Source of the DNA: Blautia hansenii
Lineage (GTDB): Bacteria; Bacillota; Clostridia; Lachnospirales; Lachnospiraceae
Direction: 5' to 3'
DNA length: 64,000 nt
Assembly: GCF_013304445.1 (NCBI RefSeq)
Contig: NZ_JAAITA010000002.1
Coordinates: forward strand, 124,001 to 188,000
In this document: positions 1 through 64,000 of the stretch, piece by piece
Position numbering within the stretch: the stretch's first letter is position 1
Layout: each line of letters starts with the position of its first letter
Made by a program: the position numbers and the translations under genes
Notes under the pieces: model-generated
Database searches by the model: none
Told to the model about the DNA's origin: nothing
The model's input: the letters and a program-made list of their open reading frames with translations, nothing else

Positions 1-426
1 TTGCAGTACTTTTCTGCGGAGCCCGGGATTTCGGATACTGTTCTCACCAAACTGGCTAATGCTTACCCCATCCGGATTTGCCATAGGAATGACATAAATC
101 GCTCTGTTTTCCAATAATTTCTCATAACTGACTCCTTTATAAACACGGTTGTACTTAAGGTGCAGAAGAAATTTTGCCGCCTGCTCCATTAAAAGCTGAC
201 AGGTCATATATTCCCGTCCGTGAATTCCCCCAAAAATAAAAACCTTTTGTTGTGCATTTTGTTTTCCTATTCTCATACAATCTATCTTCCTCAAATCTGC
301 TGACTTTCCCAAAGACTGTACTTGCAGATATTCCGGAAATATCCTTGCAAAAATACCCAAATCGTTCTGCATATTTTCGTAGGTATAACCTAAAAACCGT
401 GGATAGTCCCAATTCCAATTATCCAT
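1..426 (-). CDS. M14-family zinc carboxypeptidase, N-terminal part (runs off left edge)
   Basis: The complement of 1-426 is an open frame of 142 codons starting MDNWNWDYPRF and still open at the window edge. It carries GGIHGREYMT, the HxxE zinc-binding signature of M14 metallocarboxypeptidases, and later a PMANPDGV stretch typical of the family. A ribosome site AGAGGT precedes the ATG. The family trims peptides, and bacterial members often cut cell-wall peptides. No signal peptide is visible at the start, so a cytoplasmic site is likely. The C-terminal catalytic Glu lies outside the window. Other frames of this stretch carry spurious open frames; this frame is chosen for the motif. Confidence 0.85.
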   Translation of the reverse strand, partial: MDNWNWDYPRFLGYTYENMQNDLGIFARIFPEYLQVQSLGKSADLRKIDCMRIGKQNAQQKVFIFGGIHGREYMTCQLLMEQAAKFLLHLKYNRVYKGVSYEKLLENRAIYVIPMANPDGVSISQFGENSIRNPGLRRKVLQ

Positions 427-454
427 TGACGGGTACCTCTAAAATTATTATAAT
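426..454 (+). promoter_or_regulatory. sigma-A-type promoter of the HAD gene
   Basis: TTGACG (426-431), a 17-base gap and TATAAT (449-454) lie about 30 bases before the GTG start at 486. The region is shared with the divergent carboxypeptidase gene. Motif reading only. Confidence 0.7.
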
Positions 455-485
455 AATAGATATTCTAAGCAAGGGAGATTAAGAC

Positions 486-1319
486 GTGAAGAACTTAAAA
501 CGACTCCTCGCAGTCATAGGAATTATCCTGCTGGCAGGTATGTATGTCCTGACTTTTATTCTGGCTCTGACGGATAATTCTGCTGCCGGCAATATGATTA
601 TGGCCTCACTGTACGCAACTGTGATTATCCCCATTTTGCTGTACGCTTTTCTTCTGGTATATCATTGGACACACCAGAAAAATGACGTTATTCCGAAAAT
701 CCTTGGGGAAAATTCTGATGTTGATACTGTGATTTTTGATATCGGAAAAGTGCTTGTAAAATATGACTGGAAGAAACTTTTAAAAGAATTAAAATATGAC
801 GAAGACACCGCGCAGGCCGTTTCGGAAGCTGTATTTCTCAGCGAAGACTGGACAGAAAGCGACAGAGGCGTCCGCACAGAAGAGGAAATCCTTCAGTCTT
901 TTATTACCAACAATCCTTCCTATGAGAAAGAAATAAGGGAAACCTTTGCACGAATGGGCGAAACCATTTCTGTGTGCTCTTACACAAAAGACTGGCTGTC
1001 CTATCTGAAAAAACGGGGCTACAAGCTCTATTTTCTTTCCAACTTTTCAGAGCCCCTGTACAAACGCTGTACAAAAGATTTAAAATTTCTGGAGTTTATG
1101 GACGGCGGATATATGTCCTGGCAGGTACACCTGCTGAAGCCGGAACCGGAAATGTACCAGAAACTTATTCAGGACTTCCAGATTGTTCCGGAAAAAGCCG
1201 TGTATATTGACGACTATATGGATAATGTGGCTGAGGCCAGAGCCCAGGGATTAAACGCCATTCACTTTACCGGAAGGAAAAGCGCAGTTCAGCAGCTTAT
1301 GGACTTCGGAGTGAAATAA
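486..1319 (+). CDS. Membrane-anchored HAD-superfamily hydrolase
   Basis: 277 residues with a GTG start preceded by GGGAG. Two hydrophobic segments (about 6-28 and 38-60) precede a HAD domain. HAD motifs seen: FDIGKVLV with the nucleophile Asp at about 85 (the second Asp of DxD is Gly, as in the YihX-like branch), LSNFS (Ser185/Asn186), Lys218 in LLKPEP, and IDDYMDN (Asp242/243). The family dephosphorylates small sugar or nucleotide phosphates; the substrate is unknown. The membrane anchor is uncommon for this branch. It is a single-gene unit with its own promoter and terminator. Confidence 0.85.
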   Translation: MKNLKRLLAVIGIILLAGMYVLTFILALTDNSAAGNMIMASLYATVIIPILLYAFLLVYHWTHQKNDVIPKILGENSDVDTVIFDIGKVLVKYDWKKLLKELKYDEDTAQAVSEAVFLSEDWTESDRGVRTEEEILQSFITNNPSYEKEIRETFARMGETISVCSYTKDWLSYLKKRGYKLYFLSNFSEPLYKRCTKDLKFLEFMDGGYMSWQVHLLKPEPEMYQKLIQDFQIVPEKAVYIDDYMDNVAEARAQGLNAIHFTGRKSAVQQLMDFGVK

Positions 1320-1345
1320 TCTTTTATGTACATAATTGCATAAGG

Positions 1346-1405
1346 AAAAGAGGCAGCAGAGCGAATCTTACATTTTCCGATTCACTCTGCTGTCTCTTTT
1401 CTTCT
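1346..1405 (+). terminator. Bidirectional hairpin terminator
   Basis: Arms 1346-1367 and 1379-1400 pair over 22 positions with one G-U and one mismatch, followed by a T-rich run. It lies between the HAD gene and the convergent MFS gene and can serve both. Confidence 0.8.
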
Positions 1406-1433
1406 TTCTGCTTTGTCAGACTTTACGACACTC

Positions 1434-2696
1434 TCAGCTTATGGATTCCTCCAGATGTGACAAATCTCTGGAGGCCATGGTCAGAAAAATGCACAGGACA
1501 AAGATTCCGATATTAAACAAAAACGGCAGCGCCGGATGTAAATCAAACATCCAGCCAACCAGACTTCCGAAAGGGGCTGAAATGCCAATCATCAGCACAT
1601 TGTATAAAGCATAAATTCTGGAACGCTCCTTTGGCTCTACATAATGGGCCATGAGGGCGTCTTTTCTTGGAATAATCACTGCATACGCAGCAGCCTCTAA
1701 AATCGTGTATCCCATAACCAGCAGCAAATTTTTCTCCGGTGTAAGCAAAAGCAGCAAGTGACTGGCTATGTACATCAGAAATCCAATCTGAAGAGAAGCT
1801 TTCATTCTCAATTTCTGAAATAAATTTTGCAGTCCAATGACAAAGGCAATCATAACGATGGTACGAATAACCGGAAATACGGCTACCAACTCGTCCGATA
1901 AATGAATTTGCTCTGTTACATACAGAGAGAAAAAATTGGTGGTAGCAATCTGGATAATGTTGGTAAGCGCCATAAAATACACTACCAGACGCATTTTCCC
2001 GGATTTTATCATAGTGAGAAATACCCGGCCATACCCTTTCATCATAGAAAAATACGAAAGATTCCTTGTCTCTTCCATACGCTTTTTTCCAATCTGGGTT
2101 TCCCCGCCAAAATGATACAGCAAAAGAAATTTCGCAAGCATGGAAATTGCGGCAATCAAATACAGCCAGCGCATAACAGGAACCACGTCATGTTTGCCTA
2201 CCAGAATAACGGCCAATGGTGAAAAAAATACAGAAAGCATACCGCACATCTGAATCAGAGTAAACGCGTTGGTAATATGCTTCGGCGGACAGTCCTCAAT
2301 GAAAAGGCAGTTCCAGGAGGTATTGGTAATCTGGAAAGCTGCATTTACCGCCGCTGCCGCCAGGAACCACCAGAAATTCTGAGAAAAAGCCCAAATAAGA
2401 CAGGGAACCGTCCACCCCAGAGTGTCAAAAATCACCGTTGCTTTTCGCCTGCCCATTTTGTCTGTAATGACTCCTCCGATGAGAGCAAAAAACATTTGCA
2501 AAAGAAACCCCACAGTAAGCGTTGTTCCGATTTCCAGACTGGTTAGCCCCAGCTTTCGCATATAAAGGGTCTGAAAAGGAACAAACAGGGAGTAAGGAAT
2601 GAACCAGAGCGGTTCTGTGCAGATAGACCATTTGGGATTCCCCTTTAATTCCCGGAAGGTCTGTGCCAATACATGATTTTTTAGTTTTTGCAGCAT
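1434..2696 (-). CDS. MFS transporter
   Basis: 420 residues with about 12 hydrophobic segments and an MFS loop motif (GGVITDKMGRRKA, about 75-88), the GxxxDRxGRR-like signature between helices 2 and 3. GGAG precedes the ATG. The cargo cannot be read from sequence; the closest general resemblance is to drug/sugar efflux-type MFS proteins. It lies 91 bases downstream of the broken inositol operon on the same strand, so it might once have been its last gene, but nothing in the sequence proves a link. Confidence 0.8.
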   Translation of the reverse strand: MLQKLKNHVLAQTFRELKGNPKWSICTEPLWFIPYSLFVPFQTLYMRKLGLTSLEIGTTLTVGFLLQMFFALIGGVITDKMGRRKATVIFDTLGWTVPCLIWAFSQNFWWFLAAAAVNAAFQITNTSWNCLFIEDCPPKHITNAFTLIQMCGMLSVFFSPLAVILVGKHDVVPVMRWLYLIAAISMLAKFLLLYHFGGETQIGKKRMEETRNLSYFSMMKGYGRVFLTMIKSGKMRLVVYFMALTNIIQIATTNFFSLYVTEQIHLSDELVAVFPVIRTIVMIAFVIGLQNLFQKLRMKASLQIGFLMYIASHLLLLLTPEKNLLLVMGYTILEAAAYAVIIPRKDALMAHYVEPKERSRIYALYNVLMIGISAPFGSLVGWMFDLHPALPFLFNIGIFVLCIFLTMASRDLSHLEESIS

Positions 2697-2787
2697 GAAA
2701 AAATCTCCTTCTGTTACAAATTTTCCTTCAATGGCAACATTTTACAGGAAAGGGGAAAAAGATACAAGAGGAGCGGGCTTTTTTCAT

Positions 2788-3306
2788 TTATTTTATTGAA
2801 AACACCTCTATATGATGCTTTACATTTTCATAGGTTCCTTTCACCATCGCTTCATTCAAAGCAAAATAATTGTGTTCACCTTCCGATTTTAAATACTCCT
2901 CTGCTCTCCTGGTCAAACAGTCAAAGCTGGCAGTCGCAATATTTACCTTCACGATTCCAAGGGCGATAGCCTTTTGAAAATCTGCATCTGTAATACCGCT
3001 TCCTCCATGCAGTACCAGTGGAATTTCTGTTTTCTCATGAATCTCTTCCAATACGTCAAATGCCAGTTTAGGCGCCACCGGATAATTACCATGTGCATTT
3101 CCAATCGCTACAGCCAGTGCATCGATTCCCGTGCGCTCACAAAATAGTTTTGCATCGTCAGTGTTTGTACAGCGGATTCCATGATTCTCACTTCCGTCTT
3201 CACTTCCGCCAACCAGTCCCAATTCTGCCTCAACGGTGGCGCCATATTTTTTTGCCAGTTCCACCACCCGTCTGGTTCGTTCTATATTCTCTTCCAAGAT
3301 TGCCAT
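2788..3306 (-). pseudogene. Class II aldolase (IolJ/FbaA-like), N-terminal half missing
   Basis: 172 residues against about 285 for class II fructose-bisphosphate-type aldolases. Present are the EAELGLVGG segment, the zinc-ligand region AIGNAHGNY, LHGGSG and VNIAT. Absent is the first 100 or so residues with the catalytic Asp and first zinc His (the LHLDHG region). A normal ribosome site (AGAGGTGA) and ATG directly precede the remaining part, which suggests an in-frame internal deletion just after the start. By position in an iol operon it would be the 6-phospho-5-dehydro-2-deoxygluconate aldolase (IolJ). As it stands it should not be active. Confidence 0.8.
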
Positions 3307-3343
3307 ATACAGTCACCTCTTTTTTCTATCTATGCAACGTTTC

Positions 3344-4495
3344 TTACCACAAATTTTTATACATCTGTTCGATGTCCGCCTGTGTAATTTCTCTCTGTGT
3401 ATTCTGCGGACTTCCGCTATCCATGGCATCATAAGCCATCTTTTCGATTACATTGAAAAATGCTTCTTTATCAATTCCAAATTCTGCAAGTGTTGGCGTT
3501 TCCAATTCTTCGGTAAGTGCAACTACTGCAGCCTGAAATTTCGCACTGGCTGTCTCGTCAGAATCTGCCCCATCTGCTGCACCAATCGCTCTTCCAAGGT
3601 CCGCAAATCTGTCATAGGCGCCCTCTAAGGCAAAACCTAAACACTCTTTCATCAGCATTGCGTTGGAAAGCCCGTGTGCCACATGGAACAGCGCTCCGAT
3701 TGGACGACTCATTCCGTGAATCAATGTTACAGAGGAATTATTGAACGCAATTCCTGCTTCCAGAGCAGCTACGGACATCTGCACTCTTGCTTCTTCGTTC
3801 TTCCCATCACGAAAAGCAATAGGAAGATATTGGAATATGCGTTTTACTGCTGACAGGGCAAACGTATCGGAAAGTGTCTGTGCTTTTCTGGATGTATAAG
3901 CCTCAACTGCATGGCATAATGCATCCAAACCTGTTGCGGCTGTAATCTTGGGCGGTGCGGTCATGGTAAACTGGGGGTCAATAATGGCCAGCGAAGGAAT
4001 CAGCACCTTTCCTTTCAGAAGCATCTTAATGTCTTTCTTTGTATCTGTGATAATGGTAAACTGTGTTGCTTCTGAACCGGTTCCTGCCGTTGTGGGAATG
4101 GCTACCATGGGCGGCATCTCCACATCAATGACTTTTCCCATATAACCAGAGATGTTTCCACCGTTTTTTACCAGTGAACCGATGGCTTTCATAGAATCAA
4201 TGGGACTTCCTCCGCCAAGTGCTACCAAAAAATCACAGCCTTCTTCTTTATACTGCGTCAGGCCCTTTTCAATCATCACATCCGTAGGTTCCCCTGCAAT
4301 CTCGGAATAGATGGTATACTCTACCTTCTGGCTTTTCAGCACCTTCTCGACTTTCGCGCAATTACCAAGTTCCATCATTACTTTATCTGTTACAATCATT
4401 GCTTTCTTTCCAAGTTGTCCAAGTGTGTCCCGGGCCATCTCCAGGGCCCCTGCTCCTGTAATCATCTGTCCTGGTACAATAAATTCTCTTGCCAT
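3344..4495 (-). CDS. Iron-containing alcohol dehydrogenase
   Basis: 383 residues, full length for the Fe-ADH family. It has the NAD(P)-binding GGGSPIDSMKAIG and the metal ligands Asp191 and His195 (GLDALCHAVEAY), His260 and His274 (HVAHGLSNAM). Ribosome site GAGAGG precedes the ATG. It sits between iolB and the aldolase. In an anaerobe it could reduce malonate semialdehyde from the aldolase step to 3-hydroxypropionate, in place of the IolA oxidation; that role is inference from context. It is the only gene of this operon in which I see no damage. Confidence 0.85.
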   Translation of the reverse strand: MAREFIVPGQMITGAGALEMARDTLGQLGKKAMIVTDKVMMELGNCAKVEKVLKSQKVEYTIYSEIAGEPTDVMIEKGLTQYKEEGCDFLVALGGGSPIDSMKAIGSLVKNGGNISGYMGKVIDVEMPPMVAIPTTAGTGSEATQFTIITDTKKDIKMLLKGKVLIPSLAIIDPQFTMTAPPKITAATGLDALCHAVEAYTSRKAQTLSDTFALSAVKRIFQYLPIAFRDGKNEEARVQMSVAALEAGIAFNNSSVTLIHGMSRPIGALFHVAHGLSNAMLMKECLGFALEGAYDRFADLGRAIGAADGADSDETASAKFQAAVVALTEELETPTLAEFGIDKEAFFNVIEKMAYDAMDSGSPQNTQREITQADIEQMYKNLW

Positions 4496-4528
4496 CCTCT
4501 ATTCCTCTCTTTCTCAAAACCACTTATT

Positions 4529-5200
4529 TTATTCGCTTTTAAACTTCTGCATCATGAAGCCATGTATAACGTTCATCTTCACAACGGTCTGTCTGAAGCC
4601 ATGATTTCCGACAAAACTTGCTCCAAAGCCTTCCGGGCGGTCGAATTTAAACAAATACGTCTCTGGCTGCGGATGTCTGTGAGGCAGATAACCTGACCAG
4701 TTTCCCCTGTCGTTTAAAACTTCCCCGAGAACCATATTGGATTCCGGGCAGATATCATGGTCAAAGATTGTATTCACACGACGCTTTGCCACATTGCCAA
4801 ATTTTCCCACGCAGGAATATCCCCATGGCGCATCCTCCGGTGCGTACAATCTGCTGGCAAATGTTCTGTCATTCTGTGTGCATTGTACCAGAATTTCACT
4901 TTCTTCTTCTGCGGTAACCTGAATTTCTTTTTCTTTACATACATGTAATGCCCACGGACCTTCCGTAAATACGTCCTTACGGCTGACGGTTTCATTTTTC
5001 TCCTCCCAGGCAAAGGTTACTTTGCCTGAAAGAAGCAGTACTGCAGTCTCTTCCCCTGTTCTGATAAAGGACCTCTTTTCTCCGGTTTTCATACTGTATA
5101 CGCGGATGTCCATCATCATTTCTTTATATTCATTATCATAAGTGGTAAGAATCATCTCGCCATTTTCATCGAATTTCGGATAACCAAATACTTTACTCAT
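4529..5200 (-). pseudogene. iolB: 5-deoxy-glucuronate isomerase IolB, C-terminally damaged
   Basis: 223 residues read in frame, against about 265-270 for IolB. It starts normally (AGGAGG before the ATG) and shows the cupin metal motif PHRHPQPETY and FGASFVG. After that the family's next block, with its HPQ-type motif and final aromatic-rich stretch, is missing. In another frame of the same strand, downstream of about 4590, a family-like tail reads DERYTWLHDAEV and stops at 4539. The simplest reading is a deletion of roughly 35-40 codons that also shifted the frame. IolB converts 5-deoxy-glucuronate to 5-dehydro-2-deoxygluconate. Confidence 0.75.
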
Positions 5201-5281
5201 TTTATCTGCCTCCTAATAATCTCTTGCTTCGCTTCTTCCTTCCAGAACGCCTTCACAGGCTTTTCTCACAGATTCTTTTTC

Positions 5282-7144
5282 CTATGTAGTGGCAATTCCT
5301 ACATTCCACCAGGATTCATATCCGTCTGTCATCGTCTTCGGAATCACCTTCAAATCAAAAAGGCATGCGATTTCCTGCTTCTTCGCGTCCTCCAGTGCTG
5401 CTTCCAGCTCTGCAATCGTCCTGCAGGTATAGGTTTTCAGGCCATATCCTTCCCCAATCTTGGCATAATCTACGGGAATCAAATCTCCGCAGGGCTTCTT
5501 TCCGTCTGTATAGCGAAATTCTGTTGCAATACTTCCGATTCCATGATTCATTTCCAGATTATTGATACATCCAAATCCACAGTTGTCAAACACCAGAATA
5601 TTGACTTTCTTTCTCTCCTGCATAATCGTCATAATTTCGCTGTGAAGCATCTGGAAACTGGAATCACCGACTACACAGTATACCTCATTGTCCGGTTCTG
5701 CAAACTTAACCCCCAGTGTAGCGGCCACTTCATATCCCATACAGGAGTAACCATATTCTGCATGATATCCACCTCTTTTGTCTGTTGTCCACATTCTCTG
5801 CATACAGCTTGGAAGAGAACCGCCTGCTGTAATAATGGTGGCATCCTCATCAATTACTCTGCGGATGGCTGCAAGCGCTGCTGTCTGAGTAATCTTGCCC
5901 CGGGTCATTTTTACAAACTCCGGAATGGTTCTCGGGTCTCTGGCTTTTATAATCGGTTCAAAATCATCCCCTGTATATTCAATGCCTGCAAGACGTACCA
6001 TTTCTCTATCCCAGGCCCTTTTTGCCTCCTGGATTTCATTGGTGTATGCAGATTTATAATTTTTTTCTCTTAATTTCTCTGCCAATGCCTCTACCGTTAC
6101 TTTTGCATCTCCAACCGCTTTTACCGCATCCATTTTATAGGCATGATATCTGCAATTATTAATAGTCACAAACTGTACCCGTTCATTTTGAAAGAGCCAC
6201 TTAGAACTGGTGGTAAAATCAGATAATCTGGAACCGATGGCAATGACTGCATCTGCGTTTTTCGCAATGACATTGGAAGCGTAGGTTCCTGTCACACCAA
6301 TCCCCCCCAGACAATATTCATGGCTGGATTTACATGCGCTTTTTCCTGCCTGAGACTCGCCAAACGGAATCTTGAATTCTTCACAGAACCTCTCTACCGC
6401 TTCTCCTGCCCCTGAATATTTTACACCGCCGCCTACTACAACAAGCGGCTTCTTTGCTCCTGCAATCACCTCTGCAATATCATCCAGTTCTTCCTGTACC
6501 GCCACAGGTCTTGTAATTCTATGTACTCTTTTCTGAAAGAAATAATCCGGAAAATCATAAGATTCCCCCTCCACATCCTGACACAGAGCGATGCAGCAGG
6601 CGCCTGTCTCAGCCGGGTCTGTCAATACACGCATAGCATTGATTAATGCGGTCATAATCATTTCCGGTCTTGTGATTCTGTCCCAGTATTTGCATACCGG
6701 CTTAAAGGCATCATTTGTAGTAATGGCTAAACTGCTGCTTTGTTCCAACTGCTGAAGCACCGGGTCCGGCTGTCTGGAAGCAAAGGTGTCTGCCGGAAAC
6801 ACCAGAAGCGGGATATTATTTACCGTTGCTGTGGCACATGCCGTTACCATATTGGCTGCCCCAGGTCCCACAGAAGACGCACAGGGAATGATTTTCTTCC
6901 GATTGCTCTGCTTGGCAAAGGCTGTTGCCACATGGCACATTCCCTGCTCATTTCTTCCCTGAAGGACTCTTAAGTCTCCCGGGTCTGTATCCAGCGCTTC
7001 TCCAAGCCCCACTGCAATTCCATGTCCGAAGATGGTGAAAAATCCTTCTACAAATTTTGTTTCCTCCCCATCCATAGATACATACTGATTATCGAGAAAT
7101 TTTACAATTGCCTGCGCAACTGTCATGCGGGTTGTCTTTGTCAT
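5282..7144 (-). pseudogene. iolD: THcHDO hydrolase IolD with premature TAG near the C-terminus
   Basis: 620 residues, a TPP-dependent enzyme that opens the ring of 3D-trihydroxycyclohexane-1,2-dione in inositol breakdown. It has the N-terminal TPP-binding FGHG region, a central domain, and the C-terminal GDSSFQ motif (about 493) with Asn-rich VFDNCGFGCINN. GGGAGG precedes the ATG. After VGIATT a TAG (5284-5282) interrupts. The same frame continues for 22 family-like codons (EKESVRKACEGVLEG, then RSEARDY) to a second TAG at 5215-5213 that overlaps the iolB ribosome site, as expected for the original stop. The shortened enzyme might still fold. Confidence 0.85.
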
Positions 7145-7171
7145 GGTCTCTTCCTCCCTAACTTTTTGTTT

Positions 7172-7468
7172 TTATACTCTTGCAATCATTTCGCCAAATT
7201 TTTCTTTCTCTTCTTTTATGAATGCATGCACTGCATCCGGCCCCGGAAGGGAATCTGAACAATTGTTGCTTCTTACCATCATAGACGCCTCTGCGGAACC
7301 AAATTCCAGACAGTCAATCATTTCCCATCCCTGATACAGTCCATATAAGAAACCTGAGCCATATCCATCGCCCCCGCCAAACCCTTTTCTGGCATCTACC
7401 GGAAATGGCTTTATGCTGTATTTCTGTCCGTCGCAGGTGTAAGCGGCAGAGCCCTTCATTCCATCTGG
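7172..7468 (-). pseudogene. iolC: IolC (5-dehydro-2-deoxygluconokinase) C-terminal fragment
   Basis: About 95 residues remain of a PfkB-family sugar kinase that is normally about 330. The fragment keeps the catalytic anion-hole block GFGGGDGYGSGFLYGL, which holds the catalytic Asp, and the typical IolC ending. The N-terminal two thirds, including sugar binding, are gone. The fragment ends abruptly at about 7465-7475 against an AraC fragment on the other strand. It lies 27 bases upstream of iolD, as in intact iolC-iolD operons. Confidence 0.75.
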
Positions 7469-7779
7469 AAACGCATGTTTCAGATTCTAATCTGACTTTA
7501 AAATGGATTGCGGAAAATCATCTGTACATGAATGTAAACTATGTCAGCCGCTGTTTTGTAAACGAAACGCATCAGAAATTTTCTGCCTATCTGATGAATC
7601 TGCGTGTGCAAAAAGCCAAAGAGATTCTGTCCGGACAAAATCCTGACAAAATACAAAATGTAGCGGAGCTGGTAGGGTGTGGGAATAATCCGTATTATTT
7701 TTCTAAGATTTTTAAGAAATGCACTGGTATGACGCCTTCTGCTTATATTCGGAAGGTACAGAGAGAACGGGAACTTTAA
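7469..7779 (+). pseudogene. AraC-family regulator, C-terminal DNA-binding fragment
   Basis: Roughly 100 codons encode both helix-turn-helix units of an AraC/YesN-type domain (LTLKWIAENHLYMNVNYVS... and NVAELVGCGNNPYYFSKIFKK, ending GMTPSAYIRKVQ). No sensor domain precedes them: upstream codons in the same frame are simply the reverse strand of the iolC fragment. A divergent AraC regulator of the iol operon fits the geometry, with both 5' ends and the shared promoter lost in one deletion. A fused short reading frame from 7405 exists but I see no ribosome site for it. Confidence 0.75.
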
Positions 7780-7796
7780 AAGCCGGAAACGAATGA

Positions 7797-7860
7797 CTGC
7801 CGCATAAAATACAGTATCCATGACTGTTGTTTTATGCGGCAGATTCCCGCTTTTTTCTAT
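7797..7860 (+). terminator. Hairpin terminator after the AraC fragment
   Basis: Perfect 13-base arms (7797-7809 and 7830-7842, CTGCCGCATAAAA type) with an inner ACAGT/ACTGT stem, followed by CTTTTTTC. It can also end leftward transcription of the small gene at 7882. Confidence 0.8.
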
Positions 7861-7881
7861 CGATTTTTCCTTCTATATACT

Positions 7882-8046
7882 TCATATTTTTGCTTTCTTT
7901 CGCTTCAATATTTCTGCCACTTTTTCATCTGTTGCTTTCCTTTCAGCTACAGAATAGATTCTCATTTTCGACGCCTCAAAATCCCTCAAAATTGCCTTCG
8001 CTTCTTCTCCCTTTAATAATGGGACAACTGCCATAGATACTGCCAT
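7882..8046 (-). CDS. Small unrecognised protein, 54 residues
   Basis: The complement encodes MAVSMAVVPLLKGEEAK..., 54 residues, rich in Lys/Glu/Ala and ending in a basic helix-like tail (EILKRKKAKI). The start is supported by a very strong ribosome site (AAGGAGGAAAGGAAA) and a promoter at 8083-8112. No signal peptide or membrane segment is visible. The shape recalls small antitoxin-like proteins of Clostridia, but I do not recognise the family and there is no toxin gene next to it. It is too short for most gene callers. Confidence 0.65.
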   Translation of the reverse strand: MAVSMAVVPLLKGEEAKAILRDFEASKMRIYSVAERKATDEKVAEILKRKKAKI

Positions 8047-8082
8047 TTTCCTTTCCTCCTTATCCGAATTTTTCTTGCTGTC

Positions 8083-8112
8083 ATTATAGCATACCCATTT
8101 TTCTCCTGTCGA
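8083..8112 (-). promoter_or_regulatory. Promoter of the 54-residue gene
   Basis: On the minus strand TCGACA (8112-8107), 18 bases, TATAAT (8088-8083), then the ribosome site. Motif reading. Confidence 0.55.
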
Positions 8113-8407
8113 ATAGAAAAACCTCTCTCTTTCCCATGGTATTTTTATATACTTTTACAAACTCTCACTTATCATTCTATACAAAAATAAGACCTCTGCA
8201 TCCTGGTATCTCTCAGTTTTCTCCCTGATTACCCTGACGCGGCGGTCTTATTTTGTATGAGGATTTGACATTACATATTACCGTCTATTCATCTATGCGG
8301 AGGATGTATGCGGTAACTGTAAATCTATCCTACCCCATTTCTCCTCTCCTTACAAGCCTCCCTGGGGGTTGATTTTTCAAAAAATCACACATTTTTGTTG
8401 ATAAATT
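8113..8407. other. Non-coding stretch with two hairpins
   Basis: I find no gene here. It holds a long hairpin (arms 8179-8194 and 8244-8258, ATACAAAAATAAGACC pairing with GGTCTTATTTTGTAT, with a 49-base loop), a second imperfect hairpin at 8278-8316 (TTACCG...CGGTAA), a CCCTGGGGG run at 8360-8368 and an AT-rich palindrome at 8370-8387. The last probably helps end the transcript of the csoR-like gene. The function of the long hairpin is unknown. Confidence 0.5.
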
Positions 8408-8683
8408 TCATTTCATAAAGCTGTCAATTCCCTTCTTCAGCTTTCCCAGCCCTTCGTTGTCCTGCTGCCGAAGCTCCTGGTCCACGCACTCTTCCATATA
8501 CTGCTTTAAAATTTCCTTTCCTGCACCGTTTACCGCAGATTTCACCGCTGCAAGCTGAATCAGCACTTCGCTGCAGTCCCGCTCCTGCTCCACCATGTCC
8601 CGCACCATTTTCAGGTGTCCCGTGGCACGGGCAATTCTATTTACCATGGCTTTATCATACCTTGTCTGGTCTTTCTTTTCCAT
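8408..8683 (-). CDS. CsoR/FrmR-family metal- or sulfur-sensing repressor
   Basis: 91 residues starting MEKKDQTRYDK; GGGGGAAAAG precedes the ATG, which is chosen over longer upstream frames. The helical-bundle family binds DNA as a tetramer and is released by Cu(I), Ni(II), formaldehyde or persulfide. The two family cysteines are present (Cys37 and Cys66), but the position of the copper-binding His of CsoR is Tyr62. Such a two-Cys, no-His pattern is what sulfide/persulfide sensors of the CstR kind show. It is the last gene of the ABC importer operon, 19 bases after the DJ-1-like gene, so the operon is a plausible target. Confidence 0.8.
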   Translation of the reverse strand: MEKKDQTRYDKAMVNRIARATGHLKMVRDMVEQERDCSEVLIQLAAVKSAVNGAGKEILKQYMEECVDQELRQQDNEGLGKLKKGIDSFMK

Positions 8684-8702
8684 GCTTTTCCCCCGGTCTT
8701 TT

Positions 8703-9290
8703 TCAGCAGTAAATGTCTTCGTCTGCATTTTCATTCCACGAATATCCCATCTGGCCAGCCGCTTTCTCTGCTGCAGAAATGTCCAGAATATCCGCTGCGA
8801 CCCAGAGGGCTGTATCGATTCCCGCCATACTGCTGCTACAGGAATAAAACTTTCCGTCAATGACCACCCTTGCATTCTCCACTCTTTCGATTCCTGCTGT
8901 AAACATACGGTTCCAGTTTGCGTCCATAGGAAAATCCGCTATTTTCCGCCGATACAGCATACCCGTCTGCGCTAGCAGAGCAGAACCGTTTTCAATCATC
9001 AGACAGTAATCTGCGTTTTCAGCCGCTTTTTTTATAAGATTCAAGGTTCTCTCGTCCTTCCACAGAAGTCTTCTGGCCCCTTTGCCTCCCGGAACCAGTA
9101 AAATTCCTTCGATTTCTTCCGGAATCAGAAAGTCTGTCCAGACCTTTCCCCCTTGTGTGCTGTTTATCACATCTCCCGACACAGACAAATACCGGAGGTG
9201 AAAATGTTCCGGCAATTTTCCGAATACTTCTGCCGGGCCAAAAGCGTCCAACGTTTCAAAATCATCAAACAAAACTATATTTACGTCCAT
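8703..9290 (-). CDS. DJ-1/PfpI-family protein
   Basis: 195 residues from MDVNIVLFDDFE; ribosome site GGGAGG. The layout is that of DJ-1/PfpI proteins, with a beta-strand start, FGPAEVF, LLVPGGKGARRLL and a C-terminal SSSMAGIDTALWVAADI. At the elbow where the family carries its reactive Cys (normally xxCTGA), this protein reads MIENGSALL, so the nucleophile appears to be Asn. That argues against a glyoxalase/deglycase role and for a sensor or binding role. It begins two bases after the stop of the ATPase gene and so is cotranscribed with the importer. Confidence 0.8.
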   Translation of the reverse strand: MDVNIVLFDDFETLDAFGPAEVFGKLPEHFHLRYLSVSGDVINSTQGGKVWTDFLIPEEIEGILLVPGGKGARRLLWKDERTLNLIKKAAENADYCLMIENGSALLAQTGMLYRRKIADFPMDANWNRMFTAGIERVENARVVIDGKFYSCSSSMAGIDTALWVAADILDISAAEKAAGQMGYSWNENADEDIYC

Positions 9291-9292
9291 TG

Positions 9293-9913
9293 TTATTCCT
9301 CCCTGGTATTGATTTCTTCCAGACGAATGGTTCTGGCGCAGATTTTCTCTGCCAGATAAGCATTGTGAGTCACCATGAGAAGCCCCAGCCTGCGCTCTTC
9401 TACCTCCTTTAGCATCAGATTCCATATCTGCGCCTGGGTAATCACGTCCAGCATGGTGCTCATTTCATCGGCAAAAAGAAAATGAGTGCCTTCAAAGAGA
9501 GAACGGGCCACACAGAACCGCTGCAGCTCCCCGCCGGAAAGTTCTCTTGGATAGCGCTCCAGCCAGTCTCTTTCAATTCCCAGCGCATCCATAACCTCAT
9601 CCCGGAACATACCGGACTCCTGCAAAACTTTTTTCATCTTCCACCTGGGATTGATCGCTTTTTCCGGATGCTGGTAGATAAGCTGAACCGGACTGACTCC
9701 TTTTTTCGGCAGAGGCTTTCCGTCCAGAAGCACCTCCCCTTTTGTAGGCTTCAAATAACCGGCCAGAATTTTTACCAGCGTGCTTTTTCCGTATCCGCTG
9801 GGACCTACCAGGCCGACCCGCTCGCCCTCCTCTATTTTCAAACTGACATCCTTTAAAATCCAGGGTGTATTTTCCCTGTACTGGAAACTGATATTTCTTG
9901 CTTCAATCTGCAT
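9293..9913 (-). CDS. Nickel/peptide ABC importer ATPase (NikE/OppF-like, short)
   Basis: 206 residues with Walker A GPSGYGKST (Tyr where Gly/Ser/Cys is usual), signature LSGGELQR, Walker B FLFADEM and the switch His in VTHN. It is shorter than standard OppF because it lacks the C-terminal zinc/peptide-binding extension, as do NikE-like subunits. It overlaps the preceding ATPase gene by 11 bases (start with GAGGTG). It powers uptake with the two permeases at 10842-12693. Confidence 0.85.
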   Translation of the reverse strand: MQIEARNISFQYRENTPWILKDVSLKIEEGERVGLVGPSGYGKSTLVKILAGYLKPTKGEVLLDGKPLPKKGVSPVQLIYQHPEKAINPRWKMKKVLQESGMFRDEVMDALGIERDWLERYPRELSGGELQRFCVARSLFEGTHFLFADEMSTMLDVITQAQIWNLMLKEVEERRLGLLMVTHNAYLAEKICARTIRLEEINTREE

Positions 9914-10832
9914 GTATACACCTCACATAGCCCCCACGGACTTCTCTCATAGGTATTTTTTCTTCACATTTCTCTGTCTTATACGGACATCTGGGCGAAA
10001 ACAGACAGCCCTTGGGAAGATATTTCGCATAGGGCTGGAAACCGGAAATGGGTTCAAATCCATTCTGGGGCAGTGCTCTCCACAGGGCTTTGGAATAGGG
10101 ATGGCGAAGCGCATGCTCACCCTGTCGGAAATCCTCTGCCTCTGCCATTTCCACCGTGGTTCCCGCATAAAACACGGCAATGCGGTCTGCCATATGAAAG
10201 GCCAAATCAATGTCATGGGTAATGAGAATCACCGCTTTCCCCTCATCCGCCAGTTCCCGGAATACTTTCAGGGCTTCCATAGCCATATCCAAATCCAGCC
10301 CCGGCGTAGGTTCATCGGCAATAATCACTTCTGCCCCGCTTAGCACGGCTGTAGACACCAATACCCGCCTGGCCATTCCTCCGGAAAGCTGAAACGGATA
10401 CAGCTTCTCTGTTTTTTCGTCTAACTGAAATCGTTTGAAAATTTCTTTTTGGGCCTCTATCTTTGCCATATCCGGCTTCGGGCCTCTGACCTGGGCCTCC
10501 ACTTTTATCAGCGGATCCAAAAAGGAAACGGACTGAGGTACCAGGGCAAACTCTTTTCCCCGAAGTTTTTCCTTATCTTTCTGACTCAAAACTTTTCCTT
10601 TATAGGAAATTTCACCGCTTATGGCCGCATTTTCCGGAAGCAGCCCCATCACCGCATGGGCCAGAAGACTTTTTCCGGAACCGCTGGAACCTGCAATCAC
10701 CACAATCTCACCCGGACGCACGTCCAGCGTCATATTAGAAATGACTTTTAAATCATACTGCTCCAAACCTTTTTCATACATGTGAAAGGATACAGACAAA
10801 TCCTTTACAGATAAAATACTCTCGTTTTTCAT
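9903..10832 (-). CDS. Nickel/peptide ABC importer ATPase (NikD/OppD-like)
   Basis: 309 residues with Walker A GSSGSGKSL, signature LSGGMARR, Walker B VIIADEPTPGLD and switch His LITHD. The C-terminal oligopeptide extension ends in the Cys-rich block CLFSPRCPYKTEKCEEK typical of OppD/DppD. AGGAGA precedes the ATG. Part of the operon SBP-permease-permease-ATPase-ATPase-DJ-1-CsoR. Confidence 0.88.
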   Translation of the reverse strand: MKNESILSVKDLSVSFHMYEKGLEQYDLKVISNMTLDVRPGEIVVIAGSSGSGKSLLAHAVMGLLPENAAISGEISYKGKVLSQKDKEKLRGKEFALVPQSVSFLDPLIKVEAQVRGPKPDMAKIEAQKEIFKRFQLDEKTEKLYPFQLSGGMARRVLVSTAVLSGAEVIIADEPTPGLDLDMAMEALKVFRELADEGKAVILITHDIDLAFHMADRIAVFYAGTTVEMAEAEDFRQGEHALRHPYSKALWRALPQNGFEPISGFQPYAKYLPKGCLFSPRCPYKTEKCEEKIPMREVRGGYVRCIHAD

Positions 10833-10841
10833 AATGTTCTC

Positions 10842-11708
10842 CTATTCATGGGCGCTGTACGGGTCCACGATTTTCTTTACGTTTTCTCCCAGCCTGTCAA
10901 AAAGCAGCACAATCATTACCAGCATGAGTCCTGGGAAAAAGGCCAGCCACCACATTCCTGTTGACAGATATTTCATAGATTCTGAAAGGATGATTCCGAT
11001 AGCAGGCTGCTCCGGGGAAAGTCCGAATCCCAGAAAAGTCAGACTGGATTCATGCATAATGGCATGTGGAAACATCAAAATCAGTCCGATGACAAACTGT
11101 GGAATCATATGAGGAAGAATATGGTGTACGGTAATCCACCAACTGGAATGTCCCAGTTTCTTGGATACCTCTATGTACTGCTGGGAACGAATCTGCAGAA
11201 CCTCACTTCGGATAATCCGGGCAAGCCCTGTCCAGTGGGTCACTGCCACGCCAATGAGCACGCCTTTCAGACCCTTTCCGCAGGCAAAGGAAATGAGAAT
11301 CAGCAGTACTGTATGGGGAATTCCCATAACCAAATCAATCACCCAGTTGATAAAATGGTCCAGCCAGGAGGTTCCCGTTGCTGCCGCCACTCCTACAATC
11401 AACGCAATCACGGCGCTGACGGTAGAAGCCACTACACCGACCACAATGCTGACAGACAGCCCCTTAATAGTTCGCACCAGCATATCTCGTCCCAGCATAT
11501 CCGTCCCAAAAGGATGTTCCAGGGAAGGCGGCAGCCCTTTTTTAGAAAAATCTGCCTGAATCAGGTCGTCACTGAGAAGCGCTCCTGCCAGATATACGGA
11601 AAATAATACGGCAAGAATCATGACTGCAAAAAAGATGGTTTTTGTCCGCCGGTTTATCTGCAGCTTTCTTGGTTTTGTTCCGGCGCTGACTGCTGCTGTA
11701 TTACTCAT
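10842..11708 (-). CDS. Nickel/peptide ABC importer permease (NikC/DppC-like)
   Basis: 288 residues. It has an N-terminal membrane segment, the family hallmark HPFGTDMLGRDMLVRTIKG, five further membrane segments and the ATPase-contact loop (SKKLGHSSWWITVHHILPH). Start chosen at 11708 (MSNTAAV), nine bases from GGAGG; an in-frame ATG at 11714 is too close to that site. It overlaps the end of the upstream permease gene by eight bases. Confidence 0.88.
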   Translation of the reverse strand: MSNTAAVSAGTKPRKLQINRRTKTIFFAVMILAVLFSVYLAGALLSDDLIQADFSKKGLPPSLEHPFGTDMLGRDMLVRTIKGLSVSIVVGVVASTVSAVIALIVGVAAATGTSWLDHFINWVIDLVMGIPHTVLLILISFACGKGLKGVLIGVAVTHWTGLARIIRSEVLQIRSQQYIEVSKKLGHSSWWITVHHILPHMIPQFVIGLILMFPHAIMHESSLTFLGFGLSPEQPAIGIILSESMKYLSTGMWWLAFFPGLMLVMIVLLFDRLGENVKKIVDPYSAHE

Positions 11709-12693
11709 GTCCATATCCCTCCCTTATCTGCGGGTCTACAATTCCATATATGATATTCGCCAGCATATTTCCTACAAATACAAACAATGCGCTGAACAGG
11801 GTAATGCCCAGAAGCAGCGGCACATCCGAGGCCATCCCCGCCGCTGAAGCCGCTGCCCCAAGCCCCGGATAGGAAAATACATTTTCTGCCAGAACAGAGC
11901 CGCCGAACAGTTCGCTGAAAGAGCCAAACTGCATGGTCACCGCAGGCAGCATAATGTTGCGGAAACCATGGCGTTTCAGCACACTCCATTTCGATTCTCC
12001 CCTGGCTTTGGCAAACAGCACATAGTCACTTTCCAGTACATCTACCAGCTTCTCCCTTGTGTGCAGCGCCACATTGGCAAAGGACAGAAAACTCAGGGTA
12101 AGTGCCGGTAAAATCAAATGGTGAATCCTCTGCAGAAGCGTCACCTGGTCTGCGGGAACACCTTTTGGCACACTCATGCCCATAGGGAACCAGCCAAGCT
12201 GTACGGAAAAAATCATCAGAAACACAATTCCAATCCAGAAAGTGGGAATGGAACACATAATCAGACACACCTTTTTCAAAATTTTATCCGGCCATTTTCC
12301 GTTCCAGACTCCCATCATACAACCAACCCCAAAGCCTATGACACCGGAAAACACCCACGCAGTCATCATAAGAGCCAGGGAAGCCGCAAATTTTTCCCTG
12401 ATGATATCCAGTACCGGGCGGCGATACAAAAGGGATACCCCGAAATCTCCATGGAGAATGGATTTCCCCCATGCCAGAAACCGCTCAACAGGCGGGTCAT
12501 TTAGCCCCCAGTATTCCGCTATTTTCGCTCTCTGCTCCACGCTGACATTGGGAACCGAGCCCACATACTGCTGTACCGGGTCTACAGGGGAAAGACTGAC
12601 CAGTACAAAGCTGATGACGCTGACTGCAATCAGCAGCGTCACCATGCGCACAAGATATTTCCCTGTGAATTTCAGATAATATTTACTCTTCAT
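11701..12693 (-). CDS. Nickel/peptide ABC importer permease (NikB/DppB-like)
   Basis: 330 residues starting MKSKYYLKF, with GGAG before this ATG; an upstream GTG at 12723 lacks a ribosome site. It has the DppB layout: a first membrane segment, an extracellular loop with YWGLNDPPVERFLAWGKSILHGDFG, five more segments, and the coupling motif near DYVLFAKARGESKWSVLKRHGFRN. The inner-membrane partner of the NikC-like permease. Confidence 0.88.
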   Translation of the reverse strand: MKSKYYLKFTGKYLVRMVTLLIAVSVISFVLVSLSPVDPVQQYVGSVPNVSVEQRAKIAEYWGLNDPPVERFLAWGKSILHGDFGVSLLYRRPVLDIIREKFAASLALMMTAWVFSGVIGFGVGCMMGVWNGKWPDKILKKVCLIMCSIPTFWIGIVFLMIFSVQLGWFPMGMSVPKGVPADQVTLLQRIHHLILPALTLSFLSFANVALHTREKLVDVLESDYVLFAKARGESKWSVLKRHGFRNIMLPAVTMQFGSFSELFGGSVLAENVFSYPGLGAAASAAGMASDVPLLLGITLFSALFVFVGNMLANIIYGIVDPQIREGYGHE

Positions 12694-12727
12694 TGTTTTT
12701 TCTCCATTTTCTCTTTTAAGCACAACG

Positions 12728-12763
12728 AGAGGGGCCGCCGCAAAAGCGCAGCAGCTCCCCTTC
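12728..12763 (-). terminator. GC-rich intercistronic hairpin
   Basis: Imperfect hairpin with arms around GAGGGG...CTCCCC and a CAAAAG loop, between the binding-protein gene and the permeases. It lacks a clear T-run, so it more likely stabilises the upstream message or gives partial termination, a common way to make more binding protein than permease. Confidence 0.45.
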
Positions 12764-12780
12764 TTTTGTCAGACCCGATT

Positions 12781-14439
12781 TTATTCCCAGCTCCACTCTG
12801 CCAGGTTGGCAATCAGCGGCCATGCCTGTCCATGAGCATGGATTCTCTGGTTTCCGATATTTAATCCGTCTTTCACATAATAAAGGTGTGTCATATTTAC
12901 AAAGAATGCCCAGGGCGCCTCCCCTTTCATGGAAGTACCGGTTTCACCGTCCCACTGTGCCTTCTGCCACCACTCATAGGAGTCTTCAATGGTCAGCGAA
13001 TTCATGGCTTTATCCAGATACTCATCGGTCTTATCGCTCATATAAAATTCCGGATTGTACCAGTCTGTCTTTCCCGCATTGCTGCTGTGGAACAGCATAT
13101 AAGAAGTCATGGGACTGTCGGAACCCCATCCCATAATCATAGGTTCAGAAAACATTCTCTTAATGGTATCATCCTCACTGACACCTTCTACCGTAATGTC
13201 AAAGCCCAGGTTTTCTTTTGCCTGATTTGCCACAGACATAGCCACAGCCTGGCGCATGGAATCTCCCGCAAAATACATCAGATGAAAGGCCAGCTTATTT
13301 CCGTCCTTTTCCCGGATGCCATCTCCGTCTGTATCCTTCCAGCCGGACTGTTCCAGAAGTTCCTTTGCATAATCCACATCCGTTTCAATAACGTCCTCCT
13401 CATTCCACCATGGCATACCGTCACACTCGGAATAAGCCGGTTTTGCAAGGCCGTTTAAGGCTTCGTCAATAATCTGCTGTCTGTCTACGCCGTAGCAGAG
13501 AGCCTTTCTCACATTCACATCACAGGTAATATTATTTCCGATTTTATATCCGTCTTCCGTCTTCTTTCCTTCATCGGGAACGGTTGGAAGTGTAATGCCT
13601 CTATTGTCTACGGATTCTACTTTTTCTACATGCATGCCTTCGATTTCTGTGGTTGCAAGAGTTGCAGAGGTCAGCGCAATGTCTACCTCTCCGGCTTTTG
13701 CCGCTACAAATCTAGCGTCCTCTTCCTGAATCAGAAATACAGCTCTTTCAATTTCCGGCTTGTCCCCGTAATAATCCTCATTTGCTTCCAGAATAAACTG
13801 CTGTCCCTTGTCCCACTGTATCATTTTGTACGGACCGGAACCGATAATCTGGTCTGCGGACATTCCGAATTTGTCGCTGTAAGCCTTCTCCGGTACAATG
13901 CCCATCTGCGCTACCGTATAAATAAAGGTTACACAGGGTTTTGTCAGCTTAAATTCTACGGTAGTGTCGTCTTTTGCCGTACAGCTTTCCATCATGGTTA
14001 AATCCATATAAGTGGCTTTTTCTTTTGCCGTGTTAAAAGTAAAGGCAACGTCTGAGGCTTTTAGTGCATCTCCGTTTGTAAACTTTACGTCATCCCGGAT
14101 TTGAAACGTCCAGGTAAGGGCGTCATCACTGACTGTATAATCCGTTGCCAGGTCATTTTCCAGCTGGTCATCTCCGTTTACTTTTACCAGATTGGAATAC
14201 AAAGGCGACCCGGTATAGCCAAATCCTGTACAAGGGTCAAAAGAATCTCCTTCACTGGAAAAACCAATGGTAACTTCTGATTTTTTTTCTTGGGATTCAT
14301 CCGTCTTGGCAGAGCCTTCCTCCTTCTGTGTCTGTGTTTTGGCAGAAGATGTACCGGAATCCGATGCCCCGCTTCCACATCCTGTTACCATGGCCGTTAC
14401 GCATAACAGCGCTGCCAGTGCTTTCATTCTCTTTTTCAT
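12781..14439 (-). CDS. Solute-binding lipoprotein of nickel/peptide ABC importer (SBP family 5)
   Basis: 552 residues with a lipoprotein signal (hydrophobic 8-18, lipobox VTGC with Cys21) and a Ser/Thr/Lys/Glu-rich linker. The SBP_bac_5 fold shows in DPCTGFGYTGSPLYSNLVK, VKFTNGDALKASDVAFTF and the KDTDGDGIREKDG calcium-like loop seen in OppA/NikA-type proteins. Strong site AGGAGG. It captures the ligand outside the cell; whether nickel, a metal chelate or a peptide cannot be told. First gene of its operon. Confidence 0.88.
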   Translation of the reverse strand: MKKRMKALAALLCVTAMVTGCGSGASDSGTSSAKTQTQKEEGSAKTDESQEKKSEVTIGFSSEGDSFDPCTGFGYTGSPLYSNLVKVNGDDQLENDLATDYTVSDDALTWTFQIRDDVKFTNGDALKASDVAFTFNTAKEKATYMDLTMMESCTAKDDTTVEFKLTKPCVTFIYTVAQMGIVPEKAYSDKFGMSADQIIGSGPYKMIQWDKGQQFILEANEDYYGDKPEIERAVFLIQEEDARFVAAKAGEVDIALTSATLATTEIEGMHVEKVESVDNRGITLPTVPDEGKKTEDGYKIGNNITCDVNVRKALCYGVDRQQIIDEALNGLAKPAYSECDGMPWWNEEDVIETDVDYAKELLEQSGWKDTDGDGIREKDGNKLAFHLMYFAGDSMRQAVAMSVANQAKENLGFDITVEGVSEDDTIKRMFSEPMIMGWGSDSPMTSYMLFHSSNAGKTDWYNPEFYMSDKTDEYLDKAMNSLTIEDSYEWWQKAQWDGETGTSMKGEAPWAFFVNMTHLYYVKDGLNIGNQRIHAHGQAWPLIANLAEWSWE

Positions 14440-14502
14440 CTGTTGTTTCCTCCTGGTTATTTTCGTCTGCCCTTACGGCTGAACTCTATTATAGACAAGA
14501 AA

Positions 14503-14545
14503 AAGCCCCGGGGTAAGCTACCCTGGGGGTTATTTCTTTTTTCTT
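14503..14545. terminator. Hairpin terminator between tetR and the ABC operon
   Basis: AAGCCCCGGGGTA (14503-14515) pairs with TACCCTGGGGGTT (14519-14531) over a 3-base loop; T-rich runs lie on both sides. It ends the tetR message on the minus strand. The -10 candidate TATAAT of the binding-protein operon (14493-14488) lies directly beyond it, so the hairpin overlaps the -35 region. Confidence 0.65.
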
Positions 14546-14639
14546 TTTGTATTTTTTTCATTGCCTGTAAATACAGGATTTCAGGAGAACGCTTTCCTCT
14601 GCAAAAAGGCTTTTATCCCCATCCGGGGGTTTTCTTTTG

Positions 14640-15224
14640 CTATTTCTGCACCTCTGTATACTGTTTTATGGACGCAGGCAGAGCAGTGCGGAAAATAACA
14701 GAAATATAATTTATTACCTGCTGTTTGTCGTGCTCTTCTTTATGAACAATCCATTCCAGCAGTGTTCCGGCTATTGCCTCTGTATAAAAACTGCTTAAAA
14801 AGGTTTCAAAGTCTTTCGGAACTGTGGTTTCCGTGAGTTCTTCTACCTTTTTTATCATGGAAGTTGTAATTTCAATAAAGTCCCAATAGAAAAAACGTTT
14901 CAATTCATCTCTTCCCACAGAATCATAAATATTCTTCAAAAACACACTATTTTTTTCAATGTAATCCATGGCAAAGAGAATAACTTCCTCATAATCGATA
15001 ATCAAATCGAATTTTTTCACAACCTCTATGGCTTCCTGTTCCAAAGTCCATTTCAGTAAATCGTATACATCGGTAAAGTGATAATAAAATGTTTTTCGAT
15101 TGACATTGCAAACCCGAATCAATTCACTGACCGTTATTTTAGAAAATGATTTCTGTACCACAAGGTTCTTTAAGGCCTCTGCAAATAATTTCTTAGTATT
15201 TAAACTGGTCACTTCATATTTCAT
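14640..15224 (-). CDS. TetR/AcrR-family regulator (DhaS-like)
   Basis: 194 residues starting MKYEVTSLNTKKLFAEALK; AGAGG precedes this ATG, which is better than an upstream ATG at 15281. The N-terminal TetR helix-turn-helix reads FSKITVSELIRVCNVNRKTFYYHFTDVYDLL (about 24-54). The C-terminal ligand domain is of the DhaS/TetR_C type. It is divergent from the ABC export operon starting at 15415 and probably controls it and itself through the palindrome at 15286-15309. Confidence 0.85.
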   Translation of the reverse strand: MKYEVTSLNTKKLFAEALKNLVVQKSFSKITVSELIRVCNVNRKTFYYHFTDVYDLLKWTLEQEAIEVVKKFDLIIDYEEVILFAMDYIEKNSVFLKNIYDSVGRDELKRFFYWDFIEITTSMIKKVEELTETTVPKDFETFLSSFYTEAIAGTLLEWIVHKEEHDKQQVINYISVIFRTALPASIKQYTEVQK

Positions 15225-15245
15225 GTCAAAACCTCTTGCTGTTTT

Positions 15246-15274
15246 AGTATACAGTTGTCCCACAAAGAATTCAA
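15246..15274 (-). promoter_or_regulatory. Promoter of the tetR gene
   Basis: Minus-strand TTGAAT (15274-15269), 17-base gap, TATACT (15251-15246). Confidence 0.65.
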
Positions 15275-15285
15275 CAATCAAAATT

Positions 15286-15309
15286 CAGGCATTTGTTCCA
15301 CAATGCCTG
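15286..15309. promoter_or_regulatory. Candidate TetR operator (inverted repeat)
   Basis: CAGGCATT and AATGCCTG form perfect 8-base arms with an 8-base gap. The repeat lies between the divergent tetR gene and ABC export operon, just upstream of the tetR -35. Position and symmetry fit a TetR site; binding is inferred. Confidence 0.55.
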
Positions 15310-15414
15310 CACATTTGTCCGTATTTTACCCAATCCCGAAAATTTGACCATGTCTAAACAGAACTTTTCTTTTTATAATGGCTCTCGGCAGTAAAAAAGG
15401 AGGTGTGCTGCTCG

Positions 15415-15729
15415 ATGTGCAAAGAAATACAGCAATACTTTTATAAGATTACTTTAGCTGCACCTGTCGGAACACGGTATGGACATTTGCAGATGGAAGT
15501 GAAACAGGGACTGATTTCCGGCTGCGTTGATATTTTAAATCATAAAAGCCCCTTAACCGGACAGGTACTGGATAACGGTACCTGCAGATTAACCGGAACA
15601 CTGACATCTCTTATGCAGACCTTCACCTATACGGCAGTGGGCTGCTTCAATGCTCAGTTTATTGAACTGACGTTAAAACGAAGAAACAAGCATTATCATT
15701 TAACCGGAATCGCTGCAAGGAGGAATTAG
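15415..15729 (+). CDS. Small unrecognised protein of the ABC export operon
   Basis: 104 residues starting MCKEIQQYFYKITLAAP; AGGAGGTG lies nine bases before this ATG. A TATAAT at 15374-15379 could be the -10. The body is predicted to be beta-rich with alternating polar and hydrophobic residues (GHLQMEVKQGLISGCVDILNH...) and has no signal peptide or membrane segment. I do not recognise the family. It ends two bases before the ATPase start, so it is translated with it and may be a small accessory protein of the exporter. Confidence 0.7.
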   Translation: MCKEIQQYFYKITLAAPVGTRYGHLQMEVKQGLISGCVDILNHKSPLTGQVLDNGTCRLTGTLTSLMQTFTYTAVGCFNAQFIELTLKRRNKHYHLTGIAARRN

Positions 15730-15731
15730 AT

Positions 15732-16277
15732 ATGGGATATATTGAAATGCGAAACAGTTGTAAAACCTATAAGATGGGAGAAACAAAAATATATGCAAAC
15801 AGAGATGTCAGCTTCTCCATTGAAAAAGGAGAACTTGCCATAATACTGGGTTCATCCGGCGCCGGAAAATCCACGGCGCTCAATATCTTAGGCGGAATGG
15901 ACACCAATGACAGCGGCAAGGTCATCATAGACGGAAAAGATATTTCCAATTACAATGCAAGACAGCTTACGACTTACCGAAGAAATGATGTGGGCTTTGT
16001 ATTTCAGTTCTATAATCTGGTACAGAACCTGACTTCCAAGGAAAATGTAGAACTTGCTTCTGAAATTGTAAAAGGCGCCCTGGATTATCAGACCGGCAAG
16101 CAGGTACTCCAGATTCTTCAGGATATGTGCCGGAAAAAGGGGGCAACGGTTGTAATCGTTACAAATAATGGCGCCATTGCTCCCATTGCGGACCGTGTCA
16201 TCCACATGCATGACGCTACAGTAAAAAATATCGAAATCAACAAACATCCACGGAATATTGCAGAAATTGAATGGTAG
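15732..16277 (+). pseudogene. MacB-type ABC ATPase lacking signature motif and Walker B
   Basis: 181 residues against about 230. The N-terminal half is normal (MGYIEMRNSCKTYKMGE, Walker A GSSGAGKST, Q-loop FQFYNLVQNLT). The sequence then jumps from ASEIVK to GALDYQTGKQVL. About 50 residues are missing in frame, including LSGGxQQR and the Walker B DEPT. The switch His also reads Asn (VTNN for VTHN). The junction is at about 16070-16078. Such a protein should not hydrolyse ATP. It is in frame, with a good ribosome site, 10 bases before the permease start. Confidence 0.8.
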
Positions 16278-16287
16278 GTGATACTCG

Positions 16288-19200
16288 TTGAAAAAGAAAA
16301 AATTATGGAAAGATATAAAAAAATGCTTTTTAAATTCCAAAGGACGTTTTATCTCTATTTTCTGTCTGATGATGTTAGGCTCTTTTGCACTGGTGGGGCT
16401 AAAAGTCACAGGCCCGGACATGCGAGAAACCGGCCTGCACTATTTTGAAGACTTAAATCTGTCTGACATAACAGTCATTGGAGATTACGGCATTGATGAA
16501 AATAACCAAGCCGCTATCAATCAGTTATCCGGAACCAGTAAAATAGAATATGGATATTTAAAAGATGTAGAAATCAAGGATACCACCGACAGTATTCGTC
16601 TGTTTTCAAATCCGGATACCATTTCCAAATATGAACTGACCGCCGGGAAACATGCAGAAAAAGATGACGAAATCGTTTTGTCCGATACTTATAAAAGTCA
16701 ATACCACATTGGCGATACCTTAAAAGTCACGGAAAAGGAAAGCGCCGGAACCAAGGTGCTAAAAAAACACACTTTTAAAATTGTGGGATTTGCAAAGTCT
16801 CCGGAGTTTCTCTCTTCTATTAATATGGGACAGTCCACTTCCGGAACAGGCGAATTAAAGAGATACGGCTTTGTAAAGAAAGATGTCTTTGATTCTGATT
16901 TTTACATGATTGCAAGAGTGACCTTCCGCGATACGCAAAATGTCAATCCTTATTCCGATACCTATACCGATTTGATTCAGACCCATAAAAACCAACTGGA
17001 CAAGCTGTTAGAGAGTCAGCCTGCCCTTCGTCTGGAGACTCTGAAGGATACGTATCAGAGCAATATTGACGATGGACAGAAACAGATTGACGAAGCCAAA
17101 CAGAAACTTTCAGACACAAAGGAACAGCTGGCAGACGCTGACAAGCAGATTGAGGATGCAAAAACTGCCATTGCCTCTTCTGATTCTCAGCTCAAAGCTG
17201 CCAAAGAACAGTTATCTTCCGGCAAAGCCACCCTTACAAAAAAATGGGAGCAGCTGCAGTCTGCCAAACAATCCCTGGACAGTGCAAAAAATACCCTGCA
17301 GACAACAGAAAACCAGTTAAGTTCTGCCTACAGTTCTCTCCAGGACGGATGGGGCAAAATAAACACGGCGGACAGCCAGTTATCTGGGAAAGAGACGCAG
17401 CTGGCACAGGCAAAAGAAACGCTTGCCTCCAGTGAACAGGCATTTTCCTCAAAATCCGCAGAACTTCAGGAAAAACAACAGACCTACCAAAGCGCCTTTG
17501 ACGAATTCACCCAAAAACAGCTGGCTTATCAAAGTGCTTCTGACGAACTGGCAGCGCAGCAGAATACCCTGGATTCCAATAAAAATACTTTGATAAGCGC
17601 CAAACAGGAATATGAAACTTCCATTGATTCCTGCACCCAGACCGTCAATGCGCTCAAAGAACAGCTGGCAAATCCTGACCTTTCCCAGGAGGAACAGGAA
17701 GCGCTCCATCAAAAGCTGGCTGCTGCCCAGGCAGAACTGGAAAAATGCCAGTCAGAATATGAAAGCTTTTTGTCCGGCACTTATACCCCTCAGATGGACA
17801 GCCTTGCCGCCATGCAGACGCAGCTTGACCAGAAAAAAGCGGAACTGGAACAATCCAAAACCCTGCTTGCTGAAAAAGAAACGGAATTAAAGAACGCAAA
17901 ACAGCAGCTGGATTCCTCAGAACAGGAAATCGGGGCCGCTTCTGCACAGCTTACGGACGCAAAGAATCAAATTGCAGCCAATGAAGCACAGTTAAGTGAA
18001 GCAAGACAGTCTCTTGCAGAACAGAAAGCACTTTTGGAAACGAAGCAGGAGGAATACAATTCCGGCTATGCGCAGTATCAGTCAGGTGTTTCTTTATACA
18101 ACCAGAATCTGAATACTTATTATTCGGGACTGTCCGCATGGAAGGAATCCTTTGAAACCCTGCATTCCAAAGAAAAAGAGTATCAGGAAAACGTTGATAA
18201 ATTAGAAGCTGCCAAACAGGAATTATCCGATAAAGAGGCGGAATACGAAGGCGGTTTAAAGGAGTTTACTACCAAAGAGGCCGACGCCAATAAAGAAATT
18301 GCTGAAAATGAAGAAAAATTAGCAGACGCAAAAGAAGAAATGGACAGTCTGGAACTGCCGGTGTATACCTTAAGCACACGAAGGGAAGCTGCCGGTTCCG
18401 ACGGTTATAAAATTTACGACTCCATTTCCACCATTATTGACGCCCTGGCAAATGTGTTTCCTATCTTTCTGTACTTTGTAGCCGCACTGGTAACCCTGAC
18501 TACCATGACACGTTTTGTGGATGAAGAACGTATGAATGCAGGTACTTTAAAGGCCCTTGGCTATACAGACCGTGATGTTATGAAAAAGTTTACGGTCTAT
18601 GGACTGATTGCAGGCGTGTCCGGCACGCTTGCCGGTATCCTCTCAGGTCATCTGCTGCTGCCGGAAATCATTTACAATGTCTACGGAAACGGCTTTGACG
18701 TACCGGTTATTGAAAAACACTTTTATCTCTCAACTTCTCTGGCCGCACTGGTTCTGTCCGTTTTCAGTGCGGTCCTTCCGGCCTGCATCGTTGCCTTAAG
18801 AGAACTGAAAGAAAAACCGGCAGCTTTGTTATTACCCAAAGCTCCCACAAAGGGGTCAAAGATTTTTCTGGAGCATTTGACACCACTCTGGAACAGAATA
18901 AGCTTTACCCACAAAGTAACAGCCAGAAATATCTTCCGATATAAGAAACGGATGTTTATGACTGTTTTCGGTGTGTGCGGTGCCGTTGCTCTGCTGTTTA
19001 CAGGACTCAGCGTACAGAACTCCATCTCCAAAATCAATGACCGGCAGTTTGGCGAGCTTATCCAATATGATTTAATTGTAGCACAGAACAGCCTTTTAAC
19101 AGACAAAGAACAGCAGGAACTGGATTCCCTTTTAAATGGCAGTTCCATCAAGGAACAGCTTCCTGTCCATTATGAATCCGTGACAAAAGTTGCGGGAAAG

Positions 19201-20046
19201 AAAAAAGACAAGCAGGAAATCACTATGATTGTGACGCAGAACGAACAGAAATTCCGTGATTATTTTAGTCTTGTTCATCGGGAAGATAACACACAAATCT
19301 CTCTGGATGATAACGGCGTTGTCATCTCTGAACGGCTGGCAAAATTATTGGATGTAAAAGCAGGCGACAGCTTTACCATTACGGATTCCAATGACAAGGA
19401 ACACAAAGTAAAGGTTGCCTCCATTACAGAAATGTACACAGGACACTTTATGTTTATGAACGACAACTATTACGAAACTGCATTTTCTGATACTTACCAG
19501 GCAAATGCAAACTTAGTCAGCTTAAAAGACAGCTCCTTAGAGAATGCACAAACACAGGCCAGCCATTTTATGGAATCAGACGCTGTCAAAGGGGTCGTTC
19601 AGAATACAACCATGATTAACCAGATTAACACTATTGTAGATTCCCTGAATCAGATTATGCAGGTTTTAATCCTTGTTGCAGTTCTGCTTGGCATTGTCAT
19701 TCTCTACAACCTTACCAACATCAATGTTGCAGAACGGATTCGTGAACTTTCCACAATCAAAGTTCTGGGATTCTATGACAAAGAAGTAACTCTCTATATT
19801 TACCGGGAAACCATACTTCTTTCCCTGCTTGGCATTTTAACAGGCTTTGGTGTGGGCGACCTGCTTTACCGATATATACTGGCTGTTGTGCCTCCGGATG
19901 AAGTTATGTTCAACCCCGCGCTTTCCGCCAGAGCCTTTCTCCTTCCTGCGGTTTTAATTGCGGCCATTACCTTTGTCTTAGGATATATGATGAATCGAAA
20001 ACTGAAATATCTGGATATGCTCAGCGCATTAAAATCCGTGGAATAA
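16288..20046 (+). CDS. FtsX-type ABC permease with long coiled coil (efflux type)
   Basis: 1252 residues with a TTG start and AGGTGA nine bases upstream. Layout: one membrane segment near 15-37, a MacB-like periplasmic domain to about 240, a Gln/Lys/Ala/Ser-rich coiled coil of about 430 residues (roughly 255-690), then two FtsX core blocks with membrane segments (about 720-840 and 1120-1245) around a second extracellular domain. The layout matches large two-FtsX-domain permeases of Firmicutes with long extracytoplasmic coiled coils. Its neighbour ATPase is broken, so it is either idle or driven by an ATPase encoded elsewhere. Ends at the terminator 20049-20092. Confidence 0.88.
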   Translation: MKKKKLWKDIKKCFLNSKGRFISIFCLMMLGSFALVGLKVTGPDMRETGLHYFEDLNLSDITVIGDYGIDENNQAAINQLSGTSKIEYGYLKDVEIKDTTDSIRLFSNPDTISKYELTAGKHAEKDDEIVLSDTYKSQYHIGDTLKVTEKESAGTKVLKKHTFKIVGFAKSPEFLSSINMGQSTSGTGELKRYGFVKKDVFDSDFYMIARVTFRDTQNVNPYSDTYTDLIQTHKNQLDKLLESQPALRLETLKDTYQSNIDDGQKQIDEAKQKLSDTKEQLADADKQIEDAKTAIASSDSQLKAAKEQLSSGKATLTKKWEQLQSAKQSLDSAKNTLQTTENQLSSAYSSLQDGWGKINTADSQLSGKETQLAQAKETLASSEQAFSSKSAELQEKQQTYQSAFDEFTQKQLAYQSASDELAAQQNTLDSNKNTLISAKQEYETSIDSCTQTVNALKEQLANPDLSQEEQEALHQKLAAAQAELEKCQSEYESFLSGTYTPQMDSLAAMQTQLDQKKAELEQSKTLLAEKETELKNAKQQLDSSEQEIGAASAQLTDAKNQIAANEAQLSEARQSLAEQKALLETKQEEYNSGYAQYQSGVSLYNQNLNTYYSGLSAWKESFETLHSKEKEYQENVDKLEAAKQELSDKEAEYEGGLKEFTTKEADANKEIAENEEKLADAKEEMDSLELPVYTLSTRREAAGSDGYKIYDSISTIIDALANVFPIFLYFVAALVTLTTMTRFVDEERMNAGTLKALGYTDRDVMKKFTVYGLIAGVSGTLAGILSGHLLLPEIIYNVYGNGFDVPVIEKHFYLSTSLAALVLSVFSAVLPACIVALRELKEKPAALLLPKAPTKGSKIFLEHLTPLWNRISFTHKVTARNIFRYKKRMFMTVFGVCGAVALLFTGLSVQNSISKINDRQFGELIQYDLIVAQNSLLTDKEQQELDSLLNGSSIKEQLPVHYESVTKVAGKKKDKQEITMIVTQNEQKFRDYFSLVHREDNTQISLDDNGVVISERLAKLLDVKAGDSFTITDSNDKEHKVKVASITEMYTGHFMFMNDNYYETAFSDTYQANANLVSLKDSSLENAQTQASHFMESDAVKGVVQNTTMINQINTIVDSLNQIMQVLILVAVLLGIVILYNLTNINVAERIRELSTIKVLGFYDKEVTLYIYRETILLSLLGILTGFGVGDLLYRYILAVVPPDEVMFNPALSARAFLLPAVLIAAITFVLGYMMNRKLKYLDMLSALKSVE

Positions 20047-20048
20047 CA

Positions 20049-20092
20049 AAAAGCCCCGGTTCCTCTCACTCTTTTGGGAACAGGGGCTTTTC
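20049..20092. terminator. Bidirectional hairpin terminator
   Basis: AAAAGCCCCGGTTCC and GGAACAGGGGCTTTT arms between two convergent genes. Confidence 0.85.
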
Positions 20093-20102
20093 AATTGGGG
20101 AC

Positions 20103-21173
20103 TTATCTTTCATTAGGAATTTTTTCCAGCGCTTCTTCTATCTGCTGCTTTTCTGCTTTTGTCATTCCTGTATGATTTAAAATCTCCCGAAAACTTCTGG
20201 AATCTGCCATAAAATACAGACCTTCCATGCCGTTTTTGCGTACCAGTTCCTGTGCGGCCGGGCCGATTTTCTCCGCCAGCATATCTTTATTTGCTTCCAG
20301 CCAGGCTAAAAACGGAGTCATAACCGTTTCTGCCCCGGCATAGTTCCTCAGGTATCCGAAGGTACAGTCCCAGGACAAAAAAGTATCGTAATCTCCGGAG
20401 ACATGAGCCTTACATACTGGCTCTGTCATAGTATTTTCTCCGAAATCGCCCAGAACATCTTTCAGCCATCCGATACTGTCCTCCACCCAATCCGGCACCC
20501 GGCTGCAAAGTGGGATTTCCCGGTTCTGGACAGACGTATCTCCTGTAGAAAATCCATGAGGACCGTAGGCATAAATATGACTTTCAAAAGTAACTCCTTT
20601 TTGAGCCAAAGCCTGCAGAAAGTTCACCGAATTTTCCACGGCTACCAACTGGTCATTGCAGGTAGCAAAGACAAAACAAGGACATGTTTCCTCCGTCACT
20701 GCTGAGATTACATCCGGCGCTGTGCTCTCGCACATCTGCACGTCTTCCCCCCGGGTTACAGCATAGCCTAAAATTGCCGCATTCGGCTTGTTTTCTGCCA
20801 TGGTTGCCGCACAGCCTGCCAGATGTCCGCCTGCCGAAAATCCCAGCACGGCAATTCTATCCCCATACACATTCCACTCCTCCCTCTTGCTGCGAATCAG
20901 CGTCATAGCCTGCTCATAGTCTTTTAATGGATTGGGCCACACTGCATCTTTCTTCACCGAATACCGCAAAATGAATACCTGATATCCTGCTTTTAAATAA
21001 GGCATAGCCACCGGGTCTGCTTCCCGGTCTGAACAATACTGGTATCCCCCGCCCGGAAGAATCAGGATAGCAGGTCTTTTTGATATATAGGAAAAAGCCC
21101 CACCTGTTTCCTGGAGATAAGCTGTCAATGTCACATTTCTTTCCTGATTTAAAGTAAGTAATTCTGTCCTCAT
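20103..21173 (-). CDS. Acetyl-xylan-type esterase (alpha/beta hydrolase) with C-terminal extension
   Basis: 356 residues. The N-terminal 245 are an alpha/beta hydrolase: LPGGGYQYCS (oxyanion hole), nucleophile Ser in GFSAGGH (about 121-127), acid Asp in CNDQ, and His in YGPHGFS. It resembles the Axe/BD-FAE esterases that remove acetyl groups from plant glycans. The last 110 residues (from about MTEPVCKAHVSG) form an extra helical domain also seen in some Clostridial homologues. No signal peptide, so it should act on imported oligosaccharides. Own promoter at 21225-21253; neighbouring GH31 genes fit a glycan-use role. Confidence 0.82.
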   Translation of the reverse strand: MRTELLTLNQERNVTLTAYLQETGGAFSYISKRPAILILPGGGYQYCSDREADPVAMPYLKAGYQVFILRYSVKKDAVWPNPLKDYEQAMTLIRSKREEWNVYGDRIAVLGFSAGGHLAGCAATMAENKPNAAILGYAVTRGEDVQMCESTAPDVISAVTEETCPCFVFATCNDQLVAVENSVNFLQALAQKGVTFESHIYAYGPHGFSTGDTSVQNREIPLCSRVPDWVEDSIGWLKDVLGDFGENTMTEPVCKAHVSGDYDTFLSWDCTFGYLRNYAGAETVMTPFLAWLEANKDMLAEKIGPAAQELVRKNGMEGLYFMADSRSFREILNHTGMTKAEKQQIEEALEKIPNER

Positions 21174-21224
21174 GTATATTCCTCTCTTTCTCAGGTCAGT
21201 CCCGCCTGTTTTTTCTTATTCTTG

Positions 21225-21253
21225 ATTATAGCATTTGCCGAAATATGCAACAA
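21225..21253 (-). promoter_or_regulatory. Promoter of the esterase gene
   Basis: Minus-strand TTGTTG (21253-21248), 17 bases, TATAAT (21230-21225). Confidence 0.65.
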
Positions 21254-21266
21254 TGGATTTTTCCCG

Positions 21267-21335
21267 AAAAAAACTGCTGCAGAAAGTACAAACGAAACGC
21301 CTTTCTGTTCCGTATGACTTTCTGCAGCAGTTTTT
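21267..21335 (-). terminator. Terminator of the GH31-TRAP-GH31 operon
   Basis: AAACTGCTGCAGAAAGTAC (21271-21289) pairs with a near-exact complement at 21312-21333. On the minus strand it is followed by TTTTTTT, directly after the GH31 stop at 21337. Confidence 0.85.
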
Positions 21336-21336
21336 C

Positions 21337-23850
21337 TTAATCTGTAAATTCCATACCAATCAAATCAAATTTTTCACAGCTTATCACAATGGTAAAGCTG
21401 TCTTTGTCCGGTTTCGAGCATTTCATGCGGATAATTCGGTCGGACATGTCATAGTACCAGCCGCTTTCCGCTTCTTCAAAGCTCTCTTTTGTCAGGAATT
21501 GGGCAATCTTTTCTCCTTCTACTGTTACCCAGTAAGCACCTTTTTCCTTACTCACCAGATTCAGTTCCAGGTTATCCCAGGTTTCCTCATAAGAACCGTT
21601 CTTTGTAAAGGTAATGGTCTTTCTGTCTCCGGCCTTTACCTCGATTTTTGTAGATGCATACTCTCCGTCTTCAAACTTCTTAGACCAGCCGTCATCATCA
21701 TAGTAAGTAAATGTCACGTCGTTTTCACAGCTAATGAGGAAGTTCAGAGTTTTCAGGGTATCTCTCTTAATCTGGGTCACATCTTCGCTGGTAACATACA
21801 CGCCGCAGTCCCTGAAGAACATGGGCACAGAAGCCAGGGTAACCGGAATTTCTATGGTCTGTCCGCCCTCATAGGCCTTAAAATGGTCGTTCATATCATA
21901 CCACACAGCGCCCTTTGGCAGATAGATTTTCCGTGTCTTCGCCCCTTTTTCCACCACGTTTGCCACCAGCACAGACGGTCCGAACAGAAAGGTCAGATGT
22001 TCGTCTGTGTAGCAGTTTTTATCCTCCGGAAACTCCAGAAACAGCGGCCTCATCACCGGCATACCGTTTTCGTGCGCTTCCCGCATAAGAGAATACAGAT
22101 ACGGTATCATGCGATATCTCTGGGCATATGCAGCCTGTACATAAGGCAGGGTTTCCTCGTACATAAAAGGCTGTGTTACCGTATTGTCGCTGTTTGCGGA
22201 ATTGATACAGAATCTAGGCTGGAAAATACCGTTCTGAATCCAGCGAAGAAGAAGTTCTGCCTCCGGAGCAGGACCTGCAAAACCGCCGATATCACAGCCG
22301 GTATTGGCAATACCGGACATTCCCATGCCCATAATGGTGGCAATGTTAAATTTCACCGTACGCCAGTCTGTCAGATTATCTCCGTCCCAAACCTGAGCAT
22401 AACGCTGGATTCCTGCGAATCCGGCCCGGTTAATAATGTAGGGACGTTCTTCCGGATATACCTCAGCCAGGGCTTCCTTTGCCGTATAAGCCATCATATT
22501 GGAATGAATAATTTTCAGCTCTGCCATGGTTCCGCCCATGCCCTCAAATTCACAGAACGCATTTCGGTCCTCAATGCCGTCATACTCACAGTTGTCGTTC
22601 CATACCGTCTTGGAACCTTTTTTCAACAGCGTTTCTTTTAAAAGTTCTTTCCAGGTGTTTCTTCCCTTTTCACCTGTAAAGTCCACAAAGCGTCCTTCTC
22701 CGCCCCACCAGCGTCCACGGTAGTCGCTCTTTTTATCCGGTGTTTTTACAAACACATCATTTTCTTCAAAAACTTCCCGGTAAGGGTGATTTTCCAGAAT
22801 TCCCGGCTTCATGTTTGGAATCACGTTAATTCCCATACCTTCCATTTTTTCAAAGAAACCCTCCGGGTCGGGAAATCTCTTGTTGTTCCAGTTAAAGGTA
22901 TAGCGCAGGTTGTCCTTCTCACCGGAAGAATAACCGCTGGCCAGCCAGAAGTTGTCCATGTAAATATGCTCGTCAAAGTGCTTCTGAATCACCTTGTAAA
23001 TTTCCTTATCACAGTCTTTTTCCAGTTCCGCATAGTACATAGTGGAGGCTGTGTATCCCAGAGACTGCTTGGTAGGCATAGCCTGCCGTCCGGTCAGGAA
23101 CGTGTAGCGGTTTAAAACGGAAGGCATATCCGGTCCGTTGATTAAAAACAAGTCAATGTCCCCGCCGTCCGCCTGGTAATAGCAGTAGCAATCCCAGTAG
23201 CCGCTCCGCTCATTTCCCATATCAAACACAGCGTCATAGGAATTGTTGTAAAACAGTCCCAGCGCATGGAGGCTGTCTTCATTGGTGCGAATGTAAAAAG
23301 GAATGTGCTTGTACAGTGGTTCTCCGAATTCCGGATCAAAGCCGATAGCATCCTTGGGAGACATACGCATACGTTTTCCTCTTTTATCCAGATGTCCCGT
23401 CTTTTCTCCAAAACCATAGAAATGGTCTTTGTCCATATCGGCTTCCGAATAATGAGTCACCCGGCCAAGCTGGTCTTTATCAAAGGCTCTTTCCTTCAAA
23501 TCTGCGTAAACCAGTTTTCCCTCTTTGTCGTAAAGCCTGAAGCACAACGGTTTTTTCTGCATGACAAGCCGAAGGGTTTTCGTCTCAAATACCAGTTCTT
23601 TTTCCTTTTCTTCGTAAGGAAGAGAAAGAGCGGTAATCCGCTGTCTCTCCTCCTTTAAAAGTTCGTCCAAATCGTCTTCCCATGCAGTGGTTACCAGCGC
23701 ATAGGACGCTTCTTTAAATACCCGGTCAAAGGAAACACGGATACGGATAATATCGTCGGTCATGAAAATCAGTTTGATATCTCCGTTTTCTCCTTTTACC
23801 AGATAACCATTTTCTGTCTTTTCGATTCCCTGATAGTTTCCAAAAAGCAT
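21337..23850 (-). CDS. Glycoside hydrolase family 31 (GH31-A)
   Basis: 837 residues. An N-terminal galactose-mutarotase-like domain is followed by the (beta/alpha)8 barrel and two C-terminal beta domains. The catalytic nucleophile is Asp419 in KTVWNDNCEYDG and the acid/base is Asp491 in WDGDNLTDW. GH31 enzymes act on alpha-glucosides, alpha-xylosides and related sugars; exact specificity is not readable here. No signal peptide, so it acts on imported sugars. It is clearly diverged from the other two GH31 genes in this window. It is the last gene of the operon, 15 bases after dctM, with GGAG before the ATG. Confidence 0.9.
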   Translation of the reverse strand: MLFGNYQGIEKTENGYLVKGENGDIKLIFMTDDIIRIRVSFDRVFKEASYALVTTAWEDDLDELLKEERQRITALSLPYEEKEKELVFETKTLRLVMQKKPLCFRLYDKEGKLVYADLKERAFDKDQLGRVTHYSEADMDKDHFYGFGEKTGHLDKRGKRMRMSPKDAIGFDPEFGEPLYKHIPFYIRTNEDSLHALGLFYNNSYDAVFDMGNERSGYWDCYCYYQADGGDIDLFLINGPDMPSVLNRYTFLTGRQAMPTKQSLGYTASTMYYAELEKDCDKEIYKVIQKHFDEHIYMDNFWLASGYSSGEKDNLRYTFNWNNKRFPDPEGFFEKMEGMGINVIPNMKPGILENHPYREVFEENDVFVKTPDKKSDYRGRWWGGEGRFVDFTGEKGRNTWKELLKETLLKKGSKTVWNDNCEYDGIEDRNAFCEFEGMGGTMAELKIIHSNMMAYTAKEALAEVYPEERPYIINRAGFAGIQRYAQVWDGDNLTDWRTVKFNIATIMGMGMSGIANTGCDIGGFAGPAPEAELLLRWIQNGIFQPRFCINSANSDNTVTQPFMYEETLPYVQAAYAQRYRMIPYLYSLMREAHENGMPVMRPLFLEFPEDKNCYTDEHLTFLFGPSVLVANVVEKGAKTRKIYLPKGAVWYDMNDHFKAYEGGQTIEIPVTLASVPMFFRDCGVYVTSEDVTQIKRDTLKTLNFLISCENDVTFTYYDDDGWSKKFEDGEYASTKIEVKAGDRKTITFTKNGSYEETWDNLELNLVSKEKGAYWVTVEGEKIAQFLTKESFEEAESGWYYDMSDRIIRMKCSKPDKDSFTIVISCEKFDLIGMEFTD

Positions 23851-23865
23851 GTTTCTTCTCCTTTT

Positions 23866-25167
23866 TTATACCAGACCAAGCAGTGTAGGAACAGCCATAG
23901 ACAATGCCGGAATATAAGTAACGGCCAGCAGAATTCCCAGCAGCACTGCAAAATACGGAAGCAGTGTCTTCGTTACCTGCTCAATGGTAATCTTGCTGAT
24001 TCCGCAGGATACAAAGAGTACGGAACCTACCGGAGGCGTCATACTTCCCATACACATGTTGAAAATCAGCATAACACCGAACTGAATGGAAGACATACCA
24101 AGGCTTTCTGCGATTGGCAGGAAAATCGGTGTAAAAATCAAAATCGCAGGTGTGATATCCATAAACATACCGACAATAAGAAGAATCACATTCATCAGCA
24201 GTAAAATCACATATTTATTGGTAGACACAGACATCAGACCTTCACTGATCGCCGCCGGAATACCGGAGTAAGCCATAACCCAGCTCATAGCAGAAGACGC
24301 AGAAATCAGGAACAGAATAATTCCGCTGGTTGCTGCGCTGTTTAAGAGAATTTTCATAAAGGATTTCATGTCAATGCTCTTGTAAATCACAGACAGAATC
24401 AGGCAGTACAGTACGCACACACCTGCTCCTTCCGTTGCAGTAAAGATACCGGCCACAATACCTCCGATAACAATGACAATAAGCAGCAGACTTGGAATAG
24501 CCTCAAAAGTGATTTTCAAAGCCTCTTTCACCGGCACACGTCCGGAAGTCGGGTATTTGCGTCTCTTTGCATAAATAAAAGCAACGATCATGGTGCCAAG
24601 TCCCATAAGGATTCCCGGTACATAACCTGCCATAAACAGTGCGGAAATAGACACGCCGCCTGCTACGGTAGAATACACAATAAACGCACTGGTTGGCGGA
24701 ATCAGAAGACCTGTAGGCGCAGATGCAATATTTACCGCTGTGGCAAACGCAGGGTCATATCCCTCTTCCTTCTGAATCGGATAAATACATCCGCCCATAG
24801 CAGAACTTGCCGCTACAGCAGAACCGGAGAGTGCGCCAAAAAGCATATTTCCTAAAACATTGGCCTGGGCCAGAGAACCCGGAATCCAGCCGCAGAACAG
24901 TTTTGCAAAATTTACCAGACGTCTGGCAATACCGCCGTTGTTCATAATGTTACCGGCCAGAATAAACAGAGGCACTGCCAGAAGAGAGAAACTCTCCACA
25001 CCACTGTTCATTTTCTGCATGGTAATAAAAGTAATCTGGTCCCAGGACAGTGTAGACACTGCCGTTACAATAGAAGAAATTACAATTCCTACGGAAATCG
25101 GACAGCCGATAAACAGCAGGATTCCAAATACTGCAAATAAAAGTATGGTTGTAAGTGCTATATTCAT
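23866..25167 (-). CDS. dctM: TRAP transporter large membrane subunit (DctM)
   Basis: 433 residues with about 12 hydrophobic segments and the DctM blocks LFILAGNIMNNGGIARRLV and GALSGSAVAASSAMGG. It forms the ion-coupled import channel with DctQ. Its start overlaps the dctQ stop by four bases, which indicates translational coupling. Confidence 0.92.
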   Translation of the reverse strand: MNIALTTILLFAVFGILLFIGCPISVGIVISSIVTAVSTLSWDQITFITMQKMNSGVESFSLLAVPLFILAGNIMNNGGIARRLVNFAKLFCGWIPGSLAQANVLGNMLFGALSGSAVAASSAMGGCIYPIQKEEGYDPAFATAVNIASAPTGLLIPPTSAFIVYSTVAGGVSISALFMAGYVPGILMGLGTMIVAFIYAKRRKYPTSGRVPVKEALKITFEAIPSLLLIVIVIGGIVAGIFTATEGAGVCVLYCLILSVIYKSIDMKSFMKILLNSAATSGIILFLISASSAMSWVMAYSGIPAAISEGLMSVSTNKYVILLLMNVILLIVGMFMDITPAILIFTPIFLPIAESLGMSSIQFGVMLIFNMCMGSMTPPVGSVLFVSCGISKITIEQVTKTLLPYFAVLLGILLAVTYIPALSMAVPTLLGLV

Positions 25168-25670
25168 GCCTCTTCTCCCTCCTCAATCACATTTCCTGTC
25201 ACATCTTCATACAGATTAATCACCTGTGCAAGCACGATAAACACACCGGATACAGGCGCCATGGCATACACCAGACCTCTGGAAATTCCTAAAAGTGCAG
25301 AATATTCATGCACGGCACTGAGCGCCAGTTTTGTTCCTCCGATAATGACAACGAAAATTGCAAAAAGCAGAATCAAGGCATCGACAAATACCATAAGTCC
25401 CTTTTTTGCATTTGGAGATACTTTATCCCTTACAATAACCAAGGCCATGTGCTGTCTGGTGCTGAAAGCATAAGCTGCACCGATAAATCCGGTCCAGATA
25501 AGCAGATAACGTACCACCTCTTCTGTAAAAGCTGCCGGACTGTTTAAAACGTATCTGGTAAAGACCTGATACAACACCAGCAGGGTCATGGCAGATAAAA
25601 GGACTGCCGCAATTCTGGATAATACAAAATTCATTCCTTTTTTAATCTTTGTCAACGTTTCCAGCATCAC
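25164..25670 (-). CDS. dctQ: TRAP transporter small membrane subunit (DctQ)
   Basis: 168 residues with four hydrophobic segments and the DctQ pattern YVLNSPAAFTEEVVRYLLIWTGFIGA then RQHMALVIV. It overlaps dctP by four bases at its start and dctM by four at its end. Confidence 0.9.
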   Translation of the reverse strand: MMLETLTKIKKGMNFVLSRIAAVLLSAMTLLVLYQVFTRYVLNSPAAFTEEVVRYLLIWTGFIGAAYAFSTRQHMALVIVRDKVSPNAKKGLMVFVDALILLFAIFVVIIGGTKLALSAVHEYSALLGISRGLVYAMAPVSGVFIVLAQVINLYEDVTGNVIEEGEEA

Positions 25671-26704
25671 TCTTCACTCCCTTCCTGTACCTGGCGAATT
25701 GTAGTTAAAAGCTTATCTACGCCCGGATAACGCTGGCAGTATTCTTCCACCATACCTTCTGTAGCTGCGCGGAATGCCTCTTTGTCTACATCTTCTACAA
25801 AAGTAACTCCCATTTCCGTCTTCGCTTCTTCCACCGCCTCGTCAATGGCTTCTTCCCACATCACTTTGTGACTTTCTGTGGAGTCGTGAGCAGCCTGAAG
25901 AATGATTTCCTGGTCTTCCTTGCTTATCTGTTTCCAGATTTTAGAACTCATAACCATAACATCCGGTATCATCGCATGCTGGTCCAGGGAATAATATTTA
26001 CAGATTTCTCCATGTTTTCCTGTCGTCAGAGCTGTTTCGTTATTTTCGGTTCCATCAATAATACCTGTCTGCAGGGATGTATAAACATCGCCGTAAGACA
26101 TAGCCACCGGAGTTCCGCCAAGGGCTTTCATCATGTCTGTCTGTGATTCCATATCCTGCACACGGATTTTCAATCCTTTTAAGTCTTCCGGTGTACGAAT
26201 GGGTGTGTTCTTGGTATAGAAAGAACGGGCACCGGAAGTATAATAAGTCAGAGTCACAAATCCCTCGTCTTCTGTGGATAAAAAGAAGTCCTCCATGGCA
26301 TCAGAATCCATAACCTGATAGAAATCCTCTTCATCGTCAAAAATATAAGGAAGACCAAAGGTATTGTAACCTTCCTCAAAGGTTGCAAGGTTTGGAGCTG
26401 CTACCTTTGTCATGGCAATTACGCCTGCATTTAACTGTTCCATGGATTCCGTCTCAGAACCAAGCTGTCCGTTTGGGAAAATCTTAATCTGGATTCTTCC
26501 CTTTGTTTTTTCTTTTACTTCCTCGGCAAATTCTTCCATAGCGATATGTACAGTATGGGTTTCACTGAGTCCATGGGACAGCGTGAGCACCATAGGATTT
26601 TCAGCCGTTGCCTCCTGGCTGCTGGCTGCGCTTTCGTTTCCACAGCCGCTGAGCATGCTCAGAGAGAGACTCAATACAGCTGCGATTGCTGCTAACTTTT
26701 TCAT
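25667..26704 (-). CDS. dctP: TRAP transporter solute-binding lipoprotein (DctP)
   Basis: 345 residues with a lipoprotein signal (LSGC, Cys21) followed by a DctP fold: LTLSHGLSETHTVH, FPNGQLGSE, the ligand-binding block GLKIRVQDMESQTDMMKALGG, whose Arg usually pairs with a substrate carboxylate, and GDVYTSLQTGIIDGTEN. The conserved Arg suggests an acidic substrate. Its placement between two GH31 genes suggests that substrate is a glycoside or becomes one; this is inference. Confidence 0.9.
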   Translation of the reverse strand: MKKLAAIAAVLSLSLSMLSGCGNESAASSQEATAENPMVLTLSHGLSETHTVHIAMEEFAEEVKEKTKGRIQIKIFPNGQLGSETESMEQLNAGVIAMTKVAAPNLATFEEGYNTFGLPYIFDDEEDFYQVMDSDAMEDFFLSTEDEGFVTLTYYTSGARSFYTKNTPIRTPEDLKGLKIRVQDMESQTDMMKALGGTPVAMSYGDVYTSLQTGIIDGTENNETALTTGKHGEICKYYSLDQHAMIPDVMVMSSKIWKQISKEDQEIILQAAHDSTESHKVMWEEAIDEAVEEAKTEMGVTFVEDVDKEAFRAATEGMVEEYCQRYPGVDKLLTTIRQVQEGSEE

Positions 26705-26727
26705 TTTCCACTTTCCTTTCTTTCTGC

Positions 26728-29229
26728 TTACATTCCAATCAGGTCAAACTGTTCAAAGGAAACCACAGTTTCATAATCCTTCTTCGGATTCTTATATTTT
26801 ATCTGCACAGATTTCAGCCTCTGGCTGTAATACCAGCCGCACTCCGCTTCCTCAAATTTTCTTCTGTGCAGGAAATGCGGAATCTCCCGTCCGTCTACTT
26901 TTACCCAGTAAGGCGCTTTTTCTCTGTGTATCATGTCGATATACATATCTTCCACCTTCGTTTCATAGCTGCCTTCATTGGCAAAAGTGAGCACGGTTCT
27001 CTCTCCTGCCTGCATGGAAATTCGGGTTTTTAAGTAAACACCCTTTTCGTAATCCATAGTTGCGCCGTCGTCTTCGTAGAGGGTAAAGCCCCCGTCCTTA
27101 TCTGCAGCGCAGAGAAGAGAAATACCGGTAGCCTGCTGTTTCATCAGGTTATCCATTTTATTGAGCGCCATAGGAATCATGGCCCCACTCCTCACATAAA
27201 GAGGAATACTTCCCAAATCCACCGGAATTTCTATGGTCTGTCCGCCCGCGTAGGCTTCTCTGGTATAGAAGTCATAGAACGTTTCTCCCTTTGGCAGGTA
27301 AATCTTTCGTGTCTTCGCACCTTTTTCCACCACGTTTGCTACCAACAGGGAATCTCCGAACATGAAGTCCACACCCTCGTCATAACCGTTCTCATCATTC
27401 TGGAAAGCACTGCACATCGGTTCCATAATAGGAAGTCCTGTTTCATGAGCTCTTTCCATAAGAGAATACAGATAAGGAATCATCTGATAGCGGAAAGAAA
27501 TCGCTTCCCGGATATATTCCTTGCAGTCGCTGTACATCCACGGCTCTGTTACCGTGTTGTCAATGTTGGTGGAATGAATGGAAAATCTGGGCTGGAAAAT
27601 ACCATTCTGAATCCAGCGCACAAACAGTTCCGCTTCCGGGGCCGGTCCGTAAAAACCGCCGATGTCACAGCCCTGGTTGGCTACACCGGACATACTCATG
27701 CCCAAAATAGTGGCAATGTTGTATTTCAGAGAATCCCAGCAAGTCAGATTATCCCCTGCCCAGGTCTGCGCATATCTCTGAATCCCGCAGTGACCGGAAC
27801 GGCACACAATGTAAGGACGTGTGTTGTCAAAGGTTTCATGCACGGCTTCATCTGTAATGTGGCACATAATGTTGGACATAACGGATTTTAACTGCCCGAT
27901 AGTACCGCCTTTTCCCTCAAAACTGCAGCGGCAGTCTTTATCCACCATACTGTCATATTCGCAGTTGTCGTTCCACACAGAACTGGTGCCATATTCCAGT
28001 ACGTTTTCTTTCAGCATTTCTTTCCAGTTTTCTCTGGTAGCTTCTTTGGTAAAGTCTACAAACATCCCTTTTCCGCCCCACCAGGTTCCGATTCCCGGCT
28101 CATCACTCTGGCTGTCCTTGACAAACATGTCCTTTTCCTGCATTTCCTGCAGTTTCGGGTGTACCAAAAGCATACCCGGCTTCACATTAGGAGACACACA
28201 GACCCCTCTGTCTGTCATCTGTTTAAAAAAGTCTTTCGGGTCTTTAAACCGCTTTTTGTTCCAGGTGAATACACAGCGCTTGATGCCTTCCTCTGTTTCA
28301 ATGGCACAGTATCCGGAAGAAAGCTGGAAACCGTCTACCGGAATCAGCTCTTCTTTTGTGGTATCAATGAATTCCAGAATCGCATCGTCGCAGTCTTTTT
28401 CCAATTCCGGATAGTACATGGAAGAACCCAGATAACCCAGGGCATACCGGGGCAGCATGGCAGATTTTCCGGTTAAATCCGTATATCTTTCCACTACCTG
28501 GCGCATAGACGGTCCTGCAATGAGGAATAAGTCAATGTCACCTCCGTCTGCCCGGTAGCGGCTGTGCATTTTCCAGTAATTGCTCTTTTCTTTTCCCATG
28601 TCAAAATCGCACTCATAAGTATTGTGGTAAAAATATCCCACAGCCTTTTTATGTTCGCGGTTCAGCTTAATGTAAAAAGGAATGTGCTTATAAAGGGAAT
28701 CTGTCTCTTTTGGATTGTATCCCATAGCATCCTTAGGACTCATATTCATAAATTTCTGCGCTTTATTAAATTCTCCGCTCTTTTCTCCGAATCCATAGAA
28801 ACAATCCTGCGGCGTAATCTCGCTGGTATGAATCCGGCGGTGATTGCTGTCCTCCATGTAAGCCAAATCCACAATGTCTGCATGTAAAAGAGTATTCTCT
28901 ATATCATACACACAGATACGGAACGGTTCCTTTTCTACTTCCACCCGCAGTTCTTTCCCGCGGATAACAGCTTTCTCTTCTCCGTCCTCCAGAACAGCCT
29001 CGGCCATCTGCACTCTCTTTCGTCTGCCTTCTAAAAATCCGTCCATGCGGTCTTCCCAGCCTGTCATCACCAGACTGTAAGATTCCTCTGCAAAATCTCC
29101 GTCAAATCCGGCCCGGATTCGCACAATAGAATCAGTCAGAAAATACACCCTGATTTCCACGCAGTTTGTCCTGACAGAAACATAATTGTCTTCCTGTCTT
29201 ACACTCTCCGCCCTTAAACATACTTTCAT
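26728..29229 (-). CDS. Glycoside hydrolase family 31 (GH31-B)
   Basis: 833 residues, intracellular (no signal). Nucleophile Asp421 (SSVWNDNCEYDS), acid/base Asp493 (WAGDNLTCW). It is closely similar along its whole length to the GH31 at 45321-47822, which has exactly the same number of residues, and much less similar to GH31-A. First gene of the operon GH31-B - dctP - dctQ - dctM - GH31-A. Divergent from the AraC gene at 29408, and driven by the promoter/element at 29261-29332. Confidence 0.9.
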   Translation of the reverse strand: MKVCLRAESVRQEDNYVSVRTNCVEIRVYFLTDSIVRIRAGFDGDFAEESYSLVMTGWEDRMDGFLEGRRKRVQMAEAVLEDGEEKAVIRGKELRVEVEKEPFRICVYDIENTLLHADIVDLAYMEDSNHRRIHTSEITPQDCFYGFGEKSGEFNKAQKFMNMSPKDAMGYNPKETDSLYKHIPFYIKLNREHKKAVGYFYHNTYECDFDMGKEKSNYWKMHSRYRADGGDIDLFLIAGPSMRQVVERYTDLTGKSAMLPRYALGYLGSSMYYPELEKDCDDAILEFIDTTKEELIPVDGFQLSSGYCAIETEEGIKRCVFTWNKKRFKDPKDFFKQMTDRGVCVSPNVKPGMLLVHPKLQEMQEKDMFVKDSQSDEPGIGTWWGGKGMFVDFTKEATRENWKEMLKENVLEYGTSSVWNDNCEYDSMVDKDCRCSFEGKGGTIGQLKSVMSNIMCHITDEAVHETFDNTRPYIVCRSGHCGIQRYAQTWAGDNLTCWDSLKYNIATILGMSMSGVANQGCDIGGFYGPAPEAELFVRWIQNGIFQPRFSIHSTNIDNTVTEPWMYSDCKEYIREAISFRYQMIPYLYSLMERAHETGLPIMEPMCSAFQNDENGYDEGVDFMFGDSLLVANVVEKGAKTRKIYLPKGETFYDFYTREAYAGGQTIEIPVDLGSIPLYVRSGAMIPMALNKMDNLMKQQATGISLLCAADKDGGFTLYEDDGATMDYEKGVYLKTRISMQAGERTVLTFANEGSYETKVEDMYIDMIHREKAPYWVKVDGREIPHFLHRRKFEEAECGWYYSQRLKSVQIKYKNPKKDYETVVSFEQFDLIGM

Positions 29230-29260
29230 TGCTTCTCTCCTTTTCGCTTTCTATGGCCAC

Positions 29261-29332
29261 ATTATAAGAAAATCCTCCTGAAAATCATAGACAAAATTTG
29301 CTTGAAATCCCCTGTTTTTTACTTATCTTGCT
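29261..29332 (-). promoter_or_regulatory. Promoter and paired AGCAA element of the GH31-B operon
   Basis: On the minus strand: AGCAARATAAGTAAAAAA (from 29332), a second AGCAA ending at 29298, GTCTA, then 26 bases from the start of GTCTA to TATAAT (29266-29261). The two AGCAA copies are 30 bases apart in direct orientation, about three helical turns. There is no good -35, as expected for an AraC-activated promoter. The same element at the same distance is found at 47863-47935. Confidence 0.65.
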
Positions 29333-29407
29333 CTAATTTTCCCTTTTTCCTCTTGCCATTCGGACTCCCCTATGCTATTCTGTACCAAAAAACCAAAGGA
29401 GATTCTT

Positions 29408-30226
29408 ATGCTGGACACCGCCGCGATTCTCATGTCACATGGAGAAAAAGTTGCTTATGGATATGCCGAAGGTGTGAATGACAATATGTGTCAATCCCAC
29501 TTTCATGAATTTTTTGAATTGTATTATTTAGAATCCGGGGAACGGCACCACATGATAGAGGGCGAGCTGTATCATCTGACCGCTCACGAATTTATCATCT
29601 TCCCTCCCAATGTGATGCACCATTCCTACGGGGACAAAAACGTGCCTTTTAAACGTATTGTCCTGTATTTCACACCGGATATGATAGTCTACCCCGAAGT
29701 CCGCAGCTACCTGCTGGAAACCGCCAGAGTATTCTCTTTAAAGAAAATTAAGAAATCTATGATTCATCTCCTCCTGTCCATGCTTCATACTGAGCTGGAC
29801 AAAGAGGAGGGACTTTTCCAGAAAGAATATCTGGAAAATCTGTTAAATCAGCTTCTGCTGACCATTCTCCGGGCCGATTACACCCCTGTGGAAAGCACAC
29901 CCAGAACAAGACCTGCACAGGCGGTCAATTACATTCACGAGCATTATGCCGAAGAAATTTCTGTCTCTGCCCTGGCTGACATGCTCTATGTCAGCCCCTA
30001 CCACCTGTGCAGGGAATTTAAGAAAGTCACCGGAAAAACCATCATTCAATACCTCAACATGACACGGGTGCTTCACGCCCAGCGTATGCTTTTGGAAACG
30101 GATTACAACATTACCCGTATCAGCAAAGAAACAGGTTTTTCCAATCTGACCCATTTTAACCGGATTTTCAAAAGTATTACCGGCGTTTCACCCAGTGAAA
30201 AACGAAAGCAGTACCAATCCGTTTAA
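29408..30226 (+). CDS. AraC-family regulator with N-terminal cupin domain
   Basis: 272 residues from MLDTAAILMSHG; AGGAG sits six bases before this ATG. The N-terminal sugar-sensing cupin reads SHFHEFFELYYLESGERHHMIEGELYHL (about 30-60) and there are two C-terminal helix-turn-helix units (VSALADMLYVSPYHLCREFKK and ITRISKETGFSNLTHFNRIFKS). Divergent from the GH31-B/TRAP operon. I infer it activates that operon, and probably the GH31-C operon, through the paired AGCAA element. Its TAA overlaps the TAA of the convergent Bce permease gene. Confidence 0.88.
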   Translation: MLDTAAILMSHGEKVAYGYAEGVNDNMCQSHFHEFFELYYLESGERHHMIEGELYHLTAHEFIIFPPNVMHHSYGDKNVPFKRIVLYFTPDMIVYPEVRSYLLETARVFSLKKIKKSMIHLLLSMLHTELDKEEGLFQKEYLENLLNQLLLTILRADYTPVESTPRTRPAQAVNYIHEHYAEEISVSALADMLYVSPYHLCREFKKVTGKTIIQYLNMTRVLHAQRMLLETDYNITRISKETGFSNLTHFNRIFKSITGVSPSEKRKQYQSV

Positions 30227-32241
30227 TCACGGCTGCTGACAATACCATAATAAGACTTTGAAGTTATCACATACATGAGAATATAGAAAAGTGAAAACAA
30301 AAGATAACAGCCCGCCATAACGCCTATCAGCAATCCGGTGTTTGTCACTCCTAAAAGCAGCAGAATCTTCCGCATCATAGGAAAAGCAAAGGCCGTATGC
30401 ACTCCTGCTGCCAGAAGCGGCAGGAAAAATACGGTGAGTACCTGGGAATTGATGCTTTTTCGGATTTCCCGTTTGGTCATGCCCACCTTCTGCATAATTT
30501 CAAAACGTTTCCGGTCTTCATAGCCTTCTGTTACCTGCTTGTAGTACATAATCAGTACCATACCCAGAATAAAGACACAGCCCAATAAAATTCCCAGAAC
30601 AAACATACCACTGTACATGGCGTAAAAATCTGCCCGCTCTGACGCGCTGTCCTCTATGTCTATTCTTTCATAACCTTGCTGCAGAAGTCCGTCTCTTTTT
30701 TCCCTTAAACTGTTTGCTACGGCAATTTTTTCCTCATCACTTCCCTGCAAATCAAATCCGTAATAATCGTGCATTTTCACCAGGGATTCTCCCTGCAGCT
30801 CTTTCCATTTGCTGCACACCTGACTTACAGTATCCATATCCTTTACAAAAATAAAAACAGAAGGCATAATCTGCATGGAATCCACGCCGTTATCCACAAA
30901 TTCACTGAGTTTTTTCTTCACCTTCCACTTTGTGCCATCGTCAAAAGCGATTTCATCATACTTGTAGGATGATTTTGTCTGATAAACCAGGACTTCATCC
31001 TCCTGCAGCGTTTCATCTGCCCCCATAATACGATTGTAATCTTCCAAAGGCACTACAAAAAGCTGCCGGATATTTTCCCCTGTAGACATAGCAAATTTTT
31101 CTATTTTTCCCGGGTCCAGACTGATTGTCTTTCCCTCTTCATAACCTGCTGCCACTGTAAAACGATAATGAAGCACATTTTCAGCTTGTTTTTTCTGTTC
31201 CTCTAAGGTCTCTGCCGCCAGACGGTGTACCATATCGATTACTTCCTGATTCTCCGAATACGTATCGATTACAATATTTCTGGGATAACGGGTACGCAGC
31301 TGGTCTTCCGAACCAATAAACATACAGGAGACTGCTGACACCATAACCAGCACCATAGTAGAAAGGATACAAATGGATGCCAGACCATAACCGTTTCTCT
31401 TCATGCGGTACATCATAGAGGATATGGAAACAAAATGTCCCGATTTATAATAATAGTTCTTATTTTTCTTCAGCACCTTGCAAAGCAGCACCGAACCTGT
31501 CCGAAAGAGAATATAGGTGCTGACAATTACCATAGCCACCGCCACGAAAAACCAGAATATAGCCGCCATAGGTTCTTCAATGGATACCGCAAGATAGTAA
31601 GCAGCTGCCAGTATCACAACACCCAGAATCCCTTCCAGCCAGTTGGCTTTCGGCGGTTTCTCTCCCACAGCTTCACTTCGGAGCAATTCAATGGGTTTTG
31701 AGAAAAAAATCTGCAGCAGAGATTTTATTAAAATCAGCAGAAAAATGCTGCCAAAGACTTTCAGAGTCCACAGCAATGCTTCTGTGCTTATCGTGAACGC
31801 ATAACCTGCTTTCCCCTCCAGCATGGAAATCATGACAAGTTCTGCTGCCTTTGAAAACAAAATCCCCCCTAAAAGACCGCCCAGCAGGGAAATCACCGTC
31901 ACCTGTACACCTTCCCAAACCATAACCTTTGCCAGGTTTTTCTTCCCCATCCCCAGCACATGATACATACCAAACTCCCGCTTTCTCCTTCGCATAAGAA
32001 AGGAATTGGTATAAAACAGAAAAATCAGCGCAAACCCTGCCATAATGAAAACCCCAAAGCCAAGTACCCCCTGCATGGTATTTCCGCCCTGCATTTCCCT
32101 GACTGTGGGACTGCTGGATAAAAATACAATGATGTAAAACATGAGAATCATGCCCACAGAAGCCAGAATATAGGGAAGATAAATCTTTTTATTGTTCTTT
32201 ATCCCTGTCCAGGCAATTCTGAAATAAAATCCTCTTTTCAC
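30223..32241 (-). CDS. BceB-type ABC permease (antimicrobial peptide resistance)
   Basis: 672 residues with ten predicted membrane segments, an FtsX block near 60-170, a large extracellular domain of about 200 residues between segments seven and eight, and a C-terminal FtsX block. This is the BceB/VraG layout of permeases that detach peptide antibiotics (bacitracin, lantibiotics) from lipid II-cycle targets and signal to a BceS-type kinase. Overlaps the ATPase gene by four bases. Confidence 0.88.
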   Translation of the reverse strand: MKRGFYFRIAWTGIKNNKKIYLPYILASVGMILMFYIIVFLSSSPTVREMQGGNTMQGVLGFGVFIMAGFALIFLFYTNSFLMRRRKREFGMYHVLGMGKKNLAKVMVWEGVQVTVISLLGGLLGGILFSKAAELVMISMLEGKAGYAFTISTEALLWTLKVFGSIFLLILIKSLLQIFFSKPIELLRSEAVGEKPPKANWLEGILGVVILAAAYYLAVSIEEPMAAIFWFFVAVAMVIVSTYILFRTGSVLLCKVLKKNKNYYYKSGHFVSISSMMYRMKRNGYGLASICILSTMVLVMVSAVSCMFIGSEDQLRTRYPRNIVIDTYSENQEVIDMVHRLAAETLEEQKKQAENVLHYRFTVAAGYEEGKTISLDPGKIEKFAMSTGENIRQLFVVPLEDYNRIMGADETLQEDEVLVYQTKSSYKYDEIAFDDGTKWKVKKKLSEFVDNGVDSMQIMPSVFIFVKDMDTVSQVCSKWKELQGESLVKMHDYYGFDLQGSDEEKIAVANSLREKRDGLLQQGYERIDIEDSASERADFYAMYSGMFVLGILLGCVFILGMVLIMYYKQVTEGYEDRKRFEIMQKVGMTKREIRKSINSQVLTVFFLPLLAAGVHTAFAFPMMRKILLLLGVTNTGLLIGVMAGCYLLFSLFYILMYVITSKSYYGIVSSRD

Positions 32242-33002
32242 TGCGCCTCACCTCCTGATGCCAGCATGGTCAGGGTGCTGGAAATCTTCTCGTACATCTG
32301 CTGATTGGTATCGTTTCCTCGGTAAAGCTGATGGAACACCTCTCCATCCTTAATAAACAGCACCCTCTGGGCATGACTTGCAGCTTTAACCGAATGGGTT
32401 ACCATTAAAATCGTCTGCCCCTCCTGGTTTACCGTTCCAAAAAGCCGTAAAAGTTCGTCTGTTGCCTTGGAATCCAGAGCCCCGGTTGGTTCATCTGCCA
32501 GAATCAGCCTCGGACTGGTAATCAGCGCTCTGGCTACAGCGGCTCTCTGCTTCTGTCCCCCCGAAATCTCGTAAGGGTATTTGTCTAATATTTCTTTAAT
32601 TCCCAGCTTTGCGGCCAAAGGTTCTAAAAGCACCTCCATTTGTCTGTAATGCTTTCCTCCCAGCACCAGCGGCAGATAAATATTATCCCGGATTGAAAAG
32701 GTGTCCAGAAGATTAAATTCCTGAAATACAAAGCCCAGATGATTTCTTCGGAACACAGACAAATCTGCTTCTTTTATTCTGGAAATATCCCTTCCGTCCA
32801 GAAGCACAGTTCCGCCTGTGGGTCTGTCCAGCGCTGCCAGAATATTTAAAAGCGTGGTTTTTCCGGATCCGGACTCTCCCATAATGGCTGTATATTCTCC
32901 CTCTTCTATGGTGAAATTCACATTTTTCAATGCCTGTACCTGATTGCCTCCGAATCTGGTGGTATAGGTTTTTTTCAGATTTTTCACTTCCAAAATTACC
33001 AT
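32238..33002 (-). CDS. BceA-type ABC ATPase
   Basis: 254 residues with Walker [11 protein letters not shown]-loop FVFQEFNLLDTF, signature ISGGQKQR, Walker B LILADEPTGALD and switch His VTHS. AAGGAGG precedes the ATG. It pairs with the overlapping BceB-like gene. Confidence 0.9.
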   Translation of the reverse strand: MVILEVKNLKKTYTTRFGGNQVQALKNVNFTIEEGEYTAIMGESGSGKTTLLNILAALDRPTGGTVLLDGRDISRIKEADLSVFRRNHLGFVFQEFNLLDTFSIRDNIYLPLVLGGKHYRQMEVLLEPLAAKLGIKEILDKYPYEISGGQKQRAAVARALITSPRLILADEPTGALDSKATDELLRLFGTVNQEGQTILMVTHSVKAASHAQRVLFIKDGEVFHQLYRGNDTNQQMYEKISSTLTMLASGGEAQ

Positions 33003-33057
33003 ATTTATTTTGTCCTCCTTGCTTTTGTCCTCTCTTTTACCGTCTTATTGTAGCAAA

Positions 33058-33100
33058 ACAGGGAAATGTCCTGCCATAGCTTTGGCTTACATTTCCCTGT
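33058..33100 (-). promoter_or_regulatory. 12-base inverted repeat between bceS-like and bceA-like genes
   Basis: ACAGGGAAATGT (33058-33069) and ACATTTCCCTGT (33089-33100) are perfect complements. On the minus strand the repeat follows the kinase stop, ends in CTGTTTTGC and is directly followed by TACAAT, a possible -10 for bceA. It can act as terminator, as operator for the response regulator, or both. Confidence 0.6.
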
Positions 33101-33130
33101 GTTCTTCTTACATTTTTGTAAGACGCTCTG

Positions 33131-34123
33131 TCATTCGATTTCCAAATGGGCCTTTCTCACATCCAGATACACCCGGGTTCCCGCTCCTACTGCGGAGGAT
33201 ACCCAAATTCTGTGCCCCAGGCGGTTACAAATACGGCTGCAAAGATACAGCCCGATTCCACTGGCTTTTTTCTGACATCTGCCGTTGTATCCGGTATATC
33301 CCTTTTCAAAAATCCTGGGCAAATCCTCTGGTGCAATACCAATTCCCGTATCCCCGATACAGAGAATCCCCGGCTCTGCCTCCTCAATCCATATCCGACC
33401 CCCGGATTTTGTATACTTCAGCGCATTGGACAAAACCTGCTCAATAACAAACAACAGCCACTTTTCATCTGTCAGTACCCTGCTCTTTACAGGCTGATAT
33501 TCCAGACGGATTTTCCCATTGATGAAAGAAGACGAAAATCTGTGCAGCGCCTGTCTGACAATTCCGTCCATCCCATATTCCTGAAACATATAATCCGTAT
33601 CCTCGCTTTCCAGTCTGAGATAACACAATACCATGTCTACATACTGCTCAATCCTCATTAAATCTCCTTTTATGGCTCTGGAAAGGGCAGTATCCTCATT
33701 TTCCAGATTCAGGTACATAGAAGCAATGGGCGTCTTTATCTGGTGTACCCAGAGGGTATAATATTCCATCATATCCCTGTATTTTCTGCTATGCTCTTCT
33801 TCCATGCTTCTGTATCGTCTGTTCCATTCTTCCATCAGTTCCTGATAGTCCCTCTCCAGAATTCCCTCAGACTCTGGCAGATTGTTTACGGAAAACTCCT
33901 GCTGCCTGTAAAGACTCTGCAATTCTCTGCGTTTTTTCCGAAATGCGAGAAAGTGGGGAAATACAAGCAGCACCCCCAGCGCGCCGCAGACTGCTGCACT
34001 GTAAAGCGCCGCCTCCACAGGTATCTGATACAGAAAGAAGAACAGAATAAAAATGCCGGAACAAATACCGTAAAAGAACAGCACTCTCCCATGATGTTTC
34101 AAATAGCTTCCCAACTCTCTCAT
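33131..34123 (-). CDS. BceS-type intramembrane-sensing histidine kinase
   Basis: 330 residues. Two N-terminal membrane segments (about 14-32 and 36-60) have almost no loop between them, the layout of intramembrane-sensing kinases that need the BceAB transporter as sensor. Phospho-acceptor His127 in LWVHQIKTPIAS. HATPase motifs: NALKYT, GDTGIGIAPED, and GIGLYL. Overlaps the regulator gene by four bases. Confidence 0.9.
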   Translation of the reverse strand: MRELGSYLKHHGRVLFFYGICSGIFILFFFLYQIPVEAALYSAAVCGALGVLLVFPHFLAFRKKRRELQSLYRQQEFSVNNLPESEGILERDYQELMEEWNRRYRSMEEEHSRKYRDMMEYYTLWVHQIKTPIASMYLNLENEDTALSRAIKGDLMRIEQYVDMVLCYLRLESEDTDYMFQEYGMDGIVRQALHRFSSSFINGKIRLEYQPVKSRVLTDEKWLLFVIEQVLSNALKYTKSGGRIWIEEAEPGILCIGDTGIGIAPEDLPRIFEKGYTGYNGRCQKKASGIGLYLCSRICNRLGHRIWVSSAVGAGTRVYLDVRKAHLEIE

Positions 34124-34809
34124 GATGTGGTCACCGCCGATTCTATCAAATATCCCATGCCTACTTTTGTTGTAATAAATCCCGTCAGTCCCTCTTTTTC
34201 CAGTTTTTTACGCAGGCGGTTCACATTGACGCTCAGGGTATTTTCATCTACAAAACTGTCATTTTCCCACAATTTTTCCATCAGCCTTTCCCTGCTGACG
34301 ATTTTCCCCTTCTGCTCCATAAGCGTGAGAAGAATCCGGTATTCATTTTTCGTCAAATCAATTTTTCTTCCTTCGTAATGCAAAAGGGCGTCTTCCTTGG
34401 ATAAAAGCGCCCCTCTGTGCTCCAGAACAGATACCTGGGTTCCGTAATCATAAGTTCTTCTCAGAACCGCCTGTATCTTTGCCATGAGTACGGAAAAATC
34501 AAAGGGCTTTGCAATAAAATCATCCGCTCCGGCCTGCAGCGCCATAACAATATTCAGGTTATCGGAAGCCGAGGAAATAAAAATCACCGGCACTTTAGAC
34601 ACCTCCCTGATTTTCTGACACCAGTAATAGCCATTGAAAAAAGGCAGTGAAATATCCATCAGCACCAACTGAGGCCTCCAGGCGGCAAATTCCGCCATGA
34701 TGTCATGAAAATCCTCGGTGCACCTTGCCTCCATTCCCCAGCTTTCCGTCTGTTTTTGTATGGCACCGGCGATACCGCTATCATCTTCTACTATAAAAAT
34801 GCGATACAT
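34120..34809 (-). CDS. BceR-type response regulator (OmpR family)
   Basis: 229 residues. Receiver domain with the acidic pair in EDD (8-10), phospho-acceptor Asp52 and Lys101; C-terminal winged helix with NEYRILLTLMEQKGKIVSRERLMEKLW and VNRLRKKLE. First gene of the two-component pair, upstream of the BceAB-like genes it is expected to activate. Promoter at 34866-34894. Confidence 0.9.
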   Translation of the reverse strand: MYRIFIVEDDSGIAGAIQKQTESWGMEARCTEDFHDIMAEFAAWRPQLVLMDISLPFFNGYYWCQKIREVSKVPVIFISSASDNLNIVMALQAGADDFIAKPFDFSVLMAKIQAVLRRTYDYGTQVSVLEHRGALLSKEDALLHYEGRKIDLTKNEYRILLTLMEQKGKIVSRERLMEKLWENDSFVDENTLSVNVNRLRKKLEKEGLTGFITTKVGMGYLIESAVTTS

Positions 34810-34865
34810 ATGATGTTTTCTCCCTTTAGCAAGTAAGCATACTCCCTATATAAAAGCATGAATTT

Positions 34866-34894
34866 ATTATAGCACAGCCCTTTCTGAATTTGAA
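34866..34894 (-). promoter_or_regulatory. Promoter of the bceRS-like genes
   Basis: Minus-strand TTCAAA (34894-34889), 17 bases, TATAAT (34871-34866). Confidence 0.6.
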
Positions 34895-34906
34895 TATTTT
34901 TCTGCT

Positions 34907-35665
34907 TTACAGCACCGATTCCACTAACAGCTTCGTATACGCTTCTTTTGGCTGCATAATCACTTCATCCGGAGTGCCCTCTTCCACGATTTTTCCGTCC
35001 TTCATGACCAGCACACGGTCACAAAACATCTGCACCAAAGCCAGATTATGGCATATAAACAGGTAAGAAAGATTCCTCTCTTCCTTTAATTTTTTCAAAA
35101 GTTCCAGGATTTGCTGCTGTACAGTCACGTCCAGCGAACTGGTTGCCTCATCACAAATCACGATCTTGGGCTGTACGGCCAGAGCTCTGGCAATGGCTGC
35201 TCTCTGACATTGACCGCCGCTGACTTCGTGGGGATATCGTCCATAAAATTCCTCTGAAAGTCCGCACTGGGAAAGCAGGCGTAAAACCTCTTTTTTAGCC
35301 TCTGCTTTAGAAGTTCCACTGTTTCGCAGACTTTCTCCGATTCCGTCCCCTAAGGTTCTTCTTGGGTCAAAAGAAGTAACGGGAGTCTGAAATACCATCT
35401 GGAGTTTCTTATAACACTGGCGCAGAGCCTTTCCTTTTATTCTCGTAATATCCTGTCCGTCCAGAAAGATACTGCCCTCCGTCACATCTGTCAGGCGGGA
35501 CACAGCCCTTACCAGCGTGCTTTTGCCGCTTCCCGACTCCCCTACAATCCCCAGGATTTCTCCCGGATACAGCTGAAAATTTACATGGTCAACAGCTGTA
35601 AAATCAGACTTTCCCTCTGCGGCAAATATTTTAGTCAATTCTTTTGTTTCTAAAACCGGTTTCAT
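34907..35665 (-). CDS. Nickel/peptide ABC importer ATPase (NikE/OppF-like)
   Basis: 252 residues with Walker A GESGSGKST, signature VSGGQCQR, Walker B IVICDEATSSLD and switch His ICHN. No long C-terminal extension. The ribosome site GGAGGG overlaps the end of the preceding ATPase gene, one base before. Last gene of the operon led by the hydrolase-methyltransferase fusion. Confidence 0.88.
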   Translation of the reverse strand: MKPVLETKELTKIFAAEGKSDFTAVDHVNFQLYPGEILGIVGESGSGKSTLVRAVSRLTDVTEGSIFLDGQDITRIKGKALRQCYKKLQMVFQTPVTSFDPRRTLGDGIGESLRNSGTSKAEAKKEVLRLLSQCGLSEEFYGRYPHEVSGGQCQRAAIARALAVQPKIVICDEATSSLDVTVQQQILELLKKLKEERNLSYLFICHNLALVQMFCDRVLVMKDGKIVEEGTPDEVIMQPKEAYTKLLVESVL

Positions 35666-36448
35666 CTATGCCCTCCGCAATTTTGGTACTGCTGCCAGCA
35701 GTCTCTGTGTGTATTCCTTTTCCGGATACTGCAGAATCTGCCGGGCAGATCCATATTCTGCCACCTGTCCATCTTTTAAAACCAGTATGGTATCTGCCAG
35801 CGCAGACACCACCCCGATATCATGGGTTACCAGTATCACGGCTGTGCCAAAAAGTTCTCTCAGCCGCAGTATTTCCTGTACCACCTGCCGCTGAACAGCC
35901 ACATCCAGGGCGCTGGTTGGCTCATCTGCCAAAAGTACCGGCGGCTGCATAAGCATAGCAAGAACAATACCAACTCTCTGGTTCATTCCTCCCGACAGTT
36001 CAAAAGGATAGCTGTTCCAAATCCTCTCGCCGTCTTTAAAATAGAGCTTTTCAAATAAATCCAATGCCTTCCCTTTGGCCTCTGCCCTGGTGATTTTTTT
36101 ATGTGCGGAAATACTCTCATAAATCTGCTCTCCAATGGTCCGGATAGGACACAGAGAGGCGCCTGCATCCTGAAAAATCATGCCGATTTTTTCACCTCGA
36201 ATCTGCCGCAGTTCTTTTTCAGGCAAATCCGGAATATCCTTTTCCTGAAACCAGATATCACCCCTGGTTACCATTCCGTCGTTTCCCAGAAGTCCCATTG
36301 CCGCTTTTAAAAGAGTACTCTTCCCACTGCCGGATTCACCTACAATACCCAGAATTTCTCCCTCATGAAGGGTAAAACTGGTATCTCGTATCACAGCCGT
36401 GCCGTTGAAACAGATTTCTACAGACTGATAGGTCAATATTTCTTTCAT
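35666..36448 (-). CDS. Nickel/peptide ABC importer ATPase (NikD/OppD-like)
   Basis: 260 residues from MKEILTYQSVEICFNG; AAGGAGAAGG precedes this ATG, which is preferred over 36481. Walker A GESGSGKST, signature LSGGMNQR, Walker B VLLADEPTSALD, switch His VTHD. It lacks the Cys-rich C-terminal block of DppD, as do NikD-type subunits. Confidence 0.88.
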   Translation of the reverse strand: MKEILTYQSVEICFNGTAVIRDTSFTLHEGEILGIVGESGSGKSTLLKAAMGLLGNDGMVTRGDIWFQEKDIPDLPEKELRQIRGEKIGMIFQDAGASLCPIRTIGEQIYESISAHKKITRAEAKGKALDLFEKLYFKDGERIWNSYPFELSGGMNQRVGIVLAMLMQPPVLLADEPTSALDVAVQRQVVQEILRLRELFGTAVILVTHDIGVVSALADTILVLKDGQVAEYGSARQILQYPEKEYTQRLLAAVPKLRRA

Positions 36449-36477
36449 ACGCCCTTCTCCTTCCAATAGAAATCGTC

Positions 36478-38058
36478 TCATGATGCAGGTGCCAAATCTA
36501 CCGTAATTTCATAAAAATCACAGGGGTGCGCAGTCAGTCCGGTAACACTGGCCTTGCTAATCATGCTCATCTTCAGATGCGAGCAGAATACAAAGGCATT
36601 ATCATCCAAAATCGTCTGCTGCATTTCCACTGCCAACTCACTTCTGCGTTCTGTATCAAAAGTTTTTGCCATTTCCTTTTCTAACTGCTCCAGTTTATCA
36701 CTGTGGTAATGTCCGTTGTTTACCGCCGAACTGTCCAGACAGTGTGTGGTAAAGAAATATTCCGGATCTCCGGTAGGCGCCGTTACCATGGCGCTGGCAT
36801 ACACATCCCAGGCAGAAGCATTCGTCCGTATGCTGTTATGGTCTGCAGTACTGTTAATCTTCACATCCATACCGATTTCTTTCAAAGTAGCCTGTGCAGA
36901 TTCTGCGAGCAGAGGAAGCTCCTGACGGCTTGGGTACGTCAGCCAGCGGATTTCTAACTCCTGTCCGTCCTTTTCACGAATGCCGTCTCCGTCAGAGTCT
37001 ATCCAGCCAGCCTCTTCCAGGACTTTTTTTGCCCCCTCTGTATCATATGTTTCTGCTGTAACTGCATCTCCTCCAAACGTAAAGTTATCCGGATACGCTC
37101 CCACAGCAGGGTAGCCATTTCCATCCAGCAAAGTATCTACAAATCCCTCTTTGTCAATCCCCATGGCAATGGCTTTCCGCACAGCCGAATCCTGAATCAC
37201 CGGACTTTCAAAGTTCATATGAACAAAAAAAGCACGGCTGGTCGCACAGCTTGAGAACGTATACTCCTCGTTTTCAAACAGAGGATAGCTGGCATACGGC
37301 ATACCGTAAGCAGCGTCAATCTCACCGGACTGCAGCGCCATGGTCAGGGTGTCCCCGTCTGAAATAGTGCGTACGGTAATTTCATCATATCCCGGCTCGC
37401 CGTCCCAGTAGTCTTCATTTTTTACCAGTTTCAGTTCTTCCCCTGACACCAGAGATTCTGCTTTGTATGGGCCTGTGCCTGCCACAATACCGTCTTCTGT
37501 CACTCCTGCGGATACGTCTACAATACAGCCATAGGGGTCGCTGAGGTAATTTAATAAGGTAGGTTTGGGTTCTGTTGTTTTTATGGTAACTGTTTGCCCC
37601 TCTGCTGTAATGGTATCAATCATTAAGTCCCCTTTTGCACGCTCATGTACTTTTACCAAATCTTCCAGACATTCTTTTACTGCTTCACCGTCCATGGCTC
37701 TGCCGCTGGTAAACTTCACATTGTCCTGCAGAGTGATTTTCCAGGTCAGTTCATCTATATTTTCATAACTCTTTGCCAGCCAGGGCTGGATTTCCATGGT
37801 ATCGGAATACTTAAAAAGAGTTTCACCGATACCATACCGGATACAGGCCCAGCCGGAATAGGTATTATGAGGATTTACATCAGGTTCTTCGTTTTCAGGG
37901 TTAAACGTAGTATCTCCGAATACAAAAGTCTTTTTTCCCGTATCTTTTGCTTTTTCGTCATCTGCTTTTTTCTCTCCCCCGGAGGCACAGCCTGGCAGAA
38001 GTCCTGCTCCCAGACAGACGGCCATCAATAGTGCCGATATTTTTTTCATTTTTCCCAT
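36478..38058 (-). CDS. Solute-binding lipoprotein of nickel/peptide ABC importer (NikA-like)
   Basis: 526 residues with lipobox LPGC (Cys24) and a short charged linker. SBP family 5: VNPHNTYSGWACIRYGIGETLFKYSD, VKFTSGRAMDGEAVKECLEDL, and SDGDGIREKDG. The start DVNPHNTYSGW and overall layout resemble NikA/CntA proteins more than OppA. Those bind nickel-ligand complexes, so a metal-chelate ligand is possible. Confidence 0.85.
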   Translation of the reverse strand: MGKMKKISALLMAVCLGAGLLPGCASGGEKKADDEKAKDTGKKTFVFGDTTFNPENEEPDVNPHNTYSGWACIRYGIGETLFKYSDTMEIQPWLAKSYENIDELTWKITLQDNVKFTSGRAMDGEAVKECLEDLVKVHERAKGDLMIDTITAEGQTVTIKTTEPKPTLLNYLSDPYGCIVDVSAGVTEDGIVAGTGPYKAESLVSGEELKLVKNEDYWDGEPGYDEITVRTISDGDTLTMALQSGEIDAAYGMPYASYPLFENEEYTFSSCATSRAFFVHMNFESPVIQDSAVRKAIAMGIDKEGFVDTLLDGNGYPAVGAYPDNFTFGGDAVTAETYDTEGAKKVLEEAGWIDSDGDGIREKDGQELEIRWLTYPSRQELPLLAESAQATLKEIGMDVKINSTADHNSIRTNASAWDVYASAMVTAPTGDPEYFFTTHCLDSSAVNNGHYHSDKLEQLEKEMAKTFDTERRSELAVEMQQTILDDNAFVFCSHLKMSMISKASVTGLTAHPCDFYEITVDLAPAS

Positions 38059-38088
38059 GTGTTTTCCTTCCTTTCACAAGACGTTTTT

Positions 38089-38955
38089 TTATTTTCTGCG
38101 GCTGTTGCGGGGATCTAAATAATCCCTCACTGTATCGCCTAAAAGATTAAAAATAACGACCACGATAAAAATCGCAATTCCCGGCCCCAGAATGACCCAC
38201 GGATACGTCTGCAGCATGCTTCTTCCGCCGCTCATCATATTTCCCAGTTCCGCGGTAGGCGGCTGTGCTCCAAGTCCCAGAAAAGACAGTCCTGCCAGCT
38301 CCATCAGCATAGTTCCAATATCCAGCATAGCGGTAACCAAAATCGGTCCTGCACAGTTGGGAAGAATATGTTTTACTATAATCTGCCGGGAACTGCTTCC
38401 TGCCAGTTTTGCAGCAGCAATATAATTTGTACTTTTCTGTGCCAAAGTCTGACTTCTGGCAATTCTGGCATATTTAGGCCAGCTGATCACCGCCAAGGCC
38501 AGTACCGCATTATGCAATCCCCCATTTAACAGGGCTGCGATTGCTAAGGCAAAGACCAGCCCCGGAAACGCCAGACATACATCTGAAATCCGCATTACCA
38601 CAGAGTCCAGAACCCCCTCATAATACCCGCACAAAACCCCCAGTACGGTTCCCACCAGGGTAATTATAACCACCAGAGAAAGGGTAGCCAGCACACTGGT
38701 CTGAAGACCTACCAAAATACGTGAAAACATATCCCGTCCGAAGCGGTCTGTTCCTGCCGGATGTGCCGCGCTGGGAGGCTGAAGCGAAATGCTGGTATCC
38801 TGGGCATTGGGGTCATAAGGGCAAATCTGCTGTGCAAAAACAGCAGTCAGCAGCAATCCTGCGGCAAGAATCAAAAAAACAACCAGCCTGGTTTTTGTAT
38901 GATTCTTTCTGATTTTCTGCTTCCGCAAAGACGGCATTTTTTTCTCTTGACTCAT
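38089..38955 (-). CDS. Nickel/peptide ABC importer permease (NikC-like)
   Basis: 288 residues with the hallmark HPAGTDRFGRDMFSRILVGLQTS, six membrane segments and the coupling loop AAKLAGSSSRQIIVKHILPN. Overlaps the NikB-like gene by four bases at its start. Confidence 0.88.
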   Translation of the reverse strand: MSQEKKMPSLRKQKIRKNHTKTRLVVFLILAAGLLLTAVFAQQICPYDPNAQDTSISLQPPSAAHPAGTDRFGRDMFSRILVGLQTSVLATLSLVVIITLVGTVLGVLCGYYEGVLDSVVMRISDVCLAFPGLVFALAIAALLNGGLHNAVLALAVISWPKYARIARSQTLAQKSTNYIAAAKLAGSSSRQIIVKHILPNCAGPILVTAMLDIGTMLMELAGLSFLGLGAQPPTAELGNMMSGGRSMLQTYPWVILGPGIAIFIVVVIFNLLGDTVRDYLDPRNSRRK

Positions 38956-39896
38956 GCCTTTTCACCCCCTAAACGAATTCTTGGGTCCAGAACACGGTAA
39001 GAAAGATCCGTTATGAGATTCACACAGACATAAATAATTGCCATCCACATAACATAGGCCTGAATCATGGGGTAATCTCTCATATTAATGGCGTCTACTG
39101 CCAGTTTTCCTACTCCATCCCACAAAAAGATAGATTCTACAATGGCCGTGCCGCCTAACAAACTTCCAATAGAGAGGGTAAGCAGCGTAATAATGGTCAC
39201 CAGACAGGCTTTTAGCACACTTTTGTAGAGTGTCACAGAAAAACGGACCCCCCTGGCCTTTGCACCAACCACATAATCCTTACTCAGCTCATCCAAAACT
39301 GTGGCCCGTACCTGCCGGAGATACTTTGCAGACATGGCAATGGCAAGGGTGAGGCTGGGAAGCGCCACGCTTTCCATACTGACTTCCGAAGCAATAACCG
39401 GAAATATCTTTACACGAATAGCAAAAAAATACATCAGGAGCAGCGCTACAAAAAAATTAGGCATACTGTTTCCCAAAAAACTGGCAGCCCGGATAAGATA
39501 GTCTGTAAACCGGTTCTGTTTCACAGCAGCCAGAACCCCCAAAGGAATGGAAATGATAATGGTAAGGGCAATGGAAACCACTGTAAGCAGCAAAGTTGCC
39601 GGAAGTTTAGAGATAAAGGCAGGAAAAACTGCTTTCCCGGATATATAACTGGTTCCCATGTCTCCGTGAAGCAGATTTCCCAGCCATACAAAATACTGTG
39701 TCAGAAAGGGCTTATCCAGCCCCAGTTCCGCCCGCGCTTTGTCCATGACCTCCTGAGAAACTATCATTCCCGTATTTTCCATTTTCTGCAATACTGCGTC
39801 GCTTCCTGCCAGACGCATCATGCCAAAAGAGAGAAAGGTAATCACCAGCAGAATGGGAATCAACTGCAGCAGGCGCTTAAGGATATATTTTTTCAT
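38952..39896 (-). CDS. Nickel/peptide ABC importer permease (NikB-like)
   Basis: 314 residues starting MKKYILKRLLQLIPILL with GGAG upstream. It begins one base after the stop of the fusion gene, so the two are tightly cotranscribed. DppB/NikB layout with ELGLDKPFLTQYFVWLGNLLHGDMG and the coupling loop KDYVVGAKARGVRFSVTLYKSVLK. Confidence 0.88.
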   Translation of the reverse strand: MKKYILKRLLQLIPILLVITFLSFGMMRLAGSDAVLQKMENTGMIVSQEVMDKARAELGLDKPFLTQYFVWLGNLLHGDMGTSYISGKAVFPAFISKLPATLLLTVVSIALTIIISIPLGVLAAVKQNRFTDYLIRAASFLGNSMPNFFVALLLMYFFAIRVKIFPVIASEVSMESVALPSLTLAIAMSAKYLRQVRATVLDELSKDYVVGAKARGVRFSVTLYKSVLKACLVTIITLLTLSIGSLLGGTAIVESIFLWDGVGKLAVDAINMRDYPMIQAYVMWMAIIYVCVNLITDLSYRVLDPRIRLGGEKA

Positions 39897-39897
39897 T

Positions 39898-41592
39898 TCA
39901 TTCTCCTTTTCTGGCACTAATGACAAAAAGCGGGTCCGGATTATAAAATTCATCCTTTTCCATATAAATTCTTTTGCTGACACTAAAATCTAAAAACAGT
40001 TCTACAGTTCCCAGATTTCCAAGGACTCCCACATCCCAGGCAGGCCGCTGATAAGAACTGATAGGAAGCTGTCTCTTAATTTCTTCACATTCCTGCAAAA
40101 GCTCCTCTCCCAGCTTATTGTGTGCGTGATTTTGGGGCAAATGAGACGTATCTGCACAATCGCTTGCCCCGTAGTTGGCGTCAAAATTCAGCAGACAACC
40201 TCCCTTTTTCAGCACCCGCAGCCATTCCCGGTAGGCTCTGTTGGCATCCGGCAGCGTCCAGGTCAGATTTCTGGAAATAACCACATCAAAAGTTTCATCC
40301 GCAAAGGTGAGATTTTCCGCATCCATAACCTGGAAGATACAGTCTGCTCCCTCTTCCTCTGCCAGTTCTTTTGACCTCTCTATCATATCCGGAGTCAAAT
40401 CCACCCCAAGCACTTCATGCCCCTGCTGTGCCAGTAAAATGGTAAAGAAGCCTGAGCCGCAGCCCACATCCAGAATTTTCAGTTTTTTCTTGGGCAGGTA
40501 TTTCCCGATTTCCTTTAACCACCGGTCCGCCAGACTGCTGTGCAGTTCCGCACGTCTCTGTTCCTGAAAACTGGTACTGCGCTTTGTCCAGTATCCTGCA
40601 ATTTTTTTCTTCCGGTTATCCGCCTCTCTGGAAATCTTTCCATAGGCAATCATAGGGCCGCTCTCTTTTACCTGCAGACTGCCTGTCTGATACAAGACCA
40701 CACCGTCATATTCCGCCCTGCACACTTCCAGCACAGTTCCCTCATAATCCTTGACCACGCCCAGGACTTCTCCCTGCCGTATCATATCCCCCGGACTTTT
40801 ATAAGGATACCAGATACCATTTTGGTTTGCCGCCTGATAGCTGACGTCTGTCACCTCCAGGGGATAATAATTTCTGTAATCCTTTTGTCCCAGATACACG
40901 CCCAGATGACACAAGATATTTCTCACATCCCGTCTGGTAGAATGCGCTTCTTCCTCTGTCCATGCTCCCATCTGTCCCCGTTCAATCAAAACCGACGGAA
41001 TCCCAAGCTGCGCCGCATAATTATAGCAGCCGCCGCCTGCCACACAGGAACGCACCATATAGGGCACATCTGCCTGCTGCGCCATCTCTCTGGCTGCCTC
41101 TACCACCCGGGGCTCTGCTACACCTGCGTAATATATATAAGGTGTCAGCTGCTCATAGCTGTCACCGCTGTGCAAATCAATATAAAAATCCACTCCCGGA
41201 AACAGTTCCTTTTCAATGGCATAGGCCAGCCGTTCCATTTGGCTGCCCGTTTCTTTTCCGGGAAATACCCTGTTTAAATTCACCCCATCTTCAAACCCTT
41301 CGCTGCCGCTGCGCATTTCAAACGCCTGGCGGTTTACCACCTTTACAATGACAACCGTACCGGCAATCTTTTCCGGATGTAAATGCTCTGCCAGCTCCAT
41401 AGCTGACTGAATTCCCACATATTCCGCTGCATGAACACCGGCTGTAATCAACACGGTTTTCCCCTGTTTTTCTCCGTTCAAAATAGTCACAGGCAGTTCA
41501 AATTCTCCGTTTCCCACGAAAAGATAACCGCTTTTTTTCTCTCCCGGTTCTGCCTGAAAATTTCCCAGGCAAAATACTTTGTTTTTTTCCAT
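39898..41592 (-). CDS. Fusion of AstE/AspA-type zinc hydrolase and SAM-dependent methyltransferase
   Basis: 564 residues from MEKNKVFCLGN; AAGGACAG precedes this ATG. Residues 1 to about 320 are an AstE/AspA (succinylglutamate desuccinylase/aspartoacylase) domain: zinc ligands His54 and Glu57 in GVHAAEYVG and His141 in DLHSGD, NLNR at 106-109, catalytic Glu204 in VLIERGQMG. Residues about 345-560 are a class I methyltransferase with ILDVGCGSGFF (about 373-383), VLGVDLTPDM and FDVVISRNLTW. Both domains keep their key residues. The gene leads a NikBCADE-type importer operon. A role in processing the imported ligand, such as deacylating or methylating a chelator, is inference. Confidence 0.85.
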   Translation of the reverse strand: MEKNKVFCLGNFQAEPGEKKSGYLFVGNGEFELPVTILNGEKQGKTVLITAGVHAAEYVGIQSAMELAEHLHPEKIAGTVVIVKVVNRQAFEMRSGSEGFEDGVNLNRVFPGKETGSQMERLAYAIEKELFPGVDFYIDLHSGDSYEQLTPYIYYAGVAEPRVVEAAREMAQQADVPYMVRSCVAGGGCYNYAAQLGIPSVLIERGQMGAWTEEEAHSTRRDVRNILCHLGVYLGQKDYRNYYPLEVTDVSYQAANQNGIWYPYKSPGDMIRQGEVLGVVKDYEGTVLEVCRAEYDGVVLYQTGSLQVKESGPMIAYGKISREADNRKKKIAGYWTKRSTSFQEQRRAELHSSLADRWLKEIGKYLPKKKLKILDVGCGSGFFTILLAQQGHEVLGVDLTPDMIERSKELAEEEGADCIFQVMDAENLTFADETFDVVISRNLTWTLPDANRAYREWLRVLKKGGCLLNFDANYGASDCADTSHLPQNHAHNKLGEELLQECEEIKRQLPISSYQRPAWDVGVLGNLGTVELFLDFSVSKRIYMEKDEFYNPDPLFVISARKGE

Positions 41593-41635
41593 TTTAATCT
41601 GTCCTTTATATCCAAATAGGCTGTTTTTTGGAGTC

Positions 41636-41664
41636 ATTTTATCAAATTTCACCTCTGCAAACAA
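41636..41664 (-). promoter_or_regulatory. Promoter of the fusion-importer operon
   Basis: Minus-strand TTGTTT (41664-41659), 17 bases, TAAAAT (41641-41636). A GC-rich inverted repeat (about 41665-41691, GCCCCCTGGGG...CCCCAGGGC) touches the -35 and is followed on the plus strand by A/T runs; it may be an operator or a terminator. Confidence 0.55.
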
Positions 41665-41745
41665 GCCCCCTGGGGGGATTCTCCCCAGGGCAAAAACTTT
41701 TTTTCGGCAGAAATCGGGATTTTTTTGCAAAAACACAGGTTTCCC

Positions 41746-41774
41746 TTGCATACAGACGAATTTCAACGTATTAT
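41746..41774 (+). promoter_or_regulatory. Promoter of the CofE-like gene
   Basis: TTGCAT (41746-41751), 17 bases, TATTAT (41769-41774), 60 bases before the ATG at 41834. Confidence 0.65.
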
Positions 41775-41833
41775 GAAATAGGCAGGATTTTTCTGCCCAT
41801 AATTTTGTGAAAAACCAATGGAGGTATATAAAT

Positions 41834-43042
41834 ATGGAAAAGAAAGAACGCATGGTTGGAACCATTTCAAGAGGTGTCAGAGCCCCGATTATCCGCAAAG
41901 GTGACAATCTTTCCGAAATCGTAGTAGACTGCGTGCTGAAAGCTTCCGAAAGCGAAAACTTTGAAATTTGCGACAAAGATGTCATTGCTGTAACAGAGGC
42001 TGTTGTAGCCAGAGCACAGGGAAACTATGCTGGTGTAAAGGACATTGCTGCAGACGTAAAAGAAAAATTCGGCGATGATACCGTAGGCGTGATTTTCCCC
42101 ATTTTAAGCCGCAACCGCTTCTCTATCTGTTTAAAAGGAATCGCCATGGGCTGCAAAAAAATCGTACTCATGCTCAGCTATCCTTCTGACGAAGTGGGTA
42201 ATCATCTGGTAGACCTGGACCTTTTGGATGAGAAAAATATTAATCCCTGGTCTGATGTGCTCACAGAGGAAACTTACAGAGCATTATTCGGATACGAAAA
42301 ACACGTTTTCACAGGCGTGGACTATGTAGAATATTACAAACAGCTGATTCAGGAAGCCGGTGCAGAAGTGGAAATCATTTTTGCAAATAATCCAAAGGCT
42401 ATCCTCTCTTATACTAAAAGCGTACTGGCCTGCGATATCCACACACGCCAGAGAACAAAACGAATCTTAAAAGCCAACGGTGCAGAGAAAGTTTATTCTT
42501 TAGACGACATTATGACAAAGAGCATAAACGGCAGCGGCTACAATGACGCCTACGGTCTTCTGGGTTCCAACAAAGCCACAGAAGATACGGTAAAACTCTT
42601 CCCGATTAAATGTGAAGAAGTAGTCTCTGCTATTCACAAATCCATGCTGGAAAAAACAGGCAAAAACGTGGAAGTGATGGTTTACGGTGACGGCGCGTTT
42701 AAAGACCCGGTTGGAAAAATCTGGGAACTTGCTGACCCGGTAGTTTCTCCGGCTTACACCAATGGACTGGAAGGAACACCAAACGAAGTGAAACTGAAAT
42801 ATCTGGCTGACAACGATTTTGCTCAATTATCCGGCGTAGAATTAAAAGATGCCATTAAGAATTATATTACAGAAAAAGATGAGAAAGCTGCCAGCTTAAA
42901 GGGTACCATGGTGACACAGGGAACCACTCCGAGACGTCTGACCGACCTTTTGGGTTCTCTTGCAGACCTGACCTCCGGCTCCGGAGATAAGGGAACTCCG
43001 ATTATTTACATTCAGGGGTATTTTGACAATTACGCGAAATAA
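41834..43042 (+). CDS. CofE-like protein (coenzyme F420-0:L-glutamate ligase family)
   Basis: 402 residues from MEKKERMVGTISRG; GGAGGT lies eight bases upstream, so this ATG is preferred over 41807. The N-terminal half follows the F420_ligase pattern (VRAPIIRKGDNLSEIV, DKDVIAVTEAVVARAQGNY). CofE joins glutamate to F420-0 using GTP. These bacteria are not known to make F420, so the real acceptor is probably something else. Divergent from the hydrolase-methyltransferase/importer operon, sharing a 240-base promoter region. Single-gene unit ending at the terminator 43053-43093. Confidence 0.78.
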   Translation: MEKKERMVGTISRGVRAPIIRKGDNLSEIVVDCVLKASESENFEICDKDVIAVTEAVVARAQGNYAGVKDIAADVKEKFGDDTVGVIFPILSRNRFSICLKGIAMGCKKIVLMLSYPSDEVGNHLVDLDLLDEKNINPWSDVLTEETYRALFGYEKHVFTGVDYVEYYKQLIQEAGAEVEIIFANNPKAILSYTKSVLACDIHTRQRTKRILKANGAEKVYSLDDIMTKSINGSGYNDAYGLLGSNKATEDTVKLFPIKCEEVVSAIHKSMLEKTGKNVEVMVYGDGAFKDPVGKIWELADPVVSPAYTNGLEGTPNEVKLKYLADNDFAQLSGVELKDAIKNYITEKDEKAASLKGTMVTQGTTPRRLTDLLGSLADLTSGSGDKGTPIIYIQGYFDNYAK

Positions 43043-43052
43043 ATGCAACGGC

Positions 43053-43093
43053 AGAAAAAAGCGCCTCACCATATCCGGCAGGCGCTTTTTTCT
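43053..43093. terminator. Bidirectional hairpin terminator
   Basis: AGAAAAAAGCGCCT (43053-43066) pairs perfectly with 43080-43093. Shared by the CofE-like gene and the convergent esterase operon. Confidence 0.9.
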
Positions 43094-43094
43094 A

Positions 43095-43904
43095 CTAAAT
43101 ACAAGTTTTGTTCATCATCCAATCCAGTATTTTCTGAATCTCTTTATCCCAGTAATCCCAGTTGTGCATAGCCCCTTCGGTTTCTGACCAGGTAAGCTTT
43201 GCCCCCATCTTTTCCAAACGCCGTTTTGCGTCCAGGTTCATTTCATACAGAAAATCTTTTGTTCCGCATGCCTGATACAACTCCGGAATCACTCCGTTTT
43301 CCTGGCAGCGCCGATACAGTTCAAAAATATCTTTCTCTGTACCCGCAAGCTGCTCCGGATTGTCAAAAATATTTTCCCAGGCAAAGGGGCCCTCTACCTT
43401 TCCATCCCGGCACTGTTTTCCCAGTTCTGCAATATCCATGGCAGCAGACATCCCGGCAATCTTACTGTAGCGCTCCGGGCAGGACAGCCCCACATACCAA
43501 GCGCCATAGCCGCCCATGGAAAATCCGGCAACAAAAGTATCCTCCCGCTTTTCAGAAACCGGAAACAGAGCTGTGACAAATGCAGGAAGCTCCTCTGTAA
43601 TATAGGTAAAATAAGGATTTCCATGATACATATTCTGGTAAAAACTGTTTTCCACAGAAGCCATCACCGCAACTATCTGATGAGACTGAGCATATCGTTC
43701 AATATTGCTGAAGCGTACCCAGCTGCTGCAGTCACCATAGGCTCCATGCAGCAGATAGACTACCGGAAGTCCTTTTTTATAATCATACCGCTTCTTTGTT
43801 TCTTCTCCGGTAATCTGTTCCTGTCCCTCAGGTGTGGGGATAATCACTTGAATCTGCGTATTGTGCTGCAATGCGGTACTATAATATTGACAGTTCAAAA
43901 ACAT
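43095..43904 (-). CDS. Esterase (CE1 / EstA-like alpha/beta hydrolase)
   Basis: 269 residues from MFLNCQYYS; the ribosome site AAGGTGG is eight bases before this ATG, and an in-frame ATG at 43910 is too close. Alpha/beta hydrolase with LLHGAYGDCSSW (oxyanion hole), nucleophile Ser in GFSMGGYG, Asp in CGTKDFLY, and His in EGAMHNWDYW. It resembles acetyl/feruloyl esterases and tributyrin esterases. Third gene of the GH31-C - GPH symporter - esterase operon, where it could remove ester groups from imported oligosaccharides. Confidence 0.85.
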   Translation of the reverse strand: MFLNCQYYSTALQHNTQIQVIIPTPEGQEQITGEETKKRYDYKKGLPVVYLLHGAYGDCSSWVRFSNIERYAQSHQIVAVMASVENSFYQNMYHGNPYFTYITEELPAFVTALFPVSEKREDTFVAGFSMGGYGAWYVGLSCPERYSKIAGMSAAMDIAELGKQCRDGKVEGPFAWENIFDNPEQLAGTEKDIFELYRRCQENGVIPELYQACGTKDFLYEMNLDAKRRLEKMGAKLTWSETEGAMHNWDYWDKEIQKILDWMMNKTCI

Positions 43905-43916
43905 GGCCATTCCACC

Positions 43917-45299
43917 TTATCTTTTTTCCAAAAGTTTCTTTGCATTTTCCTCTACCTTTTTCTTATTCAATGGATATAAAAATACCAGAGATAAGAACAT
44001 CAGTACAAAAGCAATACCTGGAACCAGGCAGGTAATGTTATAGATTCCATTGACAACCGGTGTGTCAAAAGCGGTAGCCGTAGAGTATCCAACCATAGAC
44101 AGCAGTACCCCTGTCAAACCGGAAGACAAAGCCTGGCCCAGTTTTCTGCAGAAAGAGTAAATAGAATATACAGTTCCGTCAGAACGGCTTCCTGTTTTCA
44201 CTTCTGTATCATCGATAACATCGGTAATCATTGCCCAGCAAATCAGAATGAACATAGATACACCTACCCAGGTAATACAGTAGCACACCATCCACACAAT
44301 GACATTTTTTGTGTGCAAAACAAAGGCTACCAGCATGGGAACCGCTCCCAAAACAGAAGCTACAATGGCAATTTCTTTCTTTCCGATTTTTTTTGCAAAA
44401 GTTTCAATGAATGGAGACATAGCCAGTGTAATCATATGTCCAATCAGAGAAATCACGGAAAGAATTGCAATATTTCTAAAATAGTTTGGATACAGATAAG
44501 CTCCCATGTTTCCAAGAGAAATCTGTGCCAGAATCAGGAATAAAGAAGTAACGGCAATTCCGATTAATGCTTTATTTTGAATCAGGCTGTTTACCAGGAA
44601 CATCACAGAAAATTTCTCTGTTTTCTGTTCAATTTTCACACGTTCTGTAACCAGATTGTAGCACAGCAGATAACAGATTACGGCCAGAACCGAACAAATT
44701 ACGGCTGCAATGCTCATTCTTGTTCCGGAAAGCCACTGCTTTCCTTCACTGTCTGTATAGTATACAAACAATGGCAGAATTACACCAATGGCAATGTTTC
44801 CAAGTGTTGCACCAATGGTTCTCCAATTAGAGAGAGACGTTCTGTCTTCCGGTTTTTCGGAAATTGCGGAAGCCATAGAACCATAAGGAATGTTAATTCC
44901 TGTATAGCAGACACTTCCCCACAGCAGATAAGAAAAGAACATCCAGAACACCTTAAAAGCCATAGGCATGTCCTGGAACCAGGTAGCATACAAAAGCACT
45001 GATGCCACTGCCACTGGACCGCACATGCGCTTAAGCCATGGCGCAAATTTTCCTTTTGCTGTAGGTCTGCTTCTGTCTACAATCTGTCCCATGGTGATAT
45101 CCGTCACCGCATCCACAAATCTGGCTCCCATCATCATCATTCCGACGATAGCGGCAGAAACACCCATAATATCCGTATAAAACTTTAACAACATCATAGA
45201 GGACAATACGAAAGTAAGGTCATTTCCGAAATCACCAAACATATAGCCCACTTTATCCCGTATTCCAAACGGTTTTACATTCTTTTTCGTTGTGCTCAT
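43917..45299 (-). CDS. GPH-family sugar:cation symporter
   Basis: 460 residues, 12 membrane segments, start FGIRDKVGYMFGDFGNDLTF and DAVTDITMGQIVDRSRPTAKGKFAPWLK. These are the glycoside-pentoside-hexuronide (MelB/XynB/YicJ) signatures, with the Asp pair that binds the cation. YicJ in E. coli is next to a GH31 alpha-xylosidase (YicI), so an alpha-xyloside is one candidate cargo (inference). Good site GGAGG. Confidence 0.9.
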   Translation of the reverse strand: MSTTKKNVKPFGIRDKVGYMFGDFGNDLTFVLSSMMLLKFYTDIMGVSAAIVGMMMMGARFVDAVTDITMGQIVDRSRPTAKGKFAPWLKRMCGPVAVASVLLYATWFQDMPMAFKVFWMFFSYLLWGSVCYTGINIPYGSMASAISEKPEDRTSLSNWRTIGATLGNIAIGVILPLFVYYTDSEGKQWLSGTRMSIAAVICSVLAVICYLLCYNLVTERVKIEQKTEKFSVMFLVNSLIQNKALIGIAVTSLFLILAQISLGNMGAYLYPNYFRNIAILSVISLIGHMITLAMSPFIETFAKKIGKKEIAIVASVLGAVPMLVAFVLHTKNVIVWMVCYCITWVGVSMFILICWAMITDVIDDTEVKTGSRSDGTVYSIYSFCRKLGQALSSGLTGVLLSMVGYSTATAFDTPVVNGIYNITCLVPGIAFVLMFLSLVFLYPLNKKKVEENAKKLLEKR

Positions 45300-45320
45300 A
45301 GCAAACCTCCATTTTCTTTT

Positions 45321-47822
45321 TTACATTCCAATCATATCGAATTGTTCAAAAGACACGACTACTTTGTAATCCTTCTTTGGATTTTTATATTTAATCTGAA
45401 CTGATTTCAGACTCTGGCTGTAGTACCATCCAAACTCTGCCTCTTCAAATTTTCTCCTATGCAGGAAATGCGGTACTTCCTGTCCGTCCACCTGCACCCA
45501 GTAAGGCGCTTTTTCCCGGTGAATCATATCAATGTACATATCTTCCACCGCAGTTTCGTAGGAACCTTCATGAACAAACGACAGCGCTGTCTGCTCGCCG
45601 GCCTGCATAGTAATCCGGGTTTTCAGGTATGCCCCTTTTGTATATTCCATTGTAGCGCCGTCATCTTCATACAGAGTAAAGGCTCCGTCCCGGCCTGCTT
45701 CACATATCATCCGGATTGCAGTTACTTTCTGCTGCATAAGGTTGTTCAATTGATGCGCTGCCATAGGAATAATAGCTCCGCTTCTGATAAACAGCGGAAT
45801 GCTTCCCAGTTCTACCGGAAGTTCTACTGTCTGTCCGCCCTGATATTGGGTTCTGTTATAGAAATCATAGAAGATTTCACCTTCCGGAAGATATACTTTT
45901 CTGGTCTTTGCACCTTTTTCCACCACATTTGCTACCAACAGAGAGTCTCCGAACATAAAGTCCACACCCTCATCGTAACACTTGCTGTCATGCTGGAAAG
46001 CACTGCACATGGGCTCCATAATAGGAAGTCCAGTTTCATGGGCACGTTCCATGAGAGAATACAGATACGGAATCATCTGATACCGAAATTCAATGGCTTG
46101 GCGGATTTCCTCTTTGCAGCCACTGTACATCCACGGTTCTGTCACCGTATTGTCAATATTTGTAGAATGAATGGAAAATCTTGGCTGGAAAATTCCATTC
46201 TGAATCCACCTTACCAGCAGTTCCGCCTCTGGCGCTGGTCCGTAAAATCCTCCGATATCACATCCCTGGTTTGCCACACCGGACAGACTCATGCCCAGAA
46301 TGGTGGCAATATTGTATTTTAACGAATCCCAGCAAGTCAGATTGTCTCCGGCCCAGGTCTGTGCATATTTCTGAATCCCACTGTGTCCGGAACGGCAGAC
46401 AATGTAAGGTCTCTGGTTTCCAAACGTTTCCTGAATGGCCTCATCTGTCACATGACACATAATATTGGACATCACTGCTTTAAGCTGTCCAATCGTTCCG
46501 CCTTTTCCTTCAAAGGAACAGCGGCAATCCTTGTCTACCATACTGTCGTACTCACAGTTATCATTCCATACAGAATTGGTACCATAGTCCAGAACATTTT
46601 CTTTCAGAAGCTCTTTCCACTCTTCTCTGGTAGAAGCCTTAGTGAAATCCACAAACATTCCCTTTCCGCCCCACCAGGTTCCGATTCCCGGCTCATCCGT
46701 TTCACTGTCTTTGACAAACATGCCCTTTTCTTTCATCTCTTCCAGCATTGGATGTACCAGAAGAATTCCCGGCTTCACATTGGGAGAAACACAGATTCCT
46801 CGCTCCTTCATCTGGCTGAAAAACTCTTTTGGCTCTTTAAACCGTTTCTTATTCCAGGTAAATACGCAGCGTTTGATCCCCTCCTGTGTTTCAATGGCAC
46901 AGTATCCGGAAGATAACTGAAATCCGTCTGCAGGAATTCCCTCTTCTCTGGTTGTATCAATAAATTCCAAAATAGCGTCATCGCAGTCTGCTTCCAGTTC
47001 GGGATAATACATAGAAGATCCCAGATATCCCAGAGCATAGACAGGAAGCATAGCAGATTTCCCGGTCAGGTCTGTATAACGCTCTACCACGTCCCGGACA
47101 GCCGGACCTGCAATCAGAAACAAATCAATATCCCCTCCGTCTGTACGGTAACGGCTGTGGCGCTTCCAGTAATTGCTCTTTTCTTTTCCCATATCAAAAT
47201 CACATTCATACGTATTGTGGTAAAAATAACCCACGGCCTTCTGATGTTTCCGATTCAGTTTAATGTAAAACGGAATGTGTTTATAAAGAGAATCTGTTTC
47301 CTTTGGGTCATATCCCATTGCATCCTTGGGGCTCATTCCCATGAACTTCTGAGCCTTGTTGAACACTCCGCTCTTTTCTCCGAATCCGTAAAAACAGTCA
47401 TCCTCAGAAATTTCGCTGGTATGAATTCTCCGGTGATTGCTGTCTTCCATATAAGCAAGGTCTACAATATCGGCATGCAGCAACGTGTTATCCCTATCGT
47501 ATACGCAGATACGGAATGGATTTTTCTCCACCTCTACACGCAGCAGTTTTCCCTGCAGGATTGCTTTTTCTTCACCATCTGTTAATTCTGCTTTTGCCGG
47601 CTGTACCCGTGTCCGGTATTTCTTCATGAACACATCCATCCGGTCTTCCCAGGCTGTCATTACAAGACTGTAAGATTCCTCTGCAAACTCCCCATCAAAG
47701 CCTGCGCGGATTCTTAAAATAGAATCTGTCAAAAACAGAATACGGATTTCTACACTGTTCGTAGAAACAGAAAAATAATCTCCAATCTGTTTCACCTCTC
47801 CTGCCTGTAAACATAGTTTCAT
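45321..47822 (-). CDS. Glycoside hydrolase family 31 (GH31-C)
   Basis: 833 residues from MKLCLQAGEVKQ; AGGAGG six bases upstream selects this ATG over 47837, and it makes the protein exactly as long as GH31-B. Nucleophile Asp in NSVWNDNCEYDS, acid/base in WAGDNLTCW. Most of the barrel is identical or nearly so to GH31-B, so they are recent paralogues. It leads an operon with a GPH symporter and an esterase. Its promoter element matches that of GH31-B. Confidence 0.9.
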   Translation of the reverse strand: MKLCLQAGEVKQIGDYFSVSTNSVEIRILFLTDSILRIRAGFDGEFAEESYSLVMTAWEDRMDVFMKKYRTRVQPAKAELTDGEEKAILQGKLLRVEVEKNPFRICVYDRDNTLLHADIVDLAYMEDSNHRRIHTSEISEDDCFYGFGEKSGVFNKAQKFMGMSPKDAMGYDPKETDSLYKHIPFYIKLNRKHQKAVGYFYHNTYECDFDMGKEKSNYWKRHSRYRTDGGDIDLFLIAGPAVRDVVERYTDLTGKSAMLPVYALGYLGSSMYYPELEADCDDAILEFIDTTREEGIPADGFQLSSGYCAIETQEGIKRCVFTWNKKRFKEPKEFFSQMKERGICVSPNVKPGILLVHPMLEEMKEKGMFVKDSETDEPGIGTWWGGKGMFVDFTKASTREEWKELLKENVLDYGTNSVWNDNCEYDSMVDKDCRCSFEGKGGTIGQLKAVMSNIMCHVTDEAIQETFGNQRPYIVCRSGHSGIQKYAQTWAGDNLTCWDSLKYNIATILGMSLSGVANQGCDIGGFYGPAPEAELLVRWIQNGIFQPRFSIHSTNIDNTVTEPWMYSGCKEEIRQAIEFRYQMIPYLYSLMERAHETGLPIMEPMCSAFQHDSKCYDEGVDFMFGDSLLVANVVEKGAKTRKVYLPEGEIFYDFYNRTQYQGGQTVELPVELGSIPLFIRSGAIIPMAAHQLNNLMQQKVTAIRMICEAGRDGAFTLYEDDGATMEYTKGAYLKTRITMQAGEQTALSFVHEGSYETAVEDMYIDMIHREKAPYWVQVDGQEVPHFLHRRKFEEAEFGWYYSQSLKSVQIKYKNPKKDYKVVVSFEQFDMIGM

Positions 47823-47862
47823 GATGTTCCTCCTCATGTCTTCTTACACAATTTGCGCTTTT

Positions 47863-47935
47863 ATTATAATGACTTCTTTTCGAAAAAAGTAGACTAAAAT
47901 TGCTTTAAACGCTTGATTTTTTTACTTATTTTGCT
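47863..47935 (-). promoter_or_regulatory. Promoter and paired AGCAA element of the GH31-C operon
   Basis: On the minus strand: AGCAAAATAAGTAAAAAA (from 47935), a second AGCAA ending at 47900, GTCTA, 26 bases from the start of GTCTA to TATAAT (47868-47863). Spacing from the inner AGCAA to the -10 equals that at GH31-B (32 bases between end points). Confidence 0.65.
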
Positions 47936-48021
47936 ATTTTAAAAGATTAACAAAGCGCAAATACAGAATAATAACCACTTGAAATCATGGTATAGAAATT
48001 GTTGAGCACCGGATTTCCCTC

Positions 48022-48050
48022 TTTACAAATAGTTTTAAAAACTATATAAT
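48022..48050 (+). promoter_or_regulatory. Promoter of the DUF1836 gene with palindromic spacer
   Basis: TTTACA (48022-48027), 17 bases, TATAAT (48045-48050). The spacer holds a perfect inverted repeat ATAGTTTT-A-AAAACTAT (48029-48045), so a bound repressor would block the promoter. Confidence 0.65.
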
Positions 48051-48071
48051 GAGGAGCAGAGGTGATAACAT

Positions 48072-48686
48072 ATGACAATAGACACAAAAGACATTTTAAA
48101 CAGTATTCTCGCCAGTATCTCCCGCATTGATTACATCAAGCTGGAAGAGATTCCCGGCATTCATTTATATATGGATCAGGTGACTACTTTCATGGAAGAA
48201 CATCTCTCTTCCTCCAAACGTCATCCCGAGGACAAGGTTCTGACCAAGACCATGATTAACAATTATGCCAAGAACCATCTCCTGCCGCCGCCTGTGAAGA
48301 AAAAATATTCCAAAGAACACATTCTGATGCTGACATTTATTTATTATTTTAAAAATATTATGTCCATCAGTGATATTCAGGTGCTTCTTGGTCCTGTGGC
48401 AGAACAGTTTTTCCCCGGCGAGGGAAGTCTGAAGCTTACAGAAGTCTATGAAGAAATCATGAATCTGGAGCTGGAACAGATTGAACCTCTGGTAAAAGAT
48501 ATTACCAGAAAATTCCGGAAGGCCGGAACTTCCTTTCCGGATGCAGATACCACAGAACAGGAATTTTTACAGAAATTTGCATTTATCTGCATGTTAAGTT
48601 TTGATGTTTATGTAAAAAAGCAGGTCATCGAAAATCTCATTGACCAGATGACGCCTGCTTCTGATGAAAAGTCAAAAAAACGGTAA
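48072..48686 (+). CDS. DUF1836-family protein
   Basis: 204 residues; GAGGTGATAACAT before the ATG. DUF1836 pattern: an N-terminal helical part with MINNYAKNHLLPPPVKKKYSKEHI, typical of MerR-like winged-helix proteins, then a helical C-terminal part. It is probably a DNA-binding regulator, and the palindrome in its own promoter suggests self-control. Its true targets are unknown. Confidence 0.8.
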   Translation: MTIDTKDILNSILASISRIDYIKLEEIPGIHLYMDQVTTFMEEHLSSSKRHPEDKVLTKTMINNYAKNHLLPPPVKKKYSKEHILMLTFIYYFKNIMSISDIQVLLGPVAEQFFPGEGSLKLTEVYEEIMNLELEQIEPLVKDITRKFRKAGTSFPDADTTEQEFLQKFAFICMLSFDVYVKKQVIENLIDQMTPASDEKSKKR

Positions 48687-48710
48687 CAGAAATTTCTGCT
48701 ACCGTTTTTT
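48678..48710. terminator. Bidirectional hairpin terminator
   Basis: AAACGGTAACAGAAA / TTTCTGCTACCGTTT stem with T-run; the first arm overlaps the DUF1836 stop. It lies between convergent genes. Confidence 0.85.
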
Positions 48711-48729
48711 GTACTGTACCACGAATATT

Positions 48730-49023
48730 TTATTTTCCGTCTTCAATTCGCTCAAATACCATATCATATCCGTCATTTCCATAGTTCAGGCTTCTGTTGA
48801 CACGGCTGATGGTAGCTGTGGATGCACCTGTTTTCTCAGAAATTTCCAGATAAGTTCTCTTTTCCTTCAACATTTTTGCCACTTCGAAACGCTGGGATAA
48901 AGATAAAATTTCATTTACTGTACACACATCTTCAAAAAATAAATAACATTCTTCTTTGTTCTTTAAACTCAGAACAGCGTCAAACAAAGAATCAACTGCC
49001 TCTGTATGAATTTTCTTACTCAT
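48730..49023 (-). CDS. TrpR-like repressor (YerC/YecD family)
   Basis: 97 residues from MSKKIHTEAVDSLF; AAGGAG precedes. TrpR-superfamily helix-turn-helix: EILSLSQRFEVAKMLKEKRTYLEISEKTGASTATISRVNRSL (about 38-80). YerC/YecD proteins are conserved in Firmicutes. The tryptophan-binding residues of TrpR are not expected to be kept, and the ligand is unknown. Monocistronic. Confidence 0.88.
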   Translation of the reverse strand: MSKKIHTEAVDSLFDAVLSLKNKEECYLFFEDVCTVNEILSLSQRFEVAKMLKEKRTYLEISEKTGASTATISRVNRSLNYGNDGYDMVFERIEDGK

Positions 49024-49210
49024 AATCCATGTTCTCCTTACATTTGTAGTATGCACCCCTGAAAGGCCTCTGCCAAGGGCTGTGCCATGCTTCCTTTTGT
49101 GCATTAGCACTTTACCAGTTATACCTTTCATCACTCACATATATATTAGCACAGTAAATTTTTAAAGTAAAGAATCCAAAGGCATATTTTTAGGAATTTT
49201 TCTAAAAATT

Positions 49211-49933
49211 TTATAAATTCCTGTATTTGTTAACATACTTCTTTAATTCTGCCCCGCTTCTGTTTACAATCAGTTCTTCCGGAAACTTCATATCCCGGAA
49301 AATTTCAAATGCATATTTATGAAAACCTACCAGAGTATCTGTATGGGCGTCACTGTTTGCTACCACGGGCACTTCATATTCCCGGCAGTATTTCAGCATA
49401 GTTCTGATGTTTTCCTCACCGCCCTGCCGGGTACATCTGGGGTCCAGAGAATTGTTATTGACTTCTAAAAGGACGCCATACTCCTTCGCTGCCTGCACCA
49501 GGGCCAGATAATCTATGGGATATCTGCCGTCATCGGGATGTCCTATGATATTGACATAGGGATTTTTCATGACTTCCAGGCAGGTCTGTGTGTTTTCTTC
49601 TCTGGTTCCCGGTTTGATACAGGGAATGTGAAGGCTGGCTATCACCATGTCCATTTTCTTCATGGTGCTGTCTTCCATGTCCACGCGGCCCTCATAATCC
49701 ATAATGTTTACCTCTGCCCCCAACAGCAGTTCCACACCGTACATACTTCTCTCCACCATTTTCAGATTTTCAAAATAAAAGGCGCCGCAGGTTCCCGGCA
49801 TGGACACTGCGTGTTCGGTAATCCCCAGAATTTCCAGTCCCTTCTCAGAAGCTGCCTTTGCCATTTCCCGCATGGTGTTGTACGCATGTCCGCTGGCAAG
49901 TGTATGGGTGTGTACATCTAAAATATCTCGCAC
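49211..49933 (-). CDS. PHP-domain phosphoesterase (YcdX-like)
   Basis: 240 residues with a GTG start and AAAGG upstream. PHP metal motifs: DVHTHT (His8/His10 region), GITEHA, GAEVN, SLHIP, GHPDDGRYP and NSDAHT. YcdX-type enzymes bind three metals and hydrolyse phosphoesters of unknown physiological kind. It lies downstream of the xylulokinase terminator, so it is probably independent. Confidence 0.88.
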   Translation of the reverse strand: MRDILDVHTHTLASGHAYNTMREMAKAASEKGLEILGITEHAVSMPGTCGAFYFENLKMVERSMYGVELLLGAEVNIMDYEGRVDMEDSTMKKMDMVIASLHIPCIKPGTREENTQTCLEVMKNPYVNIIGHPDDGRYPIDYLALVQAAKEYGVLLEVNNNSLDPRCTRQGGEENIRTMLKYCREYEVPVVANSDAHTDTLVGFHKYAFEIFRDMKFPEELIVNRSGAELKKYVNKYRNL

Positions 49934-49973
49934 TTTGTATCATTCCTTTCTGTTTTTTAGTTCAGTATAACAC

Positions 49974-50008
49974 AAAAGAACCGCAGAAGCAGTACTTCCG
50001 CAGTCCTT
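49974..50008 (-). terminator. Terminator of the isomerase-kinase operon
   Basis: Minus-strand hairpin ACTGCGGAAG / CTTCTGCGGT followed by TCTTTTG, about 20 bases after the xylulokinase stop. Confidence 0.65.
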
Positions 50009-50028
50009 TCCCTTGTGTCTCAGGTATA

Positions 50029-51498
50029 TTAAATAATTTCTCCAAATAATTCTTTTACAGTCGGATAAATTTTTGCAAATTTCCGATATTTTTCTTCATA
50101 TTTAGCAGCCAGTTCCGGCTCCGGTTCCACGGTGTCAATGACTTTTACAATCTTCTCTGCCGCTTCCTCCACGGAGGTATACTCTCCGTTTGCCACAGCC
50201 GCCAGCATAGCGCCCCCAAGAGCCGGGCCTTCCTCGGACTCAATGACATCCACTTTTACATTCAGAATGTTTGCAATCATCTTTTTCCACAACGGACTCT
50301 TTGCCCCGCCGCCGCAGATTTTAGTTCTCTCAATCTGAATTCCCAGCGATTTTGCCACTTCAAAGGAATCCCGGATAGCAAAAGCCACGCCCTCTAAAAC
50401 GGCCTGTGTCATATCGGCTCTGGTACTGTCCATAGTAAGTCCGATAAAGGTTCCCCTGGCATTGGGATTGTTGTGAGGAGAACGCTCGCCCATAAGATAC
50501 GGCAGGAAAAATACCTTGTTCTCTCCCAACTTTGTAATCTTTGCCTGTTCTCCTGCATAGTCCGCAGTACCGATAATTTCATCCATCCACCATTTATTGC
50601 AGGAAGCCGCGCTTAACATACAGCCCATGAGATGATAGTTCCCATCTGCGTGTGCAAAAGCATGAAGGGCATTGTATGGGTCTACGCCAAACTCCTTGCT
50701 GGAAATAAAGATCGTTCCGCTGGTTCCCAGAGAAATATTGCATCTTCCGTCTCCTACGGTTCCTGTTCCCACAGCAGCAGCGGCATTGTCTCCGGCCCCT
50801 GCCACGATTTTACAGGAAGCGGGAATTCCCAGTTCCTCTGCCAGTTCCGGTTTCAGAGTGCCTACGGTTTCATAGCTTTCAAAAAGCTCTGGCATCTGTT
50901 CTTCTGAAATACCGCAGATATCCAGCATTTCCTTAGACCAGCAGCGGTTCTTCACATCCAGAAGCAGCATGCCGGAGGCATCGGACATATCGCTGCAGTG
51001 TACCCCAGACAGTTTATACGCCAGATAATCCTTTGGCAGCATGATTTTTTTGATTTTCTGAAAGTTTTCAGGTTCATGCTCTTTTACCCAGAGAATTTTC
51101 GGTGCGGTAAAGCCTGCAAAGGCAATGTTTGCCGTATACTCGGACAGTTTTTCTTTCCCAATCACCTGATTCAAATAGTCGGTTTCTTTTCCGGTTCTTC
51201 CATCATTCCAGAGGATGGCAGGACGAATGACTTCGTCCTTTTCATCCAGAATCACCAGACCATGCATCTGGCCGCCAAAACTGATACCTGCCACCTGGCT
51301 CTTGTCGCACTCTGCTGTCAGTTCTTTGATTCCCTCAAGACTCTGCTTCCACCAGTCCTCCGGATTCTGTTCGGACCAGCCGGGGTGCGGGAAAGACAGC
51401 GGATATTCTCTGGAAACAATTTTCTGAATCTTGCCCTCTGCGTCCATCAAAAGCAGTTTGACTGCAGAGGTTCCTAAATCAACACCAATATATAACAT
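50029..51498 (-). CDS. xylB: Xylulokinase-like FGGY carbohydrate kinase
   Basis: 489 residues, full length. FGGY kinase with IGVDLGTSAVKLLL, substrate-binding GISFGGQMHGLV and WNDGRT, catalytic Asp in VAGAGDNAAAAVGTG, SLGTSGTIF, and GGGAKSPLWKKM. The MHGLV and WNDGRT blocks are those of XylB. Its partner here is not XylA but a FucI/AraA-like isomerase, so another ketose is possible. Last gene of the operon DUF4867 - isomerase - kinase. Confidence 0.85.
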   Translation of the reverse strand: MLYIGVDLGTSAVKLLLMDAEGKIQKIVSREYPLSFPHPGWSEQNPEDWWKQSLEGIKELTAECDKSQVAGISFGGQMHGLVILDEKDEVIRPAILWNDGRTGKETDYLNQVIGKEKLSEYTANIAFAGFTAPKILWVKEHEPENFQKIKKIMLPKDYLAYKLSGVHCSDMSDASGMLLLDVKNRCWSKEMLDICGISEEQMPELFESYETVGTLKPELAEELGIPASCKIVAGAGDNAAAAVGTGTVGDGRCNISLGTSGTIFISSKEFGVDPYNALHAFAHADGNYHLMGCMLSAASCNKWWMDEIIGTADYAGEQAKITKLGENKVFFLPYLMGERSPHNNPNARGTFIGLTMDSTRADMTQAVLEGVAFAIRDSFEVAKSLGIQIERTKICGGGAKSPLWKKMIANILNVKVDVIESEEGPALGGAMLAAVANGEYTSVEEAAEKIVKVIDTVEPEPELAAKYEEKYRKFAKIYPTVKELFGEII

Positions 51499-51510
51499 GC
51501 TTTTCTCCTT

Positions 51511-52989
51511 TTATGCAAATGGGTTTTCTGTCGGATACAGTGTTCCCTTCGGCTGATTGTAATTGATTTCTTCCACCTCTACACCCAGGTATTTGAATAC
51601 TTCATACAGGGCTTTTCCAAAGTGTCCGAAAGCAACGGCTCCGTGGTGCGGATAATTTTTCTCTACCAGTACATGACGGTAGAAACGTCCCATTTCCGGA
51701 ATTGCAAAGATACCGATACCGCCAAAGCTCTGTGTTGCTACAGGCAGAACCTCACCCTGTGCAATGTAAGCGCGAAGTTTGCAGTCTGCAGTGCTCTGGA
51801 GACGATAGAAGGTAATGTCGCCCGGAATGATATCTCCTTCCAGAGTTCCCTGTGTTACTTCTTCCGGCAGAGTTCTGGCCATAATCATCTGATATTTCAT
51901 AGAACATGCTGTCAGCTTGCTTGCTGCTGTATTTCCGCAGTGGAAGCCCATAAACGTATCTTTCTGTGTATAGTTGTATTTTCCTTTGATTTCATCATCG
52001 TAAATATATGCCGGAACGGTATTGTTAATATCCAGCAGAGTAACGGTATCCTGGCTGATAACTGTACCGATATATTCGCTTAAAGTTCCCCAGATATCTA
52101 CTTCGCAGGAAACCGGAATGCCTCTGTCTGTCAGACGGCTATTTACATAACATGGAACAAAGCCAAACTGTGTCTGGAAAGCAGGCCAGCATTTGGTTGT
52201 CAGTGTCACATATTTTCTGCAGCCTTTGTGTGCTTCCACCCAGTCTAAAAGAGTGATTTCGTACTGTGCCAGTTTTGGCAGAATTTCCGGTTTCATGTTG
52301 CCTTCACCAAGCTCTGCTTCCATTTCTTTTACTACGTCAGGAATACGCGGGTCATCTGCATGTTTGTTGAATGCTTCAAATAAGTCTAACTCTGAGTTTT
52401 CTTCGATTTCCACACCTAAATCATATAATCTCTTAATAGGCGCATTGCAGGCCAGAAAGTTGGTCGGACGAGGACCAAAGCTGATGATTTTTAAGTTTCT
52501 TACCGCAACTAATGCTCTTGCAACCGGTGCAAATTCATGAATCATTTCTGCTACTTCTTCAGCAGTTCCAACCGGATATTCCGGAATGTATGCTTTTAAG
52601 TTACGCAGTTTTAAGTTGTAGCTTGCATTTAACATACCGCAGTAAGCGTCGCCTCTGCCCTGCACCAGGTTGCCTTCTTCTGCTGCTGCAACTACCATGG
52701 ACGGACCGTGGAATGCTTTTACCAGCATGGTTTCTTCTGTTTCCGGTCCGAAGTTTCCAAGGTAAACTACCTGTGCGTTGCAGCCTGCCTCTCTTAAATC
52801 CTTAGAAGCCTTCATCATATCGGTTTCGCTTTCCACAACAACAGGACATTCGTAGATTTCTCCGCCAAAGTTTTTCTTATATGCTTCCACAACTGCTTTT
52901 CTTCTGTTTTCAGATAAAGACATTGGGAAACAGTCACGGCTTACTGCCACGATTCCTAATTTTAATTCTGGCATATTTGATAAATTCAT
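51511..52989 (-). CDS. L-fucose/L-arabinose isomerase-family protein
   Basis: 492 residues; AGGAGG before the ATG. The N-terminal Rossmann-like domain (KLGIVAVSRDCFPMSLSENRR) and FucI/AraA-type core include SCEVDIWGTLSEY, with candidate metal ligands Glu and Asp, and MGFHCGNTA with a candidate His ligand. FucI proteins are about 590 residues and AraA about 500. This belongs to the wider family of uncertain substrate. It would convert an aldose to the ketose used by the adjacent kinase. Confidence 0.8.
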   Translation of the reverse strand: MNLSNMPELKLGIVAVSRDCFPMSLSENRRKAVVEAYKKNFGGEIYECPVVVESETDMMKASKDLREAGCNAQVVYLGNFGPETEETMLVKAFHGPSMVVAAAEEGNLVQGRGDAYCGMLNASYNLKLRNLKAYIPEYPVGTAEEVAEMIHEFAPVARALVAVRNLKIISFGPRPTNFLACNAPIKRLYDLGVEIEENSELDLFEAFNKHADDPRIPDVVKEMEAELGEGNMKPEILPKLAQYEITLLDWVEAHKGCRKYVTLTTKCWPAFQTQFGFVPCYVNSRLTDRGIPVSCEVDIWGTLSEYIGTVISQDTVTLLDINNTVPAYIYDDEIKGKYNYTQKDTFMGFHCGNTAASKLTACSMKYQMIMARTLPEEVTQGTLEGDIIPGDITFYRLQSTADCKLRAYIAQGEVLPVATQSFGGIGIFAIPEMGRFYRHVLVEKNYPHHGAVAFGHFGKALYEVFKYLGVEVEEINYNQPKGTLYPTENPFA

Positions 52990-53023
52990 AGTATTTTCCT
53001 CCTGATTCTTGTCATATTCTCTC

Positions 53024-53644
53024 TTATTTTATAGATAAATTTTCGCCCTTTAAGCCTTCAAAAGCATCCTCAATGTTTGCCTCTTTATGGGCAATGAGCC
53101 ATTTGTTTCTTGCAAAAAGCAACTTATCCTCAGGTGTATTTCCCGTGGTTTTCGGTGCTTCTGTATTGGTTCCTTTTGGCAGCACAACGGCAGTGCAGAA
53201 CTTGTTTTCATGGGCATTGCACGGCGCATAGTGCAGTGTTGTGGCATAGACTTCCACCACGGTTCCCGCAGGTATGAAAAAGGCCTCCATCTTAGAAGTG
53301 TCGTATGTAAAATCCTCTTCAATGTCCTGTTCTTTTCCCAGAATCAGAATCAAATCGGTAAGAGCCACATTCACTTCAGAGTCTCTGTGATACTCCACTG
53401 CATTCAGCAGATAATTGCTGCCGCTGCAGTATCCAATCTGTATGGGCATTCCTCCAAACAGACTATTGCCAATCTCTTCACAGCAGCCGCATGCTTCCAG
53501 CTTGCTGTCCGATGCCACATAAATCACATCATCCGGCTGTGGAACTTCCTTTAAAGCTGTGAGAAGTTCAGATACATCCATGCCCTCCACTACTTTGCCA
53601 TACGCTTGAAAGGCCGGGTCTGTAACCTTCAAAATATTCATCAC
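53024..53644 (-). CDS. DUF4867-family protein (cupin-like)
   Basis: 206 residues if the GTG at 53644 is used, 205 from the next ATG; GGAGG fits either. The beta-rich sequence with FFIPAGTVVEVYATTLHYAPCNA resembles a cupin-like sugar-acid isomerase fold. DUF4867 genes are repeatedly found beside sugar isomerase and kinase genes in Firmicutes. It might act as a mutarotase or isomerase for the same sugar (inference). First gene of the operon; XylR-like palindrome upstream. Confidence 0.78.
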   Translation of the reverse strand: MMNILKVTDPAFQAYGKVVEGMDVSELLTALKEVPQPDDVIYVASDSKLEACGCCEEIGNSLFGGMPIQIGYCSGSNYLLNAVEYHRDSEVNVALTDLILILGKEQDIEEDFTYDTSKMEAFFIPAGTVVEVYATTLHYAPCNAHENKFCTAVVLPKGTNTEAPKTTGNTPEDKLLFARNKWLIAHKEANIEDAFEGLKGENLSIK

Positions 53645-53663
53645 GCACTGAAACCTCCTTACT

Positions 53664-53682
53664 TAGTTTAGTCATTAAACTA
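53664..53682. promoter_or_regulatory. Palindrome upstream of the DUF4867 operon (XylR-like)
   Basis: TAGTTTA-GTCAT-TAAACTA is a perfect 7-base inverted repeat, about 20 bases before the start codon. The half sites resemble the TTAGTTT/AAACTAA arms of Firmicute XylR operators, but the centre is shorter. Confidence 0.5.
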
Positions 53683-53752
53683 TATCTTCATGCTACCATT
53701 CCTCCTGCAAAAAATCAAGTTGTTTTTTGAAAAAATCCGTCGTAATTTTATA

Positions 53753-53797
53753 CAAAAAAACAGGAGAATCATAGGGCATATTTCCATGATTCTCCTC
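53753..53797 (-). terminator. Terminator of the solute-binding protein gene
   Basis: AGGAGAATCAT (53762-53772) pairs with ATGATTCTCCT (53786-53796); on the minus strand a run of T follows. Confidence 0.8.
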
Positions 53798-53817
53798 TTG
53801 AAAAGATAAAATTTTCT

Positions 53818-54420
53818 CTATTCTTTTGTCTGTGCTGCCACAGTAATATCTTTCTCAAAATATTTCTGGGAAAGTTCTTTTAAGGTTCCGTCTTTCTTTA
53901 ATTCCTGAAGATTTTCTTCCAGCTTCTTTGTCATAGGATTTCCTTTTTTTGTAAACACCGCAAGTTCTGTATATTCGGTATCCTGTCCTGTTTTTTCCTT
54001 CACGGAAGAAATGTCCGCATAGGGAGAGGTGTGGGAGTAATGGGCTTCATTCCAGTCTGAAAGTCCCACAGAGGAAATCACACAATCATACAAATCTGCG
54101 TCCAGTGATTTCAGCAGATTTTCCTCTGAGGTGTCTACAATTTCCAATTCCAATCCCATTTTTTCCGCCAGCTTGCCTGCCAGTTCCACATCAAATCCCT
54201 CCAGCTTATTCGTATCTTCCGACAGATAACACATAGAGGGAATTTCCAGATGCATGCCCACTTTGAGCATCCCCTTTTCCACCGGCTCTGCCTCACTTCC
54301 CGGAAGCTGACAGCCTGCCAGCATCTGTACAAAAAGCACGCAAAGCAGTCCGATGACAGTCCCTTTTTTCCATATATTTTTCTCTTTTGTTCTATTGTTC
54401 TGGTTTTTCATATCGTTCAT
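53818..54420 (-). CDS. Short orphan solute-binding lipoprotein (amino-acid type, SBP family 3)
   Basis: 200 residues from MNDMKNQNN; start uncertain because no site is strong (54411 is also possible). Lipobox LAGC (Cys37). The SBP_bac_3 start is clear (LKVGMHLEIPSMCYLSEDTNKLEGFDVELAGKLAEKMG) and so is the end (LKKDGTLKELSQKYF). Between SPYADISSVKE and DTEYTELAVFTKKG, about 45-60 residues of the usual second lobe are missing; normal length is about 270. No permease or ATPase gene is adjacent. Probably a degraded or specialised binding protein. Confidence 0.65.
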   Translation of the reverse strand: MNDMKNQNNRTKEKNIWKKGTVIGLLCVLFVQMLAGCQLPGSEAEPVEKGMLKVGMHLEIPSMCYLSEDTNKLEGFDVELAGKLAEKMGLELEIVDTSEENLLKSLDADLYDCVISSVGLSDWNEAHYSHTSPYADISSVKEKTGQDTEYTELAVFTKKGNPMTKKLEENLQELKKDGTLKELSQKYFEKDITVAAQTKE

Positions 54421-54483
54421 TCCCGCTTTGTCCGTTTTCACATATTTGTTCCAGACCACCATACCACGGAAAGAAAGGATTTG

Positions 54484-55065
54484 TCAATCCGCACGGTAAA
54501 TATCCATATATTCCAGCAGACATCCCCCGTCCTCAAAGGCCGGGAACAAAAATCCTCCTACCGGTTTCCCCGGCTCGTAATCGCCGGACACAGGGCAGAC
54601 GGCGCAGATAAGATATTCAAAGATCTGCTCAGATTCTCCCAATCTTTCATGGTCCGCGGCCTTAGCCGGAATGTCATAGCAGTCATGAAAGAGGTAAATG
54701 GCATAGTCGTAAGGTAATTGGCACAGCTCTATGACACGCTCATAGAAAAGGTCCAGCAGAGCGTCGTTTTTCAGTCCGCAGTCCCGAATAGCCCAAAGAA
54801 GCTGCCATAATCCCTCTTTTCCCATTTCTTTCTCGGAAAATTTTTCTCTCTTTAGTTCTTCGTTGGTCTTTGCAAAAGGAATTGCCTTTGCAAGCGCCAG
54901 ATTTTTCTCCTTGTCGCTTGGAGAAAGTTTCAAAAAATCTGTATTAAAAGTTCCGTCTATAAAGCCTTCGCTGTCAACATAACACCCGGCGATTCTGGTA
55001 ATGGACGTGCGCTTTGGAGTCATGCGCCTGGTAAGCAAAAGCATGTCTTCTCGATTGATTTGCAT
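54484..55065 (-). CDS. DUF4317-like protein, shorter than usual
   Basis: 193 residues from MQINREDMLLL; GGAG upstream favours this ATG over 55122. The N-terminus matches the DUF4317 pattern (RRMTPKRTSITRIAGCYVDSEG) and the segment near PVGGFLFPAFEDGG is also typical. Members I recall run to about 350 residues or more, so the C-terminal part seems absent. No membrane segment. Function unknown. Confidence 0.6.
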   Translation of the reverse strand: MQINREDMLLLTRRMTPKRTSITRIAGCYVDSEGFIDGTFNTDFLKLSPSDKEKNLALAKAIPFAKTNEELKREKFSEKEMGKEGLWQLLWAIRDCGLKNDALLDLFYERVIELCQLPYDYAIYLFHDCYDIPAKAADHERLGESEQIFEYLICAVCPVSGDYEPGKPVGGFLFPAFEDGGCLLEYMDIYRAD

Positions 55066-55140
55066 AGTGTTTCTCCTGTTCTGTGTTTTATACATTTTAA
55101 TATATCCCCTCAGTAAAAACAATCCTGAATTTTCTCACAC

Positions 55141-55169
55141 TTGTAAAAGATTTTCCACAATGGTATGAT
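55141..55169 (+). promoter_or_regulatory. Promoter of the radical SAM - DUF4364 operon
   Basis: TTGTAA (55141-55146), 17 bases, TATGAT (55164-55169), 33 bases before the ATG. Confidence 0.65.
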
Positions 55170-55202
55170 AGATATAGAAAACGTAAGAAGAAAGGCTGGC
55201 AA

Positions 55203-56132
55203 ATGAAAAACTGGAACGGAAAACCATACCACTCTTTTGATTCTATGCTAAAAGAACGCTTTCACGGCAAGGTATATAAGGCAGCCCTAAACGGCGGCAT
55301 GACCTGCCCCAACCGGGACGGCACTCTGGGCAGCCGCGGCTGTATTTTCTGCAGTGCTGGCGGTTCCGGGGACTTTGCAGGGGACCGGAGAGATACCATT
55401 ACCCAGCAGATAGAAAAGCAGACGAAAAGTATTCGGGCAAAGAGAAACGCAGACAGCTTTATCGCCTATTTTCAGGCATACACCAATACTTATGCCCCGG
55501 TGGAATACCTTCGGAGCGTCTATACAGAAGCCATTTCCCATCCAGACGTAGTGGCGCTCTCTATCGGAACGCGCCCGGATTGTCTGGGAGAAGATGTCCT
55601 GAACCTCTTAGAAGAACTGAACCGCATAAAACCTGTGTGGGTAGAGCTTGGACTGCAGACCATTCACGAGAAAACAGCCCGCTACATCCGGAGAGGCTAC
55701 CCTTTATCCTGCTTTGATACAGCTGTAAAAAACTTAAGAGAACGAAACCTGGAAGTCATCGTACACACTATTTTAGGACTTCCCCATGAAACACAGAGCG
55801 ATATCCTGGCTACCATGAACTATTTAAACCGCATGGACATCCAGGGAATTAAGCTGCAGCTTCTGCATGTGCTTAGGGGCACAGATTTGGCTGACGATTA
55901 TCTGGCAGGGAAATTTCAGGTGTATTCCATGGAAGAGTATCTGGATTTGCTCATAGACTGTCTGGAACACCTCTCACCGGAAATTGTCATTCACCGGCTC
56001 ACCGGAGACGGTCCCAAAGACCTGCTGCTGGCGCCTTTATGGAGCAGCGCAAAAAGGACTGTGCTGAACACCCTGCACCGGGAATGTAAAATCAGAAATT
56101 CCTATCAGGGAAAACAATATAAGGAGGATTAA
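55203..56132 (+). CDS. Radical SAM protein, TIGR01212 (YhcC) family
   Basis: 309 residues. The radical SAM cluster is formed by Cys35, Cys47 and Cys50 (TCPNRDGTLGSRGCIFCSAGG), the wide spacing typical of TIGR01212 rather than CxxxCxxC. Further blocks: SIGTRPDCL, ELGLQTIHEKTARYIRRGY and HTILGLPHET. A conserved bacterial protein, possibly RNA- or cofactor-modifying; substrate unknown. Followed three bases later by a DUF4364 gene. Confidence 0.9.
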   Translation: MKNWNGKPYHSFDSMLKERFHGKVYKAALNGGMTCPNRDGTLGSRGCIFCSAGGSGDFAGDRRDTITQQIEKQTKSIRAKRNADSFIAYFQAYTNTYAPVEYLRSVYTEAISHPDVVALSIGTRPDCLGEDVLNLLEELNRIKPVWVELGLQTIHEKTARYIRRGYPLSCFDTAVKNLRERNLEVIVHTILGLPHETQSDILATMNYLNRMDIQGIKLQLLHVLRGTDLADDYLAGKFQVYSMEEYLDLLIDCLEHLSPEIVIHRLTGDGPKDLLLAPLWSSAKRTVLNTLHRECKIRNSYQGKQYKED

Positions 56133-56135
56133 AAA

Positions 56136-56648
56136 ATGTCGGAACCTCTTACACTCTATAAACTGATTATTCTGTATATGCTGGAAAAGGTGGACTTTCC
56201 CCTGACCAATGCCCAGATTTCCGGCTTTGTGCTGGACAAAGGATACACCAATTATTTCCACTTACAGCAGGCTATTTCGGAACTCATTGACTCCAATCTC
56301 ATAGAGGCGAAAACCATACGAAATTCCTCTTACTTCCAGATTACCGAGCAGGGAGAACAGACCCTCTCCTACTTCGGAGACCAGATTTCCGATGGTATCA
56401 AGGCCGATATTTCTGCTTTCTTTCAGGAAAACATTATACAGATGCGGGAAGAACTGTCTGCCATTGCCGATTATTACAAGGGCGAAGAAGGGGGCTGGCA
56501 GGTACGCTGCCGTTTGAAAAAAAGAGACTTCCCAATGGTAGACTTAACCATTGCCGTCCCCACGGAAGAAGCCGCTTCTGCCGTATGTCTCAACTGGAAA
56601 GAGAAAAGCCAGGATATCTACGAAAATCTCATAGAGCTTCTGCTGTAA
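56136..56648 (+). CDS. DUF4364-family winged-helix protein
   Basis: 170 residues; AAGGAGG before the ATG. The N-terminal half resembles PadR/winged-helix regulators (YKLIILYMLEKVDFPLTNAQISGFVLDKGYTNYFHLQQAISELIDSNLIEA, given here in two overlapping turns of HTH and wing). The C-terminal part is the DUF4364 domain. Cotranscribed with the radical SAM gene; target unknown. Confidence 0.8.
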   Translation: MSEPLTLYKLIILYMLEKVDFPLTNAQISGFVLDKGYTNYFHLQQAISELIDSNLIEAKTIRNSSYFQITEQGEQTLSYFGDQISDGIKADISAFFQENIIQMREELSAIADYYKGEEGGWQVRCRLKKRDFPMVDLTIAVPTEEAASAVCLNWKEKSQDIYENLIELLL

Positions 56649-56657
56649 CCGTAAAAA

Positions 56658-56735
56658 CAGAGACTGCCCCATGAAGTGCATACCAAGAATCTTTATCCAT
56701 TCCTGCTTGCAATTTCATGGGGCAGCCTCGTTTTA
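56658..56735. terminator. Bidirectional hairpin terminator
   Basis: CTGCCCCATGAA (56664-56675) pairs with TTCATGGGGCAG (56714-56725) between convergent operons; T/A runs on both sides. Confidence 0.8.
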
Positions 56736-57446
56736 CTGGGGCAGTCCCTCCAACAACAGCTTCGTGTAGGAAGATTTCGGATGAGCAAATAAGTCTTCCG
56801 TATCCTGCTGTTCTTCTATTTTTCCGTCCTTCATGACCATCACCCGGTCACACATCTGATAAATCACGTTCAAATCATGGGATATAAACAGAATGGACAG
56901 CCCCATTTCCTCCTGCAGATGCACCATAAGTTCCATAATCTGCTTCTGTATTGTCACATCAAGAGCAGATACCGGCTCGTCTGCAATGATAAATTTTGCT
57001 CCCTGTATCAGCGCGGCAGCAATACTCACCCGCTGCCTCTGTCCTCCGCTTAACTCCCGTGGATAGCGCCTAAGCTGCTCTGTTGTAAGCCCTACCTTTT
57101 CTCCCATGGCAAGCACCTTCTGCTTCCGCCGTTCCTTTGGTATTTTCTGCATACGAAGAGGCTCTTCTAAAATCCATTCCACCCTTTTACTGGGATTCAG
57201 AGAAGAAAAAGGGTCCTGAAAAATCATCTGGGGACGTTCTGTATGATGTACAATCTCTCCCTCGTCTGTCTTTACAAATCCCAAAATTGCCTTAGACAGT
57301 GTGGATTTCCCACATCCGCTCTCTCCTACCAGTCCCAGAATTTCGTTTTCCCGTACTTCAAAGCTGATGTCCTTTAACACTTCTTTCCGGCTTTTTCCTT
57401 CCTTATAAGAAACAGACACCTGTTTGACTTCCAGTACCTTTTTCAT
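56733..57446 (-). CDS. Peptide/nickel ABC importer ATPase (OppF/NikE-like)
   Basis: 237 residues with Walker [10 protein letters not shown], signature LSGGQRQR, Walker [13 protein letters not shown] and switch His ISHD. Overlaps the preceding ATPase gene by four bases. Last gene of the third importer operon. Confidence 0.88.
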
Positions 57447-58264
57447 TGTGTTTCACCGCCTTTTCTTCTTCGCAGAGATTCTCCCCGTGTGGGAACAGCG
57501 GCCAGCAGCTTTTTCGTATATTCCTGCTGAGGTTTTTGAAAAATCTCTTCCACAGTTCCCATTTCTACAATTTTTCCCTGATTCATGACAATCACCCGGT
57601 CACAGAGCCGCCGTATCACACCCAAATCATGGGATATAAACAAAATTCCTGTGTGATGTTTTTCATTGATTTTCTTTAGCAGTTTCAAAATCTGGCTCTG
57701 TATGGTCACATCCAATGCCGTAGTGGGTTCGTCTGCAATGAGAAGTTTGGGTTCTGTCACCAGGGCTGCTGCAATCATAATTCTCTGTCTCATTCCTCCG
57801 GAAAGCTGATGGGGATAACGGTTGTAAATATTCTCCACTTCGGCTAATTCTACCTCTCGCAGCATGTCCAGGGCTCGTTTTTTACATTCCTCTTTTGTAT
57901 AGGAAGTATGCAGCCTGAGGCCCTCTTCCACCTGCTGCCCCACAGGCAGTACAGGATTTAAAGACGTCATGGGCTCCTGGAAAATCATGCTGATATCTTT
58001 TCCCCGGACAGCTTCCAGTTCCTTTTGAGAAAACTCTGCCAGATTTTTCCCCTCAAAGAGAATTTCGCCCGCAGAAATTTCCTCATGCTTTTTCAGCAGT
58101 CCCAGAACCGACAGGGCGGTCTGGGTTTTCCCGGAACCGGATTCTCCTACAATGCCCAGTATTTCTCCCTCCTTCATGGCAAAAGAAACATCTTTTACCA
58201 CCTCCAGAGGGGGCTGTGTATCGTAAAATTTCAGCTGCAGATGTCTGATTTCCAACAAGCTCAT
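57443..58264 (-). CDS. Peptide/nickel ABC importer ATPase (OppD/NikD-like)
   Basis: 273 residues with Walker [10 protein letters not shown], signature LSGGMRQR, Walker [13 protein letters not shown] and switch His ISHD. It begins one base after the permease stop. It lacks the long Cys-rich C-terminal extension. Confidence 0.88.
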
Positions 58265-58265
58265 A

Positions 58266-59072
58266 TTATTTCCCGCCTTTCTTTAAAAGTCCATCACTTA
58301 AAAGAGAAAATCCAAGAGCCAGCAGCAAAATACAAAGCCCCGGAAAAATGGCGCACCATGGAGCGCTCATAAGATACGTCTGGGATTCTGACAACATTCT
58401 TCCAAGAGAGGCATCCGGAGGCTGTACACCGATTCCCAGATAACTCATACCCGCTTCTGCCAGCACCGCATTGTTAAAACCAATGGCAGCCATGGAAAGC
58501 ACGGAAGGCAGTGTATTTGGAAAAATGTGCACAAACATAATCCGCAGATGAGAAACCCCCATAAGACGGGCGCTTTTCACATAATCCATTTCCTTCTGAG
58601 CCAGAAATTCACCTCTGGTAATTCTGGCAAAGCTGGGAATAAAGACAACAGAAAGTGCCAGTATCACATTGTATTTACCCGGTCCCAAAACTCCGATGAA
58701 CACCAGAGCCAGCAGAATATGGGGAAAGGAAAAAACCACGTCGTTAAACCGCATGAGCACTTCATCTACCCAGCCGCCGAAATACCCGGTAAAAGCTCCC
58801 ACCAGAATTCCGATTCCGCCGCCCAACACGACTGTGGACACTGCCACAAAAAAAGTTGTTCCTGTTCCTTTCATCACCCGGCTTAATATATCCCTTCCGA
58901 AGTGGTCGCACCCAAACAGGTGCTCTGTACCGGGAGCTGCAAACTTGGCCGCCCCATTCATGGCGTCCGGGTCGTAAGGCGTATAAAAAAGTCCCGCCAA
59001 AAGAAACAGCAGCATAAAAAGGGCAATGAAAATCCCCAGAATCAAATTGTAATTTTTCTGTTTTTTCTTCAT
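58266..59072 (-). CDS. Peptide/nickel ABC importer permease (DppC-like)
   Basis: 268 residues with HLFGCDHFGRDILSRVMKGT, six membrane segments and coupling loop SARLMGVSHLRIMFVHIFPN. GGGTGG precedes the ATG. Confidence 0.88.
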   Translation of the reverse strand: MKKKQKNYNLILGIFIALFMLLFLLAGLFYTPYDPDAMNGAAKFAAPGTEHLFGCDHFGRDILSRVMKGTGTTFFVAVSTVVLGGGIGILVGAFTGYFGGWVDEVLMRFNDVVFSFPHILLALVFIGVLGPGKYNVILALSVVFIPSFARITRGEFLAQKEMDYVKSARLMGVSHLRIMFVHIFPNTLPSVLSMAAIGFNNAVLAEAGMSYLGIGVQPPDASLGRMLSESQTYLMSAPWCAIFPGLCILLLALGFSLLSDGLLKKGGK

Positions 59073-59083
59073 CTTTCCACCCC

Positions 59084-60028
59084 TTACTCCCGGATTCTGA
59101 TACGCGGGTCAATCCTGCTGTACAGCAAATCCACAATAAAGTTAATCACAACCACCAAAGCCGCAATCAGTACAATAATGCCCAGTACTACCGGATAGTC
59201 CCGGTTGGAAATGGAGGAAATCAGCAAACTTCCCATTCCCGGAATCGTGAAAACCTGCTCGATAATCATACTGTTTGCAATGATATCCGCAATGGTCATG
59301 CCCCAGAAGGTCAGCACCGGAATCAGGGCATTTTTTAAAACATGATGATACATCACTCTGTTTTTCGTATTTCCTCTGGCCAGAGCTGTCCGCACATAGT
59401 CCGCTTCCATCTGAGAAATGACAGAACTTCGCAGCATTTTCACACCCATGGCACACCTGGGCAGGGCTATGGCCACGCAGGGAGCTATGAGATACCCCAG
59501 AAACCCTGCAAAATCTTCCGAAGCCGCCACATAAGCCCCGGGTGTAAACCACTTCAACACCAGTCCGAAGACATAGGTGATAACAATTCCCAGCAAAAAT
59601 CCCGGCACCGACATGGCCACCTGATTCAAAACCATCAGTATCCTGTCCAGCCAGCCGCCCTCGTGCTGTGCCGTAAAAATTCCCAAAGGCACAGACAGCG
59701 CCAGAATCATGAGAAACGCCATCAGAGTAATGGTTATAGTCACCGGAATTTTTTCCTTCAGCATCTGGTCCACGGGCATGGAATAGCTGTAGGACTCTCC
59801 CATGTCTCCTGTCACAAAATTTTTCAGCCAGATACCATACTGCACCACTATGGGTTTATCCAGCCCCATTTCCTTTTGCAGGGCCTCTACCTGTTCCTCT
59901 GTGGCTTCTGTCCCCAGCTTTGACCTTGCCGCGTCTCCCGGAATTACAGAGAAAGCAAAAAAAGACAAGAATGAGACAATCAACAACGTTATAATGAGAG
60001 TTCCTGTTTTTTTAATCACATATTTCAT
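59084..60028 (-). CDS. Peptide/nickel ABC importer permease (DppB-like)
   Basis: 314 residues with KEMGLDKPIVVQYGIWLKNFVTGDMGES, six membrane segments and coupling loop RTALARGNTKNRVMYHHVLKN. AAGGAG upstream. Confidence 0.88.
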   Translation of the reverse strand: MKYVIKKTGTLIITLLIVSFLSFFAFSVIPGDAARSKLGTEATEEQVEALQKEMGLDKPIVVQYGIWLKNFVTGDMGESYSYSMPVDQMLKEKIPVTITITLMAFLMILALSVPLGIFTAQHEGGWLDRILMVLNQVAMSVPGFLLGIVITYVFGLVLKWFTPGAYVAASEDFAGFLGYLIAPCVAIALPRCAMGVKMLRSSVISQMEADYVRTALARGNTKNRVMYHHVLKNALIPVLTFWGMTIADIIANSMIIEQVFTIPGMGSLLISSISNRDYPVVLGIIVLIAALVVVINFIVDLLYSRIDPRIRIRE

Positions 60029-60066
60029 ATTCTGTCTTTCTCCTTTTCTCCTGTTCTTTCTAATTC

Positions 60067-61641
60067 TTATTTGATTTTATAAATTTTTGCCATATCCAGC
60101 ACATACAGCGGATAGAATACATAGCCGCCGTAGTCCTTTCGCAGTACCACTTCTGACGCCATGTCCTGAATATAGACATTGGCTGCATCATCGCTTAACA
60201 GTGTCTCCATTTTCTTATACAGCTCTATTTGTTCCTGCTCATTGGTACTCTTCTTCACCTGCTCATACAGCTTGTCGTACTCCGGATTACTGTAATTGAT
60301 AAAATTGGTTCCTGCCTGTGAGGTAAAACGCTCTAAAAGAGCTCTGCCGCTTAAATAAGCTGCGTCAATTCCCACAACCGTAGACTGGAATTTTCGGTCT
60401 GCATACACATCACTGAGCCAGCTGTCCCATTCTATCAGCTGAATCTGCGCGTCAATGCCCACCTGCTTTAACTGCTCTGCCAGCACCTGAGCCGTGTCAA
60501 TATGCTGCTGATAGTTGTTTGGTACTGTAATGGTCATCTCAAATCCGTCGGGATAACCCGCCTCTTTTAAAAGCTGCTTTGCCTTCTCAATATCCTGCGG
60601 ATATTTATCTGCCAATTCCGGCATATAGTACTTTTCAAAAGCAGGAAACATACTGCTGCCGATAATGGTTCCTTTGCCGTCTGCCATCATGTCCAGCACT
60701 TCCTGACGGTTGACTGCATAGCACAGAGCCTGACGCACCTTCACATCATCAAAGGGTTTTTCCTTATTGTTCAAATACAGCGCCTGAATCAGGTTCATGC
60801 CTCCCTCATAAATGGTCAAATCTTCATCCTCTGCAAGCTGAGCCGACTGAGTGGAATTGATTCTGGGATACATATCTATGGAACCGCTCTTTAATCCAGT
60901 TACAATGGCATTGCTGTCTCCGGCAATTTTAAAGGTTACCTTGTCCAGATAAGCCTGGTGCTCGCTGTCCCAGTAATCTGTAAATTTCTCTATTACAATA
61001 TTTTCCTGAGGAGAGCGTGATACATACCGGAACGGACCTGTTCCCACCGGATTTTTGTCCAAATCCGCTGCATGTTGCGGAACAATCGCCACTGTCAGAT
61101 AAGCCAAAAATTCTGTATCCGGCTCTTTTAATGTAATGGCAACCGTCTGTGCATCCGGTATTTCTACCTTCTCCACATTAGAAAACGCCGCTACCAGCGG
61201 AGTTGTTCCCTCACTGATACCGGCGCAGCGTTCAATCGAATATTTTACATCTTCTGCGGTCACTGTAGTTCCGTCGTGAAATTTCACATTCTGTCTCAAA
61301 GCAAAGGTATACACCTTTCCGTCTTCTGAAATTTCATGGGACTGCGCAACTGCGTCTGTGTAATTTCCCTGTTCATCAGGTTTTACCAAACCTTCATAAA
61401 TGTTGAATAGGACTTCTTTCGTTCCTGCCGCTACCGATTTGTGTGGGTCAAGACTATCCTCCAAATCCTGAGGAATCCCTACTACTATAGAACCGCCCAT
61501 AGTCGGTTCTCCCTGTGTTTCCTGAGAACTGCTGTCTTTTTGAGATTCTTTGTTCCCATCCTTTTCGTCCTGGCAGCCGCCAAGTACAATAGTAAGGGTC
61601 ATCACCAAAAGCAACATGAGTATTCTTTTTACTTTTTTCAT
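60067..61641 (-). CDS. Solute-binding lipoprotein of the third ABC importer (SBP family 5)
   Basis: 524 residues from MKKVKRILMLL; AAGGAG precedes this ATG, which is preferred over 61674 since it starts at the signal peptide. Lipobox LGGC (Cys23). The fold is closer to DppA/OppA: LDPHKSVAAGTKEVLFNIYEGL, VKFHDGTTVTAEDVKYSIERC and VRQALCYAVNRQEV. A peptide ligand is as likely as a metal complex. Confidence 0.87.
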   Translation of the reverse strand: MKKVKRILMLLLVMTLTIVLGGCQDEKDGNKESQKDSSSQETQGEPTMGGSIVVGIPQDLEDSLDPHKSVAAGTKEVLFNIYEGLVKPDEQGNYTDAVAQSHEISEDGKVYTFALRQNVKFHDGTTVTAEDVKYSIERCAGISEGTTPLVAAFSNVEKVEIPDAQTVAITLKEPDTEFLAYLTVAIVPQHAADLDKNPVGTGPFRYVSRSPQENIVIEKFTDYWDSEHQAYLDKVTFKIAGDSNAIVTGLKSGSIDMYPRINSTQSAQLAEDEDLTIYEGGMNLIQALYLNNKEKPFDDVKVRQALCYAVNRQEVLDMMADGKGTIIGSSMFPAFEKYYMPELADKYPQDIEKAKQLLKEAGYPDGFEMTITVPNNYQQHIDTAQVLAEQLKQVGIDAQIQLIEWDSWLSDVYADRKFQSTVVGIDAAYLSGRALLERFTSQAGTNFINYSNPEYDKLYEQVKKSTNEQEQIELYKKMETLLSDDAANVYIQDMASEVVLRKDYGGYVFYPLYVLDMAKIYKIK

Positions 61642-61692
61642 GACTATCTCCTTTTTACATATCAGTTCTCTCATTATGTAATTGTCAAGGTT

Positions 61693-61721
61693 ATTTTATA
61701 CATGGTAAGGGGAAAATGCAA
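61693..61721 (-). promoter_or_regulatory. Promoter of the third ABC importer operon
   Basis: Minus-strand TTGCAT (61721-61716), 17 bases, TAAAAT (61698-61693), about 50 bases before the ATG. Confidence 0.6.
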
Positions 61722-61851
61722 GTATCTTTTGGGGTACACAGAGAATTTGCTTCTATTCTATTCCTATTCATTTCCTATATTTATTGCATTCTGTAAAGAC
61801 TTTTCTGCCAGACAAGCTGTTTCAAATTGGGAGAACAATAAGCAAAATGTT

Positions 61852-61895
61852 AAAAGTCCGCAAATGCTGGGACATCCCAGTATTTACGGACTTTT
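61852..61895 (-). terminator. Terminator of nrdR
   Basis: AAAAGTCCG (61852-61860) with CGGACTTTT (61887-61895) and an inner CTGGG/CCCAG stem, ten bases after the nrdR stop on the minus strand. Confidence 0.8.
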
Positions 61896-61905
61896 GCACA
61901 AACTT

Positions 61906-62355
61906 CTATTTCATCATTTTTTTCAGTTCATCCATAAAGGTGTCAATATCCTTAAACTCCCTGTACACAGACGCAAAGCGAACATAAGCCACCGCATCCA
62001 ATTCTTTGAGTTTGTCCATAACAATTTCCCCAATCAGTGTGCTTGGAACTTCTTTTTCCTCTTTGTTGAAAATCTCTGTCTCAATTTCGTCCATAAGATT
62101 TTCAATGGTTTTGACGGAAATGGGTCTCTTATAGCAGGCCCGCATAATGCCGTCCTGTATTTTCATACGGTCATACTGCTCTCTGCTCTGGTCTTTCTTG
62201 ATAACCGTAAGCGGAATGGTTTCAATCTTTTCATAAGTAGTGAAACGCTTTCCACATTCATCACACTGACGCCGTCTGCGGATGGAATTATTATCCGGCA
62301 CAGGCCTGGAATCAATGACTCTTGTATTCTCCTGATTGCAAAACGGACACTTCAT
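61906..62355 (-). CDS. nrdR: Transcriptional repressor NrdR
   Basis: 149 residues, full length. N-terminal zinc ribbon with Cys3, Cys6, Cys31 and Cys34 (MKCPFCNQENTRVIDSR...QCDECGKRFTTYE), then an ATP-cone (about 48-140) that senses ATP/dATP. It represses ribonucleotide reductase genes, none of which is in this window. AGGAGG precedes the ATG. Confidence 0.97.
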   Translation of the reverse strand: MKCPFCNQENTRVIDSRPVPDNNSIRRRRQCDECGKRFTTYEKIETIPLTVIKKDQSREQYDRMKIQDGIMRACYKRPISVKTIENLMDEIETEIFNKEEKEVPSTLIGEIVMDKLKELDAVAYVRFASVYREFKDIDTFMDELKKMMK

Positions 62356-62394
62356 AACAAAGCCCTCCTGTCTTTTGTATATCCCCGGCAGTGA

Positions 62395-63558
62395 CTAAGC
62401 AAGAAGTGCATCTGCCAGCGTTTCCATATTCTGAACATCTGCTTCCTTCATAACAGATTTCACCGAAACAACCGGCTCACAGATTTCCATATCCTTCATC
62501 TCTTCCAAATAAGCTCTCATCAGTTTACCAGCCATAGGCGCCCAGGAACCGTTTTCCACGATTCCCACTTTTCTCTTTCTGTAAGTTTTCACCTTCAGAT
62601 GGTACAGGAAATCTTCCATGGCAGGGAAAAGTGCACCGTCATAAGTCGGTGCCATAACCACCAGCTTGTCATAACGGAATGCGCAGGAAACAGCTTCTGA
62701 CATATCATCTCTTGATAAATCAAACAGTCTTACTGCCTTTTCCCCCTTATCGGTCAGGATTTCAGCCATTTTTTCTGCTGCCTTTGCCGTATTTCCGTGA
62801 ATAGAAGCATACGCAATGACAACACCGTCTTCTTCCGGTTCATAGCTGCTCCAAGTCAGATATTTGTCAATATAAAATCCCAGATTTTCTTTTAAAATCG
62901 GTCCGTGCAGCGGGCAGATAGTCTGAATATCCAAAGTTGCCGCTTTCTTTAATAAGTTCTGTACCTGCACACCGTATTTTCCTACAATATTGATAAAATA
63001 TCTTCTGGCTTCGTCTGTCCAGTCCTCTTCTTCGTCCAATGCGCCAAACTTTCCAAAGCCGTCTGCAGAGAAAAGAATCTTTTCGGACTGCTCATATTCC
63101 ACCATAACTTCCGGCCAGTGTACCATAGGCGCCATAAAGAACTGCAGGGTATGGCTTCCCAGACTTAACGTATCGCCTTCTTTTACCACTACTTTTCTCT
63201 CAGAAAAATCAAAATCAAAGAACTGCGGCAGCATAGAGAAAATTTTTGCATTTCCTACCAGCTTCATTTCCGGATACTTTTCTGCCAGACGCTGAATGTT
63301 GGAAGCGTGATCCGGCTCCAGGTGGGAAATCACAAGATAGTCCACACTGCGTCCGTCCAAAGCCTTGTCCAGATTCTCCAGCCACGGGTCTGTAGCTCTT
63401 TTATCTACGGTATCCATAACTGCTACTTTTTCATCTAAAATTACATAAGAGTTATAAGAAACTCCTTTCGGAACCTTATACTGGCTTTCAAATAAATCAA
63501 TGGTCTTGTCGTTTACGCCAATAAATACAACTGAATCAGAAATTTTCATATCATACAT
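62395..63558 (-). CDS. fprA: Flavodiiron protein FprA (oxygen/NO reductase)
   Basis: 387 residues. N-terminal metallo-beta-lactamase-like domain with the di-iron ligands His79, Glu81, Asp83 and His84 (SHLEPDHASN), His147, Asp166 and His218; C-terminal flavodoxin domain from about 245 (VVIAYASIHGNTAKAAEKMAEIL). It reduces O2 to water or NO to N2O and protects anaerobes from oxygen. GGAGG lies 11 bases before the ATG. Confidence 0.95.
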   Translation of the reverse strand: MYDMKISDSVVFIGVNDKTIDLFESQYKVPKGVSYNSYVILDEKVAVMDTVDKRATDPWLENLDKALDGRSVDYLVISHLEPDHASNIQRLAEKYPEMKLVGNAKIFSMLPQFFDFDFSERKVVVKEGDTLSLGSHTLQFFMAPMVHWPEVMVEYEQSEKILFSADGFGKFGALDEEEDWTDEARRYFINIVGKYGVQVQNLLKKAATLDIQTICPLHGPILKENLGFYIDKYLTWSSYEPEEDGVVIAYASIHGNTAKAAEKMAEILTDKGEKAVRLFDLSRDDMSEAVSCAFRYDKLVVMAPTYDGALFPAMEDFLYHLKVKTYRKRKVGIVENGSWAPMAGKLMRAYLEEMKDMEICEPVVSVKSVMKEADVQNMETLADALLA

Positions 63559-63628
63559 GGGTTTGAATTCCTCCTTGGCTATAATATATCCGTATCATAT
63601 CTATTATATATGGGAAATCAAAATTTTT

Positions 63629-64000
63629 CTACCGCTTTTCTTGTTTTTTTTGCCATTCACCCTTTAAAATATCCATAAAAAGCATATCGTGATACATTCC
63701 ATTGATATAATAAGCCTCCCGCAGTCTTCCGCAGTGGGAAAATCCTGCTTTTTCGTAACACTTTATGGCCCGGGTATTAAAGCTGTACACCCGAAGAGAC
63801 AGACTGTGTAAATTCAGCACATCAAACGCATATTCCTGCAAAAGTTCCAGTACTTCACGTCCGTATCCTTTTCCGCGGCTCTCCTCTTCTCCCAGAAACA
63901 GCCCAATCTCCGCACATCTTCTCCTCCAGTTGATATTCTGAATCCCACAGTTTCCCAAAAGCCGGTTGGAACTCTGCTCTACAATAGCAAACTGATACTG
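63629..64000 (-). CDS. GNAT N-acetyltransferase (RimJ/RimL-like), 5' end outside window
   Basis: The open frame continues to the right edge (124 codons seen: QYQFAIVEQSSNRLLGNCGI...). GNAT acetyl-CoA motif EESRGKGYGREVLELLQEYAF and the end LRVYSFNTRAIKCYEKAGFSHCGRLREAYYINGMYHDMLFM follow the RimJ/RimL/SpeG-like pattern. It acetylates an amino group on a protein or small molecule; substrate unknown. Confidence 0.88.
   Translation of the reverse strand, partial: QYQFAIVEQSSNRLLGNCGIQNINWRRRCAEIGLFLGEEESRGKGYGREVLELLQEYAFDVLNLHSLSLRVYSFNTRAIKCYEKAGFSHCGRLREAYYINGMYHDMLFMDILKGEWQKKQEKR

Follow-up and report, generated by a model that had tools for sequence, protein, structure and literature searches.

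In the Blautia group and its relatives, SAM enzymes, some of them fused to a zinc-type hydrolase, are encoded beside a nickel-type importer, which suggests an undescribed handling of a nickel-carrying small molecule. The locus that we analysed lies in a 64,000-nucleotide stretch of Blautia hansenii DNA (hereafter the window). There, a minus-strand gene (39898..41592) encodes, in one stop-free translation, a 564-aa fusion of an AstE/AspA-type hydrolase (residues 1-325) with a class I SAM methyltransferase (residues ~330-564, termed MT1). Both halves scored far above the Pfam gathering cut-offs: PF24827 AstE_AspA_cat gave 97.5 bits against 25 (residues 43-229) and PF08241 Methyltransf_11 gave 93.7 bits against 21.2 (residues 374-467). 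SAM motif I reads DVGCGSG from residue 375, and methyl transfer is predicted for this half from its family. In the hydrolase half, H54, E57, H141, E204 and R108 are all intact; in an alignment of 32 hydrolase domains, H54, E57 and H141 were present in 32/32, E204 in 31/32 and R108 in 30/32. Following the roles in AstE/AspA, we take the H-x2-E ... H residues to be metal ligands and the E204-type Glu to be catalytic. Of 299 genomes in the window's family, at least 13, the window's own included, carry the full-length fusion. Because 12 other genomes hold full-length copies (54-73% identity), the fusion is not a product of chance or assembly. The single open frame, the Pfam scores and the catalytic residues thus bear out the hydrolase-methyltransferase fusion reported in an earlier note on this DNA.

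The stop codon of the fusion is separated by 1 base from the start of NikB, and a complete importer set follows on the same strand in the order NikB, NikC, NikA, NikD, NikE, both order and spacing being as the earlier note had described. The NikB-type (314 aa, 38952..39896) and NikC-type (288 aa, 38089..38955) permeases narrowly passed the nickel permease cut-offs of NCBIfam (NF045470 Opp2B, 351.3 bits against 350; NF045474 Opp2C, 307.4 bits against 300). The remaining three components fell below theirs: the NikA-type binding lipoprotein (526 aa, 36478..38058; NF045468 Opp5A_nikA, 355 bits against 600), the NikD-type ATPase (271 aa, 35666..36481; PF00005, with NikD/CntD/CntF-type matches below cut-offs) and the NikE-type ATPase (252 aa, 34907..35665; PF00005, with OppF/NikE-type matches below cut-offs). 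Opp5A_nikA was the best NCBIfam match of the window's NikA, and its best PDB matches were 3t66 and SaNikA 4ofj. Across 20 closely related NikA sequences, arginines (R275 and R378 among them) but no His stand at invariant positions, as expected if a carboxylate ligand were bound whole.

The coupling of these enzymes to the nickel-type importer is conserved far beyond the window genome. We surveyed 299 genomes of the window's family, scoring 4 (fusion/hydrolase), 7 (NikB) and 9 (methyltransferase, MT) candidates per genome, so that all counts are lower bounds. The related methyltransferases comprise MT1, which is fused in the window, and MT2, which is unlinked in the window genome. MT and NikB (≥268 bits) were found together in 40 genomes, MT only in 4, NikB only in 5 and neither in 250 (odds ratio 500, Fisher p 1.8e-39). 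Linkage was counted with the NikB matches listed down to 210 bits, 83 MT matches and 38 hydrolase matches, after the hydrolase half of every fusion had been separated by hand. Results showed that 60/83 MT matches lay within 12 kb of a NikB match, against ~1.2 expected, and that 23/83 had no importer within this distance. The linkage was strongest for the nickel-type NikB clade: among the matches listed, an MT lay within 12 kb in 18/25 cases at ≥400 bits, 5/7 at 320-400 bits, 16/36 at 268-320 bits and 2/33 at ~210-268 bits. When the neighbours of the fusion homologues were checked, as the earlier note had proposed, the importer proved to be retained within 12 kb in 10/13 fusion genomes and absent from that range in 3/13. 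CO dehydrogenase (E <= 1e-60) was present in 29/44 MT genomes versus 35/255 others, and in 12/13 fusion genomes; this enrichment can be read as support for nickel, and may also reflect shared descent.

The three enzymes were combined in several ways. The order HYD-MT1, with HYD the hydrolase, was found in 13 genomes, in 4 of these as MT2-HYD-MT1 single open frames; an MT2-MT1 fusion was read in 2 genomes, and a third (G169) holds two MT matches in one 503-aa open frame. MT2, hydrolase and MT1 also occur as separate genes in some genomes. Three of 17 separate hydrolases carry His-rich C-terminal tails, two of them also with CxxC, and we liken these tails to metal-handling proteins. Since 16/38 hydrolase matches lay away from NikB, an importer-linked role is not the only one for this family. 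The pairing of MT with an importer extends to other families of the phylum, for which 20 stretches from 18 of 21 MT-bearing genomes were analysed. MT stood with NikB/NikC in 12/20 and with weaker Nik/Opp-type genes in 2 more; FecCD-type importers only were present in 2/20, and 4/20 had no importer at all, two of the four being ended by a contig edge. At E <= 1e-12, none of the 21 MT-bearing genomes from other families yielded a hydrolase, so that the hydrolase is an optional part.

A chelator-related role is our best reading of the fusion and its importer. Nickel-chelator metabolism in general seems probable, and we see a roughly even case for the narrower proposal that MT2, hydrolase and MT1 are up to three linked enzymes modifying an amino-acid-like nickel chelator imported by NikBCADE. 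The most likely side would be processing of the nickel chelate upon import, a view that we hold tentatively. The importer would take up a nickel chelate, and the hydrolase would cleave an N-acyl or amide bond beside a free carboxylate, which R108 may bind. The SAM enzymes would then alkylate the amino or carboxylate groups freed by the hydrolase, and the alkylated ligand would release the metal and be unable to rebind it. From the sequence we infer that the chelator is the substrate and that nickel is the metal in vivo, as well as which bond is cleaved, what R108 does, which atom is alkylated and how the steps are ordered. Counted against the nickel-chelator reading are a NikA below its nickel equivalog cut-off, the unlinked cases (3/13 fusions, 23/83 MT matches and the window's MT2), the hydrolase matches away from NikB, the optional nature of the hydrolase, and the importer-free loci outside the family. 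Nor did a riboswitch turn up in the window and 15 related loci, or a shared metal-regulator site in 106 upstream stretches.

The same enzymes might instead serve biosynthesis: MT2, MT1 and the hydrolase would assemble or complete a small nickelophore, which leaves the cell and is taken up again through NikBCADE, as staphylopine is through Cnt; we regard this as doubtful. In 7/61 loci, a MATE exporter gene directly abuts a co-oriented gene for a Nik component, an MT or the hydrolase, as would be expected if the cells secreted a metallophore of their own making. The density of MATE genes was not above that of controls (7 in 1.06 Mb from 61 loci versus 4 in 0.36 Mb from 20 control loci), and the exporter was accordingly rejected as a general component and treated as a feature of a subset. 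Such rare linkage favours the import side. No exporter was seen beside the window's operon. In one genome (G384), MT lies together with NikBCADE, an exporter of the EamA type and a 163-aa nicotianamine synthase (NAS) family protein (Pfam NAS, 31.1 bits against 27.1), which in the PDB is best matched by thermonicotianamine synthase and CntL, and both NAS-family (PF03059) matches in 65 MT genomes adjoin an MT-Nik locus. Against this, the family was found in only 2/65 MT genomes, one match being weak and ambiguous, with one control genome positive, and it is absent from the window's genome. The short NAS-like family was also found in 4 of 50 genomes outside this set, where the stretches inspected (one of 3.5 kb) showed neither MT nor NikB nor NikC, and was likewise rejected as a general component; at locus L194, the short NAS-like gene is two genes away from one for an ABC ATPase that is 31% like NikD. 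The CntM opine dehydrogenase (PF10100) was matched in 0/65 MT genomes, control genomes being likewise without a match. Published zincophore clusters give the biosynthetic scheme some precedent: they encode methyltransferases whose role is unclear, exporters of the MatE, EamA or MFS type, and importers of the Opp or FecCD type (PMC7438024). MT1 and MT2 could conceivably be aminocarboxypropyl transferases acting on the amine freed by the hydrolase, and so make nickel-binding metabolites of a new class with no need of CntL/CntM-family enzymes, a speculation that we consider quite improbable. Nicotianamine synthase and CntL attach aminocarboxypropyl arms from SAM. If this were true, the MT2-hydrolase-MT1 proteins would be one-polypeptide metallophore factories in Blautia-related gut bacteria.

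A role without any metal appears unlikely to us; here the imported nutrient would be an N-acyl amino acid or a dipeptide, to be deacylated by the hydrolase and methylated by the methyltransferase. It would suit the closest solved relatives of the hydrolase, which are N-acetyl-diaminobutyrate deacetylases (6twl, 6twm) and AstE/AspA proteins named by family only, and peptides are also carried by the importer superfamily. It agrees poorly with permeases narrowly above the nickel equivalog cut-offs, with an MT link that is strong for nickel-type NikB and, among the matches listed, drops to the 2/33 given above for weaker NikB, with the pairing of MT with FecCD importers, and with the CO dehydrogenase enrichment in MT genomes. 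The earlier note had also placed a divergently transcribed CofE-like ligase in one pathway with the hydrolase and the methyltransferase, which we now judge very improbable. The gene (41834..43042, plus strand, 402 aa) does lie where described, and its product belongs to the F420_ligase family (PF01996, 188.8 bits against 25; Pfam), short of the CofE equivalog (TIGR01916, 41 bits against 180.65; NCBIfam). A gap of 241 bases separates the divergent genes in the window and also in a near-identical locus (L073), where the CofE-like gene adjoins the fusion too, and 3/7 genomes with both MT and the CofE-like gene (window, G133, G229) place them within ~20 kb on one contig. Nevertheless, the gene occurs in 70/299 genomes, 7 of which are among the 44 that carry an MT (odds ratio 0.58, p 0.25); it is carried by 2/13 fusion genomes and adjoins the fusion in the window genome alone (1/13), and no conserved neighbour was found across 20 other loci, drawn from 20 of the 69 remaining genomes with a CofE-like gene. 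On co-occurrence and neighbourhood we reject it as a system member and judge it a positional neighbour. By the refuting test that the earlier note had set, the importer link thus holds up and the CofE link fails. As the gene shows no positive association, the ligation step of the proposed chelator system was dropped; the link of hydrolase, methyltransferase and importer stands, together with the chelator role as the best reading.

Known NikABCDE nickel importers (Opp2/Opp5A of NCBIfam, SaNikA) resemble the window's in gene set and family scores, including two permeases just above the nickel cut-offs; the window's binding protein differs in scoring below the nickel equivalog cut-off. These known systems depend on free histidine-type ligands, and we know of none with a fused hydrolase-methyltransferase. 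In opine metallophore clusters (cnt: staphylopine, pseudopaline), SAM enzymes likewise adjoin an importer of the Nik/Opp or FecCD type, at times with a MATE/EamA exporter. These clusters differ from the MT genomes in their CntM and NAS/CntL enzymes (matched here in 0/65, controls silent, and 2/65), and the present loci have related Methyltransf_11-type enzymes and an AstE/AspA hydrolase. The nearest characterised relative of this hydrolase is DoeB (N-acetyl-2,4-diaminobutyrate deacetylase), which shares its family, the aligned His/Glu/His and an LNR motif. The window's hydrolase falls below the DoeB equivalog (TIGR02994, 105.6 bits against 402.7; NCBIfam) and, unlike DoeB, is tied to methyltransferases and a nickel-type importer. 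In Fes-type siderophore systems, a cytosolic hydrolase frees the metal from an imported chelate; Fes is of an unrelated family and cleaves a different bond, so that the idea alone is common, and the release step in the fusion is a proposal. Our literature search found no description of an MT/hydrolase set coupled to a nickel-type importer, and no account of nickel unloading in acetogenic gut bacteria, in which nickel supplies CO dehydrogenase and other nickel enzymes. The importer-tied, repeatedly fused three-part enzyme set points to a nameless chemical step in nickel acquisition. It also bears on a question raised in a published study, namely the function of the additional methyltransferases that metallophore clusters contain (PMC7438024).

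The divergent intergenic region of 241 bases (41593..41833) gave no Rfam match, and no Rfam structured RNA or riboswitch was found in the window or 15 related loci, one tRNA excepted. No regulator site common to the MT-importer loci was detected among 106 upstream stretches. Low-complexity repeats aside, the commonest dyad in these stretches was TATAACAAATTGTTATA. Three loci share it (L039, L049 with one mismatch, and L072), all of a NikABCDE-hydrolase subtype that lacks MT; looser matches to this dyad occurred in 33/106 stretches, the same as in shuffles (24-36). The window's own intergenic region contains a candidate 6-base dyad, ATTTCA-N8-TGAAAT, and a G+C-rich hairpin.

The hydrolase-methyltransferase fusion of the window is a single open reading frame of 564 residues on the minus strand (39898-41592). 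Pfam placed an AstE/AspA catalytic domain at residues 43-229 and Methyltransf_11 at residues 374-467, both far above cut-off; H54, E57, R108, H141 and E204 are present in the hydrolase part, and residue 375 is the first of the SAM motif DVGCGSG. One base separates the fusion stop from the start of NikB, and the genes then run NikB, C, A, D, E. With one frame, both domains and intact residues, these results confirm the fusion ahead of NikBCADE that the earlier note had described. NikB and NikC narrowly passed the NCBIfam nickel permease cut-offs; NikA matched Opp5A_nikA best, with a score under the cut-off of that NCBIfam model, and among solved structures it is closest to nickel-binding proteins such as SaNikA. 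The window belongs to a Blautia-type genome; of the named loci, that of Candidatus Blautia stercoravium (L073) is nearest, at 96% over the fusion.

The finding exceeds the window, since the methyltransferase family is tied to nickel-type importers across several families of the phylum. Among 299 genomes of the window's family, a search with MT2 (a methyltransferase related to the fused one, MT1) gave 83 matches in 44 genomes, and the window's NikB had matches of at least 268 bits in 45. Both occurred together in 40 genomes, the methyltransferase only in 4 and NikB only in 5 (Fisher p 1.8e-39). Sixty of the 83 methyltransferase matches lay within 12 kb of a NikB match of 210 bits or more, where about 1.2 were expected. 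The link weakens away from the nickel-type NikB clade: in descending score bands, 18/25, 5/7, 16/36 and 2/33 NikB matches had a methyltransferase nearby. Of 38 hydrolase matches, 22 had NikB nearby and 19 had a methyltransferase within 6 kb; the hydrolase is therefore the looser partner. Phylum-wide, methyltransferase matches at 1e-35 occurred in 23 of 299 genomes, 21 of them outside the window's family, and none of these 21 had a hydrolase match at 1e-12. Twenty stretches were fetched from 18 of the 21; 12 held the methyltransferase with NikB/NikC, 2 more with weaker Nik/Opp-type genes and 2 with only a FecCD-type importer, while 4 had no importer in view. The core unit is methyltransferase plus importer; among Blautia-group bacteria and their relatives a hydrolase has joined it and become fused to the methyltransferase.

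Matches to the fusion at 1e-20 were found in at least 53 of the 299 family genomes and full-length fusions in at least 13, the window included (a lower bound, four candidates being scored per genome); the other 12 are 54-73% identical to the window's. MT2 adjoins the fusion or shares its reading frame in 9 of the 13, four of which encode MT2-hydrolase-MT1 as one frame (L054, L058, L059, L061); the MT2 of the window's own genome lies on a different contig. Two further genomes have an MT2-MT1 single frame (L071, L033), and G169 has one 503-aa open frame with two methyltransferase matches. In a midpoint-rooted FastTree phylogeny of 96 methyltransferase domains, two neighbouring clades hold most domains, 43 of MT1 type and 32 of MT2 type; for the 21 more divergent domains outside both, the label is by best match only. 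The hydrolase-fused MT1 domains group together (14 domains, support 0.79), and the MT2-MT1 pair is sister to them (joint group of 16, support 0.99). This grouping of the fused domains fits a single origin of the hydrolase-MT1 fusion.

The earlier note had joined the fusion, the importer and a divergent CofE-like ligase in one pathway. The importer part of that reading stood, with NikB within 12 kb of the fusion in 10 of 13 genomes; the exceptions were G102, G093 and G239, of which G102 does have another, broken copy of this region next to a Nik set (L065). The ligase part was not borne out, and we rejected the CofE-like protein as a partner: full-length matches (58-86% identity) occurred in 70 of 299 family genomes, only 7 of which shared the methyltransferase (p 0.25, odds ratio 0.58), and in 2 of 13 fusion genomes. 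No gene family was common to three or more of the CofE-like loci compared (the window's and 20 from the 69 other genomes). The CofE-like and methyltransferase genes are no more than about 20 kb apart in three of the seven shared genomes (the window, G133, G229), a proximity that we do not think outweighs this evidence. The CofE-like gene itself (41834-43042, plus strand) is well conserved, and its neighbours are not constant across the 21 loci.

An open-access full-text literature search returned no title or abstract describing an association of the methyltransferase or hydrolase with the importer, and passages of a nickel and cobalt use survey treat NikABCDE and name no such methyltransferase neighbour (PMC2667541). 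Opine zincophore clusters, according to passages of another paper, may hold methyltransferases and acetyltransferases of unclear role, MFS, EamA or MatE exporters and Opp-type or FecCD importers (PMC7438024). The parallel is close in parts, and by this analogy the MT-Nik system perhaps works like a metallophore system. However, CntL/NAS was missing from 63 of 65 methyltransferase genomes and CntM was undetected in all 65 (the control for the CntM search was silent), so we do not class it as a member of the opine metallophore family.

A rival reading of the system is that its enzymes make a nickelophore. In 7 of 61 loci a MATE exporter gene directly adjoins those of the system, with equal MATE density in 20 control loci, and G384 combines the methyltransferase, NikBCADE, an EamA exporter and a nicotianamine-synthase-family protein. 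Both NAS matches among the 65 genomes adjoin an MT-Nik locus, but one is ambiguous, scoring higher as Methyltransf_31, and short NAS-like proteins occur elsewhere too. Those of L193, L194, L195, L196 and L197 (163-218 aa, four other genomes of the phylum) had no NikB/NikC or methyltransferase in the viewed stretches; the one scanned scored 30.3 bits to NAS, above cut-off. Processing of a nickel chelate after import is probably the better reading, because the enzymes are import-linked and seldom exporter-linked and some hydrolases carry metal-binding-type tails. His-rich tails end 3 of 17 separate hydrolases (L066:8968-10077, L067:9920-10954, L074:2927-4006), with CxxC in those of L066 and L067. 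R108 lies in an LNR motif, at a position whose arginine we take to be carboxylate-binding; together with the AspA/DoeB kinship, this suggests a substrate that has a free carboxylate and an N-acyl or amide bond. Twenty close NikA sequences share several invariant arginines, among them R275 and R378 (both aligned with arginines of SaNikA), and no invariant histidine, as if NikA held a carboxylate chelate whole.

CO dehydrogenase was found in 29 of 44 methyltransferase genomes versus 35 of 255 others (64 genomes at 1e-60, 61 above the family cut-off), in 12 of 13 fusion genomes and in three copies in the window's genome; descent may partly account for this enrichment. Neighbours of the system included GNAT acetyltransferases next to methyltransferase or Nik genes (L138, L152, L154; two of three scanned) and FmdE-type proteins (L055, scanned; L054, alike by eye). 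In L066 and L074 a P-type ATPase lies at most 4 kb from the hydrolase, and L085 has a related one at a distance of 8 kb. In two genomes of one genus, a 4Fe-4S double-cluster-domain protein lies between MT2 and NikA (L141:10210-10911, scanned; L144:8638-9336).

Within the window, the genes after NikE on the same strand (30223-34809, minus) encode a histidine kinase with a response regulator and an FtsX-type permease with an ABC ATPase, an arrangement resembling peptide-antibiotic resistance modules. Two minus-strand proteins that flank the region (26728-29229, scanned as glycoside hydrolase family 31, and 45321-47837) are 83.7% identical over 833 residues, with an FGGY sugar kinase and a fucose-isomerase-type protein nearby. 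A second Nik/Opp-type importer set lies at 56733-61674 (minus); its binding protein scored 184 bits to Opp5A_nikA, equal to its GsiB score. Three loci of a NikABCDE-hydrolase subtype without the methyltransferase (L039, L049, L072) carry the palindrome TATAACAAATTGTTATA 74-110 bases upstream of NikA (one mismatch in L049), and in each of them a LysR-type gene of the same orientation lies immediately upstream.
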